NCBI GenBank assembly: GCA_002762785.1
Contig: PCXY01000006.1
Location: 1-55,097 of the forward strand
Direction: 5' to 3'
Length of the DNA stretch: 55,097 bases
DNA from: Candidatus Woesearchaeota archaeon CG10_big_fil_rev_8_21_14_0_10_45_16
Lineage (GTDB): Archaea; Nanobdellota; Nanobdellia; Woesearchaeales; GW2011-AR9
Part shown: positions 1 to 55,097 of the stretch, piece after piece
Layout of the letters: each line of letters begins with the position of its first letter
How positions within the stretch are numbered: the stretch's first letter is position 1
Position numbers and translations under genes: made by a program
Notes under the pieces: generated by a model
What the model was told of the DNA's origin: nothing
The model's database searches: none
What the model saw: only the letters and a program-made list of their open reading frames with translations

Positions 1-120
1 AGTTGTTGCTTTGCTGTGGACATCCACAGACTAAAGCCAGTGGTTTTCTGGCTATTTTTACATAAGCGCAAAAATCTACGTGCCGTGCTGTGCTCACAAA
101 GAACGTAACTAAATAAGAAC
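1..120. repeat. Right part of a composite family A/B repeat, cut by the window edge
   Basis: Nearly identical (a few mismatches) to the reverse complement of the left part of the element at 37782-38121. Positions 1-63 are the end of a family B hairpin module, ending in CTATTTTTACAT. Positions 64-120 are the family A right end (GTGCCGTGCTGTGCTCAC...AACTAAATAAGAAC), where the terminal GTAC has become GAAC. Non-coding. It stops 17 bp before the TATA box of the next gene. The left end lies outside the window. Confidence 0.85.
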
Positions 121-137
121 AAAAACGAAAGCAAACA

Positions 138-145
138 TATATAAA
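138..145 (+). promoter_or_regulatory. TATA box for the gene at 176
   Basis: TATATAAA lies 31 bp upstream of the ATG at 176, which places transcription initiation just before the start codon. The purine run AAGAGG abuts the ATG, too close for a standard Shine-Dalgarno site, so a leaderless or very short leader transcript is likely. Confidence 0.6.
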
Positions 146-175
146 GCAAAAAATACTCTTCCTGAACAAAAGAGG

Positions 176-1717
176 ATGAGAACAAAGATTATTATCTGCC
201 TGGTAGCTTCTGTGCTTCTCCTAGCTGTTTCTCTATCCGCTGAACTGGAAACCACTAATACCTGCCAGGAAGATTTAGAATGCACGACTGTCTGTGAGCC
301 ATACGACCTTAATTGTTACTGCTCTGAAACAGAGATCTGCGTCCTGACGGAAGTCTGCTCCACCGATGCTGATTGCAGCTTCTGTGATGAGCTGGATCTA
401 AGCTGTTTCTGCGATATTGATAACACCTGCAGCGAGGTTGTTGCAGAAACTACCGATAACACGACGGAAACTGCTCCCGATACGGCCGTATCAGAGGAAG
501 TACAGCAGCAGGTGCAAGGTCTGCAGCAGCAACTGGAAGCTCTTGAAGTAAGTTCGCTCAGTCTTGAACAAAGATTACAATTGGTAGAAGAAAGTCTTCG
601 CAGCATCGACCAGCAATTACGCGGTGTATCTTCTGACCTTTCTACTGTAGAAGATACTGTTCAGCAGAATGTTAACACTGTTGCCACCGGATTAGCCGGA
701 TTGCAACAGACAGTAGATATCACCCAGCAGGAACTTGACGTCGTGGAAGAAAAAGTAGAAAAGGAACAGGCGTTCACGACGTTCTTAACTTGGACTTTTT
801 TCATCCTATTGATCATCGCCGCCGCTCTGGGAACCATCTATTATATCAACCGCAAGAAACCGCAGGAAGTTAGTTCAGAGATTCTCGATTATATCACTAG
901 CCACATCAAGCAAGGAAAGAAATTTCCGCAGATAAAACAGGTACTGCTGCAAGCCGGTTGGAGCGATGAGGATATCGAAAATGCCTACAAGCAGACCATG
1001 AAACGAAACTATCAGAGCTACCGCCAGCAGCAAGGGCAGCCGCTCCCGGAAACATCAGGATCAGATACCAGAACTAAAAGCATCGTCATCGGCGTCATCG
1101 GTCTGGTAGTTGTCGTCGGCCTCTTCTTTCTGCTAAAAGCAGCTTCTGGACAGGCCATCAGGATCCAGATGGATGACTCTGGAGAAGCGCAGATACTTTG
1201 TTTCGCGCCGCACATCCCAAAAGATAGCGGCTGCTGCCTGGACGAGAATGAGAACGGCTTCTGTGACTTTGAAGAAGACCGGCTTCTTAACCGTCCAGAA
1301 GAAGATGCAGCGATCTGTCAAGACAGTATAGAATGTACGGCCGGAAAAAGCTGTATCGACGGCAAATGCTTATCGTTAGACCAATTATATCAAACTACGC
1401 AATGCAGACATCGCTGCAACCTGGAATCTGTACGGGTCGAGACCAGCGACGGTGAAGCTTATCTTGTCGGCCCTAACCTTGGAGGTTACACGGCAGCAGG
1501 CGGCATCGAATGGAAAGTGAAAGCGATCCCCGAATACTGCCAGACAGCTGAATTGAAAGTTCCGATCCAGATCATCAAGAAAAGCAGCGGTAAGATCATC
1601 AATGATTACATCACCATGCTCGGACAAGGAGAGAAGAGCGCCGTCATCACACATCCTGCGTCAAAGAAAGTCCAGTTCCAGCTGGAAGTCGTCGACGTTA
1701 CCGAAAGTTGTAATTAG
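176..1717 (+). CDS. Secreted/membrane protein with coiled coil, two TMs and Cys-rich modules
   Basis: Function not recognised. The 513 residues show, in order: a signal peptide (1-22); a Cys-rich extracellular part (about 29-85) with repeated C-x(4,5)-C units; a Gln-rich coiled coil (about 105-195); a TM (about 200-224); a cytosolic-looking stretch (about 235-275) ending with a GWSDEDIE motif; a second TM (about 300-322) followed directly by SGQAI; then Cys/Asp-rich segments including CCLDENENGFCDFEED, like a calcium-binding loop, and a C-terminal beta-rich domain with conserved Cys. The GW motif also ends the protein at 26352-27338, and the post-TM SGQA word recurs in other proteins here. 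A surface role is inferred from topology only. Confidence 0.8.
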   Translation: MRTKIIICLVASVLLLAVSLSAELETTNTCQEDLECTTVCEPYDLNCYCSETEICVLTEVCSTDADCSFCDELDLSCFCDIDNTCSEVVAETTDNTTETAPDTAVSEEVQQQVQGLQQQLEALEVSSLSLEQRLQLVEESLRSIDQQLRGVSSDLSTVEDTVQQNVNTVATGLAGLQQTVDITQQELDVVEEKVEKEQAFTTFLTWTFFILLIIAAALGTIYYINRKKPQEVSSEILDYITSHIKQGKKFPQIKQVLLQAGWSDEDIENAYKQTMKRNYQSYRQQQGQPLPETSGSDTRTKSIVIGVIGLVVVVGLFFLLKAASGQAIRIQMDDSGEAQILCFAPHIPKDSGCCLDENENGFCDFEEDRLLNRPEEDAAICQDSIECTAGKSCIDGKCLSLDQLYQTTQCRHRCNLESVRVETSDGEAYLVGPNLGGYTAAGGIEWKVKAIPEYCQTAELKVPIQIIKKSSGKIINDYITMLGQGEKSAVITHPASKKVQFQLEVVDVTESCN

Positions 1718-1733
1718 ATCATTTCTACTCACA

Positions 1734-2204
1734 ATGACCTACATCCGTATCAAGACCATCAGTGGACATAAGTATGGCTACCTTGTCGATACGGTACAGA
1801 CTGAGAAAGGGCCGCGGCAGAAAGTAAAGCAATATCTGGGAAAAGTGATCATCCCCCCCAGAGAAAAAGAAAGCGGCCTGAAACAAGGCAGTTCCAAAGA
1901 GAAGTTTCTAGTCAATAGTATCGTCGCTGAACTGACCGCGCATGGGTTTAGAGAGAAGAAAGGAAACCTTTGCCAGGGAAAAGTTGCTTTCTCCCCATCT
2001 TCGCTGCAGTTGAGCAAAGGAAAAAAAGAAGTAGTGATAAGGATCAATGACGGCCATCTTTGTTCCCATACTATCCAGCAGCTGCGGAACTTCAGGAAGT
2101 CTGAAGATATAAAGAAAGATGGCTATGCTTTAGCCACCGCCTTTTTAGAAGCCGGACTGCCGGTCTCCAGGGAAGAGTTTATCTCGTTCTATGGGTTGTG
2201 TTAG
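1734..2204 (+). CDS. Conserved-looking small basic protein of unknown function
   Basis: 156 aa starting MTYIRIKTISGHKYGYLVD. An upstream in-frame start exists at 1602 but it would overlap the previous gene by over 100 bp, so the ATG at 1734 is preferred, 14 bp after that gene's stop. The N-terminal 45 residues form a basic beta-rich segment (KTISGHKYGYLVD, RQKVKQYLGKVI), the pattern seen at the start of transposase-like or SH3-like small archaeal proteins. The C-terminal part is alpha/beta with no catalytic motif I recognise. It probably follows the upstream gene in one transcript. It converges on the minus-strand gene at 2201, the stops overlapping by 4 bp. Confidence 0.65.
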   Translation: MTYIRIKTISGHKYGYLVDTVQTEKGPRQKVKQYLGKVIIPPREKESGLKQGSSKEKFLVNSIVAELTAHGFREKKGNLCQGKVAFSPSSLQLSKGKKEVVIRINDGHLCSHTIQQLRNFRKSEDIKKDGYALATAFLEAGLPVSREEFISFYGLC

Positions 2205-2641
2205 AAAGGACGGTCTTCTGGAGCTAGATCAACAGTATCTTCTTCTCCTATAGGACGATCGATGGTGTCTTCATCGCCGGTTATTGGAGGAACAACGCTG
2301 ACGTAGGGGAAGTCAACCGTATCATCTGCTTTTGAGTATCGTGGATGACCACCAAGATCTCCCAAAGCCTGGATGATCTGGCTTGCGTCTGAATCGCCAT
2401 GACGACCGTGAACCAGATAATGGACACTTTCTGCGTCATATCTAGTGACCATAATATCAGTACCGGATCGATAAAAAACAGATCCATTTCCAGGTAAAGA
2501 TTGCAGCCCAAAATAGCCTTCTAAAACTCCAGGAACATCCATAGCCCGGTCGCGAGGGATGTCGAATTCCGCCAATAATTCTAATCTTCTTCCTTCTATT
2601 CTTTTAGGAGCTTCTTGTGTTTCCATCGTTGTATATATCAT
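2201..2641 (-). CDS. Hypothetical acidic protein
   Basis: 146 aa, unrecognised. The ATG at 2641 follows a good Shine-Dalgarno site (GAGGT about 10 nt upstream) and a TATA-like TTATAAAT about 45 bp upstream, so it is expressed from its own promoter. The N-terminal 100 residues look like a small globular alpha/beta domain. The C-terminal 45 residues are Asp/Glu/Pro-rich and repetitive (DDTVDF, EDTIDRP, EDTVDL), probably a disordered acidic tail. No signal peptide or TM. The triple repeat of (D/E)DT(V/I)D is the only notable motif. Confidence 0.65.
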   Translation of the reverse strand: MIYTTMETQEAPKRIEGRRLELLAEFDIPRDRAMDVPGVLEGYFGLQSLPGNGSVFYRSGTDIMVTRYDAESVHYLVHGRHGDSDASQIIQALGDLGGHPRYSKADDTVDFPYVSVVPPITGDEDTIDRPIGEEDTVDLAPEDRPF

Positions 2642-2683
2642 AATTATTTACCTCAAATAGTTCTCACCTGACTAAAGTAGGTC

Positions 2684-2691
2684 ATTTATAA
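2684..2691 (-). promoter_or_regulatory. TATA box for the gene at 2641
   Basis: On the minus strand the sequence reads GGGTTATAAATGAC, with TTATAAAT centred about 46 bp before the ATG. That predicts a leader of about 20 nt containing the GAGGT ribosome binding site. Confidence 0.5.
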
Positions 2692-2751
2692 CCCTTTCGC
2701 AAATATGAGAAAAAACATATACTGTATATGCTACTTTTGGTATTCTTCTGC

Positions 2752-2768
2752 CTGGTAACGTTTACCAG
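2752..2768. other. Short perfect hairpin in a gene-free stretch
   Basis: CTGGTAA-CGT-TTACCAG, a 7-bp perfect stem with a 3-nt loop, lying in the 379-bp gap between the helicase (ends 3021) and the gene at 2641. It could be an operator or a transcript end. There is no T-tract directly after it on either strand. Confidence 0.35.
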
Positions 2769-2846
2769 CTATTCTTCGACAATAGTTTTAGCTTGACAAT
2801 GTATCGCTTCATAATAAACTGTAGAAACTCCTCATAAGGTGAGTAA

Positions 2847-2895
2847 AGGGGCTCCGGAGAGGGGGTGAGGGTGGTAGAATCTCGTTGGAGCCCCT
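2847..2895. other. Long-stem hairpin in a gene-free stretch, possible ncRNA or relic element
   Basis: AGGGGCTCC (2847-2855) is the exact reverse complement of GGAGCCCCT (2887-2895), giving a 9-bp GC-rich stem around a 31-nt purine-rich loop. A second smaller inverted pair, TTGGG...CCCAA, follows near 2900-2921 and encloses a T5 run. It is much more GC-rich than the AT-rich flanks. No tRNA, SRP or RNase P consensus is recognisable. The rest of 2642-3020 shows nothing further. Confidence 0.4.
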
Positions 2896-3020
2896 ATGAT
2901 TGGGCACCTCTTTTTCCCAACAACGGTAAAACCTTACTTGTATATAAATGTTACGTTTTTGTATACTGGTCATTAGAAATGCACCTTAATTCCCTTTTAA
3001 AGCAACTAAGGGGCTTAAAA

Positions 3021-4904
3021 CTAATCAAAAAAAGCGTCAAGATATTTACCATACTCACTAGAAACGATCAATCCTTCGCGAGGAAAACAAGTAAAATAGT
3101 TTCTCCAGGCAAAGCGTTCGTCCAGGTAGATAACTGCCCCTCGATCTTTCTCAGAACGGATGCATCTGCCAGCTGACTGCAAACATTTGTTGATGGCCGG
3201 ATAGGTATAGCCGTAATCCCAGCCTTTTGAGAACTTATGGTCGTAATACGCGATCATCTGCTTGGTCTGTAAGTCCGGTTTAGCCAGGGGCAGACCGATG
3301 ATGACCACTCCGTTCAATAAGTCACCCGGAAAATCGACGCCTTCCGCAAAATTGGCGCCAGTCACGCCTAATAAGACTGCGCCTTTGTCTTTCTTAGCTT
3401 TGAACTGCTGTAAAAATTCTTCTTTCTCTTCTTTAGTCATACCGGATTTCTCCCATAACAGGTCTTTGGCAACAGTTATATGAGCGCTGACATTATCCCG
3501 GAAATAATAAGACGGAAAGAATAAAGCGACATTACCCGGAACTTTCGCTGCGATCTCGCTGCAGATCTGAGCTATCCTCTTGTACATGGCATCGCCGCGG
3601 ACGGTAAATTTGGTGCTGGTCTCCGGGACGATCAGGGAAAGCTTGTTCTCTGCCGGGAACGGTGAAGCATATTCTTTCTCGATTCCTTTGCTGATGCCTA
3701 ATAGATCTTTATACATGAACGTCGGTTTGAGAGTGCCGCTCATCAAGACAGCCGCATGGACTTTCTCAAAGACCTGCTTGGAGACGATACTGGGATCAAG
3801 GCAGGAATGCCGCAGCACGATCATCGGACCGGTGCTTCCCTGCCGTTCCATGATGATCCGGGCATAGCCTTCATCTTCACCCAGCCAGGCGTCCAGGAAG
3901 GCAGAAATTCCGCCGAGGAACGAACGCCGTTGTTTCTTACGTACTTCGTCAGCAGCGATCTCCAGCTCATTGATCAGCTCGTCATAATCAGTACGTTTCT
4001 TGATAGCGTTGACGAACACTTCTTTAGTTACCAGTTTCTCTTTATCATTATCAGTAAACACCGCCAGGTCAAGAAGGACCGAGTTGATATCCTGCAGCCA
4101 GGAGACCAATCCTTTATAGCCGAATTTCTGGGCTTCCGATACGGCATTGCGGAGCATCACCGTTGTCAGGGAACTGGTAAGCATGTCCGCTATCCTCCCT
4201 GGAAGATTGTGAGCTTCATCCACGATCAGGATGACGTCTTCCAGCTGCAGTTCCAGCTTGGCAAATAATGTTGACTGCACGTGAGGATTGAACAAGTAAT
4301 AATAATCGCCGATGATCACCGGCGCATCTTTCGCTAACGCTAAGGAAACCTCATAACTGCACATCTTCTTTTCCTTGCTCATCTCCATCAGCTCTTCATT
4401 ATGCAAAGCTCCCCGTTTCTTGATCTCAGAGATAAGATATTTAGCTTCAGCGGTCAATGATGATTTGGTCTTGACATTGTTGAAGAATTCACACTCGCCT
4501 TTCTCGACGATGGTCTTGCAGTATTCCATGAAATCGCCGCTGCGTAATCCCGATACTTCCTGACTGCACATCCAGCGTTTGCCGATAAGATCGACGCAAG
4601 GTATCTTGGTTCCCGTCTTCTGGCCGATAAGTTTCAAGGTATTGACCGCGATCTGATGCTGCGTGTGTCTGTTTGTCAGGAAGAAGACGCGTTTGTTCTT
4701 CGCCTGCGCTTCTTTGATGGCGGCAGCAAGGGCGCTGGCTGTCTTTCCCAGTCCAGTAGGAGCATGAGCCAGCAGTACCTGGCCTTTGTCAAACACTTCC
4801 TCGATATCGGCGACCAGCTCTTTCTGGCCTTCACGGATCTTCTCATGTGGAAAAAGAGCAAGAAGTTCTGTCGAGACCATGATATTATGAGAAAATGACT
4901 GCAT
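3021..4904 (-). CDS. XPD/Rad3-like Fe-S superfamily 2 DNA helicase
   Basis: 627-aa ATP-dependent 5'-3' DNA helicase of the XPD/DinG group, expected in repair. Visible motifs: Walker A APTGLGKT (48-55), DEAH box VDEAH (228-232), and motif VI QSAGRCIRS near the C-terminus. Between motifs I and II are Cys103, 113, 129 and 138, then MCSYE with Cys182, which matches the XPD pattern in which the last Fe-S ligand precedes a Y-E/F pair and is followed by VIIGDYYYLFNP. Four of these five Cys probably hold a 4Fe-4S cluster. The length is typical of archaeal XPD. An alternative start at Met9 (position 4880) is possible. A TATA-like TTTATATAAA sits at 4948-4957. Confidence 0.9.
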   Translation of the reverse strand: MQSFSHNIMVSTELLALFPHEKIREGQKELVADIEEVFDKGQVLLAHAPTGLGKTASALAAAIKEAQAKNKRVFFLTNRHTQHQIAVNTLKLIGQKTGTKIPCVDLIGKRWMCSQEVSGLRSGDFMEYCKTIVEKGECEFFNNVKTKSSLTAEAKYLISEIKKRGALHNEELMEMSKEKKMCSYEVSLALAKDAPVIIGDYYYLFNPHVQSTLFAKLELQLEDVILIVDEAHNLPGRIADMLTSSLTTVMLRNAVSEAQKFGYKGLVSWLQDINSVLLDLAVFTDNDKEKLVTKEVFVNAIKKRTDYDELINELEIAADEVRKKQRRSFLGGISAFLDAWLGEDEGYARIIMERQGSTGPMIVLRHSCLDPSIVSKQVFEKVHAAVLMSGTLKPTFMYKDLLGISKGIEKEYASPFPAENKLSLIVPETSTKFTVRGDAMYKRIAQICSEIAAKVPGNVALFFPSYYFRDNVSAHITVAKDLLWEKSGMTKEEKEEFLQQFKAKKDKGAVLLGVTGANFAEGVDFPGDLLNGVVIIGLPLAKPDLQTKQMIAYYDHKFSKGWDYGYTYPAINKCLQSAGRCIRSEKDRGAVIYLDERFAWRNYFTCFPREGLIVSSEYGKYLDAFFD

Positions 4905-4994
4905 TATAAAACTTTGTTTTTAAAGCAGAAAGATTGTTGCCGAAACGTTTATATAAACTGGATTTTGTGAAACAACTATTCCAATGAGTAAATG

Positions 4995-5002
4995 TTTAAA
5001 TA
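4995..5002 (+). promoter_or_regulatory. TATA box for the winged-helix gene
   Basis: TTTAAATA about 31 bp before the GTG at 5033. The divergent helicase gene has its own TATA-like sequence at 4948-4957, so the 128-bp gap holds two back-to-back promoters. Confidence 0.5.
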
Positions 5003-5032
5003 CAACTATTTGAAACACATTTTTGGAGAGGT

Positions 5033-5332
5033 GTGGATAACAACGGGGGTGTGAATTTGGGGAAGAACAATAAACAGATTTTCGACGTTTTTTTCCGTGA
5101 AAAACCAGCCATGATGCTGGTGGAACTGAAAAATGCCAGCTCGAACGTGTATGCGTCAGTCTTGGCAAAACAGATAGATTGCACGTATTCGCACGTAGTA
5201 AAGATCCTGCAGGAGATGCAGAAAGCGGAATTGATACATTTCAAAAAAGAGGGGCGCTTGAAACTTTTGGAACTTACTAAGAAAGGGACCGAGATCGCCT
5301 CTAATATTGAAAGCATCAGGACTAAACTTTAG
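5033..5332 (+). CDS. Small winged-helix transcriptional regulator
   Basis: 99 aa with the layout of a MarR/ArsR-size winged helix: KNNKQIFDVFF helix, then VYASVLAKQIDCTYSHVVKILQEMQKAELI as the helix-turn-helix with recognition helix, then FKKEGRLKLLELTKKG as the wing. It should bind DNA as a dimer; the target is unknown. The GTG at 5033 follows a GGAGAGG purine run very closely, and later GTG or TTG codons (5051, 5057) are also possible starts. It is divergent from the XPD-like helicase and may regulate it, which is inference from position alone. Confidence 0.75.
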   Translation: MDNNGGVNLGKNNKQIFDVFFREKPAMMLVELKNASSNVYASVLAKQIDCTYSHVVKILQEMQKAELIHFKKEGRLKLLELTKKGTEIASNIESIRTKL

Positions 5333-5353
5333 TCCTTTTTTTTCTTTTTTTTT
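5318..5353 (+). terminator. Hairpin plus T-tract terminator
   Basis: AGGACTAAA-C-TTTAGTCCT (5318-5336) is a perfect 9-bp inverted repeat overlapping the last codons and stop of the regulator gene. It is followed by a nearly uninterrupted T tract to 5353. The arrangement looks like a bacterial intrinsic terminator, whereas archaeal termination usually needs only the T tract. The remaining 200 bp to the uS15 gene holds nothing else I can identify. Confidence 0.7.
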
Positions 5354-5552
5354 GGTAAACTTGTTTATTTTACTATCTCACTTTGGAAGCACAGAGTGGT
5401 CTTGGTATATTCTCAGATGGTTACTGCTGTATCTTTTACCGTCTGTAAAATATTTTTATTAGATTCATAAGTCAGAACTACAGATAGAATCATTAGAACT
5501 GGCAAATTTTTATTCAATCACAAAAAAAATAGAAAATAAAAAACAAGCAACT

Positions 5553-6005
5553 TTATTCTACATACATCTTTAGCTTGCTCATGTCAAGCTGCCAATCTTC
5601 AGGAAGTTTCTTGGTCTTCTTGTAATATTTGACCAGCCTGCGGATCTTGGAACTGGTCAAGATCTGACCTCTGCCAGCAGAAGTGTCCTGCTTGTTCTTC
5701 TCCAGATGCTGCCTGACCGCAATCAGTTTCCTGATAAGAGCCAAAATATCTTCCGGCAGTTCTGTCTGCAGCTTGTTTTCCTTGACGATATCAGTGATCC
5801 GTTTTTCAGTGACGGTCTTGACATCATGGATGCCGTACCTGTCCCGTAAGATCATCCCGATCTCACTGGTGGTCTTTCCTGCTTTCGCATATTTGACCAC
5901 TAATTTCTCAACTTCTGCTCCTTTGTAGGGAGCCCAGGCCGGAACTTTTGCAGCTGGTTTCTTGCTGCCGCTCTTGCCTCTTGCGCGTGAATGCATGCGT
6001 GCCAT
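5553..6005 (-). CDS. rps15: Small ribosomal subunit protein uS15 (archaeal S15)
   Basis: 150 aa, the usual archaeal/eukaryal S15 length. It begins MARMHSRARGKSGSKKP, the typical N-terminal extension, and its C-terminal half carries the S15 core (LIRKLIAVRQHLEKNKQD...ILTSSKIRRLVKYYKK). It binds the central-domain three-way junction of 16S rRNA early in 30S assembly. It is a single-gene transcript: a T/A-rich region follows, and a structured leader of about 95 nt precedes it (6031-6092), with a TATA-like TTTTTAAAGG near 6121-6130. Leader-mediated autoregulation is plausible, as known for bacterial S15, but not demonstrated. Confidence 0.95.
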   Translation of the reverse strand: MARMHSRARGKSGSKKPAAKVPAWAPYKGAEVEKLVVKYAKAGKTTSEIGMILRDRYGIHDVKTVTEKRITDIVKENKLQTELPEDILALIRKLIAVRQHLEKNKQDTSAGRGQILTSSKIRRLVKYYKKTKKLPEDWQLDMSKLKMYVE

Positions 6006-6030
6006 GGTTATTTTTCCTCGTCTAGTTTAT

Positions 6031-6092
6031 CGTACGGAGAATGAGCATTAGCTATACTCTCCAGTGTACGCAAGCCGATGTGACCGGCGTAC
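6031..6092 (-). promoter_or_regulatory. Structured 5' leader of the uS15 gene with two competing hairpins
   Basis: On the minus strand the predicted leader contains GTACGCCGG...GGCTTGCGTAC (6066-6092), a hairpin closed by GTACGC/GCGTAC. It is followed by CGTAC-ACT-GGAGA...TCTCC-GTACG (6031-6070), a second hairpin with an ACT bulge. Both need the same CGTAC segment (6066-6070), so they cannot form together. This is the layout of a regulatory switch, here between the TATA-like sequence and the ATG of a ribosomal protein known elsewhere to autoregulate. An independent small RNA is the alternative. Confidence 0.5.
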
Positions 6093-6216
6093 CTCTCGAA
6101 TAAGACTTAAGAAGGACCCTCCTTTAAAAATGTTACGCTGAAAACAGGATTACCCTAACCAAAAGGTTTATTAACATAAGCTTCCAGTTAAATAAACATT
6201 ACTAGAGGTGTTTCCC

Positions 6217-6984
6217 ATGATGCGATCTGCTGCTCCCCATTCACCACATCATCATCTTAGATTCTATGTCGTTGTCGCTACCCTGATCATCGGCTCGTTT
6301 GTCTTCTTCCTGCTGATGAACGGCGAGAAGTTCTCGTTTACCGGCACGACTATCGGAGATTTGACTGGAAGCAATGTAGAAGATCAGCCAGAAGGAAAAG
6401 TTACCGTTGAAAAAGCGGCGTTGAACAAGGTTTTCAAAGATGAGGTTGAGAAAAACAATAATGAAGTAAACCTTGCCTTAACTTTCAGCAACAGCCCCGA
6501 CGTTTCAAAGTTTGCCGAGCTGAACAGTTTAGTCCTTACTTTTGACGATCTTACCACCAACATCAAGATAAACGACGACCAACTTGAAGTGAACAACCTT
6601 CAGCAGGTCCAGCTGGTCATCAAAGATTTCAAAGGCGACTTCGACTTGACTGGAAAGAGCCTGTCTTTAGAAGGCAGTTCCACCCGGATTGAAGTCAACG
6701 GCGTGGCCCTGCAGTCAGGAAAAGAGATGAAGATCGCGTTCGAAAACCTGGATTTTAAATCACTAGCTGTCGAAGGGATCACTCTGACCGATGTCAGCCT
6801 GCCTGAAGGCGATGGACAGTTATCTGTAGGAGAACGCCTGGAATACAGTTTACAAGGAGACGCGTTAGAAGTATATTACATCGACGGTGACATGAGCATG
6901 ACTGAAGAAACACCGTTCTCATTGACCGGCTTGGCCCGAGGAATCTTTGTCAACGGCGATTCCTTGACGCTACATATACAATAA
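6217..6984 (+). CDS. TM-anchored extracytoplasmic protein
   Basis: 255 aa, no known family recognised. The N-terminus is cytosolic and His-rich (PHSPHHH), followed by one TM (about 17-36) and the word FTGTTIGDLTG, similar to the SGQAIGD words after TMs in neighbouring secreted proteins. The remaining 200 residues are beta-rich with evenly spaced 'LxVxGxxL' strands (for example LTLTDVSLPEG-like and SLSLEGSSTRIEVNG), suggesting an external beta-solenoid or beta-sandwich. The ATG at 6217 is preferred because AGAGGTG at 6204-6210 is spaced correctly for it. The in-frame GTG at 6208 is itself part of that ribosome binding site. Confidence 0.75.
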   Translation: MMRSAAPHSPHHHLRFYVVVATLIIGSFVFFLLMNGEKFSFTGTTIGDLTGSNVEDQPEGKVTVEKAALNKVFKDEVEKNNNEVNLALTFSNSPDVSKFAELNSLVLTFDDLTTNIKINDDQLEVNNLQQVQLVIKDFKGDFDLTGKSLSLEGSSTRIEVNGVALQSGKEMKIAFENLDFKSLAVEGITLTDVSLPEGDGQLSVGERLEYSLQGDALEVYYIDGDMSMTEETPFSLTGLARGIFVNGDSLTLHIQ

Positions 6985-7036
6985 GAATTTTTACAATAAT
7001 TATTTTCAACTTTTATCTATAATACACAGTAAGAAA

Positions 7037-7213
7037 TCAATACAACCCTTTCTCTTCCAGTTCTTTCTTCTTGATCTCACGACGGTAACTGCCATACTTA
7101 TCTTCAGGAGAGAACTTTGGCGGTTTTGGCTCCAAAGCTTTAGAGCCGCACTGAGGACACTTTTCATGCAAAGTATAAGAATTACAAGAACTGCATTTGA
7201 GTATGTGTTTCAT
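7037..7213 (-). CDS. nop10: H/ACA ribonucleoprotein subunit Nop10
   Basis: 58 aa, the family size. The zinc-binding half has CSSCNSYTLHEKCPQCG, two CxxC pairs. It is followed by the hallmark PPKFSPEDKYGSYRREIKK, which contacts the Cbf5 pseudouridine synthase. In the H/ACA complex it helps direct rRNA and tRNA pseudouridylation. The ATG overlaps the aIF2-alpha stop by 4 bp (ATGA), so it is the last gene of the translation operon, the aif2a-nop10 order being usual in archaea. Confidence 0.96.
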   Translation of the reverse strand: MKHILKCSSCNSYTLHEKCPQCGSKALEPKPPKFSPEDKYGSYRREIKKKELEEKGLY

Positions 7214-7992
7214 CGGCCGTCTTTTCGGTTGAATGAGGCTGTAGATTGCTTGTCACTGAATTTTTCCAAGACTTTCTGGACATCTTTAAGAGTCTTTTCA
7301 GCCGGCTTATAATCAAAATCCTCTATCCGCAACATAAAACGGCCGGCGCCAAGGTAGGCTAAAGTGATCGTGTCAGAAACCTTCTCGATGCTCTGCAAGA
7401 CTTTCTTGATCTTTTCCACACCACTAGAATCATAAGTTTGTAACTGCACTTCACCTTCGATGACGATCTTCTTTGGCTTGAACTTCTCGATAACTGCTTC
7501 GGTGATCTCATCGGCTAATGGTTTTTTCAGACCTAGTTTCTGCAAGTCCACCTTGCTATCGACGATGTCTTTGAAACAGAGAAAGATATGTGAATATTCT
7601 TTAAAGATAACGTCGCTGATCTCCTGATAGAGCTTCTCAGCAGGTTTCTTAAGCTTAGTAGCCAGGTTTTTGATCAGCTGTTCTGCTTTCAGTTCCTGCT
7701 TGATCTCATCCAGCTTCTCGCGTCTTTGATTAGAATTTACACGGCGCAAGGACAAGTCGATATGCCCTTTCTCTTTGTCTACTCTCAGTACTTTACAGAC
7801 TATCTGACGGCCGTCGCTGACAAAATCCCGCAGGTTGCGGATCCTTCCGGGAGAGACTTCCGAGATGTGGACGATCCCCGATTTCCGTTCGTATTCCAGA
7901 AGATCGACGAAGACAGAGTTAGGATAGATCTTAGATACTTTACATAAGACGATCTCGTCTTCTTCCGGGTAGCCGTGTCGTATGTAAAACAT
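7210..7992 (-). CDS. Translation initiation factor aIF2 subunit alpha
   Basis: 260 aa, full length. It starts with an S1/OB-fold domain (about 8-85): EDEIVLCKVSKIYPNSVFVDL, GIVHISEVSPGRIRN, KGHIDLSLRRV. This is followed by the helical middle domain and the C-terminal alpha/beta domain (FKPKKIVIEGEVQLQTY..., GAGRFMLRIED). In the aIF2 heterotrimer the alpha subunit contacts the gamma subunit and helps deliver Met-tRNAi to the small ribosomal subunit. It sits between eS27 (83 bp upstream) and nop10 (4-bp overlap). Confidence 0.96.
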   Translation of the reverse strand: MFYIRHGYPEEDEIVLCKVSKIYPNSVFVDLLEYERKSGIVHISEVSPGRIRNLRDFVSDGRQIVCKVLRVDKEKGHIDLSLRRVNSNQRREKLDEIKQELKAEQLIKNLATKLKKPAEKLYQEISDVIFKEYSHIFLCFKDIVDSKVDLQKLGLKKPLADEITEAVIEKFKPKKIVIEGEVQLQTYDSSGVEKIKKVLQSIEKVSDTITLAYLGAGRFMLRIEDFDYKPAEKTLKDVQKVLEKFSDKQSTASFNRKDGR

Positions 7993-8075
7993 TTTATTAT
8001 CTATGGCAGGGGCTTCTTTATAAATCTTATTGGAATTGTGGGTCTTACAGATAAGACTAGACCAGAAAAAAAACT

Positions 8076-8249
8076 TTATTCCAGAACTTCTAAAACTCTG
8101 GCTGAAATCTTAGACTTGCCGCCGGACGGGTACGCCAGTTCTTTGCTACAGACTAGACAGGTGACAACATTACTGGCATTGCCAAAGATAACCTGCTCAT
8201 TCTTGCACTTTGAACAGCGGACTTTGATAAATTTGCTTTTAGTTTCCAT
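8076..8249 (-). CDS. rps27e: Small ribosomal subunit protein eS27
   Basis: 57 aa. Four cysteines form a zinc ribbon (RCSKCKNEQ... TCLVCSKEL), followed by the family signature AYPSGGKSKISARVLEVLE. This is the standard archaeal S27e length and sequence pattern. It directly follows eL42 (2-bp gap), the conserved archaeal gene order before aIF2-alpha. Confidence 0.96.
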   Translation of the reverse strand: METKSKFIKVRCSKCKNEQVIFGNASNVVTCLVCSKELAYPSGGKSKISARVLEVLE

Positions 8250-8251
8250 AT

Positions 8252-8560
8252 TTAGATCAACTCAACTTTCTTGGAACGGATACCTACTGGCTGGCAGGAT
8301 ACTTTCTTGCAGACATCACAGGCATAACGGAAATCAGTCTTTTTAGTGTTTTTAGCACCGGTACGCTTGAACTTGGTCACCGCCGGTTTTGAATAACGTC
8401 CTAAACCGCCGACACCTCTGGCGCGGCCTCTCCTTCTAGCCCTATATTTTGAGCCTCTGCTGAGAGAACTAGCAGTCCTACGCTTGTTCTGAGAAACTTT
8501 ATGTGGAGTATGTTTCTTACAGCTCTTACATAGCCGCTTCATCGCTTTAGGGACCTTCAT
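8252..8560 (-). CDS. rpl44e: Large ribosomal subunit protein eL42 (L44e)
   Basis: 102 aa, slightly longer than the usual 92-95. It starts MKVPKAMKRLCKSCKKHTPHKV with the first CxxC, has a strongly basic centre (SRGSKYRARRRGRARG), and the second zinc pair CDVCKKVS near the C-terminus. The protein lines the 50S E-site. It heads the eL42-eS27-aIF2a-nop10 block, and pth2 lies 39 bp upstream in the same direction. Confidence 0.96.
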   Translation of the reverse strand: MKVPKAMKRLCKSCKKHTPHKVSQNKRRTASSLSRGSKYRARRRGRARGVGGLGRYSKPAVTKFKRTGAKNTKKTDFRYACDVCKKVSCQPVGIRSKKVELI

Positions 8561-8599
8561 AGCATGCTTGAGGAAGGCGGTTATTTATAAAAGTTTCCG

Positions 8600-8944
8600 T
8601 TATAGAAGTGGCAATTCTCCTGTTAGAACGTCTATATCAGCTTCTTCGGCCGGTCCGATGCCCACACAAGTCCTGGTTCCGGGAGCGACCACCGTATGGC
8701 CGGCATCCGTTATCAAAGAAGCTGGAAGACCTTCGTCCTTGGCTTTCTGGAAATATTTTACCAGCTCTTTCTCATCCTTCACTTTCAGAACGATCTTAGC
8801 CATCCCTTCAGAACGCCAGGCTTTCACCATCTGTTGGTCGGCTTTTAGCACCGCATCGACGCTGGCATGGGCAGCCTGGGCGCAGGCCTTGCCTTTCGGC
8901 AGCTTTAAGTCCTGCCGTACTAAGATAACCTGTTTATACTTCAT
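8600..8944 (-). CDS. pth2: Peptidyl-tRNA hydrolase, Pth2 family
   Basis: 114 aa, typical Pth2. The signature LVRQDLKLPKGKACAQAAHAS carries the catalytic Lys/Asp region, followed by GLPASLITDAGHTVVAPGTRTCVGIGP and the C-terminal DVLTGELPLL. It frees peptides from stalled peptidyl-tRNA. A TATA-like sequence (TTTTTATA on the minus strand, 8967-8974) lies about 23 bp before the ATG, implying a leaderless message. A family A element begins 14 bp beyond that TATA box. Confidence 0.96.
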   Translation of the reverse strand: MKYKQVILVRQDLKLPKGKACAQAAHASVDAVLKADQQMVKAWRSEGMAKIVLKVKDEKELVKYFQKAKDEGLPASLITDAGHTVVAPGTRTCVGIGPAEEADIDVLTGELPLL

Positions 8945-8966
8945 GTGAGGACGTAATCAGAAAAGG

Positions 8967-8974
8967 TATAAAAA
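8967..8974 (-). promoter_or_regulatory. TATA box for pth2 and the downstream translation operon
   Basis: The minus strand reads CCTTTTTATACC. Its distance to the pth2 ATG (8944) is about 23 bp, fitting leaderless transcription. The family A element at 8989-9113 starts right behind the expected BRE position. Confidence 0.5.
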
Positions 8975-8988
8975 GGCTGTGGTTGAAT

Positions 8989-9113
8989 GAACGTATTTAG
9001 TTGAGTGGGTGAGCGCCGCCAAATGAGGCACATTTTTGCCATAATAAAATTAAAATAAGCGCAAAAATCTACGTGCCGTGCTGCGCTTACAAGGAACGCA
9101 ACTAAATATGTAC
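8989..9113. mobile_element. Family A MITE-like element with exact 8-bp target duplication
   Basis: 125 bp. Left end GAACGTATTTAGTTGAG..TGAGCGCCGCC; right end GCCGTGCTGCGCTTAC..AACTAAATATGTAC. The two ends are imperfect inverted repeats of about 32 bp. GGTTGAAT stands immediately before (8981-8988) and immediately after (9114-9121), a perfect 8-bp direct duplication of the kind left by transposase-mediated insertion. No coding capacity. This copy is the empty version of the site into which family B is inserted in the copy at 37782-38121. It lies upstream of the pth2 promoter. Confidence 0.85.
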
Positions 9114-9174
9114 GGTTGAATGAAGAAAGGATTAAAGTACTTAAGATAATAATAATGATAATAATATAAAAAAC

Positions 9175-9954
9175 CTATTCCTTCTGCGCCAGCTTGGTGA
9201 AGTATTCCACAAAGTGAGGAGCTTCTACCCAAACAGCTGAATCGTAGCTTTTATGAACTTTCATATCGTCGGTCAAGAATAGCAAGATCTCTTTCTTGTC
9301 GACTGCACAGAATCGAGCATTGTCAGCGCTTTTACCGGTGACGACCTTGCCCAATTTGGAGAGCAAAGCGACGGATTCTTTTGAAGTTCCAGGTGGAACG
9401 GAAAAGGTCACATCGACGCCGGTCTTGGCAGCGCGTTTGAAATAGTTAGCAAGAAGTTCATATTTTCGTCCTGCTCCTTCTTTGGAAGTCTTGATCAAGA
9501 TCTCTTTCTTGGCACCTTTTATCATGGAAACCAGATGCTCGTAGACCTTATCACGGCCTCTGAAAGCGCCTGATCTGTCAGTTGGATCGACCAATTTGAT
9601 GCCTTCAGTATGAAGAGTGTTCAATTCGCCGAGAACTTCACTGTCTTTAAGGTTGGATAAGACTGTGTTTCGTTGGTCAGCTTCTTCAACGACCCTTTTC
9701 TTGACACGTTCGATAACCTCAGAAGGGGGAACTGCCAGATATTTGATCGGTTTGCCGACTTTAACTATGATAAAGCCTTTTTTCTCCAGGGATTCCAGTA
9801 CATCATAAGCCCGGGAACGAGGAACGTTAGATATGTCAGATAATTCACCTGCGGTGGAGACGCCTCTGCTTAGAAGAGCGATCCAGAGCTTGCTCTCGTA
9901 TGAGTTAAGACCGAAGTCTTTGAGCTTGTTTAAAAAGTCTTTTTGGACGATCAT
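9175..9954 (-). CDS. TrmB-like transcriptional regulator
   Basis: 259 aa from the chosen start. The N-terminal winged helix (LKDFGLNSYESKLWIALLSRG, then AGELSDISNVPRSRAYDVLESLEKKGFI) is the TrmB signature, followed by a coiled-coil-like helix (VIERVKKRVVEEADQ) and a C-terminal effector-type domain. The family senses sugars or other ligands and represses or activates metabolic genes. I chose the ATG at 9954 because GGAGGG lies 9 nt upstream; an in-frame start at 9990 precedes that site. The target is unknown. A 57-bp spacer with a TATA-like patch separates it from the 122-aa membrane gene upstream. Confidence 0.85.
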   Translation of the reverse strand: MIVQKDFLNKLKDFGLNSYESKLWIALLSRGVSTAGELSDISNVPRSRAYDVLESLEKKGFIIVKVGKPIKYLAVPPSEVIERVKKRVVEEADQRNTVLSNLKDSEVLGELNTLHTEGIKLVDPTDRSGAFRGRDKVYEHLVSMIKGAKKEILIKTSKEGAGRKYELLANYFKRAAKTGVDVTFSVPPGTSKESVALLSKLGKVVTGKSADNARFCAVDKKEILLFLTDDMKVHKSYDSAVWVEAPHFVEYFTKLAQKE

Positions 9955-10048
9955 TATTATTTTCCCTCCCTGGTGTCTAAACATCTTCACCTAAACACGT
10001 AGGGTAGGAAGCTAGAATGATGGTTTCTTTATAAATCTTTCGTGGTAG

Positions 10049-10417
10049 TTAGTACTTGTTAGTGGTTATTAAATGGCTTCCCGAAAGTTTTTCGTAAACG
10101 GCTTTATAGACTAGCCCATATCCCATCACGGCCCAAGCCATGTCTGCAGACATCTCAACAAAACCTTCCGCATTTACGACTCCCCATACGCCTCCAGCTC
10201 CGAAACTAACATAATACCCAATCTTCCGCCGTAACTGACATTCTTTGGCAGCAGGAGCGAGATACTCCTCCAAAGCGGTCCCCTCAACACTAGCGGCCAC
10301 CTTCCTGAAATCACGATAATCCTGCCAGGCGTAATATGCTCCTAACGTTACACCAAGAAGGCTGGCTCCGGCGATTCGCAACCAGACCGCCCCGGCCATA
10401 ATCTCATCCAGAGTCAT
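10049..10417 (-). CDS. Small membrane protein, last gene of the accessory island
   Basis: 122 aa, unrecognised. Hydrophobic stretches at about 10-28, 66-83 and 92-108 suggest two or three TMs, with a charged loop (WQDYRDFRKVAASVEG) between the first and second. The start overlaps the end of the AAA+ ATPase gene by 14 bp, so the two are translationally coupled. It may anchor the ATPase or protease of the island at the membrane, which is inference from gene order. Confidence 0.65.
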   Translation of the reverse strand: MTLDEIMAGAVWLRIAGASLLGVTLGAYYAWQDYRDFRKVAASVEGTALEEYLAPAAKECQLRRKIGYYVSFGAGGVWGVVNAEGFVEMSADMAWAVMGYGLVYKAVYEKLSGSHLITTNKY

Positions 10418-11483
10418 TAGAAAAACCGATCCTCCTTTGCTTTGAAAACGAACCTGATGCTGTAAGATAACGCTGCTGGCAGCGCTGGTTGACAGCTGCC
10501 ATGATATCGTCTGTCCCTAGGTAGGCGCTGGCGCTCAGTTCATCATTTTCGATAAAATCCTTGATCTTGTTTCTGGCAGCGATCGCCAGGGCCTCGTGGA
10601 CATCAGCGCCGGTAAAACCCTGCTGGTGCATGGTAGCAGCTATCGATCGGTAATCCAACTCTTGGTAGATCCCATGCGCTTCACCACCAAGTCTCTGTTT
10701 CTGCCTTCGTTCCTGAAGAGAAACCTGCTTACGAAAGATCTGTTCCAACCCTTTAAGATCAGGAGGAGGTATCTCCACCACATAACTGAAACGGCCGGCG
10801 CGCAGCAGAGCTTCATCGACCATCTCTATCTTATTTGTCGCCGCAACAAGGATTATCCCTTCTTTCTTTCCCGACGCGCCGTCCATGAAATCGTTCAAGG
10901 TGACGACAGCGCGGTCCATCACGCCATGGCTGTGATATCCCCTCTTTGTGAGGAGCTGTTCAGCCTCATCCAAGAACACTAACACTTTTCTTCCGGTTTT
11001 TTTATATGCCTCAAAACTTTTGTCAAGTATTATCCGTAGAGTCTTCTCAGTCTCGCCAACATATTTGTCTATGACATCCGTAAGTCTTAGATTGACAAAA
11101 AATGTTTCCAGTTCGGTAGCTAAAGCTTTGGCGATCATCGTCTTGCCAGTCCCCGGAGGTCCATACATGAACAGACTTTCAGGCGGATTGATCACATAAT
11201 AATCGTAAAGCGTAGGATGAGCAAGGCCGTACCTGAATTCATGCAGCTTGTCGATGACCGCATCCAGGCCGCCCACATCAGCCAACCTAACCTGGTTTTC
11301 TTCCTCGGCCGGAATCGTTACCTGCAATGAAGTGGCCTCTTCTCTTTCTTTGTACTGCTTTAGCTGTTTCTCCAGCAGAGAATTTTTCCTTTGAAGAGCG
11401 TTGATCAGTTCAGCTTGCTTATTGATCACTTTCTTTTTAGCATCTTCTTCAGTTATATCTTCTAAGATCGTCTCTACCATCAC
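10404..11483 (-). CDS. AAA+ ATPase with N-terminal coiled coil
   Basis: 359 aa. A coiled coil (about 12-50) is followed by the AAA module: Walker A GPPGTGKT (108-115), pore-loop-like DKYVGETEKT (139-148), Walker B VLVFLDEAE (167-175), sensor-1 AATN (214-217), arginine-finger region LRAGRF (227-232), then a helical lid. This is the classical AAA clade of PAN, Cdc48 and ARC, which unfold or remodel proteins. The OB domain of PAN is absent, and no C-terminal HbYX proteasome motif is seen (it ends GFSNDSG), so it is not an ordinary proteasome activator. It overlaps the protease lipoprotein gene by 4 bp, suggesting a shared task. Confidence 0.85.
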   Translation of the reverse strand: MMVETILEDITEEDAKKKVINKQAELINALQRKNSLLEKQLKQYKEREEATSLQVTIPAEEENQVRLADVGGLDAVIDKLHEFRYGLAHPTLYDYYVINPPESLFMYGPPGTGKTMIAKALATELETFFVNLRLTDVIDKYVGETEKTLRIILDKSFEAYKKTGRKVLVFLDEAEQLLTKRGYHSHGVMDRAVVTLNDFMDGASGKKEGIILVAATNKIEMVDEALLRAGRFSYVVEIPPPDLKGLEQIFRKQVSLQERRQKQRLGGEAHGIYQELDYRSIAATMHQQGFTGADVHEALAIAARNKIKDFIENDELSASAYLGTDDIMAAVNQRCQQRYLTASGSFSKQRRIGFSNDSG

Positions 11484-12400
11484 TTCCCCTCCGGATACAA
11501 AAAGGATCCAATTTTTTCTGTTGGAGCGTAGAACAACATGTCCATATGCCGGGTGAAGATCGTTTTCTCACCATCAGGGATGCGTCTTAAGCTGTTGGTG
11601 ATGCCGATCAGATGAAACTCGCCTCCCAAGTATGCGATCACTTGACCGCCGCTCATCCCGGGTTCGATATAACAGAAAGCTCGATCATGATTTTCATCCT
11701 GATAAGACGAAGAAAGGCAGGCTCCAAAATAAAGCTTCAAGCCGTTGGCAAAACCTAGAACATAGATGTTAGTCGGAGCGACATCTTCTTTTTTTCCTAA
11801 AGATAATCCTTCCAGATAAGGGATCTGCGTCATGGTGGAAAGGACCGCTGCGTCAAAGTCAGGAGATTCTCTCTCAAGGACCACCTCAATATCATCTGAG
11901 GGGTCATCATCCGCAAGATTGTCCACCAACTCGTACTTTATGCCGGTCCTTGGAAAGACAGCGATACGACGCTCCAATAGATCTTCCAGGGCTTTGTTCC
12001 CAGCAAGACCTTGTCTTAATTTTTCTATCTCTTTCAATAGTTCTTCTGGAAGGCTTTCACCGTTCTCTTTCCAGATGTAAATTGCATCTGGCTTATCCGT
12101 AACATGTTTAGCAGTAGCAAGGTAAGTTTTCCCTTCTTTTTTTTGGTATGCAAAAGCAGTGCCGCCATGGACAGTGTCGGGAAAACCGTTATAAGAAGCA
12201 GTCACCCGCAAGCAATATGTTCCAGCGATCTGCTCACGCATAGCTTCCTGTAAAGAACGAAGCTCATCCCCATCTTTGATGTCGATCTGTCTCGACTGCT
12301 GCTCTGACTTTTCAACAGACCGCTGCGGCGTATGGATGGTGCAGTTGCTGGCCGTCGCCAAGAACAGCGTTGTCACTAGCTTAGCTAAAGTTTTCTTCAT
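11480..12400 (-). CDS. Lipoprotein with trypsin-like serine protease domain
   Basis: 306 aa. The signal peptide ends in a lipobox-like ATASNC with Cys20. The chymotrypsin-fold catalytic triad is visible: His99 in ATAKHV, Asp183 in DFDAAVL, and Ser250 in PGMSGGQV (GxSGG). There is an inserted helical/acidic region between His and Asp (about 112-175). It is probably anchored outside the membrane as an HtrA/V8-like endopeptidase; no PDZ domain is present. The 4-bp overlap with the AAA+ ATPase gene is notable because the lipoprotein signal puts the protease outside while the ATPase must be inside. Confidence 0.85.
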   Translation of the reverse strand: MKKTLAKLVTTLFLATASNCTIHTPQRSVEKSEQQSRQIDIKDGDELRSLQEAMREQIAGTYCLRVTASYNGFPDTVHGGTAFAYQKKEGKTYLATAKHVTDKPDAIYIWKENGESLPEELLKEIEKLRQGLAGNKALEDLLERRIAVFPRTGIKYELVDNLADDDPSDDIEVVLERESPDFDAAVLSTMTQIPYLEGLSLGKKEDVAPTNIYVLGFANGLKLYFGACLSSSYQDENHDRAFCYIEPGMSGGQVIAYLGGEFHLIGITNSLRRIPDGEKTIFTRHMDMLFYAPTEKIGSFLYPEGK

Positions 12401-12462
12401 AGTTCCACCTCATGTTAGGAACAACCGCCTTTGCGATCAGGGCAGGTTATTCTTATGAACGT

Positions 12463-12497
12463 TCATCTGTCATCTGTCATCCGTCATCTGTCATCTG
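12463..12497. repeat. Five tandem copies of a 7-bp unit
   Basis: TCATCTG repeated five times, the third copy reading TCATCCG. It starts in the 90-bp gap before the protease lipoprotein and runs over the stop codon of the 82-aa gene (12491). A heptamer tract is unstable by slippage: changes in copy number would alter promoter spacing for the protease gene or the reading frame at the 82-aa gene's end. Confidence 0.85.
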
Positions 12498-12739
12498 TTG
12501 AGCGGCTCGTAAGTACAGACGGGAAGATAGATCTCCTGACCATCTATCATCCGCGGCGCCTCGATACCATGGCGATAAGGACATTCCTGGCTGGCAATAG
12601 CCGTGCATTCTCGATGTTTTCCAACTTCGATCTGATATAATCCATCTCTTACAAGACAACGCTGCCAAGAAAAAACTGGAAACAAGTCCTCTGCTATCTG
12701 CAGTGCTTCTTCCAAAGCTATTCGTTCATCAAAAACCAT
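12491..12739 (-). CDS. Small Cys-containing protein, island member
   Basis: 82 aa, unrecognised. An N-terminal helix (DERIALEEALQIAEDLF) is followed by a Cys-rich part with RCLVR, HREC, ASQEC and VCTYEPLNR. The RCLVR and YEPxNxR words also occur in the 92-aa protein at 13495-13773, so the two may be diverged paralogues with a zinc site. It overlaps the upstream lipoprotein gene by 11 bp. A heptamer tandem repeat supplies its stop codon. Confidence 0.6.
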   Translation of the reverse strand: MVFDERIALEEALQIAEDLFPVFSWQRCLVRDGLYQIEVGKHRECTAIASQECPYRHGIEAPRMIDGQEIYLPVCTYEPLNR

Positions 12740-13298
12740 AGCCGAACCCCACTAGATGGATTATCTCATTTGGTGTGATCTTAGGGCTGTAAACCCCCGT
12801 AAGGGAAGAGACGTATCCCAGCAATGACGCCTGCAAGAACGGACTTCCTTCAGCGCTTACTGAAGAAAGCAACGAACCTGAACCTCCACCTTCCACACTG
12901 AACTTTGAATCTGCCAGGATCATGTCAATGTTGCAGCCAGCGCCAAGACGGAAGGATAGGCCGGCAGATGAGGATGAAGCATCTAGGATTTCACGTTCCA
13001 GGAAGGGGGAGAACAAGAGACGTTTAAAGTGGCGCCGGCTTTCTACTGAAATCTCTCCGACCAGAGAGACGTCCGTAAGATCAATATCATCGGTCTGAGT
13101 TCTATCCTGCCATTCACCATACAATACATCCAGACCAAAATAATGCGGATCTTCAGCAGCTTTCTCCTGAGTGATCCTGACACCATCCATCGGCTGCGAT
13201 GTTTCTCCCCTTGCATACATCAACGCGGTGCTGCCAGAACAGCCTGCAGTTAGCGACAGAATCGCCGATGCTGCTGTTCTCGCCAAAAAACGGTTCAT
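12729..13298 (-). CDS. Predicted lipoprotein of unknown function, island member
   Basis: 189 aa. The N-terminus MNRFLARTAASAILSLTAGC is a signal peptide with a lipobox (LTAGC, Cys20). The rest is Ser/Gly-rich and beta-prone, with a stretch (VEGGGSGSLLSSVSAEG) like a flexible linker and a C-terminal GFGYGF ending in aromatic Phe. In a Gram-negative bacterium that ending would hint at a beta-barrel; in an archaeon I draw no conclusion. It overlaps the 67-aa gene upstream by 4 bp (ATGA). Confidence 0.65.
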   Translation of the reverse strand: MNRFLARTAASAILSLTAGCSGSTALMYARGETSQPMDGVRITQEKAAEDPHYFGLDVLYGEWQDRTQTDDIDLTDVSLVGEISVESRRHFKRLLFSPFLEREILDASSSSAGLSFRLGAGCNIDMILADSKFSVEGGGSGSLLSSVSAEGSPFLQASLLGYVSSLTGVYSPKITPNEIIHLVGFGYGF

Positions 13299-13498
13299 AA
13301 TCGATACCTCTGTCGCATCGTGAAGACGAGGTACTTATCACCGCTCAGATGCATCATCCCTTTATCTTCTTCCAACAGCACTTCAGTAAGCTGCCGATAA
13401 CTGAGAGGGACCATGACGTCTTCTTCCAAGTCCGAATTATGCACCCGCCAGGGTATCACTCCACCATTATCCTGAACCCGTTCCTGTAAAGTTTTCAT
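13295..13498 (-). CDS. Small hypothetical protein, island member
   Basis: 67 aa from MKTLQERVQDNGGVIPW. A longer in-frame reading from 13645 exists, but the ATG at 13498 overlaps the preceding stop as ATGA and follows AGGTG, the usual coupling in this island. The protein is soluble, alpha/beta, with no Cys and no motif I recognise (YRQLTEVLLEED helix, LVFTMRQRYRL end). Confidence 0.55.
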   Translation of the reverse strand: MKTLQERVQDNGGVIPWRVHNSDLEEDVMVPLSYRQLTEVLLEEDKGMMHLSGDKYLVFTMRQRYRL

Positions 13499-13773
13499 GC
13501 TGCACCTCCTTTGAATCTTTGATATATCTCTCTGAGTTCTCTGACCCCGTACTGTTCGCGGCCGCAAGCCCAATAAGGGACAAGCATCGAAAAGAGGTCT
13601 TCTCCTTTCATCACATCCACCAGCCGATGTTCCAAGACCGGACATTCAAAATCACGACGCTGGTTGGTCGGTTCGTAAAGCCGGCAGTAAGGTTTCCCTT
13701 CCTGACTCAGGCCCTGATGCTGTTTCCGGACTAAGCATCTGGCCGTCTCTTCTCGGTTTTTATCTGAATCCAT
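13495..13773 (-). CDS. Small Cys-containing protein, island member
   Basis: 92 aa, unrecognised. Four Cys (RCLVR, KPYCRLYEP, FECPVLE, WACGRE) could bind one zinc ion. Its RCLVR and YEPTNQR words resemble those of the 82-aa protein three genes downstream. It starts inside the end of the 42-aa gene (14-bp overlap) and ends with an ATGA overlap to the 67-aa gene. Confidence 0.6.
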   Translation of the reverse strand: MDSDKNREETARCLVRKQHQGLSQEGKPYCRLYEPTNQRRDFECPVLEHRLVDVMKGEDLFSMLVPYWACGREQYGVRELREIYQRFKGGAA

Positions 13774-13888
13774 GCATATACCCCTCGTGGATCTGTTTCA
13801 CCTTATCTTCCTCCGAAAGGTCTGGGTCGTGAAGCAGACCATGGATCCGCCGCAAGGCCCGGTTGTAGTATGTCTCAGCTGGAACCAT
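13760..13888 (-). CDS. Very small protein, island member
   Basis: 42 aa starting MVPAETYYNRALRRIHGLLHD, mostly helical and amphipathic. The ATG at 13888 lies inside the end of the HExxH gene (14-bp overlap), and the stop lies within the start of the 92-aa gene. Tight overlap on both sides with an otherwise unbroken operon is the main support. Function unknown. Confidence 0.5.
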   Translation of the reverse strand: MVPAETYYNRALRRIHGLLHDPDLSEEDKVKQIHEGYMHGFR

Positions 13889-14327
13889 TGTTATCCTCCA
13901 CCCTATCCTTATCCCTATCCTTGTTCTTGTCCCTATCCTTGTCCCTGTCCCTATTCCTACCCTCTCTCCCACTCCGATCCCTATTCCCAGTCCATTCTCT
14001 CTGTATGACTGAAGCGAACTGTTGCCGTAGATAATCACGAAGAAGCGGGAACTGCAGATTGTATAGAGCAGATTGTTCTGTCTCCTCTTCCGACAACAGG
14101 CTTTCTTCATCATAATGATGGACAATCTCATGCAGGATCGTGATCAAGAAATCTTCCTCATCAACGATACGATCGGGGTTATACAAGATCCTTTGCTCTT
14201 CAACAAGGTATTCGCCAGCAATATCAAGAGAACGACGACAATAGGGCTTTGTAACACCAAGAGCATCCACTAGATGCTCAAGATCAAGATGCATGATCCT
14301 GTTTATCTGTGGTTCACTGATACTCAT
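13875..14327 (-). CDS. HExxH metallopeptidase-like protein with low-complexity tail
   Basis: 150 aa. Residues 60-73 contain FLITILHEIVHHYDE, an HExxH zinc site (His66, Glu67, His70) within a helix, as in ImmA/IrrE-size or SprT-like peptidases. An acidic third ligand could lie in the following ESLLSEEETEQSALYN helix. Residues 112-145 are Arg/Asp/Lys repeats (NRDRSG, DRDKDRDKN) encoded by a degenerate hexamer tract. The start overlaps the phosphoesterase stop (ATGA). A soluble cytosolic protease activity is inferred from the motif only. Confidence 0.7.
   Translation of the reverse strand: MSISEPQINRIMHLDLEHLVDALGVTKPYCRRSLDIAGEYLVEEQRILYNPDRIVDEEDFLITILHEIVHHYDEESLLSEEETEQSALYNLQFPLLRDYLRQQFASVIQREWTGNRDRSGREGRNRDRDKDRDKNKDRDKDRVEDNNGSS
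13901..13990. repeat. Degenerate hexanucleotide tract (CCTATC/CTTGTC type)
   Basis: About 90 bp of pyrimidine-rich 6-bp units with variants CCTATC, CTTGTC, CCTGTC and CCTATT on the plus strand. It encodes the Arg/Asp/Lys-rich tail of the HExxH protein. Slippage in multiples of six would keep the reading frame and only change tail length. Confidence 0.8.
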
Positions 14328-16648
14328 GCGGCATCCCCCAAACCTTGTTCCATTTTCTGTTCTATCTTTCTCTGCAGATTTTTCATGCCAAGATCCCTAA
14401 GATAACCGGCAGGCAGGGCCTCTTCATAGAAATGCCCCGGCTGCGGCATGATCATCTTGTGCCCGCAGGCAGTCCTAGGGACGGAAGAAGCATAGCTCTT
14501 TTCGGTCGGACTCACACCCTGCAGGGTGCCGAGACGGTAAGCCACCCGGAAAGTGTTCGGTCCAGAACTGTCAAGCTTGACCCAGTTTTCATGAGTATGG
14601 CCGGCTAAAGCCAGATCAGCGTCTGAATTACGGGCAGCGCCTACCAAACCAGAAAAACCGGAACCGTGCGGGTCGTGCTGCACGATAAGATTTACCGGTC
14701 CAAATAGAGCATCACTGTCGATGCTTTTTCCATAATCAGGGATCTGGATTATCCTAGCGCTGCTGTAGCCCCCGACAAAGACGCGCGACTCAGGTTTTTG
14801 GGGGTCATGGTAATAGTCAGATTTTCCGACCTCATAAACTTCTATCCCTCGACCTTTAAGACGCTGGACGAAGAAATCGGTCTCTCTCAACCCAAGGTCG
14901 CGAAGGACACCGTCAGCATGGTTGCCGGTAACAGATACATGCGCGCACTGAAGACGGCTTCTATCTAAAGACTGATCTAAAAACGAGCTGTAATAATCGG
15001 CAACCCAATCTAGGATTACCTGCATGCTCTCGACACTGCCGCCCATGGCATCGTTAGTCTTTTGGAGAATTAGCTTTAACACTTCTTCTTTATTCTCCGG
15101 TTTCCAGTTGCTCAACAATTCTATATTCTCAGCCAATACTTCCTGAGGGCTGCGTTTGAAATGATAACGGTGGTTCCAGGATCGAGAATTAGCCTCGGCA
15201 GTATCACCGCCGCTGATAAAACCACTATGATGGGCTGGACGGCCTCGAAAAGTTCCGGCAGGACTTTTGAATACCTCAATCAAGCCATCACGGACCAAAG
15301 GATTTTCTTCCGGCGATCCGATATGTTCATCAGAAGAAGCGACAATAACATGATAATCCTCTAGCTGCTGCAAAGCTGAGCCATCGACAAAGTTCTGATA
15401 TTGGATCCATTCCGTTCCGATGATGCCGTCTTCATTCTTGCTGATGACCGTAATTCCTGAAACGCTGCCCCGGTTAAAGCGGTCTATCACTGAATGTCTT
15501 CTGGTGCCAAGCGGTTTCCCGGCCGACATCCGTGTTGCTTCTTCTCCCCTTACAAATCTACTTATTTTTTCCTGATCTTCAAATGGCAGAGCCGTCACCA
15601 AAGTTATCGTTTTTTCGCCGATCTTAGGATCATAGGAAGATTGATCTTTGAAATTGGTTTCAGCTGGACAATCATGCAGTTTCTGGAGCTGTTTATAGCC
15701 GACACCATGGTGGCCGCTTTCCAGGATCACATCAATATCTTCAAGACTTTTCGTCTTTCCATGGACCGATGCCAGCAGGCGGGCCGGGGTTGATCTCATG
15801 GCAGCCCAGGTTGAGTGGCGGCTGTGGGCATAATCTATCACTAATCCGTTGAAGTCAAGAACTTTTTGGTTCGTAACCAGTTGCACTCCAGCCCTATCAC
15901 AGACCGCTTGATACCGGCCATATAACTCAGCTACAAATTGTGCTGTAAAGTACTGGTGAGCTGGACGAACTTTCTTTTCCCTGAATAAGTTCTTTTCAGA
16001 AAATTTTTCGGTGATATCATGGTCGATATTTTCCATCTTTTGCTGTCTGTCGTTCATCCTGCGCTTAAGGCTGCCGCGACGGTTAGGTGAACCTTTGCTC
16101 CTGGTGAGACTCTCCCATTCCTTTCTATAATCACCATACTCCTTCCTAAACTGATCTCTCTTCTCTTTCAACCCGCTGATCTCATCATCGATCTCAAGAC
16201 GTTTCCGCAGCAAAAGTTCATTAAGCATCGCCGAGACAGTAAATTGCAGGTCGTCGGAATCGACAGAAAGGACGACTTTTTCCAGATGCGGCGCTTCTGT
16301 TTTAATCTCGGTCAGTCTTCTTTCAAGAATGGCTAACTGTCTTTCTAGCATTGATGAATACTGCTCACGGTTAGGAACCCGATCGGTTTCCTCCAAACAC
16401 TCCTCTTTTGATTTGTTCCAATAAGTCAAGTCGTCATTAAGATACTCTGGGCGGTCAAGCCTAGTTAAAGTGCCGTCAACGATAAGACCAGTAGCTTCTT
16501 TATCCTGGGCGATAAATCGTAAAACGTTCTGGTATGCTTCTGGATTAAAATAGCAGGTGTCGTAACCAACTTTACTAAAGATATAGACTCTGCTTTGGAC
16601 GGCTTGCTGTTCCAGCCGCCCCTCTAGGTCAAGTTGTTTTTCATCCAC
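14324..16648 (-). CDS. Large calcineurin-like metallophosphoesterase, head of the island
   Basis: 774 aa. The C-terminal half has all five motifs of the calcineurin-like/Mre11 fold in order: DxH at Asp440-His442 (SSDEHIG), GD at 481-482 (SGGDTAE), GNHAD at 575-579, His658 (VQHDPHG) and GHTH at 683-686. Two metal ions and hydrolysis of a phosphoester are expected; the substrate (nucleic acid, nucleotide or protein) is open. The first 430 residues include a charged coiled coil (about 145-215) and echoes of the same fold (LIVDGTLTRLD at 55-65, ESGHHG at 310-315), so a decayed N-terminal copy is possible. It starts a block of overlapping genes running to 10049. Confidence 0.85.
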   Translation of the reverse strand: MDEKQLDLEGRLEQQAVQSRVYIFSKVGYDTCYFNPEAYQNVLRFIAQDKEATGLIVDGTLTRLDRPEYLNDDLTYWNKSKEECLEETDRVPNREQYSSMLERQLAILERRLTEIKTEAPHLEKVVLSVDSDDLQFTVSAMLNELLLRKRLEIDDEISGLKEKRDQFRKEYGDYRKEWESLTRSKGSPNRRGSLKRRMNDRQQKMENIDHDITEKFSEKNLFREKKVRPAHQYFTAQFVAELYGRYQAVCDRAGVQLVTNQKVLDFNGLVIDYAHSRHSTWAAMRSTPARLLASVHGKTKSLEDIDVILESGHHGVGYKQLQKLHDCPAETNFKDQSSYDPKIGEKTITLVTALPFEDQEKISRFVRGEEATRMSAGKPLGTRRHSVIDRFNRGSVSGITVISKNEDGIIGTEWIQYQNFVDGSALQQLEDYHVIVASSDEHIGSPEENPLVRDGLIEVFKSPAGTFRGRPAHHSGFISGGDTAEANSRSWNHRYHFKRSPQEVLAENIELLSNWKPENKEEVLKLILQKTNDAMGGSVESMQVILDWVADYYSSFLDQSLDRSRLQCAHVSVTGNHADGVLRDLGLRETDFFVQRLKGRGIEVYEVGKSDYYHDPQKPESRVFVGGYSSARIIQIPDYGKSIDSDALFGPVNLIVQHDPHGSGFSGLVGAARNSDADLALAGHTHENWVKLDSSGPNTFRVAYRLGTLQGVSPTEKSYASSVPRTACGHKMIMPQPGHFYEEALPAGYLRDLGMKNLQRKIEQKMEQGLGDAA

Positions 16649-16845
16649 TTTTTCCCCCGGATAGCCAGCACCAGACCATCCTTACAAGATACTAAAAAAA
16701 CAGATCAGGCATGCTGCCTTCATGACAGAATTCTAACAGTTTACGGCCTACATAATTGTTTTGTATTAATATTATGACGTGATTAAATGATACTAATCGA
16801 TAAAAATACTCCTTAGATCTCCAGAACATATATTCGCAATACCTA

Positions 16846-16872
16846 TTATAATAATTGATTAAATTATTATAA
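16846..16872. promoter_or_regulatory. Perfect 11-bp inverted repeat upstream of the AbrB-PhoU gene
   Basis: TTATAATAATT-GATTA-AATTATTATAA, two perfect 11-bp arms with a 5-bp spacer, centred 57 bp before the ATG at 16916 and 13 bp before its TATA box. It suits a dimeric regulator, possibly the AbrB-type product itself. The 267-bp gap (16649-16915) also holds the divergent island promoter and shows nothing else. Confidence 0.6.
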
Positions 16873-16885
16873 CTATTACAGAATG

Positions 16886-16893
16886 TTTAAATA
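16886..16893 (+). promoter_or_regulatory. TATA box for the AbrB-PhoU gene
   Basis: TTTAAATA 23 bp before the ATG at 16916, with no Shine-Dalgarno sequence between, indicating a leaderless transcript. Confidence 0.6.
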
Positions 16894-16915
16894 ATCGGTT
16901 CTCATATCTTATGGA

Positions 16916-17878
16916 ATGAAAAGAAAGGTCGCCCAGATCGGGCCATCAACCTTGATGATCTCTCTGCCTACAGAATGGGTTAAGGCGCATAAGCTTCAGA
17001 AAGGAGATGAGTTGGATGTTTTTCCAGGACGGAACGAAATTACGTTTTCTCAGGGAGAACGGAAAGCGAAGACGAAAGAGATTACCCTTGACATCACCCC
17101 TTTTAACAAATACCTTCTTTCAAGATACTTAGAAGTGTTGTACTTCAGCAATTACTCGAAGATCATCCTGACTCATAAGAAAAACACGATGTATGATCAA
17201 AAGCATCAGGAAGAGATCAGCGTCAGGGCACTATTGAAGAAATTGAGCAACCGTTATATCGGCATGGAGATCGTCTCCCAAACCAGGAACATGACCGAGA
17301 TACGCTGCTTCCTGCTTGATAAAGAGAAAGATCTAAGGACCATCGAGAAGCGCATCTATTTTTTATTCAAAGGTATCATGGAAGAATTTCTGCAGAGCCT
17401 TGACCATAACCATAAAGAATTTTATCAGAACATCTACGAACATCATGATACGATCACCAAGTTCGTCACCTATTACCTTCGGGTGTTAGACCAATCCGAA
17501 AAAACGGAAGAGGAAAAAAAACAGCTCTATTCATTGTACCTTACCATAGACAAGATGATGGATAAGTTTCGGCATCTTAATCAGAGCATAGACCAATACG
17601 GCTGTACACCGACGACAAAGAACATGTTAAAAGATATCTTTGAGCTGGTGTATGAATTTTTCACAGCCTATCATAAAGGCAGGATAACAGCAGAACTCGT
17701 CGCAAAAAGATATGCTCTGATGAGAAAAAGCATAAGCTCAGATTATTCGCCGGAAGAGCTCCGAGTCGTCAATGAGATCAGGATCTTTCTCGATTCCATC
17801 AACGATTTTACCAGAGCAGTCATCCTTGAAGAACTAGTAAATAATGATTCTCAACGAATCCCACCTGTTTTTAAGTGA
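16916..17878 (+). CDS. AbrB/SpoVT-PhoU fusion regulator
   Basis: 320 aa. The N-terminus MKRKVAQIGPSTLMISLPTEWVKAHKLQKGDELDV is a swapped-hairpin AbrB-type DNA-binding domain (1-45). The remainder is all-helical with PhoU-like bundles (about 95-190 and 195-310). Archaeal proteins of this build are usually annotated as phosphate uptake regulators, but no phosphate transporter is nearby. Leaderless gene with a strong inverted repeat upstream (16846-16872), so autoregulation is likely. It converges on the kinase gene with an 8-bp overlap of the 3' ends. Confidence 0.85.
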   Translation: MKRKVAQIGPSTLMISLPTEWVKAHKLQKGDELDVFPGRNEITFSQGERKAKTKEITLDITPFNKYLLSRYLEVLYFSNYSKIILTHKKNTMYDQKHQEEISVRALLKKLSNRYIGMEIVSQTRNMTEIRCFLLDKEKDLRTIEKRIYFLFKGIMEEFLQSLDHNHKEFYQNIYEHHDTITKFVTYYLRVLDQSEKTEEEKKQLYSLYLTIDKMMDKFRHLNQSIDQYGCTPTTKNMLKDIFELVYEFFTAYHKGRITAELVAKRYALMRKSISSDYSPEELRVVNEIRIFLDSINDFTRAVILEELVNNDSQRIPPVFK

Positions 17879-19043
17879 TGATCTCATATATAGGAAGAGC
17901 GGTCAGCCTAGCCAGCTCATCTCCAACAGGGCCGTAATCATCTGGACGCGAAGTCATCAGCTGCCAGGTAAAAGCAGCCAATAAAGCGTCAGGTACGGTG
18001 TCATATACTTTCTCACGATATCTTCTTCTCTTTTTAGGATCTTCAAATGCCTCTCGACGCCGTATAACTAGATCTCCAGCAGTTATAGAACGAGCATCTC
18101 CAGATTCACTGAATAGATGCGAACCGGTGGCCATGACATAACTGACCTGGCCTAAGGAAAAAAGATCATTTGCTCGATGTATTTCTGCCACGTCATTAGA
18201 TCCGCCATATCTCCGATTATCACGGATCAGTGCTTGAGGTTCTTCAGTAGCGATCCCAAAATCGATAAGGATGGCTTTCTTATTATCTACTATAACATTA
18301 GCTGGCCGCACATCACGGTGGTACAAGATTCCAGATTCACGCATCTCCATGAGACCATAAAAGATACCTTGAGTATAACGGAGAGTACGACGCGGGCTTA
18401 GACTACTATCTCTTAATACTTGTTCAAGGGTGCGGCCTTGGATATATTCCAATTCGATAACATCGACCTGACCGCGACCAAGACCCTTTTTCATCCTTGC
18501 CATGTGTTGGAATCTTCTTCCACGTTTTCTTTCCTGCGCCCTCATCTTTTTTAAGACTCCATATTCGTTCTCTAAGTTACGTCCTATCTTGTAAGCTGTC
18601 TTACCAGTATCATCAAGTACGACAAAAGCGTGTTTGCCAGAACCTAAGAAAGCATGTTCATCAGGCCTCTCCCAAATCTCCCCTAACCGAGGGTCTTCAA
18701 ACATCGCTTTAAGAAGGTCTTCTTGTTCATTATAGGTGAGATGACCTGGAGTGATCCCAAGGTAATGTAAGCAAGAGATCTGGTAACCATGGAGACCTTC
18801 CGGCCAGGTTTCTGCTTCTTTCCTGCTGATACCGGCGCGCCATAGACACAACGCTTCAGCGATATCATATCGTGGAAAATAAGAGAGAAGACTTTCAGCA
18901 TCAAAATCGGAAAAGACAGATTGAAGGGTCTGAAGAGTCAGATCATCGATAGATTCTTCCAGAGAACCACCTGATTGCGTATCACCAGGCTCGGAGATTT
19001 CAAGCCTTAAAGTATCGCGAATTCCTCGCGGCTTTTCCCCCAT
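17871..19043 (-). CDS. Protein kinase-like protein (Ser/Thr kinase fold)
   Basis: 390 aa. The first 130 residues are a helical N-terminal region. The kinase core follows: HAFVVLDDTGKTAYKIG with the likely ATP-binding Lys (VAIK-like), ELEYIQGRTLEQVL (hinge), catalytic loop YHRDVRPANVIVDN and metal-binding DFGIA. All key residues (Lys, HRD, Asn, DFG) are present, so activity is expected. The glycine loop is weak (GSGKHAFV). Target unknown. The region 17.9-19.9 kb is visibly more AT-rich than the flanking island. Confidence 0.85.
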   Translation of the reverse strand: MGEKPRGIRDTLRLEISEPGDTQSGGSLEESIDDLTLQTLQSVFSDFDAESLLSYFPRYDIAEALCLWRAGISRKEAETWPEGLHGYQISCLHYLGITPGHLTYNEQEDLLKAMFEDPRLGEIWERPDEHAFLGSGKHAFVVLDDTGKTAYKIGRNLENEYGVLKKMRAQERKRGRRFQHMARMKKGLGRGQVDVIELEYIQGRTLEQVLRDSSLSPRRTLRYTQGIFYGLMEMRESGILYHRDVRPANVIVDNKKAILIDFGIATEEPQALIRDNRRYGGSNDVAEIHRANDLFSLGQVSYVMATGSHLFSESGDARSITAGDLVIRRREAFEDPKKRRRYREKVYDTVPDALLAAFTWQLMTSRPDDYGPVGDELARLTALPIYEIIT

Positions 19044-19111
19044 GGGCTAAAATATATGAAATATCTATAAAAACATTATGTAATAATATATTAAGATTGG
19101 GGCGGAAATTA

Positions 19112-19939
19112 TTATCTCTCTCTTACTGGCAGAAGTTGTAGGATAGAACGGAGAGAACCTACTTTGTGAAATGATCTGCGAGTCGACTTAATGTCAACTG
19201 CACTTTTAGTTAGACCGGATACTTTTCTATCAACTTGAACAGCCACCATACCCATCCTTAATGCTGGAACAACATCTTTGTGAAAAGAATCTCCGATATA
19301 CATAACTTGACTTCCTATCTTTTGCGTCTCATGTAAGATCCTCATAAACCCGCCTAAACTTGGTTTGGGATCTCGCGTGTCACCAGAACAGATGATAGGA
19401 TCAAAATAAGTTTCCTGGAGCCCAAGAGTATGAAGAACTTTCTGGACGGTTTCATAGACTTCCGTCGTCAAGATTCCGGTATTATATCCCCTCTGATGTA
19501 ATGATTCCACCACTTCCTGAAGCTGTTGATCAGGACGGAGAATAGCGGCGAAATCTATCTGGCTTAAAGCTTTAGCAAGAAAATTTTTACTTCTACCAAA
19601 ACGCTGTGAGAAGACGCGGCCGTTGGAGGTGAATCTTTCAACATCCGCTTTATAATCCGCTTTTAGGCGACCCGTAAATTCATGTTCAAGACAATCAAGA
19701 AGCGTTCCATTAGATACTCTTTGTCGATATTGTCTTCCTGCTTCATGTAAGAGATATTCTTCAGGTAGATTTGACGATTCGCTTAATCGTTTATACAGCC
19801 ATAACCTAAAGAAATCATGAGAATCGTAAACCGAACCGACCCTAGAACCATACCTGCTATCGCCATCATACATCGTACCATCAACATCAAAAAGTACGTG
19901 AGTGATATCACTTTCAACTAAAGGTCTTGCTTCTAGCAT
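19112..19939 (-). CDS. HAD-superfamily hydrolase
   Basis: 275 aa. Motif I DVDGTMYDGD (nucleophile Asp18 and acid/base Asp20), motif II ILTTE, motif III region DPKPSLGG with Lys, motif IV YIGDSFHKDV. The cap lies between motifs I and II (about 25-135), so this is the C1-cap type typical of phosphoglycolate phosphatases, pyrimidine 5'-nucleotidases and similar enzymes. Substrate not predictable. It is a separate transcription unit, with 68 bp to the kinase and 35 bp to the DUF357 gene. Confidence 0.85.
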   Translation of the reverse strand: MLEARPLVESDITHVLFDVDGTMYDGDSRYGSRVGSVYDSHDFFRLWLYKRLSESSNLPEEYLLHEAGRQYRQRVSNGTLLDCLEHEFTGRLKADYKADVERFTSNGRVFSQRFGRSKNFLAKALSQIDFAAILRPDQQLQEVVESLHQRGYNTGILTTEVYETVQKVLHTLGLQETYFDPIICSGDTRDPKPSLGGFMRILHETQKIGSQVMYIGDSFHKDVVPALRMGMVAVQVDRKVSGLTKSAVDIKSTRRSFHKVGSLRSILQLLPVRER

Positions 19940-19974
19940 CTTCTAGTTGCTAAAAGAACCTTTTTATAAAAATA

Positions 19975-20265
19975 TTACTCCTCATCCACTGTAAACAGCC
20001 TGGAATCTTTTACTTTGAACAGACCGATCCTGGCACCGGCATCCAGCCAGCCGTGAGCATAGTTCAAAGCTGCAAAAGCCAATACAGCATCTTCTTTTTT
20101 ATCTAGAAAATACTGTGCGTCTTTATAGTAACGTTCAGCCATATCAAAGAAATCTTCAGCTGCTTCTTTCTGTTCAGGATTAATCGCTCCTCTAGCCATC
20201 TCCAGAGCTTCTTTAGTGATAGCGAAGTATTTGTCCAATTTTTCCTTGGTGATGGTTGAGTTCAT
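19975..20265 (-). CDS. DUF357 family protein
   Basis: 96 aa, all-helical: KLDKYFAITKEALEMARGAI, EAAEDFFDMAERYYKDAQYFL, DAVLAFAALNYAHGWLDAGARIGLF. The pattern 'YYKDAxYFLxKxDxVxAFAALNYAHGWLDAG' is the archaeal DUF357 signature, an uncharacterised HEPN-like helical hairpin. It lies 33 bp after the methyltransferase gene. Confidence 0.85.
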   Translation of the reverse strand: MNSTITKEKLDKYFAITKEALEMARGAINPEQKEAAEDFFDMAERYYKDAQYFLDKKEDAVLAFAALNYAHGWLDAGARIGLFKVKDSRLFTVDEE

Positions 20266-20298
20266 CTGTTATGCAATCTTCTCGGTGTTTTATAAACC

Positions 20299-20949
20299 CT
20301 ATGGAGCGATGATTTGAGCCACGTTATTAACATAAAGAACCGCTTGACGATAAAGACCTTTTGCCCCGTCGACAAGAGATTTAGGAACAAACCTCGACGT
20401 CCGTTTTTTATAACCAACATATTCTTGACCGAATCTTGCTTCCAACGCTCTTTCTTCCGTCAAAGCCGCTCCTACACCGGCGCAGATTGCGGCAATTCCA
20501 GTACTTATCGTCATCCAGTTTGGATTGAGCAGCGCCGCCCCGACATTGCCTGTAAAATAGGAGACGTACATCGGATGACGCAGCTGCCCATGGGCACCGT
20601 CTGTCACGAGGCCCTGTCGATTATCATTTCTTAAAGCACCGCCATTAAAGTTTTGTTTAAACCTCTGCTGAACTGCCGTTGCTGCAATAAGTCCGCCTGA
20701 TACCAGAAAAGTTCCAGCGTAAAATAGTCCAGGATTATCATAATAAGTCTGTTCGACACCCGGAGCGGCAAGAACCATAGTTGCATACTCTAAAGCTGCT
20801 AGTCTCACCATACTCCCGTTAAGACGATCTGAAAGGACATCTAAGCGTGAAGCTGCTTCTAGATTGATAATCTGATCTTCAACAGCAGTATCTATCGAAG
20901 CCGGTCTGTGAAGAGAGGTTTTACCCTTGCTTCTTCCTTTCTTTGCCAT
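20299..20949 (-). CDS. Membrane methyltransferase, isoprenylcysteine methyltransferase-like
   Basis: 216 aa with several hydrophobic helices. The SAM-binding signature of the ICMT/PEMT group is clear: HGQLRHPMYVSYFTGNVGAALL, then after the last TM EERALEARFGQEYVGYKKRTSRFVP. The enzyme methylates small hydrophobic or lipid-linked substrates at the membrane; the archaeal substrate is unknown. The first 55 residues (KKGRSKGKTSLHRP...) are basic and probably cytosolic. A TATA-like patch (TTTATAAAC-like) precedes the ATG by about 20 bp. Confidence 0.85.
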   Translation of the reverse strand: MAKKGRSKGKTSLHRPASIDTAVEDQIINLEAASRLDVLSDRLNGSMVRLAALEYATMVLAAPGVEQTYYDNPGLFYAGTFLVSGGLIAATAVQQRFKQNFNGGALRNDNRQGLVTDGAHGQLRHPMYVSYFTGNVGAALLNPNWMTISTGIAAICAGVGAALTEERALEARFGQEYVGYKKRTSRFVPKSLVDGAKGLYRQAVLYVNNVAQIIAP

Positions 20950-21082
20950 AGAGAATAAATAAAGACTGCTTTTATAAACTTTTCTCCCTTTATTACTGGC
21001 TAGGGACTACTAAATCATTGTGATCTAAATCGGTATCCTAAACGTCTTAAAGATAAAAGAATGAAGAATAAACAATAAAAAA

Positions 21083-21304
21083 TCAAGCTGCCTGATTCGG
21101 CCTCTTGACGGTAATCGGCAGGACGCCTTCAGCAAACTCTTTCAGAGCGATCTCGATCGGGTTGTAGTTGATCTTCCCCAGCTCTTCTGGAGACAACTTC
21201 AGCAGGAACGGAGCGCCCATCGACAGCTGTAAAGCTCGAGAGCCGATCATCCTGGCTTTCTCGTACTTGGTGAAATCCTTTATCTCTTGGTTGTCTTTTG
21301 CCAT
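21083..21304 (-). CDS. rpoK: DNA-directed RNA polymerase subunit K (Rpb6/omega homologue)
   Basis: 73 aa. The core TKYEKARMIGSRALQLSMGAPFLL plus the final PITVKRP is the RpoK/Rpb6/omega signature. The subunit clamps the largest polymerase subunit during assembly. It is the last gene of the exosome operon, directly after rrp42 (1-bp gap), an unusual but sensible neighbour. Confidence 0.95.
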   Translation of the reverse strand: MAKDNQEIKDFTKYEKARMIGSRALQLSMGAPFLLKLSPEELGKINYNPIEIALKEFAEGVLPITVKRPNQAA

Positions 21305-21305
21305 C

Positions 21306-22097
21306 TTATTTCACGAACTTGTTCAGTTCTCCCCGCAGGAATTCTCCTTTCTCAAGAGCTAGATCGACCATCTGGGTAATCTCCTCAGAAGTTAAAGGAC
21401 CTTCACCGCCTTTCTGCATGGCCGAAATGATAGCGTTCTTGTCAGAAGCGACAGTCAGACGAGCTTGGTACGATTTCTCTTCCTGAGGACTTGGATCTAC
21501 CAGCAGCTGCCCGTTGATCTTATAGACAGTGACAGAGATCGGTTCTTTAAGAAGAGGAAGTTTCTTGTCAGTCTTCTCCTTGTAGTTGATAGAACCAGTA
21601 ACTGGATCAACGACTGGGAAACGGGTGCTCTTCAAAGCAGCCAATACAGCCAGACCAGAAGCGTCGAAGAGGTTCCCAGCATCATTGATGCTGATGATAT
21701 CGATGCTCACGAACCAGGCTTTTTCACCAGGTGTTACGCACAACTGTTTCATGTCGATAGCTTTTGCCTCGCGGATACCTCTGTCGATGACACGAGCCAG
21801 TTCGATGGCCTTGATGCCAGGCGGACCTGATTCGTATTCAGAACTTGACATGGGAGTCAGCTCGGCGTTGATCATGATGCCGCCTTGGTCAGGCGTATCA
21901 TTGTATGGTTTCTCCAAAGACAGCTTTACGCCGGCCATGATCACGGTCTCGCCGAGAGTCACTTTTGCGGAGCCTTCTGCCGTCCAGGAGATTTCAAGGT
22001 CCATCGAGATCGGCTGTCTGTATTCAGTCATCTGACGGCCATCCAGCCGCTTTCCTTGAGCGGCCAGTTCCATGATTGTTTCTTTATTGACTATCAT
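21306..22097 (-). CDS. rrp42: Exosome complex component Rrp42
   Basis: 263 aa, RNase PH fold without the catalytic residues. Typical segments: GKRLDGRQMTEYRQPISM, GSAKVTLGETVIMAGVKL, SIDIISINDAGNLFDASGLAVLAALKSTRFP. It alternates with Rrp41 in the hexameric exosome ring and is needed for activity although itself inactive. It starts 1 bp after the rrp41 stop. Confidence 0.96.
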   Translation of the reverse strand: MIVNKETIMELAAQGKRLDGRQMTEYRQPISMDLEISWTAEGSAKVTLGETVIMAGVKLSLEKPYNDTPDQGGIMINAELTPMSSSEYESGPPGIKAIELARVIDRGIREAKAIDMKQLCVTPGEKAWFVSIDIISINDAGNLFDASGLAVLAALKSTRFPVVDPVTGSINYKEKTDKKLPLLKEPISVTVYKINGQLLVDPSPQEEKSYQARLTVASDKNAIISAMQKGGEGPLTSEEITQMVDLALEKGEFLRGELNKFVK

Positions 22098-22098
22098 T

Positions 22099-22800
22099 TT
22101 ATTCCTTCTTGAAGCGTTCTTGTAACGCTTTCATCTGTAGTTCGTAGACCTTTTCGGTAGCTGATTTAGCTATCTCCAAGGCTTTCAGCAGATCGTCGCG
22201 GGAGATTTCTCCATCCATCTGAAGAAGCGTGAACTCCTTCGAGATATGGGTCATGGCGATCGGGATGTCCGAGACCGGACCGTCGTATGCCTCTTCGTTG
22301 TAAGTAAGGTCAGCAACGACCATGCCATCAACTTGTCCGACGGCCACAGAACTGATCATGTCAGTCATCGGGATACCAGCAGCAGCCAAGGCTACAGCAG
22401 CCGCAGAGATGGCGGCGCATCTGGTTCCTGCGTCGGTCTGAGGCAGCTGGATGAAGATATCAACAACTGCATTAGGAAAAGCGCTAAGGTCAACGACCGG
22501 CCGCAAGGCTTTCTCCATGACCATGGAGATTTCCTGAGACCGCCTGCTGGTTCCAGGCCTGATCCTTTCTCCTGAACCGGAGAACGGCATCATCGCGTAA
22601 TGACAGCGAAGGATACCCTGAGTAGGATCCTGCAAGAACCGCGGGAACATCTCCCTCGGTCCATAGACCGCGGCGATCGCCCAGGTTTTGCCTATCTTAA
22701 ATGAGGCTGAACCATCCGCGTTAGGGATAACTCCAGCTTTGACTTCAATCGGACGCAGCTCATCGACAGCCCGTCCATCCATTCTTTTTGTGTATGCCAT
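22099..22800 (-). CDS. rrp41: Exosome complex component Rrp41 (catalytic RNase PH subunit)
   Basis: 233 aa. The RNase PH fold is clear: RMDGRAVDELRPIEVKAGVI, phosphate and catalytic region RRSQEISMVMEKALRPVVDL and QLPQTDAGTRCAAISAAAVAL. It degrades RNA 3'-5' with phosphate and can add tails with NDPs. GGAGGT lies 10 nt before the ATG at 22800. A second copy of the ATGGCATACACAAAAA start occurs 57 bp upstream, creating an 18-codon ORF that ends exactly at this ATG (TAAATG). Confidence 0.96.
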   Translation of the reverse strand: MAYTKRMDGRAVDELRPIEVKAGVIPNADGSASFKIGKTWAIAAVYGPREMFPRFLQDPTQGILRCHYAMMPFSGSGERIRPGTSRRSQEISMVMEKALRPVVDLSAFPNAVVDIFIQLPQTDAGTRCAAISAAAVALAAAGIPMTDMISSVAVGQVDGMVVADLTYNEEAYDGPVSDIPIAMTHISKEFTLLQMDGEISRDDLLKALEIAKSATEKVYELQMKALQERFKKE

Positions 22801-22857
22801 TTAATGCTTACCTCCATTAAAGGGCGACCAAAAATGTACAATTTTTGTGTATGCCAT
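22801..22857 (-). other. 18-codon ORF duplicating the start of rrp41
   Basis: ATG GCA TAC ACA AAA then IVHFWSPFNGGKH and stop. Its first 16 bases equal the start of rrp41. It begins at the rrp4 stop (TAATG, 1-bp overlap) and its TAA directly abuts the rrp41 ATG. The GGAGGT ribosome binding site of rrp41 lies inside its codons. Either a translated coupling peptide or a scar of a short tandem duplication. Confidence 0.55.
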
Positions 22858-23537
22858 TATTTACTCAAGAACTGCTGAATCTTGTCAGTCAGTCCCTCCT
22901 CATGTGATTTTGCTTCTATCAATCTTATAGCCTGTTCAGCCCGGCATTCATTTTCCGGGGAATCGCCTTTGATCCAGACGTAGCCGTTCTGGCCGACTGT
23001 TACTTCACAGCCGGTCTTCTCTTTGATGACACTGATCATGCTGGCTTTCTTGCCGATGACCCTTGGCACTTTCTGAGAACTGATCTGGATGATACGGCCG
23101 CCGTTGATCTTCCTCAGGCCTGGCTCTTTCATAGTAAGATCGATCAGGTTTTGAGAAGTTACTTTGGTGATCACGACTATCACGAAATCGCCGATAGCCA
23201 GGATCTTGCTCAAATCTTCAGTTACCCTGATGAAACGGGCAGACGCGTCTTTGACATTCAGCATAGCTGTGTAAGCTGTGCCGGTGCTGATACGCCAGCC
23301 AGACATCAAGATGTCCTGCACCTGGCCGATGATCTTGTCGCCTGTCTTAGGGACATAAGGGCCAGAGAGAGCAGTAACTTTAGCTACTCTTCCTGATAAG
23401 GAGAATAAGCCGAGTGCTCTCGCGTAGATCTTATCATCTTGGCGGTAGGTATTGTCACCTGGAAGGTAATCAAGGCCCTCCGCAAGAACTTGACCGGGAA
23501 TAACGACATCCCGCTCTTGAACTGTAATATTACTCAT
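22857..23537 (-). CDS. rrp4: Exosome complex RNA-binding cap subunit Rrp4
   Basis: 226 aa with the three expected parts: N-terminal domain (VVIPGQVLAEGLDYLPGDNTYRQ), S1 domain (KVTALSGPYVPKTGDKIIGQVQ...) and KH domain (RVIGKKASMISVIKEKTGCEV with the GxxG-like loop). It forms part of the cap that feeds RNA into the Rrp41/42 ring. It is separated from SBDS by a 295-bp gap occupied by a family B element, with its own TATA-like sequence (TTTTTAAAT on the minus strand, near 23611-23625). Confidence 0.95.
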   Translation of the reverse strand: MSNITVQERDVVIPGQVLAEGLDYLPGDNTYRQDDKIYARALGLFSLSGRVAKVTALSGPYVPKTGDKIIGQVQDILMSGWRISTGTAYTAMLNVKDASARFIRVTEDLSKILAIGDFVIVVITKVTSQNLIDLTMKEPGLRKINGGRIIQISSQKVPRVIGKKASMISVIKEKTGCEVTVGQNGYVWIKGDSPENECRAEQAIRLIEAKSHEEGLTDKIQQFLSK

Positions 23538-23673
23538 TGTTTAACATCCGCTTTCAATATATACTGCGGATCCTCCATTTTCTTTTCTCGTATGGGCTAG
23601 ATTTGGTCTCTTATTTAAAAATTTATGGGTAGGGATTATGACAAAGTCAGAAAAGATCTAGATCTGAAAAAAT

Positions 23674-23830
23674 CATAAAAATGCGTGAAACCGTCTTACC
23701 CCGCCCCAAAGGACGGGGTTTGAAAAAAGATGGTTTATCTGACCACGCATTTTTAGGATGCAAAATAGCCAGAAAAGTCAGGCCATTCATCCACAGATTA
23801 AAACCAGTGGTTTTCTGGCTATTTTTACAT
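23674..23830. mobile_element. Family B double-hairpin element (solitary copy)
   Basis: 157 bp from CATAAAAATGCG to ATTTTTACAT. Hairpin 1: AAAAATGCGTG...CACGCATTTTT, enclosing CCCCGCCC..GGACGGGG. Hairpin 2: AAAATAGCCAGAAAA...TTTTCTGGCTATTTT. The same unit, longer by an internal segment, is nested inside the family A copy at 37782-38121. No target duplication or coding capacity. The GC-rich inner hairpin resembles right ends of IS200/IS605 elements. It ends 2 bp from the SBDS stop codon, splitting the exosome superoperon. Confidence 0.8.
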
Positions 23831-23832
23831 AA

Positions 23833-24519
23833 CTATTTCTCCTCAACACTGACTTCTCCATGAGTGGCAGAATTAAGCTTATCGATGTATTCCGGCACCA
23901 TACCGGCTGGCATTTCCACCGTCACCGTCCAGCTGCCGTCAGTGTTCCAGTTCTCAGAAAGCACTTTCACGCCAGATTTGACGACATTATAGGCTTTCCC
24001 AGAATATTGAGAAGGAACTGTCACCAGCAAGATCTTCTGTTCGATCTTGAGAGGGATGATCGGCCGTAATTTAGAGATGATCCCGTCAAACTGCTCATCG
24101 ATAGTCTTATGATCGTCCAGGTGGACCTTTCCCTGCTCCAAAGCAGCTTCTATCCTGGCTGCGGGATGCGGCAGTCCGGTCTTGGGATCGACCGCATGCT
24201 TATGGATGAGATTTACCAGCTTACGCCATCTCTGCTCCCGTTCCTGAGCCCGATGTTCCGAAGTGACTTGGATCTCTCCATGTTTCAGGATGAAATCAGC
24301 CACCGCATCTACATCGGTCTTTGAGAACGCTTTCTGCAGTTCATCGTCTGAAGCGACCTGGCCTTTCCTGGCGTCGGTAAAGATATGGTCGGCCAGGAGA
24401 ACTTCCCGAAGGTCGTTAATCTCGCCCTTCCGATACTTTAAAGCATTGTCAGGATCGATGCTTATCTCGAACGTTTCACCGGCCCTTTTTATCCTGGCCA
24501 CATTTAGTTTTTCAGTCAT
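23833..24519 (-). CDS. Ribosome maturation protein SBDS
   Basis: 228 aa, the usual archaeal length. N-terminal FYSH domain with RIKRAGETFEISIDPDNALKYRKGE and a helical DVDAVADFILKHGEIQVTSEHR. Then the three-helix middle domain (LIHKHAVDPKTGLPHPAARIEAALEQ) and a C-terminal RRM-like domain (LLVTVPSQYSGKAYNVV). It acts in 50S maturation by helping release an anti-association factor. It follows psmA and precedes rrp4, the standard archaeal order. Confidence 0.96.
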   Translation of the reverse strand: MTEKLNVARIKRAGETFEISIDPDNALKYRKGEINDLREVLLADHIFTDARKGQVASDDELQKAFSKTDVDAVADFILKHGEIQVTSEHRAQEREQRWRKLVNLIHKHAVDPKTGLPHPAARIEAALEQGKVHLDDHKTIDEQFDGIISKLRPIIPLKIEQKILLVTVPSQYSGKAYNVVKSGVKVLSENWNTDGSWTVTVEMPAGMVPEYIDKLNSATHGEVSVEEK

Positions 24520-24559
24520 GGAAATCGCCTTATAAGAAAGATGATAAATAAAAAATAAT

Positions 24560-25285
24560 CTATTTTGACAATCGTTTCAGCTCGTCGTTGCTCAGCTGTG
24601 TAAACTTCTTGTCGGACTGTTTGATGACCACTGCATCAACCCGGTCAAAGTTGAAATTAACGCCCAGAAATTTCTTCATCGCTTCTAATCCCAGACGGAC
24701 GCCTTCATCTACAGTCATGTTAGCTCGGTAACCTTTCTGCAACATCGGTTCTACTTCTGCTTCTCCTTCACCGATAACAGCCGCTTTATACTGAAAATAT
24801 AGACCATAAGGTTCCGTTAAGAATAGTTTTATCGTTCCATCTTCTTCTACTCCAGCAACCAGCATGGAAACTCCAAAAGGACGTAAACCAGCTGATTGAG
24901 TACAGATCTGTTTCATATCACAAATTTCTTTAACGATAGTAAGAACATCAATCTTAGAATCATAAGTAACAGCATGTTGTTGTGATTTCAGCTGAACTCT
25001 ATCCACCAGTACACGGGCATCAGAGATGATTCCAGCAGCAGTGATAGCAATATGATCATCAACTCTAAACATCTTTTCTATAGCTTCTGGAACCAGAAGT
25101 TTAGAAGTGACCCTTTTATCAGTCACTAAAACTACACCATCTTTACAAGCTATTCCAATAGCAGTGGAACCTTGTTTTACGGTCTTTTTAGCGTATTCAA
25201 CCTGTAGCAATCGACCATCAGGAGAAAACATAGTAATCGAGCGGTCATAGCCCATCTTATCAATCATCTGTTTGTTCATAGTCAT
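24560..25285 (-). CDS. psmA: 20S proteasome alpha subunit
   Basis: 241 aa from MTMNKQMIDKMGYDRSITMF. The alpha-type N-terminal extension (YDRSITMFSPDGRLLQVEYAKKTV) is the gate-forming signature, followed by the Ntn fold (GSTAIGIACKDGVVL). It forms the outer rings of the 20S particle and is catalytically inactive. The ATG at 25285 is chosen because AGAGGTG stands 6 nt upstream; the in-frame GTG at 25294 is part of that site. The beta subunit gene is not in the window. Confidence 0.96.
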   Translation of the reverse strand: MTMNKQMIDKMGYDRSITMFSPDGRLLQVEYAKKTVKQGSTAIGIACKDGVVLVTDKRVTSKLLVPEAIEKMFRVDDHIAITAAGIISDARVLVDRVQLKSQQHAVTYDSKIDVLTIVKEICDMKQICTQSAGLRPFGVSMLVAGVEEDGTIKLFLTEPYGLYFQYKAAVIGEGEAEVEPMLQKGYRANMTVDEGVRLGLEAMKKFLGVNFNFDRVDAVVIKQSDKKFTQLSNDELKRLSK

Positions 25286-25296
25286 AGTAAACACCT

Positions 25297-25665
25297 CTAT
25301 AATCTTGCTTTTGAATCAACACCGTCAGCCGCTTTTTGAAGCGCTCCCGAAGTCACTATTGACTTGAGGAGTACGGGGTTATTTTTAATCTTTTTGATTA
25401 AGATGACAGCAGATTTTAGTTCATCCACCCAATCATGGTTAACTTTGATGATAAAATGATTGTTCTTATAGCGTTCTTTGATAAATGAAGGCGAAGCTTT
25501 GGCCAGCCCCAAATCTCCTAAGAAGGACTTAAGAGCCTCATCCACTGCTTTTTTAACCTCATCTGCGGTAAACGCCTTGTCTCCAGCTATCTGGAACAGG
25601 ACGTAACGCTTCTTCGGCTTCAAAGACGGCAGGAGTTTCATGTAAAGATGGAAAGAGGAGGACAT
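25297..25665 (-). CDS. rnp2: RNase P protein component Pop5 (Rnp2)
   Basis: 122 aa. MKLLPSLKPKKRYVLFQIAG is the Pop5 start, with later FLGDLGLAKASPSFI and FIIKVNHDWVDELKSAVILI matching the RRM-like fold. It pairs with Rpp30 to stimulate RNase P RNA in 5' trimming of tRNA. It is the first gene of the proteasome-exosome superoperon; an AT-rich promoter region precedes it. Met9 is an alternative start. Confidence 0.88.
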   Translation of the reverse strand: MSSSFHLYMKLLPSLKPKKRYVLFQIAGDKAFTADEVKKAVDEALKSFLGDLGLAKASPSFIKERYKNNHFIIKVNHDWVDELKSAVILIKKIKNNPVLLKSIVTSGALQKAADGVDSKARL

Positions 25666-25874
25666 TAAAAATCTTTGGATTGGCTTTGATTATTTGAAAT
25701 CGCTAAAACGCCCATTGGAATTTTTACTGACTAGAGACAATTCTCATCTTCAACAAGGCCCGTTATTTTCTAGAACTTCCATCCATGACCCCAAATATAG
25801 GACAAACTATTGTATGAAACAAAGTGACTCTTCATCCTAAGAAAAATATATTAACAATTAAAAAAGAATAAAAT

Positions 25875-26303
25875 CTACTCCACAAACTCTTCATCATTGA
25901 CGATGTCTAAATCTTCTTCTGAACTATCACCGTCAGAATCGCCATCATCAGAATCCCCGCCAGGAAGACCTTTCATCATCCCTGGATCGTTGGTCATGAC
26001 TTCCTGCTGCTCCTGCTGTCCCACAACTTCGATCTTGCCGAACTTGCCGGCCGAAAGCTGTTTCTGCCCCTTGTATTCAGAACACCAGCCGTTCTGGAGA
26101 TGGATCCGGTCGCCCACTTTGACGGAATCAACATCATCGTTCCAAAGAGTTAGCGTCACCTGACCGGTGGCATCTTTAAGAGTGGCGTTGCAGACGCGTC
26201 CGGACTTGCCGAACTTTTCAAAAGACCGCGGCTCTTCTTTCGAGACGATCTCGGCCACGATATCAACTTTCCCTGTATTTGCAGTTAGATCTTTGATTTC
26301 CAT
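25875..26303 (-). CDS. ssb: Single-stranded DNA-binding protein (OB-fold, short archaeal type)
   Basis: 142 aa. One OB fold (1-95): IKDLTANTGKVDIVAEIVSKEEPRSF, VCNATLKDATGQVTLTLWNDD, VKVGDRIHLQNGWCSEYKGQKQL. This is followed by a Gly/Asp/Glu-rich tail ending DIVNDEEFVE. The same architecture (one OB fold and an acidic tail) is known for the Sulfolobus-type SSB. It should coat single-stranded DNA, the tail recruiting partners. Separate promoter; 209 bp of AT-rich non-coding DNA lies upstream toward pop5 with no feature I can name. Confidence 0.88.
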   Translation of the reverse strand: MEIKDLTANTGKVDIVAEIVSKEEPRSFEKFGKSGRVCNATLKDATGQVTLTLWNDDVDSVKVGDRIHLQNGWCSEYKGQKQLSAGKFGKIEVVGQQEQQEVMTNDPGMMKGLPGGDSDDGDSDGDSSEEDLDIVNDEEFVE

Positions 26304-26351
26304 TGGTTCTGCACCTTCACATTAATTTATATAGATTTCTTTTCTTGAGAA

Positions 26352-27338
26352 CTATTTCATCATCTTTTCAACATCTTTTGAATCCCAGCCCTGACTGACT
26401 AGCCTTGAGCGTATCTGGGAATCAGAATAACCCTGTTCCCGGCTATTGGCAACATATTCTTTTGCTGGGGCGAGTTTTCTTCTCTGCAGGATGAACAGGA
26501 CCAGGACGATGATAACTGCCAGTAAGACCACTGAACCGGTCAAAGGGATGACCCATGACGGAAAACCAGCAGGTTCTGCGGCCGGCTGCTGCACGACCGG
26601 TTCTTTACAGCTTAACGTCAATGAATCACAAGTGCCGGGACAGGTCTCGACGGTCTGCCATTGCTGGCCGTCGGCACTGCATTTTTGCAGTTGGATGCCA
26701 GAACAACGTTGTTGATCAGCCTGGCACACTTTTGCCGGCAAGGTTACCTCAGAACCGCAGGATTGCTGTTCCAAAGGTTTAGCAGTAGCGATAACATCAT
26801 CGACAGTACCATTATCTAACAAGGCAGCGCAGTTGTCGTTCCTTTGACAAGTTCTAGTCTGGCTGTTGATACGGCAAACTGACCAGTCGCCGCAGACCCA
26901 GCTCATGGTACAGGTTTCAGTGGCGTTCTCAGTAGCATTAGACCTTGGTCTGCTGCCCCCAGCATCTTCAACCCCAGCAGAGACTGAACGGCTGACGACC
27001 TCACCGAACTGGAAATTAAATTCTGTGACATCACCAGAACCATAAGTGTCGCTGCCTAACAAGGTCTCATTGCCGAAAGCGTCAACGGCGAAAAACTCGA
27101 TCTCATCGCCGCTGCCGGAAATTTTGAACGTCTCTTCATAGCCGTATTTACCGTCATCTGCCACTGACGTCGTGAAATCAGAACCGTCCAGGACAGCTTT
27201 GAGAGTGAATGTGCCATTAGGCAGATCAGCGATCGAACCGTAGAACTGTTCAAAATCAGTCAATGACGGCACTTCAGCAGCAGCGACGAAAGCAGCGCAA
27301 AGCAGTACGAGCAGTATCAAAGTGGTTGTCGTTTTCAT
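26352..27338 (-). CDS. Secreted Cys-rich protein with C-terminal TM and GW motif
   Basis: 328 aa, function unknown. Signal peptide (1-20), a beta-rich domain (about 22-125), then a module with CTMSWVCGDWSVCRINSQTRTC, the WxCxxWSxC...RTC pattern common in secreted archaeal proteins. A second Cys-rich segment (VCQADQQRCSGIQLQKC) follows, then a TM (about 262-286) and a short cytosolic tail ending YSDSQIRSRLVSQGWDSKDVEK. The tail resembles residues 236-275 of the protein at 176-1717. Only 10 bp separate it from the next upstream gene, so it is part of a secreted-protein cluster. Confidence 0.8.
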   Translation of the reverse strand: MKTTTTLILLVLLCAAFVAAAEVPSLTDFEQFYGSIADLPNGTFTLKAVLDGSDFTTSVADDGKYGYEETFKISGSGDEIEFFAVDAFGNETLLGSDTYGSGDVTEFNFQFGEVVSRSVSAGVEDAGGSRPRSNATENATETCTMSWVCGDWSVCRINSQTRTCQRNDNCAALLDNGTVDDVIATAKPLEQQSCGSEVTLPAKVCQADQQRCSGIQLQKCSADGQQWQTVETCPGTCDSLTLSCKEPVVQQPAAEPAGFPSWVIPLTGSVVLLAVIIVLVLFILQRRKLAPAKEYVANSREQGYSDSQIRSRLVSQGWDSKDVEKMMK

Positions 27339-27348
27339 TCTATCGTTT

Positions 27349-28656
27349 TCATTCTATACTATAGCGAAGGGGCAGCCTGTTCGGGGTAGATATCCAGTAG
27401 AATCTTCCCGGCTGCAGCGGTGTATCAACATCGATCTGTTCGCAGCGGTAATTCTGGCCGCAGGTGTACAGTTCATAATTTTCGACGGAAGTGAAGGTGT
27501 TCAATGGCTTAGGCACGGTTCCTGGCAGAGAGAACGGATTCCAGCCGGCAGGAAGGGTCTGCTGCCGCGATGCGGCAAGATCAGGCAGGTTATTCTCAAC
27601 CGAACCCGGCTGTTCAAGCAGGCAGGAGAATGTGACTGTCTCCTCATCATTATGAGCCAAGCGGACAAAGTAGGATTTAAAGACGGAAATCTGATCAAAG
27701 TCGCTCGGCGCGCCGTTGGTCCAGATCAGTCTTTCAGCAGAGACCGGATCGTAACTGTAGACATGACGGACATCGGTGTCAGCAAACAACGCATCAAGCG
27801 AGGTTTCATCAGGCATGCACGGTAAAGAGAACGGCTGGATGTCTTTAGTCGCCCGGAAACGGACTTCCAGTTCTCCAGAACCATCTTCAGCGACCCGCAG
27901 GTTCATCGCTGGCGACCCTTCCTGATCAAACTGATAGACGACACCATCGACAGCGAAGGTGAAGTAAGCATGAGTTTCAAGGCCCTGGACAGTCGAGATT
28001 ATGTCAACGACGAATGACTGCGGCTCGTCAGGGATGTCTAGGACGTATCGGGCAGTGGTCCTGTTATCTTCTTCTTCGATATCTAAGATGTCACCGTCGA
28101 CGATCGTGAAATCAGGCGTGGAAGAGCTGACAGCTTCCAAGACAGCCGAGAATTGTGAACCTGGCTGCACTCGGATCACCGAAAGATACGGAGTTCCATC
28201 TTCCCTCAATAAGCGGATTGCCGACCTGTCGGGAGCGCTGAAATGAAGGTTACGGAGCGATAGTTGATTGCCGACGATGGAAACTTCGAGATCAGCCTGC
28301 GCATCAGCATCATCAAGATACAACGAAGAACTGTCACCGTCAGCAGCCAAAAGATCCTGCGCGACAAGGATATCGTTGAGGTTTAATGTGACCAGATAAT
28401 TCTCATCATCCTGATTTTCGACGATCAGATCAAACGTTTGGGATTCTTCAGCGTTGAGAGACGCCGTTATCTCTGTAGACAACGACTCAGCCGGAAGCGC
28501 TATCTGATACATTCCAGCTCCAGTAAGATTGATATTCTCGATCCCAGGGAGGTTTGCGGCCTTGCCGACCGAAGGTGAACTTATCAGAAGAGCGGCGACG
28601 AGGACTAAAGCTAGGATGACCACAATGCTCATTATCTTGATGTCGTGTTGTTTCAT
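27349..28656 (-). CDS. Secreted/membrane-anchored beta-rich protein
   Basis: 435 aa, unrecognised. A single N-terminal hydrophobic segment (about 8-30) with no clear cleavage site is followed by a large beta-rich ectodomain. The last 160 residues contain several WNP/FSLPGT-like turns and a conserved-looking CGQNYRCEQID near the end. The C-terminal QPGRFYWISTPNRL pattern resembles the end of secreted repeat proteins whose domains organise around 'W-N-x-F-S-L-P' motifs (twice here: QPFSLPCMP and WNPFSLPGT). It sits 2 bp from the stop of the 1133-aa gene, so they share a transcript. Confidence 0.75.
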   Translation of the reverse strand: MKQHDIKIMSIVVILALVLVAALLISSPSVGKAANLPGIENINLTGAGMYQIALPAESLSTEITASLNAEESQTFDLIVENQDDENYLVTLNLNDILVAQDLLAADGDSSSLYLDDADAQADLEVSIVGNQLSLRNLHFSAPDRSAIRLLREDGTPYLSVIRVQPGSQFSAVLEAVSSSTPDFTIVDGDILDIEEEDNRTTARYVLDIPDEPQSFVVDIISTVQGLETHAYFTFAVDGVVYQFDQEGSPAMNLRVAEDGSGELEVRFRATKDIQPFSLPCMPDETSLDALFADTDVRHVYSYDPVSAERLIWTNGAPSDFDQISVFKSYFVRLAHNDEETVTFSCLLEQPGSVENNLPDLAASRQQTLPAGWNPFSLPGTVPKPLNTFTSVENYELYTCGQNYRCEQIDVDTPLQPGRFYWISTPNRLPLRYSIE

Positions 28657-28658
28657 GC

Positions 28659-31600
28659 TTAGCCTCTTCGCACCGAGATGATGACATCATCCGCGATCTC
28701 TTCTACCGTAATCGTCACCCTCTGGCCTTCCAAGCGCACCGTCCGGCTGTCGCCTTCCGCAAACCAGCGGTTCAGGAGATCATCCAGTTTCAGACGGACC
28801 AATCCCGGAGCGACACCGATAATCTCTAAAGTATAGATGTTCTGATTGACCTGGAACTGTAATGGTTGCTGCTGTGATCTTGCTAATAATAATGGTTGAC
28901 CATCAGCTGGCAGGATGTTGTATGAAGGAACGCTGAACAGCACTTCCACCGGTGCGTCTTCCAGGCCGGTCTCTTCCTGCTCGATCAAGACAGGGATGCC
29001 CTCGACGACGACAGTGCCATTAGATGAGATCGGCGTTATCGCCTGGAGGTTAGCGATCCTCTGCGCCCGGCCGCTAGGATAAGGCGTAAAGCCGAACGAG
29101 GACAGCCGCGAATCGGCAGCATCAGGAAGATAGTATGACCCGGAGATGTTAAATACAGGTTTCCGGTCATTGACAACTTCCGCGATGAATGAGAACCAGT
29201 CAGGGTGAGAAAAGTCCTGATCTTCTGAAAGCAAGATGATCTCCCGGACAAACACTTTCTTGTTGCTGCCAGCCTGCCGATTTGATTCCAATAGGTAACG
29301 GGTGTTGCCGATCCTGACTGTCTTGATAGGGTCGACGATAGTGTCTAACAATAAGCCTTTATCATCACAGACTTTGGCAGCTTGAGTATCAGCGTAAGCC
29401 ACCTGGAAGCATAAGCGCAAGGTGGAAGCGCCGATATCGACAGCGTTGTCCACCGTAAGCTCACGCATGAACGAACGCCGGGCAGCAGAACTGAAGCGAA
29501 GGGTACGGATGTTCTCATCGACAGACACCTCGATGCGCCCCTCAGGAACCTGGAACGCGACATTGTTGCCATCAACCGCACTTTGATAAGAATCACCTTC
29601 CAGAGATTGCAAAGTCAATGAACGCGGATCATAGAACTGAACATTGCCTTGATTAGCCTGATGTCCAAGAAGATAATATGACTGGTCTAATTTTAATGCG
29701 ATCTTCCTGCCTCTAGCGAAAGTGTTGATGAATTCGTCTGTGAACGGATGGGTCTGGTCCTGCAACGAAAGATCATATAACAAGTATAATGAAGCGCCCT
29801 TGACCGGCACGGCGCCGTTGATCTGAGCAGAGTCGTAATAAAACAAGACGCCGTTGATCACTTGCGGTTCTTCAAACTGCAGGGTGTGCAGATTTTGGGC
29901 AGCCCTGATCTTGAATGTCGGTTGGAACAGCCCGGTATCGTCAGGAGCAGTTTCAATAGTGCCAAGGATAGGCTGGTCTACGGTAATTGAACCGGTAGAG
30001 AAGAATGGTGCCGAAAGATCATCTTCCAGATTGATCGGCCTGATCTCGTTCTGAGCCAGAGCAAAGACGCTGAACGGCGGCGGCGGATCACCATAATTTC
30101 TTCTCAAAGTGATCTGGCCGCGGTCAAGCGTCGGAGCCGTAACTTCGCTTTCGCTGCCGCTTACGGTCAACGGAGAAACTCTGTCTCCATCGTAGGCAGT
30201 TATGAAAATGTCTTCCAACGACAACAAAGCTGCTTCGGGATGACCCACCAGATAAAGGATATCATGATATTTCAAAACGATACGACGACCAGCTACCATG
30301 CTGTCGATGAAATTGTCGTAATCAAGCGGGGTTTCCTGCCTTCGCAAAGGAACAAGATCAAAGATAGATACTTTCTTGACGTCATCCTCAACCTCAAAAA
30401 GGAAAGCATAGTTAAGAGCAGTTCCGCTCAAGGTTCTTTCAGTCAACTGATCAACCTGCAAAGTAAATTCAAAATCATTATTGCGGCAGACTTTGACCTG
30501 CTGTCCGTCTCGTGGGTTATCATCTTGACAGACAGTCAGCTGACCGACATCAGCTGGAGTAGTTATCCTCGTCGGTTCTGATAAAGAGAATCTTACTTCA
30601 TGAAGTTCTGACAGGTCAGCTGGCTGCACATAAGTCGCTGGAGTTTCTCCGGGTTCCAGAGCCGAGATGACAAACTGCGCATCACGACCTTGAGAACGCT
30701 GGGTGACAGCGATCTGTTTTTGGCCCAAGACGTCAAAGAGGTACCAGTTGCTTCCTGCGTAAGGATGGATCTCCATCGCCTCCTGCGTCGGAAGATGAGT
30801 AAGCTTCATGCTGCCGGTGGAGAACAGCTCACCACTTTCATATTCTAATAAGTAGTATTCGTCGTTCAAGATCAGGACAAGGCCGTTGCCAGCCAGCATG
30901 TTGCCGACAAAAGAACCAAGTGGAAACAACTTCTCCTGATTAGCAAGAGTTTCGGTACGGATAAGACGAACTGTTTTAACATCTTCAGGAGTATCATAAA
31001 GTAAAGTTATTCCTGATCTGGTTGTCGGACGACCGTTGGTGCGTTGTAAAGAATCTAAAGAATCTAAGACTACGTAAGGAGCGTCACTGCGACATAACGT
31101 AGCCCGTTCCTGGACATTGGCCGTATCCCTATCACAGAGGCGGATGTTCTGCATGTCAGGGACGACGCCGTTGATATTGATGACAAACCTGTCAGTCTTT
31201 TTGATAGCCACTTCAAAACGTGAATTGTCAAGGGTGTAGGAGAGGGTGTTGCCACAAGCTGGATCATTAGCATCCGTAACACCGTTGTGGTCATCGTCTT
31301 CTCCATTGTTACATACCTTCTCCTCAACAACAAAACGCTGATTCTCGCAACGGATACTGACTGTAGGATCAAAAATAGGAGCAAGTCTGAACTCGTCACA
31401 GGAGATAAAACTTTCACCATTACAAAGGCGATTGCTGTTGAATAACTGAACCGTCTTATACTTTGTCTCAGAAGAACAGACAACCCCTTGTTGCTGTTCA
31501 GGCTGCCCTTCCTGATCTACCCTCTGCTGCCAACGATTACCAGAGCAGACATAGCGGCCATCTTCAGTAACCTGACCTTCTGTAGCCTGATCGCACTGTA

Positions 31601-32060
31601 TGAAAGCGTTAGATACACCCCTGTAAGCACTAGCGCAGTAGAATCTTTGACTCCCATAGACAATCGAGCCTGGAGCATAACAGTATTTGCCAGCTTGACC
31701 ATCCGGACGGCTGTTACCAAGGCAGAAATCTTCATTGCCGTTTACTGCTAAAGGGCAGCAACCTTCAACCTGCCGACTATTAACGTTATTCTCAAAGACC
31801 GACGTAGACATCGCCCTTGCAAGGAAACAAGAACCGCTCTCCGGTATAGGGCTACCAGCTCCGCTTCCCTGTGCCGCGCCAATTACAGTATCGCCTATCG
31901 CCTGACCACTAAACTGCTGTGGAAAAGCAACATACCATAAGGCTACGATAACCGCAACAACGATGAGAGAGATGAGAAGGATATGATGGGCTTTGGGCTG
32001 CTTCTTTGGCCTAGGTGCTCTACGGACTACTTTCTTCGTACTATTACCCCTTTTTGACAT
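28659..32060 (-). CDS. Very large TM-anchored surface protein with repeated beta domains
   Basis: 1133 aa. A basic cytosolic N-terminus (KKVVRRAPRPKKQPK), TM (about 26-46), then FSGQAIGD. Cys-rich region 75-250, including VCNNGEDDDHNGVTDANDPACG, a probable metal-binding loop. From about 255 on there are at least four similar beta domains marked by LILNDEYYLLEY, LKYHDILYLVGH, LKLDQSYYLLGH and FNISGSYYLPDA, each preceded by a helix such as FIDSMVAGRR or FINTFARGRK. An extracellular structural or adhesive role is likely. No catalytic motif seen. Confidence 0.8.
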   Translation of the reverse strand: MSKRGNSTKKVVRRAPRPKKQPKAHHILLISLIVVAVIVALWYVAFPQQFSGQAIGDTVIGAAQGSGAGSPIPESGSCFLARAMSTSVFENNVNSRQVEGCCPLAVNGNEDFCLGNSRPDGQAGKYCYAPGSIVYGSQRFYCASAYRGVSNAFIQCDQATEGQVTEDGRYVCSGNRWQQRVDQEGQPEQQQGVVCSSETKYKTVQLFNSNRLCNGESFISCDEFRLAPIFDPTVSIRCENQRFVVEEKVCNNGEDDDHNGVTDANDPACGNTLSYTLDNSRFEVAIKKTDRFVININGVVPDMQNIRLCDRDTANVQERATLCRSDAPYVVLDSLDSLQRTNGRPTTRSGITLLYDTPEDVKTVRLIRTETLANQEKLFPLGSFVGNMLAGNGLVLILNDEYYLLEYESGELFSTGSMKLTHLPTQEAMEIHPYAGSNWYLFDVLGQKQIAVTQRSQGRDAQFVISALEPGETPATYVQPADLSELHEVRFSLSEPTRITTPADVGQLTVCQDDNPRDGQQVKVCRNNDFEFTLQVDQLTERTLSGTALNYAFLFEVEDDVKKVSIFDLVPLRRQETPLDYDNFIDSMVAGRRIVLKYHDILYLVGHPEAALLSLEDIFITAYDGDRVSPLTVSGSESEVTAPTLDRGQITLRRNYGDPPPPFSVFALAQNEIRPINLEDDLSAPFFSTGSITVDQPILGTIETAPDDTGLFQPTFKIRAAQNLHTLQFEEPQVINGVLFYYDSAQINGAVPVKGASLYLLYDLSLQDQTHPFTDEFINTFARGRKIALKLDQSYYLLGHQANQGNVQFYDPRSLTLQSLEGDSYQSAVDGNNVAFQVPEGRIEVSVDENIRTLRFSSAARRSFMRELTVDNAVDIGASTLRLCFQVAYADTQAAKVCDDKGLLLDTIVDPIKTVRIGNTRYLLESNRQAGSNKKVFVREIILLSEDQDFSHPDWFSFIAEVVNDRKPVFNISGSYYLPDAADSRLSSFGFTPYPSGRAQRIANLQAITPISSNGTVVVEGIPVLIEQEETGLEDAPVEVLFSVPSYNILPADGQPLLLARSQQQPLQFQVNQNIYTLEIIGVAPGLVRLKLDDLLNRWFAEGDSRTVRLEGQRVTITVEEIADDVIISVRRG

Positions 32061-32121
32061 CTATCCGTGAAGATTTTTTACATTTATAAAACTATCGTGC
32101 TGACGAACCCTGTATTCAAGA

Positions 32122-32646
32122 CTATTTCCCATTCTCCAACTGCTCGATGAGATGAGTGAGGTAAGGTTTATATTTCCCTTGCGCTGAAAGAGGAAGCTGA
32201 GAATAAAAGCCGTTCATCTGCCGGAATATCTCTTTCTTCTCTTCAAAATCTGCTTTCTCCGCTTTAGGTATGAGCATCTGGATCTGTTTTTCCGCCTGCC
32301 ATTGTCCTTCCATATTCTTACGGACAGACGACAGCCGTGGATACAGCTTTCTCTTAGCACTTTCTGAAACTTTACGATACAGATGATACGCCTCTAGATA
32401 AAGATCTTTAGCGATCGTTGAGCCTTGCTGCATCTCCTGTTCTAACTGCACAAGCTTCTTCTCTAATTTTCGGGACGGACCGAAGTGATGGAATGCGAGC
32501 AGCACTATGATAGCTGCAACCACCAGTATCAATAAGACCAGAACCCATATTTTCAATTCTGGAAGGAAGAAATAGGCGGCGATAAGTATCAACGACAACA
32601 CACCGAGAACTATCAGAGATAATCCTATCGAACCCTTTTTTTCCAT
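32122..32646 (-). CDS. Membrane protein with two TMs and a coiled-coil domain
   Basis: 174 aa, unrecognised. Two adjacent hydrophobic helices (about 8-27 and 31-51), then a charged helical region (KLEKKLVQLEQEMQQGS... YRKVSESAKRKLYPRLSSVRK) ending in LTHLIEQLENGK. The layout suits a membrane-anchored scaffold. It lies between the large surface protein (61 bp) and GlyRS (32 bp), all on the same strand. Confidence 0.7.
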   Translation of the reverse strand: MEKKGSIGLSLIVLGVLSLILIAAYFFLPELKIWVLVLLILVVAAIIVLLAFHHFGPSRKLEKKLVQLEQEMQQGSTIAKDLYLEAYHLYRKVSESAKRKLYPRLSSVRKNMEGQWQAEKQIQMLIPKAEKADFEEKKEIFRQMNGFYSQLPLSAQGKYKPYLTHLIEQLENGK

Positions 32647-32678
32647 GGAGGGAAGAAGATGTTTTAGTTATATAAAAC

Positions 32679-34154
32679 TTACTTGATGAACAATTGAGAT
32701 AACCGTTCTTTCAACGAACTGACAGGAACACGTTCCTGTTTTGTCGTCTCCCTGTCGCGGATAGTGATGCTGTGGTCATCAAGGCTGTCAAAGTCGACAG
32801 TTAAGCAGTATCTGACTCCCAATTCATCAGCCCGGGCGTATCTACGGCCGACGGTGCCGCTTTCATCATAATAACAAGGAAAGGACTGCTTCAGCAAGGC
32901 TTGGACTTCTTTTGCTTTCTTGACCACATCCGGCTTGTTCTTCACCAACGGAAAGACGGCGCAGAAAAACGGCGCAAGCTGCGGGGGCAGATGCATGATG
33001 GCATTGCCTCGCTCTTGGTCATTATCGTAATTCAAGTCAAGAAGAGCATAAACATTCCGGTCAACGCCGAAACTAAGTTCCAGGACATGAGGGATAAACT
33101 TGCTGTTCGATTCTTCATCATGGATGACCATGGTCTGCTTAGACACTTCCTGATGACCTTTCAAGTCATGGTCTGTCCGGTAATGAAGACCGCCCATCTC
33201 CGTAAACCCATGCTCAGACAATTCTATCTCGATGTCAAAATGGTACTTGTTATAGAACGCTTTCTCTTTGTCATCTAGTTGGTAGAGACGGAACTTGTCT
33301 TTAGAGATCTTTAACGTGTCCAGATAGAACTGCTGGATCTTCACCAGATGATAGACATAGAACTGCGGAAGACCTTCGTTGAGCAGCATCTGCGGTGTCC
33401 TTTCCACAGTCATGTTGCTTTCACGATCTGCTACCAAGACCACCTGCAAAGGATACTCTTTTACAGACGAAAAATCAGGATGTTCATCAACTTTCGCTGG
33501 ATTGAAGAAGATCTGCAGTTCCGCTTGGGTAAATTCCCTTTGTCTTAAAGTAAGATTTCTCGGAGAGATCTCATTACGGAAAGCTTTGCCGACCAGGGCC
33601 AATCCTAACGGCAGCTTCTTCCTCTGCAGTTCGTATTGCAGACGGAAATTGACGTAAGGCGACTGCGCTGTTTCCGGCCTCAGATATCCCGGCGAACCGT
33701 TAGCTCCCAAAGAGACTGAAAACATCAGGTTTAACGTTTTTACATCGACAATCTTGGTGCCAGACACCGGACATTTGATATTGTTCTTGGTGATGATCTC
33801 TTTCATCTCCGGGATGGAAAGACCTTCCGCTCTTTTCCCAGTCGCTTTCTCGATCAGGTGATCAGCCCGTTCAAAGTGGCCGCTTTCGGAGATGGCTACC
33901 GGATCCATGAAGTTTTCCAGATGGCCGGACGCTTTGAAGACGTTTTCGTGCATGATCTGAGCCGTATCGATCTCAAAATAATTGTCATCTAAAGACAGGA
34001 AATATTTACGCCAGAGATTCTCAAAATTATGTTTCAGCTTTGTGCCCGTATGCCCATAGTCATAGAAGCCAGCCAGACCGCCGTAGATCTCGGAAGAGGG
34101 ATAGATAAATCCCTTATTCTTGAAAAAGGTAGCAAGCTCTTTGGTAGTAGGCAT
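32679..34154 (-). CDS. glyS: Glycine-tRNA ligase
   Basis: 491 aa, class II, archaeal/eukaryal alpha2 type. Visible are the N-terminal FFKNKGFIYPSSEIYGGLAGFYDYG, motif 2 KAFRNEISPRNLTLRQREFTQAE, and motif 3 region ELSFGVDRNVYALLD, followed by the anticodon-binding domain (PVSSLKERLSQLF end). It charges tRNA-Gly. The gene name follows usual archaeal annotation (glyS/glyQS). The start 42 bp from rfcL suggests its own promoter, with a TATA-like TTTAATAAC nearby. Confidence 0.96.
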   Translation of the reverse strand: MPTTKELATFFKNKGFIYPSSEIYGGLAGFYDYGHTGTKLKHNFENLWRKYFLSLDDNYFEIDTAQIMHENVFKASGHLENFMDPVAISESGHFERADHLIEKATGKRAEGLSIPEMKEIITKNNIKCPVSGTKIVDVKTLNLMFSVSLGANGSPGYLRPETAQSPYVNFRLQYELQRKKLPLGLALVGKAFRNEISPRNLTLRQREFTQAELQIFFNPAKVDEHPDFSSVKEYPLQVVLVADRESNMTVERTPQMLLNEGLPQFYVYHLVKIQQFYLDTLKISKDKFRLYQLDDKEKAFYNKYHFDIEIELSEHGFTEMGGLHYRTDHDLKGHQEVSKQTMVIHDEESNSKFIPHVLELSFGVDRNVYALLDLNYDNDQERGNAIMHLPPQLAPFFCAVFPLVKNKPDVVKKAKEVQALLKQSFPCYYDESGTVGRRYARADELGVRYCLTVDFDSLDDHSITIRDRETTKQERVPVSSLKERLSQLFIK

Positions 34155-34196
34155 GGTAGATAAGGAGTTGATAGGGGTTATTAAAGTTTTTGTGAA

Positions 34197-35393
34197 TCAC
34201 TTCCGCAGCCAGTCCACTTCTTCAGCTGTAAGGTCTAATTCTTCTGCGATGGCCTTGCCGCGATTGTTCCTGAAGATCGGCTGCAGGTACGCCACCTGTT
34301 CAAAGGCTACCTTTTTAGAAGTATGCGTGGCTAGGGCTAACTTTTCAGCAATCTCTTTCTTCTTGGCCAGCTTCATCTTAGCCTGCCACATCTGCAGGAA
34401 ACGCATGGTCTGGCTGTAGGGAACAAATTCGGGATTCTTCTCGTCTTTGGCTGAAGATATTCCTGCCGTCAGAAGATTGCTGATGTAGACCAGGAACCGC
34501 CAGTGCTGCCGTTTCCGGATGCGTCCCTGAAAGACATCTGCTCTAGCCAGGTGTTCATAAGCTTTGGCTAAGGAAGAAGCTGTTTTGTATTCCTTTGAGA
34601 GGTTAGCATCTATCCAGAAGATGACCTGCTCCATGTCCACGTCAACGTCATCCAAAGCAGGAAGAGCATTTTCTACTGAGGAAGACTTAAAGATCAGCCG
34701 TAAGGCGTTGAGGATAGTATCGGTCCGCTTTCTCTGAGACAATTGAGTTACCGTCTCGAAATCGACTTTTTTCTGGGCCGTGCAGGTGTGCAGGTCCAGC
34801 AAGGCAGCCCGCATGTCACCGTCGGCCTGCCTGGCTAAAGAATTGATCGCTTTTTCTTCTGCAGGGATATTCTCCTGCTCACAAACCCACAATAAGCCGT
34901 GGGCGATGGAACGATATTGCAGCTTGTGAAATTCGATGTTCTTGCAGACCTTTTTTATCGGCTTGAACTTGCTTTCAGTAATATCGTTGGCTGTCAAGAC
35001 AACAGGAAAAGAAGAATTTTCTAACGCTTTGACTAAGGCCGGGATGCAGCCCCGGTCTTTGATACCAGAAATGTTGTCCACCTCGTCTATCAAGATGATC
35101 TTGGGACGGAAGAATAATGACTGCTGGCCCAGAGCCGCGCCCATGAACGAGCTGATAGCTGCCTCATTACGCAGGTCGGAAGAGTTCAGTTCCAGAAGGT
35201 CATAATCTAGTTCTTTAGCTATGGCATAGACCGAAGAGGTTTTTCCGGTGCCGATCGGACCGTATAATAACGCAGCTCTTTCTTTAGAGTTCTTGTAATG
35301 CTGGATGAAATCTTTCAGTTGGGCCACTGCTGCATCCTGGCCGAAGATCTGGTTCTGGTTCTTAGGCGCGTACTTGATGGTAAATAAAGTCAT
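34197..35393 (-). CDS. rfcL: Replication factor C large subunit
   Basis: 398 aa. N-terminal AAA+ clamp-loader ATPase: KYAPKNQNQIFGQDAAVAQLKDF, Walker A GPIGTGKTSS (46-55), Walker B IILIDEVDNISG, sensor region VVLTANDI. The helical lid and C-terminal RFC-L domains follow. It loads the PCNA sliding clamp together with small subunits, which are not in the window. The C-terminus lacks an obvious PIP box. A plus-strand gene (35468) diverges from the same 74-bp promoter region. Confidence 0.93.
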   Translation of the reverse strand: MTLFTIKYAPKNQNQIFGQDAAVAQLKDFIQHYKNSKERAALLYGPIGTGKTSSVYAIAKELDYDLLELNSSDLRNEAAISSFMGAALGQQSLFFRPKIILIDEVDNISGIKDRGCIPALVKALENSSFPVVLTANDITESKFKPIKKVCKNIEFHKLQYRSIAHGLLWVCEQENIPAEEKAINSLARQADGDMRAALLDLHTCTAQKKVDFETVTQLSQRKRTDTILNALRLIFKSSSVENALPALDDVDVDMEQVIFWIDANLSKEYKTASSLAKAYEHLARADVFQGRIRKRQHWRFLVYISNLLTAGISSAKDEKNPEFVPYSQTMRFLQMWQAKMKLAKKKEIAEKLALATHTSKKVAFEQVAYLQPIFRNNRGKAIAEELDLTAEEVDWLRK

Positions 35394-35467
35394 GGGGTTT
35401 CTGGAAGCACCTGGTTTTTAATCTTTGCGGAGAAAAGTTTATCTACTTTGAATGATCCGATAGAACC

Positions 35468-35635
35468 ATGAAAGACATCGTCTTCATAAAAGAGGAAGCT
35501 TACAAGAGCCTCCGGCCGGAAGAGGATAAAAAGTTCCGTAACGTTGTCCTGAAAGCGGCCAAGACGCCTTCCCTTGATTTCAGCATAGGCGAACCCTATC
35601 AAGAAGAAGAAGAAGAAGATCAAGAAGAAGAGTAA
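35468..35635 (+). CDS. Small acidic-tailed protein
   Basis: 55 aa starting MKDIVFIKEEAYKSLRPEED and ending in a Glu/Asp-rich tail encoded by GAA/GAG repeats. A TATA-like GTTTATCT sits about 28 bp before the ATG, indicating leaderless transcription. It lies between rfcL (divergent) and guaB (same strand, about 70 bp downstream). No family recognised. The opposite-strand reading is discounted because it overlaps rfcL and is Phe-rich only as the complement of GAA repeats. Confidence 0.6.
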   Translation: MKDIVFIKEEAYKSLRPEEDKKFRNVVLKAAKTPSLDFSIGEPYQEEEEEDQEEE

Positions 35636-35708
35636 CCTTTTATATCCTCAAACCCAGCAATCTATTTAAAGAGGAATCAGTATCTCTTTCTATCGGGTGA
35701 GATGCTCG

Positions 35709-37127
35709 ATGCGAACTGGATTAACATATTCTGATGTGCTGCTTGTCCCGAAAAGGACGCCTTTATCATCGCGAAGCGAAGCGGATGTTTCCACAAGATG
35801 GAGCAAGAACATAACGCTCAGCGTCCCGTTGGTAAGTTCTAACATGGCCACGGTAACTGAACACAGGATGGCTATCGCCATGGCTCGGGAAGGCGGCCTG
35901 GGAGTCATCCATCAGTTCGGCAGCATCGAAGAGCAGGTAGAGGAAGTTAAGAAAGTCAAACGTTCCACCAGCTATATCATAGAACAGCCGATCTCTATCT
36001 CGCCTTATTATACCGTCCGGGAAGCGGTGGAGAAGATGGAATCGGCCGGAGTGACCAGCCTGTTGGTGGAAGAAGGCGGACGGTTAGTAGGCATCTTTAC
36101 GTCCCGTGATTATCTGTTTGAAGAAAATCTTGACAAGAGTGTCAAAGAAGTGATGACGCCAAAAGAAAAGCTGATCACCGCACCTTCCGGCGTGCCCATG
36201 GAAGAAGCCAAACAGATCCTTCATCAGCACCGTATCGAAAAACTGCCATTGGTCGAAGGAGATATCGTCAGGGGCTTGATCACCACGCAGGATATCAAGA
36301 AACTGGAGCAGTGGCCTTCTGCTACCAGAGATGGAAAAGGAAGATTGAGGGTTGCCGCTGCCATCGGCGTCAAAGATGCCGTGGAAAGAGGCAGAGCGTT
36401 GGTGGAAGCAGGTGTCGATTGTCTGGTGTTAGACGTGGCCCATGCTCATTCTGATCTGGTTATCGAGAAGCTGAAGGAGCTGAAGAAAAACTTTTCAGTA
36501 GATGTGGTCGTCGGCAACATCGCCACGGCGGAAGCAGCCAGGGACCTCATCGAAGCTGGAGCCGACGGATTAAAGATCGGCATCGGACCATCTCCTGTCT
36601 GCACCACCAGGATCATCGCCGGTTCAGGTGTGCCGCAGCTTACCGCAGTGATGGACGTCGTCAGCGCCGCTAAAGAATATGGTGTTCCAGTGACGGCCGA
36701 CGGCGGTGTGAAATATCCCGGCGATGCCGTGAAAGCCTTAGCGGCAGGCGCTTCCACGATCTACTCGGGAAACTTGTTTGCCGGCACCGATGAAGCTCCG
36801 GGGATGATCATATTGAAAGACGGCAAACGGTACAAGAAATATCATGGCAGCGCTTCTTATGAAAGCAACCATATCAGGAAGGAAAGCTCTTCTGGCAAAA
36901 GGGTGAAAGAACGGCTTGATGTTTTTGTGGAAGGTGTGTCAACATTAGTAGATTATAAAGGAACGGTCAGCGAAGTCATCAAGAGCCTGGTGAAAGGTGT
37001 GCAGTCTGGCATCTCTTATTGCGGTGGAAGAAACATCACAGAGATGCAGCAGAAGGCAGAATTCATCCAGATCACCTCAGCCGGCTGGGAAGAGAGCAAG
37101 AGCCGAGGCATGAAAGTGAGCGAGTAG
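35709..37127 (+). CDS. guaB: Inosine-5'-monophosphate dehydrogenase
   Basis: 472 aa from MRTGLTYSDVLLVPKRTPL. It has a TIM barrel with inserted CBS pair (about 93-200: VREAVEKMESAGVTSLLVEEGGRLVGIFT and VKEVMTPKEKL). The active-site loop GIGPSPVCTTRIIAGSGVPQ carries the catalytic Cys, followed by TADGGVKYPGDAVKALAAGA. It oxidises IMP to XMP with NAD+, the committed step to GMP. GGGTGAG about 8 nt upstream supports the ATG at 35709 over the in-frame GTG at 35697. A family A element begins 13 bp after the stop. Confidence 0.95.
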   Translation: MRTGLTYSDVLLVPKRTPLSSRSEADVSTRWSKNITLSVPLVSSNMATVTEHRMAIAMAREGGLGVIHQFGSIEEQVEEVKKVKRSTSYIIEQPISISPYYTVREAVEKMESAGVTSLLVEEGGRLVGIFTSRDYLFEENLDKSVKEVMTPKEKLITAPSGVPMEEAKQILHQHRIEKLPLVEGDIVRGLITTQDIKKLEQWPSATRDGKGRLRVAAAIGVKDAVERGRALVEAGVDCLVLDVAHAHSDLVIEKLKELKKNFSVDVVVGNIATAEAARDLIEAGADGLKIGIGPSPVCTTRIIAGSGVPQLTAVMDVVSAAKEYGVPVTADGGVKYPGDAVKALAAGASTIYSGNLFAGTDEAPGMIILKDGKRYKKYHGSASYESNHIRKESSSGKRVKERLDVFVEGVSTLVDYKGTVSEVIKSLVKGVQSGISYCGGRNITEMQQKAEFIQITSAGWEESKSRGMKVSE

Positions 37128-37140
37128 TGATAATAAAAAA

Positions 37141-37263
37141 GTACGTATTTAGTTAAGTGGGTGAGCGCCGCCCACTGAGGCGATGGCGCACTAGAAGTCA
37201 TTTTAGAATATGCGCCATAATGACGCCGTGCTGCGCTCACAAGGAACGCAACTAAATACGTAC
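37141..37263. mobile_element. Family A MITE-like element (shortest intact copy)
   Basis: 123 bp with intact ends GTACGTATTTAGTT and AACTAAATACGTAC. Interior hairpin ATGGCGCA...TGCGCCAT. Flanks are A-rich (ATAAAAAA and AAAAAAGA), so an 8-bp duplication is possible but uninformative. It lies between the convergent genes guaB and the lipoprotein, the only copy not beside a promoter. The copy at 53813-53990 is this sequence plus a 55-bp palindromic insert. Confidence 0.85.
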
Positions 37264-37276
37264 AAAAAAGAAAAAA

Positions 37277-37723
37277 TTAATCTACTTTCCCATCTTGGAT
37301 GTGGATCTCGGTGGTCTGCGGTTCAGGCATGGCCGGATTGGAGACAGTCGTCACAACCCACATCTCTTTATAGGTATTGTCAAAGTAATAAGTAGTTTCT
37401 GACTTGATCGCACCTATAGGTGAATCGATCTCTGACGTGGCTTCGGCCTGGCAGAAACTTTTTCCTTTGTAGGTGGTCATACCGATGATCTTAGAATCAA
37501 CATTTCCTTCTGGAGAATCATAGGTATAGGTCTGGCCTGCGATGCAGAAATCAGCGACTTTAGGAACATCCTCCACAGCCACATCCTCCATGTCAACGGT
37601 GACTTCCACCGTATCTCCATCCCTATCAACAGCAACATCCGCGCTGCCGTTATCATTCGTATCAACTGTACAACCCGCGATCAGTAAAGATAACAAGGCC
37701 AACAATACTATCATCTGTTTCAT
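37277..37723 (-). CDS. Predicted lipoprotein
   Basis: 148 aa. Signal peptide with lipobox LLIAGC (Cys18), a Asp/Glu/Thr-rich linker (VDTNDNGSADVAVDRDGD), then a compact domain with two Cys (FCIAGQTYTY and SFCQAEA) that may form a disulfide. AAGGAGGT lies about 10 nt upstream of the ATG, and a TATA-like sequence (TTTTTAAA on the minus strand) at 37760-37767. No family recognised; extracellular anchoring is inferred from the lipobox. Confidence 0.75.
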   Translation of the reverse strand: MKQMIVLLALLSLLIAGCTVDTNDNGSADVAVDRDGDTVEVTVDMEDVAVEDVPKVADFCIAGQTYTYDSPEGNVDSKIIGMTTYKGKSFCQAEATSEIDSPIGAIKSETTYYFDNTYKEMWVVTTVSNPAMPEPQTTEIHIQDGKVD

Positions 37724-37781
37724 AATTCATTACCTCCTTACGAAGATCAAAGTCATCAGTTTAAAAACATTCCTTTCAGCG

Positions 37782-38121
37782 GTACGTATTTAGTTGCGTT
37801 CTTTGTGAGCGCAGCACGGCACATAGATTTTTGCGCTTATGTAAAAATAGCCAGAAAACCACTGGCTTTAGTCTGTGGATGTCCACAGCAAAGCAACAAC
37901 TTTGCTGGGACGCCAGAGAAGTCATCGCTTCTCTGTGCGAATGGCCTGACTTTTCTGGCTATTTTGCATCCTAAAAATGCGTGGTCAGAGAAACCGTCTT
38001 TTTTCAAACCCCGTCTTTTAGGGCGGGGTAAGACGGTTTCACGCATTTTTATGATTTTAATTCCATTATGGCAAAAATGTGCCTCATTTGGCGGCGCTCA
38101 CCCACTTAACTAAATACGTAC
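37782..38121. mobile_element. Family A element carrying a nested family B element
   Basis: 340 bp. Outer ends GTACGTATTTAGTTGCGTTC and CACTTAACTAAATACGTAC. Flanking octamers TTTCAGCG and TCTCAGTG look like a decayed 8-bp duplication. The interior from about 37839 to 38053 is a family B double hairpin, with ATGTAAAAATAG at one end and CGCATTTTTATG at the other. The copy at 8989-9113 has continuous sequence across that junction, proving insertion of B into A. Starts 14 bp upstream of the TATA box of the lipoprotein gene. Confidence 0.85.
37839..38053. mobile_element. Family B element nested in family A
   Basis: About 215 bp. Hairpin 2 arms AAAATAGCCAGAAAA / TTTTCTGGCTATTTT and hairpin 1 arms CACGCATTTTT / AAAAATGCGTG. 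Inside hairpin 1 lies CCCCGTCTTTTAGGGCGGGG, a GC hairpin typical of IS605-type element ends. It contains a further internal hairpin (AGAGAAG..CTTCTCT) absent from the solitary copy at 23674-23830. Confidence 0.75.
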
Positions 38122-38135
38122 TCTCAGTGGATTTT

Positions 38136-38597
38136 TCAGTAGAAATTCACCACATGGTCGACCAGCTCTTCGCCATCGTAACGGAACTTGGCTGAGAAGA
38201 ACTTATCCTGGTCCAGCCAGGGCATGAAGAACTTGTCGCCAGCATGTCGTTTCAGCGTATGGAACTGGTCGTCGGGGATCCATTCTAATTTTCCTTCTGG
38301 TGAATCGATAAGGTTGCCGTCATATTCTTCTGCGACAAAGATGTAAACATGCCCGTTGTTCTTGGTCTTGTCGTGGACATCCTGAAAAGTGATGCTGCCT
38401 TTAAGGACGGGATCTTTTATCCTCAGACCGCTTTCTTCTTCTACTTCCCTTTGCACGCATTCCTCGGGCGTCTCACCAGACTCAAATTTCCCCCCTAAGC
38501 CGTTCCAGAAGCCGTCATGGACACAGTTTTCTTTCCTGACATGAAGCATGAGCGTCTTGCCTTCTTTTCGGATGAAACAAAGAGTCATCAGTTTCAT
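38136..38597 (-). CDS. Nudix hydrolase (MutT/8-oxo-dGTP diphosphatase type)
   Basis: 153 aa. The Nudix box is complete: GGKFESGETPEECVQREVEEESGL, with the metal-binding REVEEE. The N-terminus TLCFIRKEGKTLMLHVRKENCVHDGFWNGLGG fits the MTH1/MutT-like 8-oxo-dGTP or nucleotide-sanitising group. Substrate uncertain. It is divergent from valS, with less than 80 bp between the start codons. Confidence 0.92.
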   Translation of the reverse strand: MKLMTLCFIRKEGKTLMLHVRKENCVHDGFWNGLGGKFESGETPEECVQREVEEESGLRIKDPVLKGSITFQDVHDKTKNNGHVYIFVAEEYDGNLIDSPEGKLEWIPDDQFHTLKRHAGDKFFMPWLDQDKFFSAKFRYDGEELVDHVVNFY

Positions 38598-38675
38598 GCC
38601 TTTCTCCGAAGTTCCGATTTATATAAACATTTTGTCTCAATTAACTTTTTAAACCAGCTCAAAATAACCACCAAG

Positions 38676-41102
38676 ATGGAACTCCCGCAACGTTATGATC
38701 CAAAAGAAGCCGAGAAGAAGTGGCAGGAATATTGGGCTGACAACGATCTCTTCATGTTCCATCATAACCCAGATAAAGAGACTTATGCTGTCGATACGCC
38801 GCCGCCGACCGTCTCCGGCAAGATGCACATGGGTCATGCTTTCTCCTATACCCAGCAGGATATCGTTGTCCGCTATCAAAGGATGAAAGGAAAAAATGTT
38901 TTTTTCCCGTTCGGAACTGATGACAATGGTCTGCCGACCGAAAGGCTCGTAGAAAACAAGAAGAAGATACTCTCCACCAAGATGAGCCGGGAAGAGTTTA
39001 TCAGGATCTGCAACCAATTCATACAGGAAGAGAAACCAGGATTCATCCAATCCTGGAAAGATATCGGCATGTCAGCCGACTTTAAAAGGTCTTACTCCAC
39101 CATCAATAAGCATTCACAGATAACCTCACAGGCTTCATTCATCGACTTGTTTTCAAAAGGGCGGGTCTACCAGCAGGAATCTCCGGTCAGCTGGTGCACC
39201 AAATGTCAGACGGCCATCGCCCAGGCAGAATTTGAAAGTGTCGATAAGAATTCTCATTTCAACGACATCGCTTTTACCTCCAACGGCAAGAAACTGATCA
39301 TCTCTACGACCCGGCCTGAGATGCTGCCGGCCTGCGTCGCTTTGTTCTACAACCCGACTGATGAAAGATATCAACATCTTCACAACAAGCACGCCGTCGT
39401 GCCGATCTTCAACCACGAAGTGCCGATCTTAGCTGACGAATCTGTCGCGAAAGATAAAGGCACAGGATTGATGATGGTCTGCACCTTCGGCGATAAAGAA
39501 GACGTGGAAAAATGGCACCGTTTTAATCTGCCGTTAAGGGTTGTCTTTGAAAAGTACGGCAAGATGAACGAACTTGCTGGTGAGTTCAAAGGCTTTAGTA
39601 TTGCAGAAGCCAGGCAGAAGATCCTGGAAAAGCTGAAAGAGACCGGACACCTGCTGGGCCAGAAAGATATCACTCATGCCGTTAACGTCCACGAACGCTG
39701 CAAGACCGATATCGAGTTCCTCAAGACCGCGCAGTGGTACATCAAAGTACTAGACAAGAAACAAGAATTGTTGGGATTAGGCGACAAGATCATCTGGTAT
39801 CCAGAACACATGAAAGTCCGCTACAACCATTGGGTGGAAAACCTTAACTGGGATTGGTGTGTCTCACGGCAGAGACATTTCGGAGTGCCGATACCGGTAT
39901 GGACCTGTTCAAAATGTGGAAAACATCTCGTTCCAGACGTTGAAGACCTTCCTGTCGATCCGTTGACGCAAAAGCCAAAGAAAGATTGCGGCTGCGGTTC
40001 TTCTGAGTTCATTGGTGAGAAAGATGTCCTGGATACGTGGGCTACTTCTTCAGTTACGCCACAGATCGCCGGCAACTGGGCTCACAAAGGTGAATATGAA
40101 TATATCTATGATAATCAACCGTACGCGTTACGGCCGCAGGCTCACGATATCATCAGAACCTGGCTATTTTATACCATAGTGAAGAGTTATTTTCATTTTA
40201 ACATGATACCTTGGAAAAACGTCATGATTTCCGGCCATGCTTTAGATCCAAAGGGCAAGAAGATGTCGAAATCTCTCGGCAATGTTGTCGAACCGACGGA
40301 GATGATCAGCAAATATTCTGCGGACGCCTTACGTTTTTGGGCTGCCGGATCAAAATTAGGAGACGATCTGCCGTTCCAGGACAAGGATCTGCTGACCGGA
40401 CAGAAGTTCGTTACTAAATTATGGAACGCTTCTAAATTTTCGTTGACCCACCTGGAAGACTTTTCTCCTTCAGAAATAACGGAAACGTATGACCGATGGC
40501 TGCTGAGCAAGTTGTCAAGACTAGTGCAAGAAGCCACGGAAACTTTTGATAGATATGAATATTCCCGTACTAAATCGGCAGTGGAGAAATTCTTCTGGCA
40601 GACTTTCTGCGACCAGTACTTAGAGATCGTCAAAGACAGGCTCTATAATCCTGCCGAAAGAGGAGTTCAAGAAAAGAAGAGCGCCCAGGAAGCGTTGTAT
40701 CGGTCTTTGTCAGGTGTTTTGAAATTAGTAGCCCCGATCATGCCCCACATCACGGAAGAGATCTACCATCTTTATTTTGCTTCGCGGGAAGGATATAAGA
40801 GCATCCATCTTTCCTCCTGGCCGATCTTTGATGAAAGCCTGATCAGTGAACGGGCTGAACTGGCCGGCGACATCGGTGTCGATATCATCAATGCTGTCAG
40901 GAAGTATAAATCTGAGAAACAGCTGTCGCTGAAAGAAGAACTGGGAACATTAGTGTTAGTAAGTGAAGAGAAAGGTTTCCAGGAGATGGTAAGCAGTATT
41001 GAAGCAGATCTGAAAGCGGTGCTGAAAGTAAAAGAGATCAGGTTCGACGGTGAGACTTCTTTGGAGACGGAACGGTTTAAGATAGCTGTTGGTATTGAAT
41101 GA
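38676..41102 (+). CDS. valS: Valine-tRNA ligase
   Basis: 808 aa, class I. HMGH at the HIGH position (GKMHMGHAFSYTQQDI), editing (CP1) domain with GTGLMMVCTFGDKEDVE, a zinc-binding stretch CSKCGKHLVP...CGCGSSEF, and KMSKSLGN at the KMSKS position, then the helical anticodon-binding domain. The ATG at 38676 (MELPQRYDPKEAEKKWQEYW) is the family start; upstream in-frame starts read into the divergent Nudix gene. It charges tRNA-Val with proofreading of threonine. Confidence 0.96.
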   Translation: MELPQRYDPKEAEKKWQEYWADNDLFMFHHNPDKETYAVDTPPPTVSGKMHMGHAFSYTQQDIVVRYQRMKGKNVFFPFGTDDNGLPTERLVENKKKILSTKMSREEFIRICNQFIQEEKPGFIQSWKDIGMSADFKRSYSTINKHSQITSQASFIDLFSKGRVYQQESPVSWCTKCQTAIAQAEFESVDKNSHFNDIAFTSNGKKLIISTTRPEMLPACVALFYNPTDERYQHLHNKHAVVPIFNHEVPILADESVAKDKGTGLMMVCTFGDKEDVEKWHRFNLPLRVVFEKYGKMNELAGEFKGFSIAEARQKILEKLKETGHLLGQKDITHAVNVHERCKTDIEFLKTAQWYIKVLDKKQELLGLGDKIIWYPEHMKVRYNHWVENLNWDWCVSRQRHFGVPIPVWTCSKCGKHLVPDVEDLPVDPLTQKPKKDCGCGSSEFIGEKDVLDTWATSSVTPQIAGNWAHKGEYEYIYDNQPYALRPQAHDIIRTWLFYTIVKSYFHFNMIPWKNVMISGHALDPKGKKMSKSLGNVVEPTEMISKYSADALRFWAAGSKLGDDLPFQDKDLLTGQKFVTKLWNASKFSLTHLEDFSPSEITETYDRWLLSKLSRLVQEATETFDRYEYSRTKSAVEKFFWQTFCDQYLEIVKDRLYNPAERGVQEKKSAQEALYRSLSGVLKLVAPIMPHITEEIYHLYFASREGYKSIHLSSWPIFDESLISERAELAGDIGVDIINAVRKYKSEKQLSLKEELGTLVLVSEEKGFQEMVSSIEADLKAVLKVKEIRFDGETSLETERFKIAVGIE

Positions 41103-41112
41103 TTCTTTGAAG

Positions 41113-41889
41113 ATGAGACAAATTATCGAGCAAACAAAAACACTTGAAGAAGCTGTTAGATTTCTATTTAATGTGGAAATGGATGATCAACGGGCATTGA
41201 TTTTAGAAGAGCAATCTATGTCTGGAGAAGTTGCTACCACCTATGATCAAATCGGTTCTCAAGCACGGTCTGCAACATATCAAAGAATAACTCAAGATTT
41301 TATCCAGAGAACTCAATACAGACATGGCACCATTCTTGAAGTTGGATGTGGTTCTGGGCTATTAACTTTTGCTCTTGCTGAACATACAAAAGATATAGTT
41401 AGAGGTATCGATATTTCGCCTGATATGCTTACCATTGCTTTTAAAAATCTATTATCAATAAGTCCAGATAACGTTAGACTAGCTCGGGTTGATGTAGCTG
41501 AACTCCCAGAATATATCAAAGATGTTGAGTATATCGTCTGTCGTAATGCTCTTCATAGATTTAAAAACCCACAACAGGCACTAAAGAATATGTACAAGAG
41601 CCTTGAAACCAAAGGAAAAATCTATATTCGCGACCTACGTCGAGACGCAGATTGGAAAACTATTGTAAAGAGAATTGGAGAGGAGCGCTGGAAACACCCT
41701 GCTTTAGTGCGAGATTATATAGGAGCCATGGCAGGGATGTTTACGATAGATGAACTGGCCTCTACGCTGAACGATCTAGGATTTGATTTCAGCATCTCTG
41801 CTGGTGAGTATCTAGGAACTAAAGAAACAGGCGAAGGTATGAAAGAATTTGCTTCTGAAGTCGAATATGTCTGTGTGATCAGAAAATAA
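41113..41889 (+). CDS. Class I SAM-dependent methyltransferase
   Basis: 258 aa. Motif I ILEVGCGSGLLTFAL, motif II acidic GIDISPDML, motif post-II RVDVAELPEYIKDVEYIVCRNALHRFKNPQQAL. This is the 'ubiE/MenG-like' Rossmann layout; the substrate cannot be told. The ATG at 41113 overlaps nothing of valS, but an in-frame TTG at 41089 lies within the valS end. The gene is clearly more AT-rich and uses more A/T-ending codons than valS or sufB on either side, suggesting recent acquisition. Confidence 0.85.
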   Translation: MRQIIEQTKTLEEAVRFLFNVEMDDQRALILEEQSMSGEVATTYDQIGSQARSATYQRITQDFIQRTQYRHGTILEVGCGSGLLTFALAEHTKDIVRGIDISPDMLTIAFKNLLSISPDNVRLARVDVAELPEYIKDVEYIVCRNALHRFKNPQQALKNMYKSLETKGKIYIRDLRRDADWKTIVKRIGEERWKHPALVRDYIGAMAGMFTIDELASTLNDLGFDFSISAGEYLGTKETGEGMKEFASEVEYVCVIRK

Positions 41890-41901
41890 TCCACCATAAT
41901 C

Positions 41902-41909
41902 TTTATAAA
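41902..41909 (+). promoter_or_regulatory. TATA box of the suf operon
   Basis: TTTATAAA 23 bp before the ATG of the regulator gene at 41932. No Shine-Dalgarno site intervenes, so the operon mRNA is probably leaderless. Confidence 0.6.
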
Positions 41910-41931
41910 ACAGCTTAGTTCTGAGTTAACT

Positions 41932-42321
41932 ATGGTTAATAAAGCTGTACTACACCCCCAGGAGATCGAGACTTTTTACATAATTCCAACCCTGCGGAAG
42001 CATCTGGCCCTGGCATTGATACAACAAGGAAAGATGCAGAAAGATGTTGCCACCTTACTCGGCATCAACTCAGCAGCCATCAGCCAATACCGGAGCAACA
42101 AAAGAGGGAAAAATGTAGAATTTCCTGAGCTTATCATCAATAACATCAACGAGTCAGCCAAGAAAATCACCGACCAACACACCTACTTTAAGGAGATCCA
42201 GTATCTGCTGAAAGTCATCAGAGACACCAAATTCCTCTGCCAGATCCATCATCAGTTTTCAAGCGTTCCCAGCGACTGTCATCCTGAGAAAGTCGGCTGT
42301 TTCAAAGGAGGTTACATCTGA
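41932..42321 (+). CDS. XRE-type regulator with Cys/His C-terminus, likely controlling suf
   Basis: 129 aa. A helix-turn-helix (about 33-55: KMQKDVATLLGINSAAISQYRSNKRGK) is followed by a helical linker and a C-terminal cluster Cys103, His106, His107, Cys116, His117, Cys123 (FLCQIHHQF...DCHPEKVGC). Such a spacing fits an Fe-S or metal site. It is the first gene of the suf operon, overlapping sufB by 1 bp (TGATG). By analogy to IscR and SufR, an Fe-S sensing repressor of this operon is inferred, not shown. Confidence 0.8.
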   Translation: MVNKAVLHPQEIETFYIIPTLRKHLALALIQQGKMQKDVATLLGINSAAISQYRSNKRGKNVEFPELIINNINESAKKITDQHTYFKEIQYLLKVIRDTKFLCQIHHQFSSVPSDCHPEKVGCFKGGYI

Positions 42322-43712
42322 TGCAAGTCCTTGAACCTAACCGAGAGATGTACGACGACGCAGACGACCATACTCCTAAGTTGACCGCTAAGCCAGGCAT
42401 CAACGAAGAAGTGGTAAGATTGATCTCCACAACTAAAACAGAACCAGACTGGATGCTGCAGAAACGGCTGAAAGGACTGGAGTTTTTTAACAAGACGGGA
42501 TTGCCTCAATGGGGACCAAGCCTCAAAAATCTTGATTTGAACAAGATCATCTATTTCATCGATCCAAACACAAAAGAGAGCACTTCCTGGGATGATGTGC
42601 CGGAAGAGATCAAGAAAACCTTTGATAAATTAGGCATTCCAGAGGCAGAAAAAAAATCATTATCCGGCGTAGGGGCGCAATATGATTCCGGTGTCGTCTA
42701 CCACAATCTCCAGAAGTCGTTGAAAGAGAAGGGCGTTATCTTCGAGAACATGGACGTGGCTGTCCAAAAATACCCGGAACTGGTAAAACAATATTTCATG
42801 ACGTCCTGCATCCCTATCAACGACCACAAATTTATCATGCTTCATGCCGCTGTCTGGAGTGGAGGCACGTTTATCTACGTTCCCAAGAATGTCAAAGTCG
42901 AACTGCCATTGCAAGCCTATTTCAGGATGAACGCTCAGAAAGGCGGCCAGTTTGAACATACCCTCATCATCATCGACGAAGGAGCAGAACTTCATTATAT
43001 CGAAGGCTGTTCCTCACCAAGGTATCAAGAAAGCTCATTGCATGCCGGCTGCGTAGAGATCTTTGTCAAAGCTGGGGGCAAGATGCGTTATTCAAGCATC
43101 GAGAACTGGAGCAAGAACGTCTACAACCTTAACACCAAGAGGGCTATCGTCGAGAAAGACGGCATCATGGAATGGGTCTCCGGCAACATGGGCGGCAGCG
43201 TCACCATGCTCTACCCTTGCTCGATACTGAAAGGCGAAGGAGCAAAGGCCGATAATCTCAGCATCGCTTTTGCCGGTAAAGGCCAAGTACAGGACATCGG
43301 CGCCAAAGCCATACACCTTGCACCAAGGACCAGTTCTACTATCACGTCTAAAAGTATCTCTAAAGATGGCGGGATCTCCACTTATAGAGGATTGGTCAAG
43401 ATCACCCAGCAGGCCAATGGATCTACAACCAGTGTCATCTGTGACGGCCTGATCGTCGATGGAAAATCACGGAACAATACTATTCCGGCATTAAATATCG
43501 ATAACAATGATGTCGATGCGGCCCACGAAGCCAGGGTCGGCAAGATCAGTGAGGAAGCTATCTTCTACCTGCAAAGCCGGGGATTGACCGAAGAACAAGC
43601 CCGACAGACTATCGTCTCCGGCTTCATCGAACCGATCATCAGACAGCTGCCATTAGAGTATGCCATAGAATTGAACAAGCTTATCGAACTGGAGATGGAG
43701 GGATCGTTCTGA
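42321..43712 (+). CDS. sufB: Fe-S cluster assembly scaffold SufB
   Basis: 463 aa. SufB family: LDLNKIIYFIDPNTKESTSWDDVPEEIKKTFDKLGIPEAEK, VQKYPELVKQYFMTSCIPINDHKF, beta-helix core with GGSVTMLYPCSILKGEGAKA and the C-terminal EARVGKISEEAIFYLQSRGL...FIEPI. With SufC it forms the cluster-building complex. No separate SufD gene is present, so a SufB2C2 complex is expected, as reported for several archaea. Translationally coupled to both neighbours (1-bp overlaps). Confidence 0.96.
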   Translation: MQVLEPNREMYDDADDHTPKLTAKPGINEEVVRLISTTKTEPDWMLQKRLKGLEFFNKTGLPQWGPSLKNLDLNKIIYFIDPNTKESTSWDDVPEEIKKTFDKLGIPEAEKKSLSGVGAQYDSGVVYHNLQKSLKEKGVIFENMDVAVQKYPELVKQYFMTSCIPINDHKFIMLHAAVWSGGTFIYVPKNVKVELPLQAYFRMNAQKGGQFEHTLIIIDEGAELHYIEGCSSPRYQESSLHAGCVEIFVKAGGKMRYSSIENWSKNVYNLNTKRAIVEKDGIMEWVSGNMGGSVTMLYPCSILKGEGAKADNLSIAFAGKGQVQDIGAKAIHLAPRTSSTITSKSISKDGGISTYRGLVKITQQANGSTTSVICDGLIVDGKSRNNTIPALNIDNNDVDAAHEARVGKISEEAIFYLQSRGLTEEQARQTIVSGFIEPIIRQLPLEYAIELNKLIELEMEGSF

Positions 43713-44884
43713 TGAACAAAGACGATTTTCCTATCTTAAAGGATATCACTTATCTTGATAATAGCGCGACTACCCAGAAACCAAGACAGGTTATCGCTGC
43801 GATTGCCGATTTCTATGAGGCGTCAAACAGCAATGTCCATAGAGGCGTCAACCGGTTGGCGGAGAAAGCGACGATGTTGTATGAGAAAGCACGGGAAGCT
43901 GCGGCCAGGTTCATCAACGCTGAGACTGCTGAGATCATCTTCACCAAAGGGACAACCGAGAGCATTAACTTTCTGGCGGCAAGGTTGCCCATTGAGAAAG
44001 GCGATGAGATCGTCTTGTCCGAGATGGAACACCATAGTAATATTGTACCATGGCAGCAAGTGGCGAAAGAGAAAGGAGCAGTTGTTAAGTACATACCTGT
44101 AAAAGAAAATTTTATTTTGGATATGGATAAAGCAAGAGAGCTGATTACTGAAAAAACAAAAGTCGTTTCGATAGTCCATATGTCTAATGTTCTCGGCACG
44201 ATCAATCCAGTCAAAGATATCTGCAGAATGGCTCATGCTGTCGGTGCTGTCTTTATCGTCGACGCGGCACAGTCAGTCCCTCATCTGAAAACAGACATAA
44301 AAGATCTCGACTGCGATTACTTAGTATTCTCCGGCCACAAGATGTGCGGACCGACCGGTATCGGCGTCTTGTATGGAAAAAAAGAATTGCTAGAAAAATT
44401 AGAACCATACCAATACGGTGGCGGCATGATCGACGAAGTTTCCTACGAGCGATCCACCTGGACCGAAGTCCCATCCAAGTTTGAGGCCGGTACGCCTAAT
44501 ATTGCCGGCGCAGCTGGATTATTGGCAGCCATAGAATATCTGGAAGAGATCGGTATGGACACAATCCAGGAATACGAACATGGCCTGATGACGTACGCTT
44601 TACAGAAACTCGAGACTATCAAAGGATTAAAGATCATCGGACCGCAAGACAACAGGGGAGCGGTCATCTCATTTACGCTGGAGGGGATCCATCCACACGA
44701 CGTTTCAGAGATCCTGGACAGGGAGAATATCATGGTGCGCGGCGGTCATCACTGCGCCATGCCGTTGATGAAGAAACTAGGCGTCTCAGGGACGACCAGA
44801 GCCTCATTTTATTTTTATAACACCAAAGAAGATGTTGATGCTCTTGTCTCCGGTATCAGCAAGGTTCAGGAGGTGTTCGCATGA
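43712..44884 (+). CDS. sufS: Cysteine desulfurase SufS
   Basis: 390 aa, PLP-dependent class V. YLDNSATTQKPRQVI start, TEIIFTKGT-like TAEIIFTKGTTESINFLA, PLP-binding Lys in FSGHKMCGPTGIGVLYG, and the active-site Cys in RGGHHCAMPLMKKLG. It takes sulfur from cysteine as a persulfide for transfer to SufU/SufB. The start codon overlaps the sufB stop (TGATG), and its end overlaps sufU by 4 bp. Confidence 0.96.
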   Translation: MNKDDFPILKDITYLDNSATTQKPRQVIAAIADFYEASNSNVHRGVNRLAEKATMLYEKAREAAARFINAETAEIIFTKGTTESINFLAARLPIEKGDEIVLSEMEHHSNIVPWQQVAKEKGAVVKYIPVKENFILDMDKARELITEKTKVVSIVHMSNVLGTINPVKDICRMAHAVGAVFIVDAAQSVPHLKTDIKDLDCDYLVFSGHKMCGPTGIGVLYGKKELLEKLEPYQYGGGMIDEVSYERSTWTEVPSKFEAGTPNIAGAAGLLAAIEYLEEIGMDTIQEYEHGLMTYALQKLETIKGLKIIGPQDNRGAVISFTLEGIHPHDVSEILDRENIMVRGGHHCAMPLMKKLGVSGTTRASFYFYNTKEDVDALVSGISKVQEVFA

Positions 44885-45261
44885 CTGACGCGGCGCTGGA
44901 AGAGATATACAAAGAGAATATCATCGATCATTACAAAAATCCCCGGAACAAGCGAGAGATGACCTCAGCAGATGTTGTCAGCAAGGAACATAACCCCCTC
45001 TGCGGTGATGAAGTGACGATGTATTTCAAGGTAGATAACGGCACAATTACCGAAGTCTCCTTTACCGGAGAAGGCTGCGCGATCAGCCAGGCGGCAGTCA
45101 GCCTGCTGACCGACCTCATAAAAGGAAAAAAAATTGAAGAGATAAAAAAATTACCTGCAGAGACAGTGCTGGAACTGCTTGGCATCCAGATAAGCCACAC
45201 CAGGATAAGATGCGCTCTCTTAGGGTTGAAGACGATACACAATGGCTTTAGAGATAGATGA
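44881..45261 (+). CDS. sufU: Fe-S scaffold/sulfur-transfer protein SufU (IscU-like)
   Basis: 126 aa. The three conserved Cys positions are present: NPLCGDE, GEGCAISQA and RIRCAL, each in its IscU/SufU context. SufU proteins accept sulfur from SufS through a bound zinc; IscU proteins build clusters. Gene order favours the SufU role. The last 20 bp overlap sufC, so the end (LLGLKTIHNGFRDR) is read in a different frame from the SufC start. Confidence 0.94.
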   Translation: MTDAALEEIYKENIIDHYKNPRNKREMTSADVVSKEHNPLCGDEVTMYFKVDNGTITEVSFTGEGCAISQAAVSLLTDLIKGKKIEEIKKLPAETVLELLGIQISHTRIRCALLGLKTIHNGFRDR

Positions 45262-46003
45262 TCTGCACGTGACCGTGGAAGGGAAAGAAGTTGTTAAAGG
45301 AGTCAGTCTTACGTTCGAGTCCGGAAAGATCCACGTGGTGATGGGTCCTAACGGAGCCGGCAAGAGCTCCCTGCTGAAAGCAGTGATGGGTCATCCAAAG
45401 TATAAAGTCACTACAGGAAGAATAATTGTCGATGGGAAAGATATCACCCAGGCCAAGCCGGAAGAAAGGGCGAAGGCCGGAGTGTTCTTGTCTTTCCAGA
45501 ATCCGGTCGAAGTTTCCGGCGTGAGATTAGGCCATTTCTTGCGGACTGCGTATAATGCCCAGCGTGAAGAAAAGATCTCCGTGATGGATTTCAAGAAGAT
45601 CCTGGATGAAAAGATGGCTCTTCTGGGAATCTCTCCTGATTTTTCCAGACGATATATCAATGAAGGTTTCTCCGGCGGCGAGAAAAAGAAAGCAGAGATA
45701 TTACAACTGCTGGTATTACAGCCGAAATATGCCTTTCTGGATGAGACTGATTCCGGCCTAGACGTCGACGCCATCAGAACCGTAGCCGAGAACATCATGA
45801 CCCTGCGCGGAATGGGCATCATCATCGTCACCCACTACCAACGATTTTTGGAATATCTTAAACCGGATGCGGTCAGCGTGCTATGCAACGGAAAGATCAT
45901 CACTAAAGGCGGATCGGAACTATCTAAGAGGATCGAGAAAGAAGGCTTTACCAAGATGGAGAGCAAGATAGAAAGCCTTACCAAGGTGATCGACCGTGCT
46001 TAA
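45242..46003 (+). CDS. sufC: Fe-S assembly ATPase SufC
   Basis: 253 aa, ABC-type ATPase. Walker A GPNGAGKSSL, ABC signature FSGGEKKKAEIL, Walker B YAFLDETDSGLD with the catalytic Glu, switch His in VTHYQRF. It binds SufB and drives conformational change during cluster assembly. Starts inside sufU and ends over the GTG start of sufT. Confidence 0.97.
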   Translation: MALEIDDLHVTVEGKEVVKGVSLTFESGKIHVVMGPNGAGKSSLLKAVMGHPKYKVTTGRIIVDGKDITQAKPEERAKAGVFLSFQNPVEVSGVRLGHFLRTAYNAQREEKISVMDFKKILDEKMALLGISPDFSRRYINEGFSGGEKKKAEILQLLVLQPKYAFLDETDSGLDVDAIRTVAENIMTLRGMGIIIVTHYQRFLEYLKPDAVSVLCNGKIITKGGSELSKRIEKEGFTKMESKIESLTKVIDRA

Positions 46004-46280
46004 TAAAGAAGACCTGATCGATGTCTTCAAGAAAGTAGAAGACCCGGAATTGCATATCGATGTCTGGACCCTGGGCTTGATCTATAAATATGACGTGATC
46101 GATAACATAGTGTCCATCACCATGACTTTTACATCGCCGTTCTGCCCTTACGGTCCGCAGCTGATGGAAGACCTGGAAGAGAAGCTGAAAGAAAAAGGCG
46201 CAGTAGATGTCAAGATAGAGATCACTTTCGATCCTCCCTGGCAGCCTTCTGAAGAGTTACGGGAGATGATGGGGCTGTGA
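45996..46280 (+). CDS. sufT: SufT / MIP18-family (DUF59) Fe-S assembly protein
   Basis: 94 aa. The MIP18/SufT signature DPELHIDVWTLGLIYKYDV, then TFTSPFCPYGPQLMEDL with the conserved Cys, and a proline-rich end FDPPWQPSEELREMMGL. It helps mature Fe-S proteins. The GTG start at 45996 lies in the last codons of sufC (8-bp overlap), which I prefer to any later start because the family N-terminus is only complete this way. Confidence 0.93.
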   Translation: MLNKEDLIDVFKKVEDPELHIDVWTLGLIYKYDVIDNIVSITMTFTSPFCPYGPQLMEDLEEKLKEKGAVDVKIEITFDPPWQPSEELREMMGL

Positions 46281-46333
46281 ACGTTCAGCAATCTTTTTAA
46301 ACACGCTTTCTTTCATTCCGCCTAGAGGTATAG

Positions 46334-48505
46334 ATGGCAGAAGACGGGTACGAACAGATCATCCAGCGGTATAAACAGCGGGTGGCCGAAGAATTTGGAG
46401 AGGCTGAGAGAGCTGAACCTAAAGTTACTTCTCGTGAATATTCTGATTTCAAGAAAGAACTCTATCCGGCAAGATACACTTTGTATGAGAAAGCGTGTAA
46501 TGCTGCCGGCAGTATCCTCAAGCTCAACGTCGATCCCAAGACCAGCGCCAAGATGATCAAAGATATCGAGATGTGCCATCTTAACGTGACCCCCTCTGGC
46601 GTGATGTCCTTAGCCATCTTATTGCCGTTAGCCATCATCATCTTCGGCTCATTGATCTCGTTTGCTATCTTCAACCTGTTCTTCTTTGTCATCTTCTTCA
46701 TGATTGCGGGGATGCTGCTGATTCCAGCCTTACAGAGAGTGCCTAACTTTATGGCCAATACCTGGAAGATGAAAGCTTCCAACCAGATGGTCCAAAGCAT
46801 CTTTTACCTCGTCACCTACATGCGCCATACTTCTAACATAGAGAGAGCGATCGAATTCGCTGCTGACCATCTGGAACCGCCGTTATCCCTCGATTTCAGG
46901 AAGATCCTCTGGGACGTGGAAACACAGAAGTTTAGCACCATCCGTGATTCTGCTAATGCTTACTTAGAAAAATGGCAGGAAGACGACAAAGATTTCGTGG
47001 AATCGTTCCATCTGGTGGAAGCGTCATTGTTCGAACCGTCGGAAGAACGACGGCTGGCCCTCCTGGATAAAGCTTTGGACGTAGTGCTTAACGGCACCTA
47101 CGAGAACATGCTTCATTATGCTCACAACCTGAAGTCACCGATGACCATGCTCCACATGTTAGGTATCATCCTGCCTATCCTCGGTCTGGTGATCCTACCG
47201 TTGGTAGTAAGCTTCCTGCCAGGAGCGAAAGGGCCGCTTGTTACTATCATCTATATCTCGGTCTTATACAACATCAGCCTGCCGGTTATCGTCTATTACT
47301 TAGGACGGACCATCCTGGCTAAAAGGCCGGCTGGATATGGAGCTGTCGATATCAGCGAGAAGTCTGGCGTGAAAAGATTCGCTAATGTCAATATCCCTTT
47401 AGGCAAGACTTTTGTCATCAGCGTCAACCCATTATACTTCAGCATCATGATCTTTGCCGTGGCTTTCCTGATCGGCATCAGCCCTTTGTTACTGCATGCG
47501 GTGAATCCGACTCTAGAAGTTCCGTTCAGTGAAAGTATCAAGCTCTTGGATTACGTCTGTCCGCCGGAGATGACCTGTCCGCCGACGGCTGCCATCGGAC
47601 CGTTCGGGTTGGGCTCAGCTATTCTCTCCATCATCCTCATCGCCGGTTTAGGCTGTTCTATCGGCCTGTTCTACTCCCTCAGGTCAAAGAACGTCATCAA
47701 GATCAGGGAACGCACCAAAGCCTTGGAAGATGAGTTCTCCTCGGCCTTGTTTCAGCTAGGCAACAGGCTGGGCGACGGACTGCCGGCAGAGATCGCCTTC
47801 GCCCGGGTAGCCAGCACCATGCAGGGCACCACCTCTGGCGACTTCTTCAATGTTGCAGAGAGGAATATCACCAGATTAGGCATGGGACTGGAACAGTCTT
47901 TATTTGATCCACGGGTAGGCGCTGTCCAGTCTTTCCCGTCAAAGGTCATTGAATCATCGATGAAAGTGCTGATCGAGAGCATCAAGAAAGGACCGCGGAT
48001 CGCAGCTCAGGCTTTATTGTCGATGTCACGCTACATCAAAGAGATCCACCGCGTGGAAGAAAGGCTGAAGGACCTGATGGGCGACGTTATCGGCTCCATG
48101 AAAGCCCAGATCAAATTCCTGACGCCGGCCATCGCCGGTATCGTCATCGGGATAACATCCATGATCTCCACCATCTTGACAAAGCTGAGCGGACAGCTGG
48201 GAGAACTGGCCGGTTCCACCAGCCAGGATGTCGGCGGCTTCGGCGACCTGGTGAACATTTTCGGCATCGGCATGCCGACGTATTACTTCCAGATCGTTGT
48301 CGGGATCTACATCATCCAGATCGCATATATCCTTACCATCTTAAGCAACGGCATCGAGAACGGATCAGATAAGCTGGGAGAGAGATACGAATTAGGCAAG
48401 AATCTGATCGGCAGCACTTTGTTGTATTGCTTCCTGGCAGCCGTGGTCATGATACTATTCAACCTCTTTGCCGGCGTGATCGTCAGTAATACCGGAATCG
48501 GGTAA
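46334..48505 (+). CDS. FlaJ/TadC-like type IV pilus/archaellum platform protein
   Basis: 723 aa with two type II secretion F-like domains (about 140-260 and 475-590) separated by TM helices, eight or more in all (for example VMSLAILLPLAIIIFGSLISF, ILPILGLVILPLVVSFLP, LLPLL-type repeats). Archaeal FlaJ/ArlJ and PilC-like proteins share this build and anchor the assembly ATPase. No ATPase, prepilin or peptidase gene is nearby, so it is an orphan and could serve any of these machines. A family A relic begins directly after the stop codon. Confidence 0.85.
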   Translation: MAEDGYEQIIQRYKQRVAEEFGEAERAEPKVTSREYSDFKKELYPARYTLYEKACNAAGSILKLNVDPKTSAKMIKDIEMCHLNVTPSGVMSLAILLPLAIIIFGSLISFAIFNLFFFVIFFMIAGMLLIPALQRVPNFMANTWKMKASNQMVQSIFYLVTYMRHTSNIERAIEFAADHLEPPLSLDFRKILWDVETQKFSTIRDSANAYLEKWQEDDKDFVESFHLVEASLFEPSEERRLALLDKALDVVLNGTYENMLHYAHNLKSPMTMLHMLGIILPILGLVILPLVVSFLPGAKGPLVTIIYISVLYNISLPVIVYYLGRTILAKRPAGYGAVDISEKSGVKRFANVNIPLGKTFVISVNPLYFSIMIFAVAFLIGISPLLLHAVNPTLEVPFSESIKLLDYVCPPEMTCPPTAAIGPFGLGSAILSIILIAGLGCSIGLFYSLRSKNVIKIRERTKALEDEFSSALFQLGNRLGDGLPAEIAFARVASTMQGTTSGDFFNVAERNITRLGMGLEQSLFDPRVGAVQSFPSKVIESSMKVLIESIKKGPRIAAQALLSMSRYIKEIHRVEERLKDLMGDVIGSMKAQIKFLTPAIAGIVIGITSMISTILTKLSGQLGELAGSTSQDVGGFGDLVNIFGIGMPTYYFQIVVGIYIIQIAYILTILSNGIENGSDKLGERYELGKNLIGSTLLYCFLAAVVMILFNLFAGVIVSNTGIG

Positions 48506-48716
48506 GTACTTGAAGATGTATGTGAGCATTGCCCACCACGAGCGACAGTATCTTTCTGTGAGATCAATTGCGGGAGGGGTTGCGCACAGAGAAGCAACGG
48601 CTCTTTTTATGCTTCTCTGGCGCACAAGCGAAGTAGCTTCTTCGCTTTGTGCGCCATCCGGGAGGGTCCCGTAATCGTGCTGTGCTGCGCTCACAAAGAA
48701 CGCAACTAAATACGTA
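48506..48716. mobile_element. Family A element with decayed left end and extra hairpins
   Basis: 211 bp. The right end GTGCTGTGCTGCGCTCAC...AACTAAATACGTAC is intact. The left end only retains GTACTTGAA..TGAGC..GCCCAC. Two internal hairpins: AGAGAAGC...GCTTCTCT (about 48590-48626) and GGCGCACAAGCGAAG...CTTCGCTTTGTGCGCC (about 48628-48655); the latter is related to the one at 54082-54112. It starts at the FlaJ-like stop and ends 15 bp before the TATA box of the next gene. No matching flanking octamers. Confidence 0.75.
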
Positions 48717-48731
48717 CCAGCCAGGGATACA

Positions 48732-48739
48732 TTTTTATA
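48732..48739 (+). promoter_or_regulatory. TATA-like box for the gene at 48755
   Basis: TTTTTATA about 16-23 bp before the ATG, giving a leaderless message. Located immediately behind the family A right end. Confidence 0.45.
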
Positions 48740-48754
48740 GTTTGATGACAAATT

Positions 48755-50023
48755 ATGCTTATGAACAGACAATTTCTGTTTGGGATCGTCTTTTTTATCG
48801 TTCTTATGCAAGTGGTCATAGCTGTCAGTCCCGCAGACACTATCGATGATAAACAATACTGCGATCCTGTCGCTGATGACTGCCCTTCGGGATATTCCTG
48901 CTCCGGCCCGGAAGGCTCATTCCTGATGACCAAGTGCTGTCCTGTCGGTTCTACTTATGATTATTATCTGGATGAATGTGAAGGGAAGGAAAGTATCAAG
49001 AAAGAGGAACCAGTAAATAATTTAGGATTGGCCCCGATCACCACCAAGCCCAATGAAAACAGGGTCTTTTATGATAAAGGTCAGTGTTCTATAGAGGTGT
49101 GTGACGGAAAAGATAACGATTGTGATGGCGTTCCTGATGACGGCGTCGATTGTTCAGTACAATGTTCTCAGTGTGGTGACGGCTTTTTTAACGTGTGTGA
49201 CAAAGATGAGTGTACTTCTTTAGGATCATGTGATTACTCAAGATTCGCTCCGTTCGGCAGATGTGAGGCTTCTACTGTGGAAGAGATGTGTGTGGAAGAG
49301 ATGTGCAATGGTATCAATGATGACTGTGATGAGAAGATCGATGAAAGCTGTTATGAAAACGTTATCGATGCCGATAAGGATGGATTGTCTGCTGACGTTG
49401 ACCTCGATGACGACCATTGGGACTTCTACGGCATGCTGAGACCAGGCGATATTATATTGGTTGGGCATAGTGGAATAAATGAACTCTACGACAAGGATAT
49501 ACCATTTCTCAAAAGATTTCTAGCCTATGAGTTCATGGTTGAATTTTCTCACTCGGCCCTTTATCTTGGTGATGGAAAAATAATTGATTCACATCCTAAA
49601 AACATCGTATTCAATGTAGGAAATAAAGGGATTGGCGGCGTGGGCACTAGATCAATACATGATTTCATTGATAATCCTGAGACTATTGATAAAGAAGATG
49701 GACTAAGTGAAAAATATCAAGGATATTCGGTAATTGCAGTCATGAGGGTAAAAGGAAAAGAAGATGTTGCAACCAAAGTAGCAGAAGAGGCATTGAAGTA
49801 TGAAGGATATTGTTTTGATTATGGATTCGATGACAGCATTGATCTTATCTCCTATTGCGAAGGTAAATCTTTTTACTGTTCAGAATTTGTTGCCACAGCA
49901 TGGGAGAAAGGAGGAGTAGATTTTTGGAGAGAAATTCCTTTCATTGGGAAAAGATTCATTTTGCCGAGAGATTTATATAACAGCGATTATACCGAATTAA
50001 TATATGAGGAAGAATTAAAATGA
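48755..50023 (+). CDS. Secreted protein: metal-binding repeats fused to a NlpC/P60-type (YiiX-like) domain
   Basis: 422 aa. Signal peptide (1-24), Cys-rich region, then two Asp-rich modules EVCDGKDNDCDGVPDDGVDC and EMCNGINDDCDEKIDESC, like MopE-type metal-binding motifs, and an EF-hand-like DADKDGLSADVDLDDD. From about residue 225 a papain-like YiiX/NlpC-P60 domain follows: RPGDIILVGHSG, His in FSHSALYLGDGKIIDSH, Cys in FYCSEFVATAW. The His-before-Cys order marks a permuted papain fold, so amidase or lipid hydrolase activity is plausible. The domain's DNA is much more AT-rich than the first half, suggesting a recent fusion. Confidence 0.85.
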   Translation: MLMNRQFLFGIVFFIVLMQVVIAVSPADTIDDKQYCDPVADDCPSGYSCSGPEGSFLMTKCCPVGSTYDYYLDECEGKESIKKEEPVNNLGLAPITTKPNENRVFYDKGQCSIEVCDGKDNDCDGVPDDGVDCSVQCSQCGDGFFNVCDKDECTSLGSCDYSRFAPFGRCEASTVEEMCVEEMCNGINDDCDEKIDESCYENVIDADKDGLSADVDLDDDHWDFYGMLRPGDIILVGHSGINELYDKDIPFLKRFLAYEFMVEFSHSALYLGDGKIIDSHPKNIVFNVGNKGIGGVGTRSIHDFIDNPETIDKEDGLSEKYQGYSVIAVMRVKGKEDVATKVAEEALKYEGYCFDYGFDDSIDLISYCEGKSFYCSEFVATAWEKGGVDFWREIPFIGKRFILPRDLYNSDYTELIYEEELK

Positions 50024-50385
50024 AAACAAGAAATATACTGATAACAGTCGCCATCCTAGTTGTAGTCGCCGTCCTAAGTGCAGCTTGGATAATCAAAAGC
50101 GGGCCATTTGCTTATTCCTGCGGTAATACTTTCGAAGCTGAGGTTGAAAATTCTTTGCAAACCAGGGATGTTTCCTTCTGTTTTGATCCGCAGATAGAAA
50201 GCTCAGTCCATTTCGTAGAGAGTGATATATCAAACCATTGCTCTTATAATAATCACTTGATCATCAATGGAGCTTACCAATTTTCCTGCGTAACCATGAT
50301 GGCCCAATTACTGGACGACCCTAGTCTCTGTGAACAGCTCAACGATTTGGAAGAGATAGCCCAGTGTAAAGAGTCTCTGGGGTAA
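50020..50385 (+). CDS. Small TM-anchored Cys-containing protein
   Basis: 121 aa, unrecognised. One TM (about 6-26), then an outside domain with five Cys (SCGNTF, SFCFDP, NHCSY, SCVTM, LCEQL plus AQCKES) that may pair as disulfides. The start overlaps the end of the YiiX-like gene by 4 bp (ATGA), so the two are co-translated and perhaps interact. It ends before a 178-bp gap that holds only the tRNA promoter. Confidence 0.65.
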   Translation: MKTRNILITVAILVVVAVLSAAWIIKSGPFAYSCGNTFEAEVENSLQTRDVSFCFDPQIESSVHFVESDISNHCSYNNHLIINGAYQFSCVTMMAQLLDDPSLCEQLNDLEEIAQCKESLG

Positions 50386-50530
50386 TCATTATCCCCATAA
50401 GGTTGCTTTGTAAATGGCTGCTACTATGAAGACCACCACTTCTATAATATTGACCCTGAATAGAATAAAATAAACTGCCTTTTAGGTTATGAACGAGATT
50501 TTAAATAACCAGCAGTAAGACCATAATCCT

Positions 50531-50536
50531 TATAAA
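50531..50536 (+). promoter_or_regulatory. TATA box of the tRNA-Phe gene
   Basis: TATAAA 28 bp upstream of the first tRNA base, the standard archaeal spacing. Confidence 0.65.
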
Positions 50537-50563
50537 GGAACTCTTGATTTTAAAGCAGATAGT

Positions 50564-50672
50564 GGGGCTATAGCTCAATCCGGGAGAGCACTAGACTGAA
50601 GATCTAGCTGTTCAGGGTTCAAATGGTTGACGACGGATCAACGGCGTCAGCTTGACTGTCCCTGTAGCCCCA
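50564..50672 (+). tRNA. trnF: tRNA-Phe(GAA) with an intron in the T-loop
   Basis: Acceptor GGGGCTA/TAGCCCC, D-arm GCTC/GAGC, anticodon stem CTAGA/TCTAG with loop CTGAAGA (GAA at 50598-50600), T-stem CAGGG/CCCTG. The T-loop starts TTCAAAT but is interrupted by about 35 nt (50625-50659, boundary ambiguous by one base) before the 3' T-stem. The insert folds with the exons into a bulge-helix-bulge-like structure: outer CAGGG/CCCTG, central TCAA/TTGA, inner GTTGACG/CGTCAGC, with 3-nt bulges ATG and CTG. Without it the tRNA is 74 nt. CCA is not encoded. A T5 run follows. Confidence 0.92.
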
Positions 50673-50716
50673 CCTTTTTCCAAATATTTATAAACCATAA
50701 TTGTTTCTCTACAACC

Positions 50717-51367
50717 ATGAAAAAAGAGGAAAGATCGTTCGCCATCATCATCGGCTCAGTCGCTCTGCTCTGGATTTTCGCCATCGTCTTCAGCACAGTA
50801 AGCACTTCTGTTACCGGGCATGCCACCAGCCAGCCTCTTTCATTCGTCAAAGCTGGACAGGTTATTGAACTAGGTGCTAGAGACATTCCAGGCTTATCGG
50901 TAGTGAAGCTGACTTTCCGCCAGCAAGCTACTAACACCAGGGTAGCCATAGACGTAAACAACAATATCCCTTTTGACGGTACCGCTTATTCCAAATTTAC
51001 CATCTCCGGTCTCGATCCAGTCTATATCAGAGAAGTTGAACTTTCCCTTTCTCTTGACAAGAAAAGGTTGCGGGAAATAAGCTTACAACCATCTGATGTA
51101 AGAGTATACAAAAACGGAAAAAGTTTAACTCCAACTTTTACCAAAGAAGATGAAACTTATTTACATTACTTTGTTCACGCTGATACGATGGGCGATTTCG
51201 TCATCGGCAGGCAGGCTGAGAAGAGAGCCGTCGCCGGTCAAGCTGTTCTTCCTCCAGCAGTAAAAGAGACGCCTGCACCAGCAGTTGTTCCTCAAGAAGA
51301 ACCGGCACAGCCAGTTTCTGAAAAGAAGATGACTTTCTGGCAGAGAGTTAAAAGCTGGTTCAACTAA
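50717..51367 (+). CDS. TM-anchored secreted protein, PGF-pre-PGF-like
   Basis: 216 aa from MKKEERSFAIIIGSVALL; earlier in-frame starts lie in the tRNA. One TM (about 8-28) followed by VTGHATSQ, another instance of the post-TM motif of this genome. The ectodomain (35-165) has the pattern of archaeal PGF-pre-PGF domains: VKLTFRQQATNTRVAIDV, YSKFTISGLDPVYIREVELSLSLDKKRL, and VRVYKNGKSLTP. A linker with AVAGQAV and a Pro/Glu-rich stretch leads to a basic amphipathic end (FWQRVKSWFN). Function unknown. Confidence 0.75.
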   Translation: MKKEERSFAIIIGSVALLWIFAIVFSTVSTSVTGHATSQPLSFVKAGQVIELGARDIPGLSVVKLTFRQQATNTRVAIDVNNNIPFDGTAYSKFTISGLDPVYIREVELSLSLDKKRLREISLQPSDVRVYKNGKSLTPTFTKEDETYLHYFVHADTMGDFVIGRQAEKRAVAGQAVLPPAVKETPAPAVVPQEEPAQPVSEKKMTFWQRVKSWFN

Positions 51368-51403
51368 GAACTTTTTCTGAGAAAAAAAAAAGAAAAATAA
51401 GAA

Positions 51404-51538
51404 TTAGTATCCACGGCAATCGTTGCAATAATAACGGTTGGCATTCTCCACCACAATCCGTTTACTACAGCCCTTGCAACAGCGCTGGATCTTAAACTTC
51501 TTAACCTCCTGAAAGACGTGTTGCTTCAGTTTTATCAC
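51404..51538 (-). CDS. Tiny zinc-ribbon protein
   Basis: 44 aa, GTG start: VIKLKQHVFQEVKKFKIQR then CCKGC and CNDC, two Cys pairs 18 residues apart, enough for one zinc ribbon. A TATA-like TTTATAAA (about 51567-51574) lies 30 bp upstream, indicating a leaderless gene. It is basic and could bind RNA or DNA. It is too short for family assignment. The flanks 51368-51403 and 51539-51669 hold nothing else clear. Confidence 0.6.
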   Translation of the reverse strand: MIKLKQHVFQEVKKFKIQRCCKGCSKRIVVENANRYYCNDCRGY

Positions 51539-51669
51539 CTGCTTTTTTTTGGAAAAACAGCTCCAATTTATAAAGAAGTGAAAACAATATATAAAGATAT
51601 CGCTATAACAGAACTAAACTAAACCGTTAAATGCAATCTTGATGAACAGTTTTCTAGAGGGATAATAAA

Positions 51670-52314
51670 CTATTTCAAAAAGAAAAAGATGAAATAGACA
51701 CCGAATGCGGCCATGGCCAGCCAGACATAACGGTTCCATTGGAAGATCTTGTAGCCGTCAAGATTACCGAAGGGGATCATGTTGAACAAGCCCAGCCAGA
51801 GATTTATCTGGAAACCGATGGCAAATACCTGCGTCAGGAATGAGCTTGAGGTGGGAACAGATAACAACAACCCTAGAAAGACCATCCCCAACACATAATT
51901 CATCATCGGACCGGCGGCGCTGATGACCCCGTTCTCTTTCCTGGTGATCATCCCGGAGATCATCACAGCGCCGGGAGCAGCGAAGATGAAGCCGATAAAG
52001 ACAGCCAAGCCTAAAGCGAGGAACAGCATCTGGTCAAAAGCGCGGAATTCGGCAACGCAGCCATATTTCTGAGCGACAAACTTATGAGATAATTCATGCA
52101 GCAGAAACCCGATGCCGGCAGTAAATAATGAAATGAGGAACATCAGCCAAAATGAAGGCATGGTGATCCTAGAGAAAAGGGTGCCATTCAGCAGCGTGGT
52201 ATTAGAGAAGACAAACGTAAAAGCAAGAGATAATACCAGAAGAGCCTTGGCGATATCCACCAGCTCAGTCCTGGAAGTCTTAATCTTCCCTAACTGTATC
52301 GTCTTGTACATCAT
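51670..52314 (-). CDS. Site-2 protease family membrane metalloprotease
   Basis: 214 aa with about six hydrophobic helices. Zinc motif HELSH (GFLLHELSHKFVAQKYGC) and the partner motif FGNLDGYKIFQW (NxDG), both in membrane segments, are the S2P/M50 hallmarks. It would cut substrate TM helices inside the membrane; no PDZ domain. The start overlaps the zinc-ribbon gene upstream by 35 bp, so the true start may be a few codons later. Confidence 0.9.
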   Translation of the reverse strand: MMYKTIQLGKIKTSRTELVDIAKALLVLSLAFTFVFSNTTLLNGTLFSRITMPSFWLMFLISLFTAGIGFLLHELSHKFVAQKYGCVAEFRAFDQMLFLALGLAVFIGFIFAAPGAVMISGMITRKENGVISAAGPMMNYVLGMVFLGLLLSVPTSSSFLTQVFAIGFQINLWLGLFNMIPFGNLDGYKIFQWNRYVWLAMAAFGVYFIFFFLK

Positions 52315-52489
52315 CCAACTCCATCTTGTCTTTCAGAAATTCTTTTAACCGCTGCGCCTCTTCTTCTAAAGTCACCAGCATAGTGATATCGGAGAAGTTT
52401 TCTTCCGCGCATTCTTCACAATAATAATCTGGCGTGTCTTTTATCTTGTACTTCGCTTCTGCATCGCAGATTATACACTTCTTGCTCAT
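52280..52489 (-). CDS. Small zinc-ribbon protein
   Basis: 69 aa. CIICDAEAKYKIKDTPDYYCEECAEENF has two CxxC pairs (C5, C8 and C25, C28) for one zinc ion. The rest is a charged acidic helix ending DDVQDDTVRED. It overlaps the S2P-type gene and probably belongs to the same transcript. An adaptor or regulator of the protease is possible. Confidence 0.75.
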   Translation of the reverse strand: MSKKCIICDAEAKYKIKDTPDYYCEECAEENFSDITMLVTLEEEAQRLKEFLKDKMELDDVQDDTVRED

Positions 52490-52512
52490 GGAACGTCAGA
52501 GAGAAGGGGGCT

Positions 52513-53214
52513 TTAAAAAGATTTCTTTAACAGAGAGGCCTTTATCTCATTTATTTCGTGCTCGGTGACAGCGCAGCCATTGTAACGGGTAGCCCAAAGC
52601 ACGGCATCCAGCAGGGTTTCGCGGCCGTCTTTTTGAGGAAGGATGTAAGAATCTAGCAGACCCATCTTATAGGCGACGGCCACAAGTTCGATAGAACGCA
52701 GGATAGTAAGCCCTTTGAAATAAGAGGCAAACTGATCTATCTTAGCCGTATCCTCAGAAACATTATGGCGGAAGCGGGTCTTCAGATATCGTTTCATGGA
52801 CGCTCTTTTCTCGATGAACAGACGCAAGGTCCGTTCGTCGATGACTACGGCATCAGCACCTACGGAGACCGCAGATGACACCGATTCCATCTCTCCTGAC
52901 TGCAATATCTCCAGACTCCGGTTATTGACGCTGAAAGAACTGTTGGCCAGATTACTAAGCTCTCGAGATTTCTTCTGAGGGACTTTTTCAAAGACTTCCA
53001 GGACGCCTTCACGGATAAGCTTGGCTACCTGTAACGCTTCAAACTCAAAGCGTTTGCCGCTCAAAGGCCGATCGACCAGCTCATAACGGACTGCCGGCGT
53101 GATATAAAAGCGGCCGTTGAACTTCTTCTTCAGCTCCGGCAGGATCCAGATCAATCTGGACATGACTAACGAGATGATCGGTCCAGCGTCAAAAAATATC
53201 ACTTTTTCGTTCAT
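52513..53214 (-). CDS. PIN-domain-like protein
   Basis: 233 aa. IIFFDAGPIISL-type start (VIFFDAGPIISL) with the first acidic residue, then VRYELVDRPL with Glu, and later ADAVVIDERTLRLF with further acidic residues: the PIN layout, although longer than toxin-type PINs (about 130 aa). A C-terminal helical domain (about 160-233) is added. It may cut RNA in processing or decay. Overlaps the partner gene by 4 bp (ATGA). Confidence 0.75.
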   Translation of the reverse strand: MNEKVIFFDAGPIISLVMSRLIWILPELKKKFNGRFYITPAVRYELVDRPLSGKRFEFEALQVAKLIREGVLEVFEKVPQKKSRELSNLANSSFSVNNRSLEILQSGEMESVSSAVSVGADAVVIDERTLRLFIEKRASMKRYLKTRFRHNVSEDTAKIDQFASYFKGLTILRSIELVAVAYKMGLLDSYILPQKDGRETLLDAVLWATRYNGCAVTEHEINEIKASLLKKSF

Positions 53215-53768
53215 TGTATCTTAAATATCGTCAATGCTTTCTTCAATCTCTTATGAGCAGGGATACTTTCCGTGTGCGCGCCAAGAGCCGTCGTCTGAGA
53301 CGCATATTGCTGCAGATCCCAGTTTGAGAGCCCCATCAAACCGGCTGCCTGGCCGATGGAAAGACCTTTCTCCAGCAGAGCCGTCCCTTTCTTTATCCTG
53401 GCAGCCTGCATCACATCCTGCAGATGTTCTTTTACTTTTATGCTGCTGCGATGGATGATATCATAGATCGATTTTATGCTGCGATTGTAAGGCCCGAAAT
53501 TGTTACGTTCCAGATTTTGCCGAGCTTTTTTCAGCTGTATGACCAGTTCATCATAATCAGCCTGTTCCAATCGGGCGATGATCTTATAGAGAGAATAGAT
53601 GATGACCGTAACAGAGATCATGTCCAGATCTTTATGAAGAGCCACATCCTCTATAGCATGGTTGCTCAGCTCTTCTAACCGCTGAACATCACCAGGTTCC
53701 CGCTTCTCCAGGATCTGTAAAGTTTGGTCAAGATCGTAAAGGATCTCTTTCCTGATCTCTCCTTTCAT
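53211..53768 (-). CDS. Helical protein with C-terminal HTH, partner of the PIN protein
   Basis: 185 aa, all-helical. A long N-terminal bundle (LDQTLQILEKREPGDVQRLEELS...) and a C-terminal EKGLSIGQAAGLMGLSNWDLQQYAS that looks like a helix-turn-helix. It precedes and overlaps the PIN-like gene, the order of an antitoxin-like or adaptor-nuclease pair. No known family recognised. TATA-like CATTAATAAAA at about 53790-53798, 14 bp from a family A element. Confidence 0.65.
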   Translation of the reverse strand: MKGEIRKEILYDLDQTLQILEKREPGDVQRLEELSNHAIEDVALHKDLDMISVTVIIYSLYKIIARLEQADYDELVIQLKKARQNLERNNFGPYNRSIKSIYDIIHRSSIKVKEHLQDVMQAARIKKGTALLEKGLSIGQAAGLMGLSNWDLQQYASQTTALGAHTESIPAHKRLKKALTIFKIQ

Positions 53769-53812
53769 ATCTTAAGGCAGGAAACCTGATTTTATTAATG
53801 TTTTCTTTTATG

Positions 53813-53990
53813 GTACGTATTTAGTTGAGTGGGTGAGCGCCGCCCACGAGAAATCTTAAGATTTCTGGGGGTCCTGAAAAATCGATGATTTTTGGGACCC
53901 ATTGAGGCAATGGCGCACTAGAAGTCATTTTAGAATATGCGCCATAATGACGCCGTGCTGCGCTCACAAGGAACGCAACTAAATACGTAC
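53813..53990. mobile_element. Family A element with palindromic insert and near-perfect 8-bp duplication
   Basis: 178 bp with intact GTACGTATTTAGTT / AACTAAATACGTAC ends. Flanking octamers CTTTTATG and ATTTTATG differ at one base. Compared with the 123-bp copy at 37141 it holds 55 extra bp: the perfect palindrome AGAAATCTTAAGATTTCT and a hairpin GGGTCC...GGACCC. Lies 14 bp upstream of the TATA-like box of the helical/PIN operon. Confidence 0.85.
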
Positions 53991-54081
53991 ATTTTATGAG
54001 GCTCTGTAGAAAATCTCTCCGAAAGGCCACAGCCAACTCGCTCTTCAGTTGATGCGATAAGAATGCGACATCCCCCTAGGG

Positions 54082-54112
54082 ACACAAAGCGAAGAAGCTA
54101 CCTCGCTCGTGT
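54082..54112. repeat. Hairpin related to the one inside the element at 48506-48716
   Basis: ACACAAAGCGA...TCGCTCGTGT around GAAGCTACC, an imperfect palindrome sharing the words AAGCGAAG and AGCTTCTTCGCT with the 48.6-kb copy. It sits 10 bp beyond the xerA stop, so it may act as its transcript end. The rest of 53991-54122 shows no gene. Confidence 0.5.
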
Positions 54113-54122
54113 GCCAGAGCTA

Positions 54123-54914
54123 TCACAACAACTGCGCCAGCTTCTTGATATCCCGATTAGCCACATGGGTGTAGATCTGAGTGGTCTTGAGATCCTGATG
54201 ACCGAGAAGCTGCTGGATATATCGGATGTCAGCGCCGGATTCCAGAAGATGGGTGGCGAAACTGTGCCTTAGGGTGTGGGGCGTCACCTTTTTCTTTATG
54301 CCTGCTCTCTTGGAAGCGTTCTTGACCATAAGCTGGATCGACCTTTTCGTATACTTCTCTTCTTTTCTTGACCTGAACACCAGCCCGTCATCAAGTATCC
54401 CGCAGATGTTAAGCATCTCTATCAGCTTCTGATGGAGGAAGACGATACGATCCTTGTCGCCTTTGGCTCTCTTCACATGGATGATCTCCCGCTCAAGATC
54501 GATATCCCTCCATCTGATGCTCCTTGCTTCATCCAGACGCAGTCCGGCATAGTAGATGAACATGACGATAAGCTTATGCCTGATATTGTCCAGCGATCCG
54601 ATCATCCTCTGCACCTCTTCCTTGCTCAAGACTATCGGCAGTTTCATCGTCTTCTTAGCTAGAGGCAGCTTTTCTTCAAATTTCAGATCAAGCACAGTCT
54701 CATGATAGAACTTCAGCGCGAAATAGGCAGACCGCATCGACGACCGGCTTTTATCCGCATACGACAGCAGGAAATCGCGAGAATCCTTCCTAGACGCAAG
54801 AAAATTCTTGATGACGCTTACGTATGCTTTAGCAGTCTGCTTTGAATAGCCTCGCAGCTTGGTCTCCTCTTCTAATCGTTTGAGTCGACCGTCTATCCCA
54901 TCTATTCTTTCCAT
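54123..54914 (-). CDS. xerA: Tyrosine recombinase, XerA-like
   Basis: 263 aa, a typical archaeal Xer length. The N-terminal SAM-like domain ([19 protein letters not shown]) is followed by the catalytic domain with Arg in [27 protein letters not shown] (His-x-x-Arg), [13 protein letters not shown] and the nucleophile Tyr in TQIYTHV. It should resolve chromosome dimers at a dif-like site or act in mobile DNA. The ATG at 54914 is preferred; an in-frame TTG at 54932 is possible. A TATA-like TTTATATA lies near 54945-54952. Confidence 0.92.
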
Positions 54915-54971
54915 AACATCTACCAACTGCAATGATTACTTTAGAATATATAAAATTTCGCTTTTCCACCT

Positions 54972-55009
54972 GTATTAAGCAAACTATCCACCCACACTTC
55001 GCTTAATAC
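54972..55009. other. Inverted repeat upstream of xerA
   Basis: GTATTAAGC (54972-54980) and GCTTAATAC (55001-55009) are perfect inverted 9-mers with a 20-bp spacer rich in CCACCCAC. A palindrome TTCAATTGAA follows at 55018-55027. The site lies 58 bp before the xerA ATG. A recombinase binding site with an over-long spacer or an operator are both possible; dif cores normally have 6-8 bp. Confidence 0.4.
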
Positions 55010-55097
55010 GTGTTAAATTCAATTGAAGTGAACTCTGAAACCCCCGACCACCCACCCCTAAATAGCAGATTGTCGCCTCAAAAATAAAGGAAAAAAC

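Follow-up and report, generated by a model that had tools for sequence, protein, structure and literature searches.

What role is played by a run of ten closely packed genes specifying a large phosphoesterase, a zincin-like protein, an exported serine protease, an AAA+ ATPase and several very small proteins, and how did such a set come to lie in a woesearchaeal chromosome? The locus is part of a window of 55,097 nucleotides, that is, the whole stretch of contig PCXY01000006.1 (Candidatus Woesearchaeota archaeon CG10_big_fil_rev_8_21_14_0_10_45_16) which was analyzed here. To our knowledge DPANN archaea and their viruses have been the subject of almost no experimental study, and only a small number of conflict systems have been described in them.

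Organization of the operon

ORF calling places ten ORFs, all of them open, in one run on the minus strand of this Woesearchaeales genome, from position 16648 to 10049; the initial annotation had counted eleven genes, one too many. In gene order the overlaps are 4, 14, 14, 4, 4 and 11 bp, followed by a 90-bp gap and by further overlaps of 4 and 14 bp, and these coordinates bear out the one-strand, overlapping operon with a single break that had been described. Purine-rich stretches resembling ribosome-binding sites lie upstream of most starts. Besides the phosphoesterase (PE), the HExxH protein, the AAA+ ATPase and a membrane protein, there are four very small ORFs (42, 92, 67 and 82 aa) and two of the lipoprotein type, as previously listed. 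Because the same genes recur together elsewhere the operon is real, and chance grouping is excluded.

Insertion site

The operon is part of a larger inserted stretch (9991..19974) bounded by the genes for TrmB (9175–9990) and prefoldin-beta (19975–20265). The two flanking genes are adjacent in 10 of 12 relatives, being separated by 56–232 bp as against 9,984 bp in the window; of the two exceptions one has no detected prefoldin and the other is rearranged. TrmB was found in nearly all genomes of the family, and the site itself falls within a core superoperon that unites ribosomal genes with those of the proteasome and the exosome. In two genomes which carry the module elsewhere (G013 and G014) the prefoldin-beta/TrmB site is empty. 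The block is a horizontally acquired insertion of approximately 10 kb, the ends of which display no convincing direct repeats.

The remainder of the insertion specifies an AbrB/MazE-PhoU-type regulator (16916..17878, plus strand; MazE-type domain, E 2.6e-5), a kinase (17871–19043) and a HAD hydrolase (19112–19939). The regulator gene is divergent from the operon, as it is in G014 and G060, and may be a candidate for its control. Matches of serine/threonine kinase type to PD-T4-6 appear to be generic kinase matches. No virion, packaging or integrase genes were recognized among the ORFs of 9991–19974, nor did a viral terminase find a match in G000.

Phosphoesterase

The first gene (14324..16648, minus strand) encodes a protein of 774 aa for which a profile search returned no Pfam match; its large homolog in G298 passes PF00149. 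The ordered calcineurin-type motifs (DxH, GD, GNHxD, H and GHxH) are all present, and D440xH442, G481D482, G575NHxD579, H658 and G683HTH686 are invariant in seven homologs; these motifs support the earlier identification of a calcineurin-like phosphoesterase. All of these motifs are situated in the C-terminal half of the protein; judging from motifs and predicted strands, a second, degenerate copy may make up the N-terminal half. The structural model is of low confidence (pLDDT 62) and a Foldseek search with it against the PDB gave no significant match. Homologs of the large PE occur in 7 of the 353 genomes of the order and retain about 50% identity across families; with too few rows, the PE tree does not separate the families. 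No viral relative of the large PE was found in IMG/VR.

Exported serine protease

Following the 90-bp gap, a gene at 11480..12400 (minus strand) specifies a 306-aa trypsin/HtrA-like protease, probably a lipoprotein, in which Trypsin_2 (E 2.5e-5) is the only domain found; a PDZ domain was not seen. The complete trypsin-like triad which had been noted (H99/D183/S250) proved invariant in 12 relatives. The family profile matches HtrA1 at 2.5e-19, as does the structural model (mean pLDDT 70) at 1.9e-8, and by predicted fold and triad the protein belongs with the HtrA-type S1 peptidases. Its lipobox is unusual in that Asn precedes the Cys; most relatives possess a normal one. Similarities of the proteases to LmuA and to RT-protease were taken as generic to trypsins. 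No viral homologs of the window protease itself were found.

AAA+ ATPase and membrane protein

The ATPase gene (10404..11483, minus strand; 359 aa) specifies an N-terminal coiled coil and a C-terminal RRIGF tail. Its product matches PF00004 (E 4e-32), so that the initial designation as an AAA+ ATPase holds; its placement in the PAN clade does not, since the tree resolves a clade of its own next to, and apart from, CDC48 and PAN with support of 100/100. Within this tree G300, which is from another family, groups with G010 (97/97), indicating horizontal transfer. A scan of viruses with the AAA protein gave generic AAA matches only.

Host and viral members alike end in a basic, K/R-rich stretch followed by [LIVF]G[FL]. 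This LGF tail, a pattern chosen after it had been noticed, is present in 10 of 11 family members, three of the 11 being near-identical, versus 2% of background proteins.

The last gene of the operon (10049..10417, minus strand) overlaps that of the ATPase by 14 bp and encodes a membrane protein of 122 aa, recognized from its sequence. At locus G018b a small membrane protein unrelated to this one is found at the upstream end of the AAA gene.

HExxH protein and small proteins

The second gene (13875..14327, minus strand), the start of which overlaps the PE gene by 4 bp, encodes a zincin-like protein of 150 aa with the motif HEIVH and a repetitive RD/KD tail. HExxH proteins of similar size are encoded in sister loci and viral contigs; their alignment with the window protein is not significant, and the link between window and virus consists of motif, size and position.

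The 42-aa ORF (13760..13888, minus strand), which overlaps both of its neighbors by 14 bp, is the weakest gene model and yielded no homolog, nor did the 189-aa lipoprotein (12729..13298, minus strand; lipobox TAGC). The 67-aa protein (13295..13498, minus strand) belongs to a recurrent family, s67, with homologs in most sister loci. Two small Cys proteins complete the set. That of 92 aa (13495..13773, minus strand) weakly matches a 99-aa Cys protein of G042 (E 0.006), which in turn matches viral contig L160 (3.6e-9), and that of 82 aa (12491..12739, minus strand; family C82) is homologous to the N-terminus of 258–274-aa proteins in G024 (E 2e-9) and G041 (E 1e-7). Neither shows a recognizable secretion signal. 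The four-Cys pattern seen in these loci and in viruses is barely enriched over shuffled sequences and was not used as a viral signature.

Recurrence among Woesearchaeales

We surveyed 353 genomes of the order, most of them metagenome assemblies. The AAA clade is present in nine and the protease clade, at strong score, in 17. The protease clade is represented in 8 of the 9 AAA genomes (hypergeometric p 4e-11) and in 6 of the 7 with the large PE (p 3e-8); the seventh has a weaker protease match adjoining the PE gene. Trypsin-like protease, PE and AAA+ ATPase occur together in about 20 loci from several families. Frequent companions are a small zincin, a PD-(D/E)xK-like protein and small Cys proteins, and many loci also encode the 67-aa family, a regulator and large uncharacterized proteins. 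None of 13 background loci contained two of the module families in an HMM scan. The initial annotation had proposed HMM searches for co-occurrence of the block in relatives; these find its genes recurring together, not scattered singly.

The loci fall into three forms according to their PE. The large form occurs in G000, G001, G013, G014, G300, G304 and G305 and, diverged, in G298 and G249; a small PE is found in G010, G018b, G026, G042, G047 and G060, and paired PEs of another type in G024, G041 and G250. (Contig G018:C32 was counted as a duplicate, its module proteins being identical to those of G047.) Exported proteases, of the lipoprotein or the Tat type, are encoded in most sister loci, G304 having as many as four in tandem, and in the f9 loci there are exported HExxH proteins and lipoproteins as well. 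Neighbors of defense type include an HTH-nucleotidyltransferase at both G010 and G304, and at G010 there is also a HEPN-like partner.

In sister loci dN/dS ranges from 0.03 to 0.18, that is, the block is kept under purifying selection. At the same time its patchy distribution and an ATPase branch which crosses families argue that it moves.

Relationship to tailed viruses

Since no viral relative of the window's large PE was found in IMG/VR, the bridge to viruses is by way of the sister loci; it runs through PE, AAA and a weak protease similarity. With the small PEs of these loci, matches were obtained in 60 IMG/VR loci; identity is 50–60% for the best of them, and in the PE tree three host lineages are interleaved with viral ones. 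In addition, a 103-aa protein of G010 matches viral contig L152 (1.5e-9). No viral homolog of the PDxK family was found.

The fullest viral counterpart lies in the tailed-virus contig IMGVR_UViG_3300005613_000564 (L154/L211). Here genes for a PE (2375–3202), a Tat-type exported trypsin (3204–3995), an 80-aa product, an AAA protein with RIGF tail (4202–5191) and an HExxH protein (5188–5658), the last two overlapping by 4 bp, are directly followed by terminase and portal genes, with the capsid gene further on. Four module genes thus adjoin in L154 and three in L159/L161, which encode an HExxH protein, a trypsin and an intein-containing PE together with terminase, portal and capsid; L160 and L162 possess PE and HExxH genes. 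Searches of Pfam and PHROGs confirmed the viral trypsin and AAA assignments and, in L154 and L159, those of terminase (TerL), portal and capsid. Between the host AAA profile and the viral AAA protein the match is at 5e-21 and extends to the last residues, and the protease profile matches the viral protease at 2.6e-5; a trypsin gene is present in only two independent viral contigs. Relatives of the viral terminase and portal genes are present in assemblies of Woesearchaeales, G091 and G013 among them, and such viruses therefore probably infect this group.

The insertion, its patchy spread, the sister types with other PEs and the counterpart in tailed viruses were all beyond the reach of the initial annotation.

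Possible function

Mobility, sharing with viruses, conservation and the mixture of protease, ATPase and PE are together best accommodated by a module for conflict. Based upon sequence comparisons we tentatively favor, at somewhat short of even confidence, the view that Woesearchaeales and their tailed viruses have in common a recurrent, mobile set of enzymes, that the operon is one chromosomal copy of this set, and that it acts in virus-host conflict; its role might most simply be the exclusion of competing viruses. A link to defense-like or envelope processes had been suggested at the outset, and it survives as a reasonable conjecture.

How might such a module operate? At the outer face of the membrane, receptor proteins or those of an incoming virion would be cleaved by the lipid-anchored protease, and in the cytoplasm the AAA ring would act as an unfoldase on target proteins. 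The [LIVF]G[FL] tail at its C-terminus could serve to pass these on to a peptidase, for which the small zincin of the same operon is a possible candidate; compare the IGF loop by which ClpX docks on ClpP (PMC7112952). The substrate of the PE would be either nucleic acid or a signaling nucleotide, which it would hydrolyze. Viruses may wield the module against rivals or against the host, and chromosomes may keep it as a defense. The 4-bp overlap in L154 and the LGF tail suggest that AAA protein and separate zincin constitute a protease; since in the window the HExxH gene does not lie next to the AAA gene, this pairing is offered as a proposal only. Nor need the AAA protein and the exported protease act together, as the membrane lies between them. 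The complete scheme, a two-sided DPANN conflict system in which a surface protease blocks entry, the AAA protein docks the zincin by its LGF tail, the PE attacks nucleic acid and the whole is passed back and forth between virus and host, we consider unlikely when taken as a whole.

The same exported proteins might instead serve the cell envelope. A surface HtrA-like protease and small lipoproteins could remodel the envelope or the zone of contact with a partner archaeon, AAA and PE forming a signaling or quality-control arm, and viral copies would then assist in takeover of the host surface or in egress. The HtrA/Deg-like profile and model, the exported proteases of most sister loci, the f9 loci with their exported HExxH proteins and lipoproteins, and the membership of the host in a symbiont-type lineage are all in keeping with this; however, occurrence in at most 9 of 353 genomes, horizontal spread and sharing with viruses would be unusual for housekeeping control, and it is not obvious what PE, PDxK and AAA would do in the envelope. 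We regard this explanation as doubtful, though it deserves attention.

Processing of the small Cys proteins or lipoproteins by zincin and trypsin, which would mature them or release them as secreted effectors against rival cells, is improbable. Several small, fast-changing Cys proteins do lie beside two kinds of protease, and a connection with MoxR-vWA conflict systems has been drawn for pairs of a zincin and a small variable protein (Kaur et al. 2020, PMC7159879), but the Cys proteins of the window bear no secretion signal that we could recognize and a four-Cys pattern is only weakly enriched over shuffles in loci and viruses. That the block is what decay of a provirus or satellite left behind, as the same gene types beside viral terminases and the related terminase and portal genes in Woesearchaeales assemblies might imply, is most improbable given ten open frames, the absence of terminase, portal, capsid and integrase genes, a large PE about 50% identical over families, and the outcome of the selection test in sister loci.

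On the conflict interpretation, a conserved mobile set found both in chromosomes and beside a tailed-virus terminase gene provides DPANN archaea with concrete, testable virus-host conflict genes, and possibly a new arrangement in which an AAA unfoldase works with a peptidase that is a separate protein.

Comparison with known systems

The combination had been described as new, and so it stands: after controls no known defense system in PADLOC fits the operon, and a literature search found no paper on this set of genes. With its genes co-occurring and no PADLOC fit, the block is neither a scatter of single homologs nor a recognized system.

One resemblance in PADLOC is to IetAS, an AAA/subtilisin pair of anti-phage or toxin-antitoxin type, with which the window shares an AAA gene directly beside a serine protease gene. 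One might imagine accordingly that the AAA protein restrains a toxic protease and that the pair stabilizes the island, AAA-ATPase/subtilisin pairs being proven toxin-antitoxins in mycoplasmas (PMC8562856). This is very unlikely: the match of the AAA protein to IetA (8e-31) is generic, being exceeded by those of the organism's own CDC48 (1e-65) and PAN (4e-44), the partner is trypsin/HtrA-like rather than subtilisin-like (S8) and thus of another clan, it is exported away from the AAA protein, and further enzymes are present. The MoxR-vWA/VMAP ternary systems (PMC7159879) likewise combine an AAA+ protein with a trypsin-like peptidase, to which some of them add small variable proteins and a zincin. 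The window differs in its exported protease and in having an AAA protein of PF00004, not of MoxR type (bpMoxR, E 0.004 only), and no window protein matches a vWA domain.

The protease resembles HtrA/DegS in its trypsin-like fold, in its triad and in its location on the outer side of the membrane; it differs in having no PDZ domain and in not being a stress protease that stands alone, its gene belonging to a mobile operon. The likeness to phrog_7339, a phage DNA-repair exonuclease family, is confined to the small PEs of sister loci (1.5e-40), the window PE being a separate two-part protein without such a match. The late block of L154 also has PE, exported trypsin-like protease, AAA with RIGF tail and HExxH protein as neighbors; it differs in a small phage-type PE in place of the 774-aa protein, a Tat signal in place of a lipobox, and the TerL, portal and capsid genes which follow it.

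Insertion site and HExxH gene

An additional gene (20299–20949) is inserted close to the prefoldin-beta gene of the window, and its predicted product resembles a phospholipid or isoprenylcysteine methyltransferase. Since relatives carry other insertions near prefoldin-beta, the superoperon is an insertion-prone site. Within the module, the HExxH protein has an RD/KD-rich tail whose coding sequence consists of tandem 12-bp-type repeats (13889–13968); two frames are open across this stretch.

Genes associated with module loci

A family of large unknown proteins (757–888 aa) recurs across the module loci L051 (4887–7307), L053 (5916–8234), L063 (18716–21382) and L115 (12246–14624). These proteins had no match in Pfam; their C-terminal part is possibly methyltransferase-like.

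At 10174–11977 of locus L048, between the two halves of the module of genome G010, a HEPN-like gene is paired with one for an HTH-nucleotidyltransferase, and another gene there may encode a caspase-like protein. The HTH-nucleotidyltransferase is found again, 78% identical, in genome G304.

In genomes of another family, the module at L242 (genome G250) and L246 (G249) combines the phosphoesterase and trypsin-like protease with exported HExxH proteins of 460–490 aa and with lipoproteins. L049 (G018, contig C32) and the G047 contig encode identical module proteins, probably as a result of cross-contamination between assemblies. On the tailed-virus contig L159 an intein with homing-type motifs appears to interrupt the phosphoesterase gene (4855–6669).

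Two genes at 3426–7792 of L063 lie directly upstream of the large-phosphoesterase cluster of G304. The first encodes an 808-aa AAA protein and the second a proteasome-type subunit that is divergent but matches PF00227 (E = 5e-9); together they resemble an accessory, proteasome-like operon of an unusual kind.
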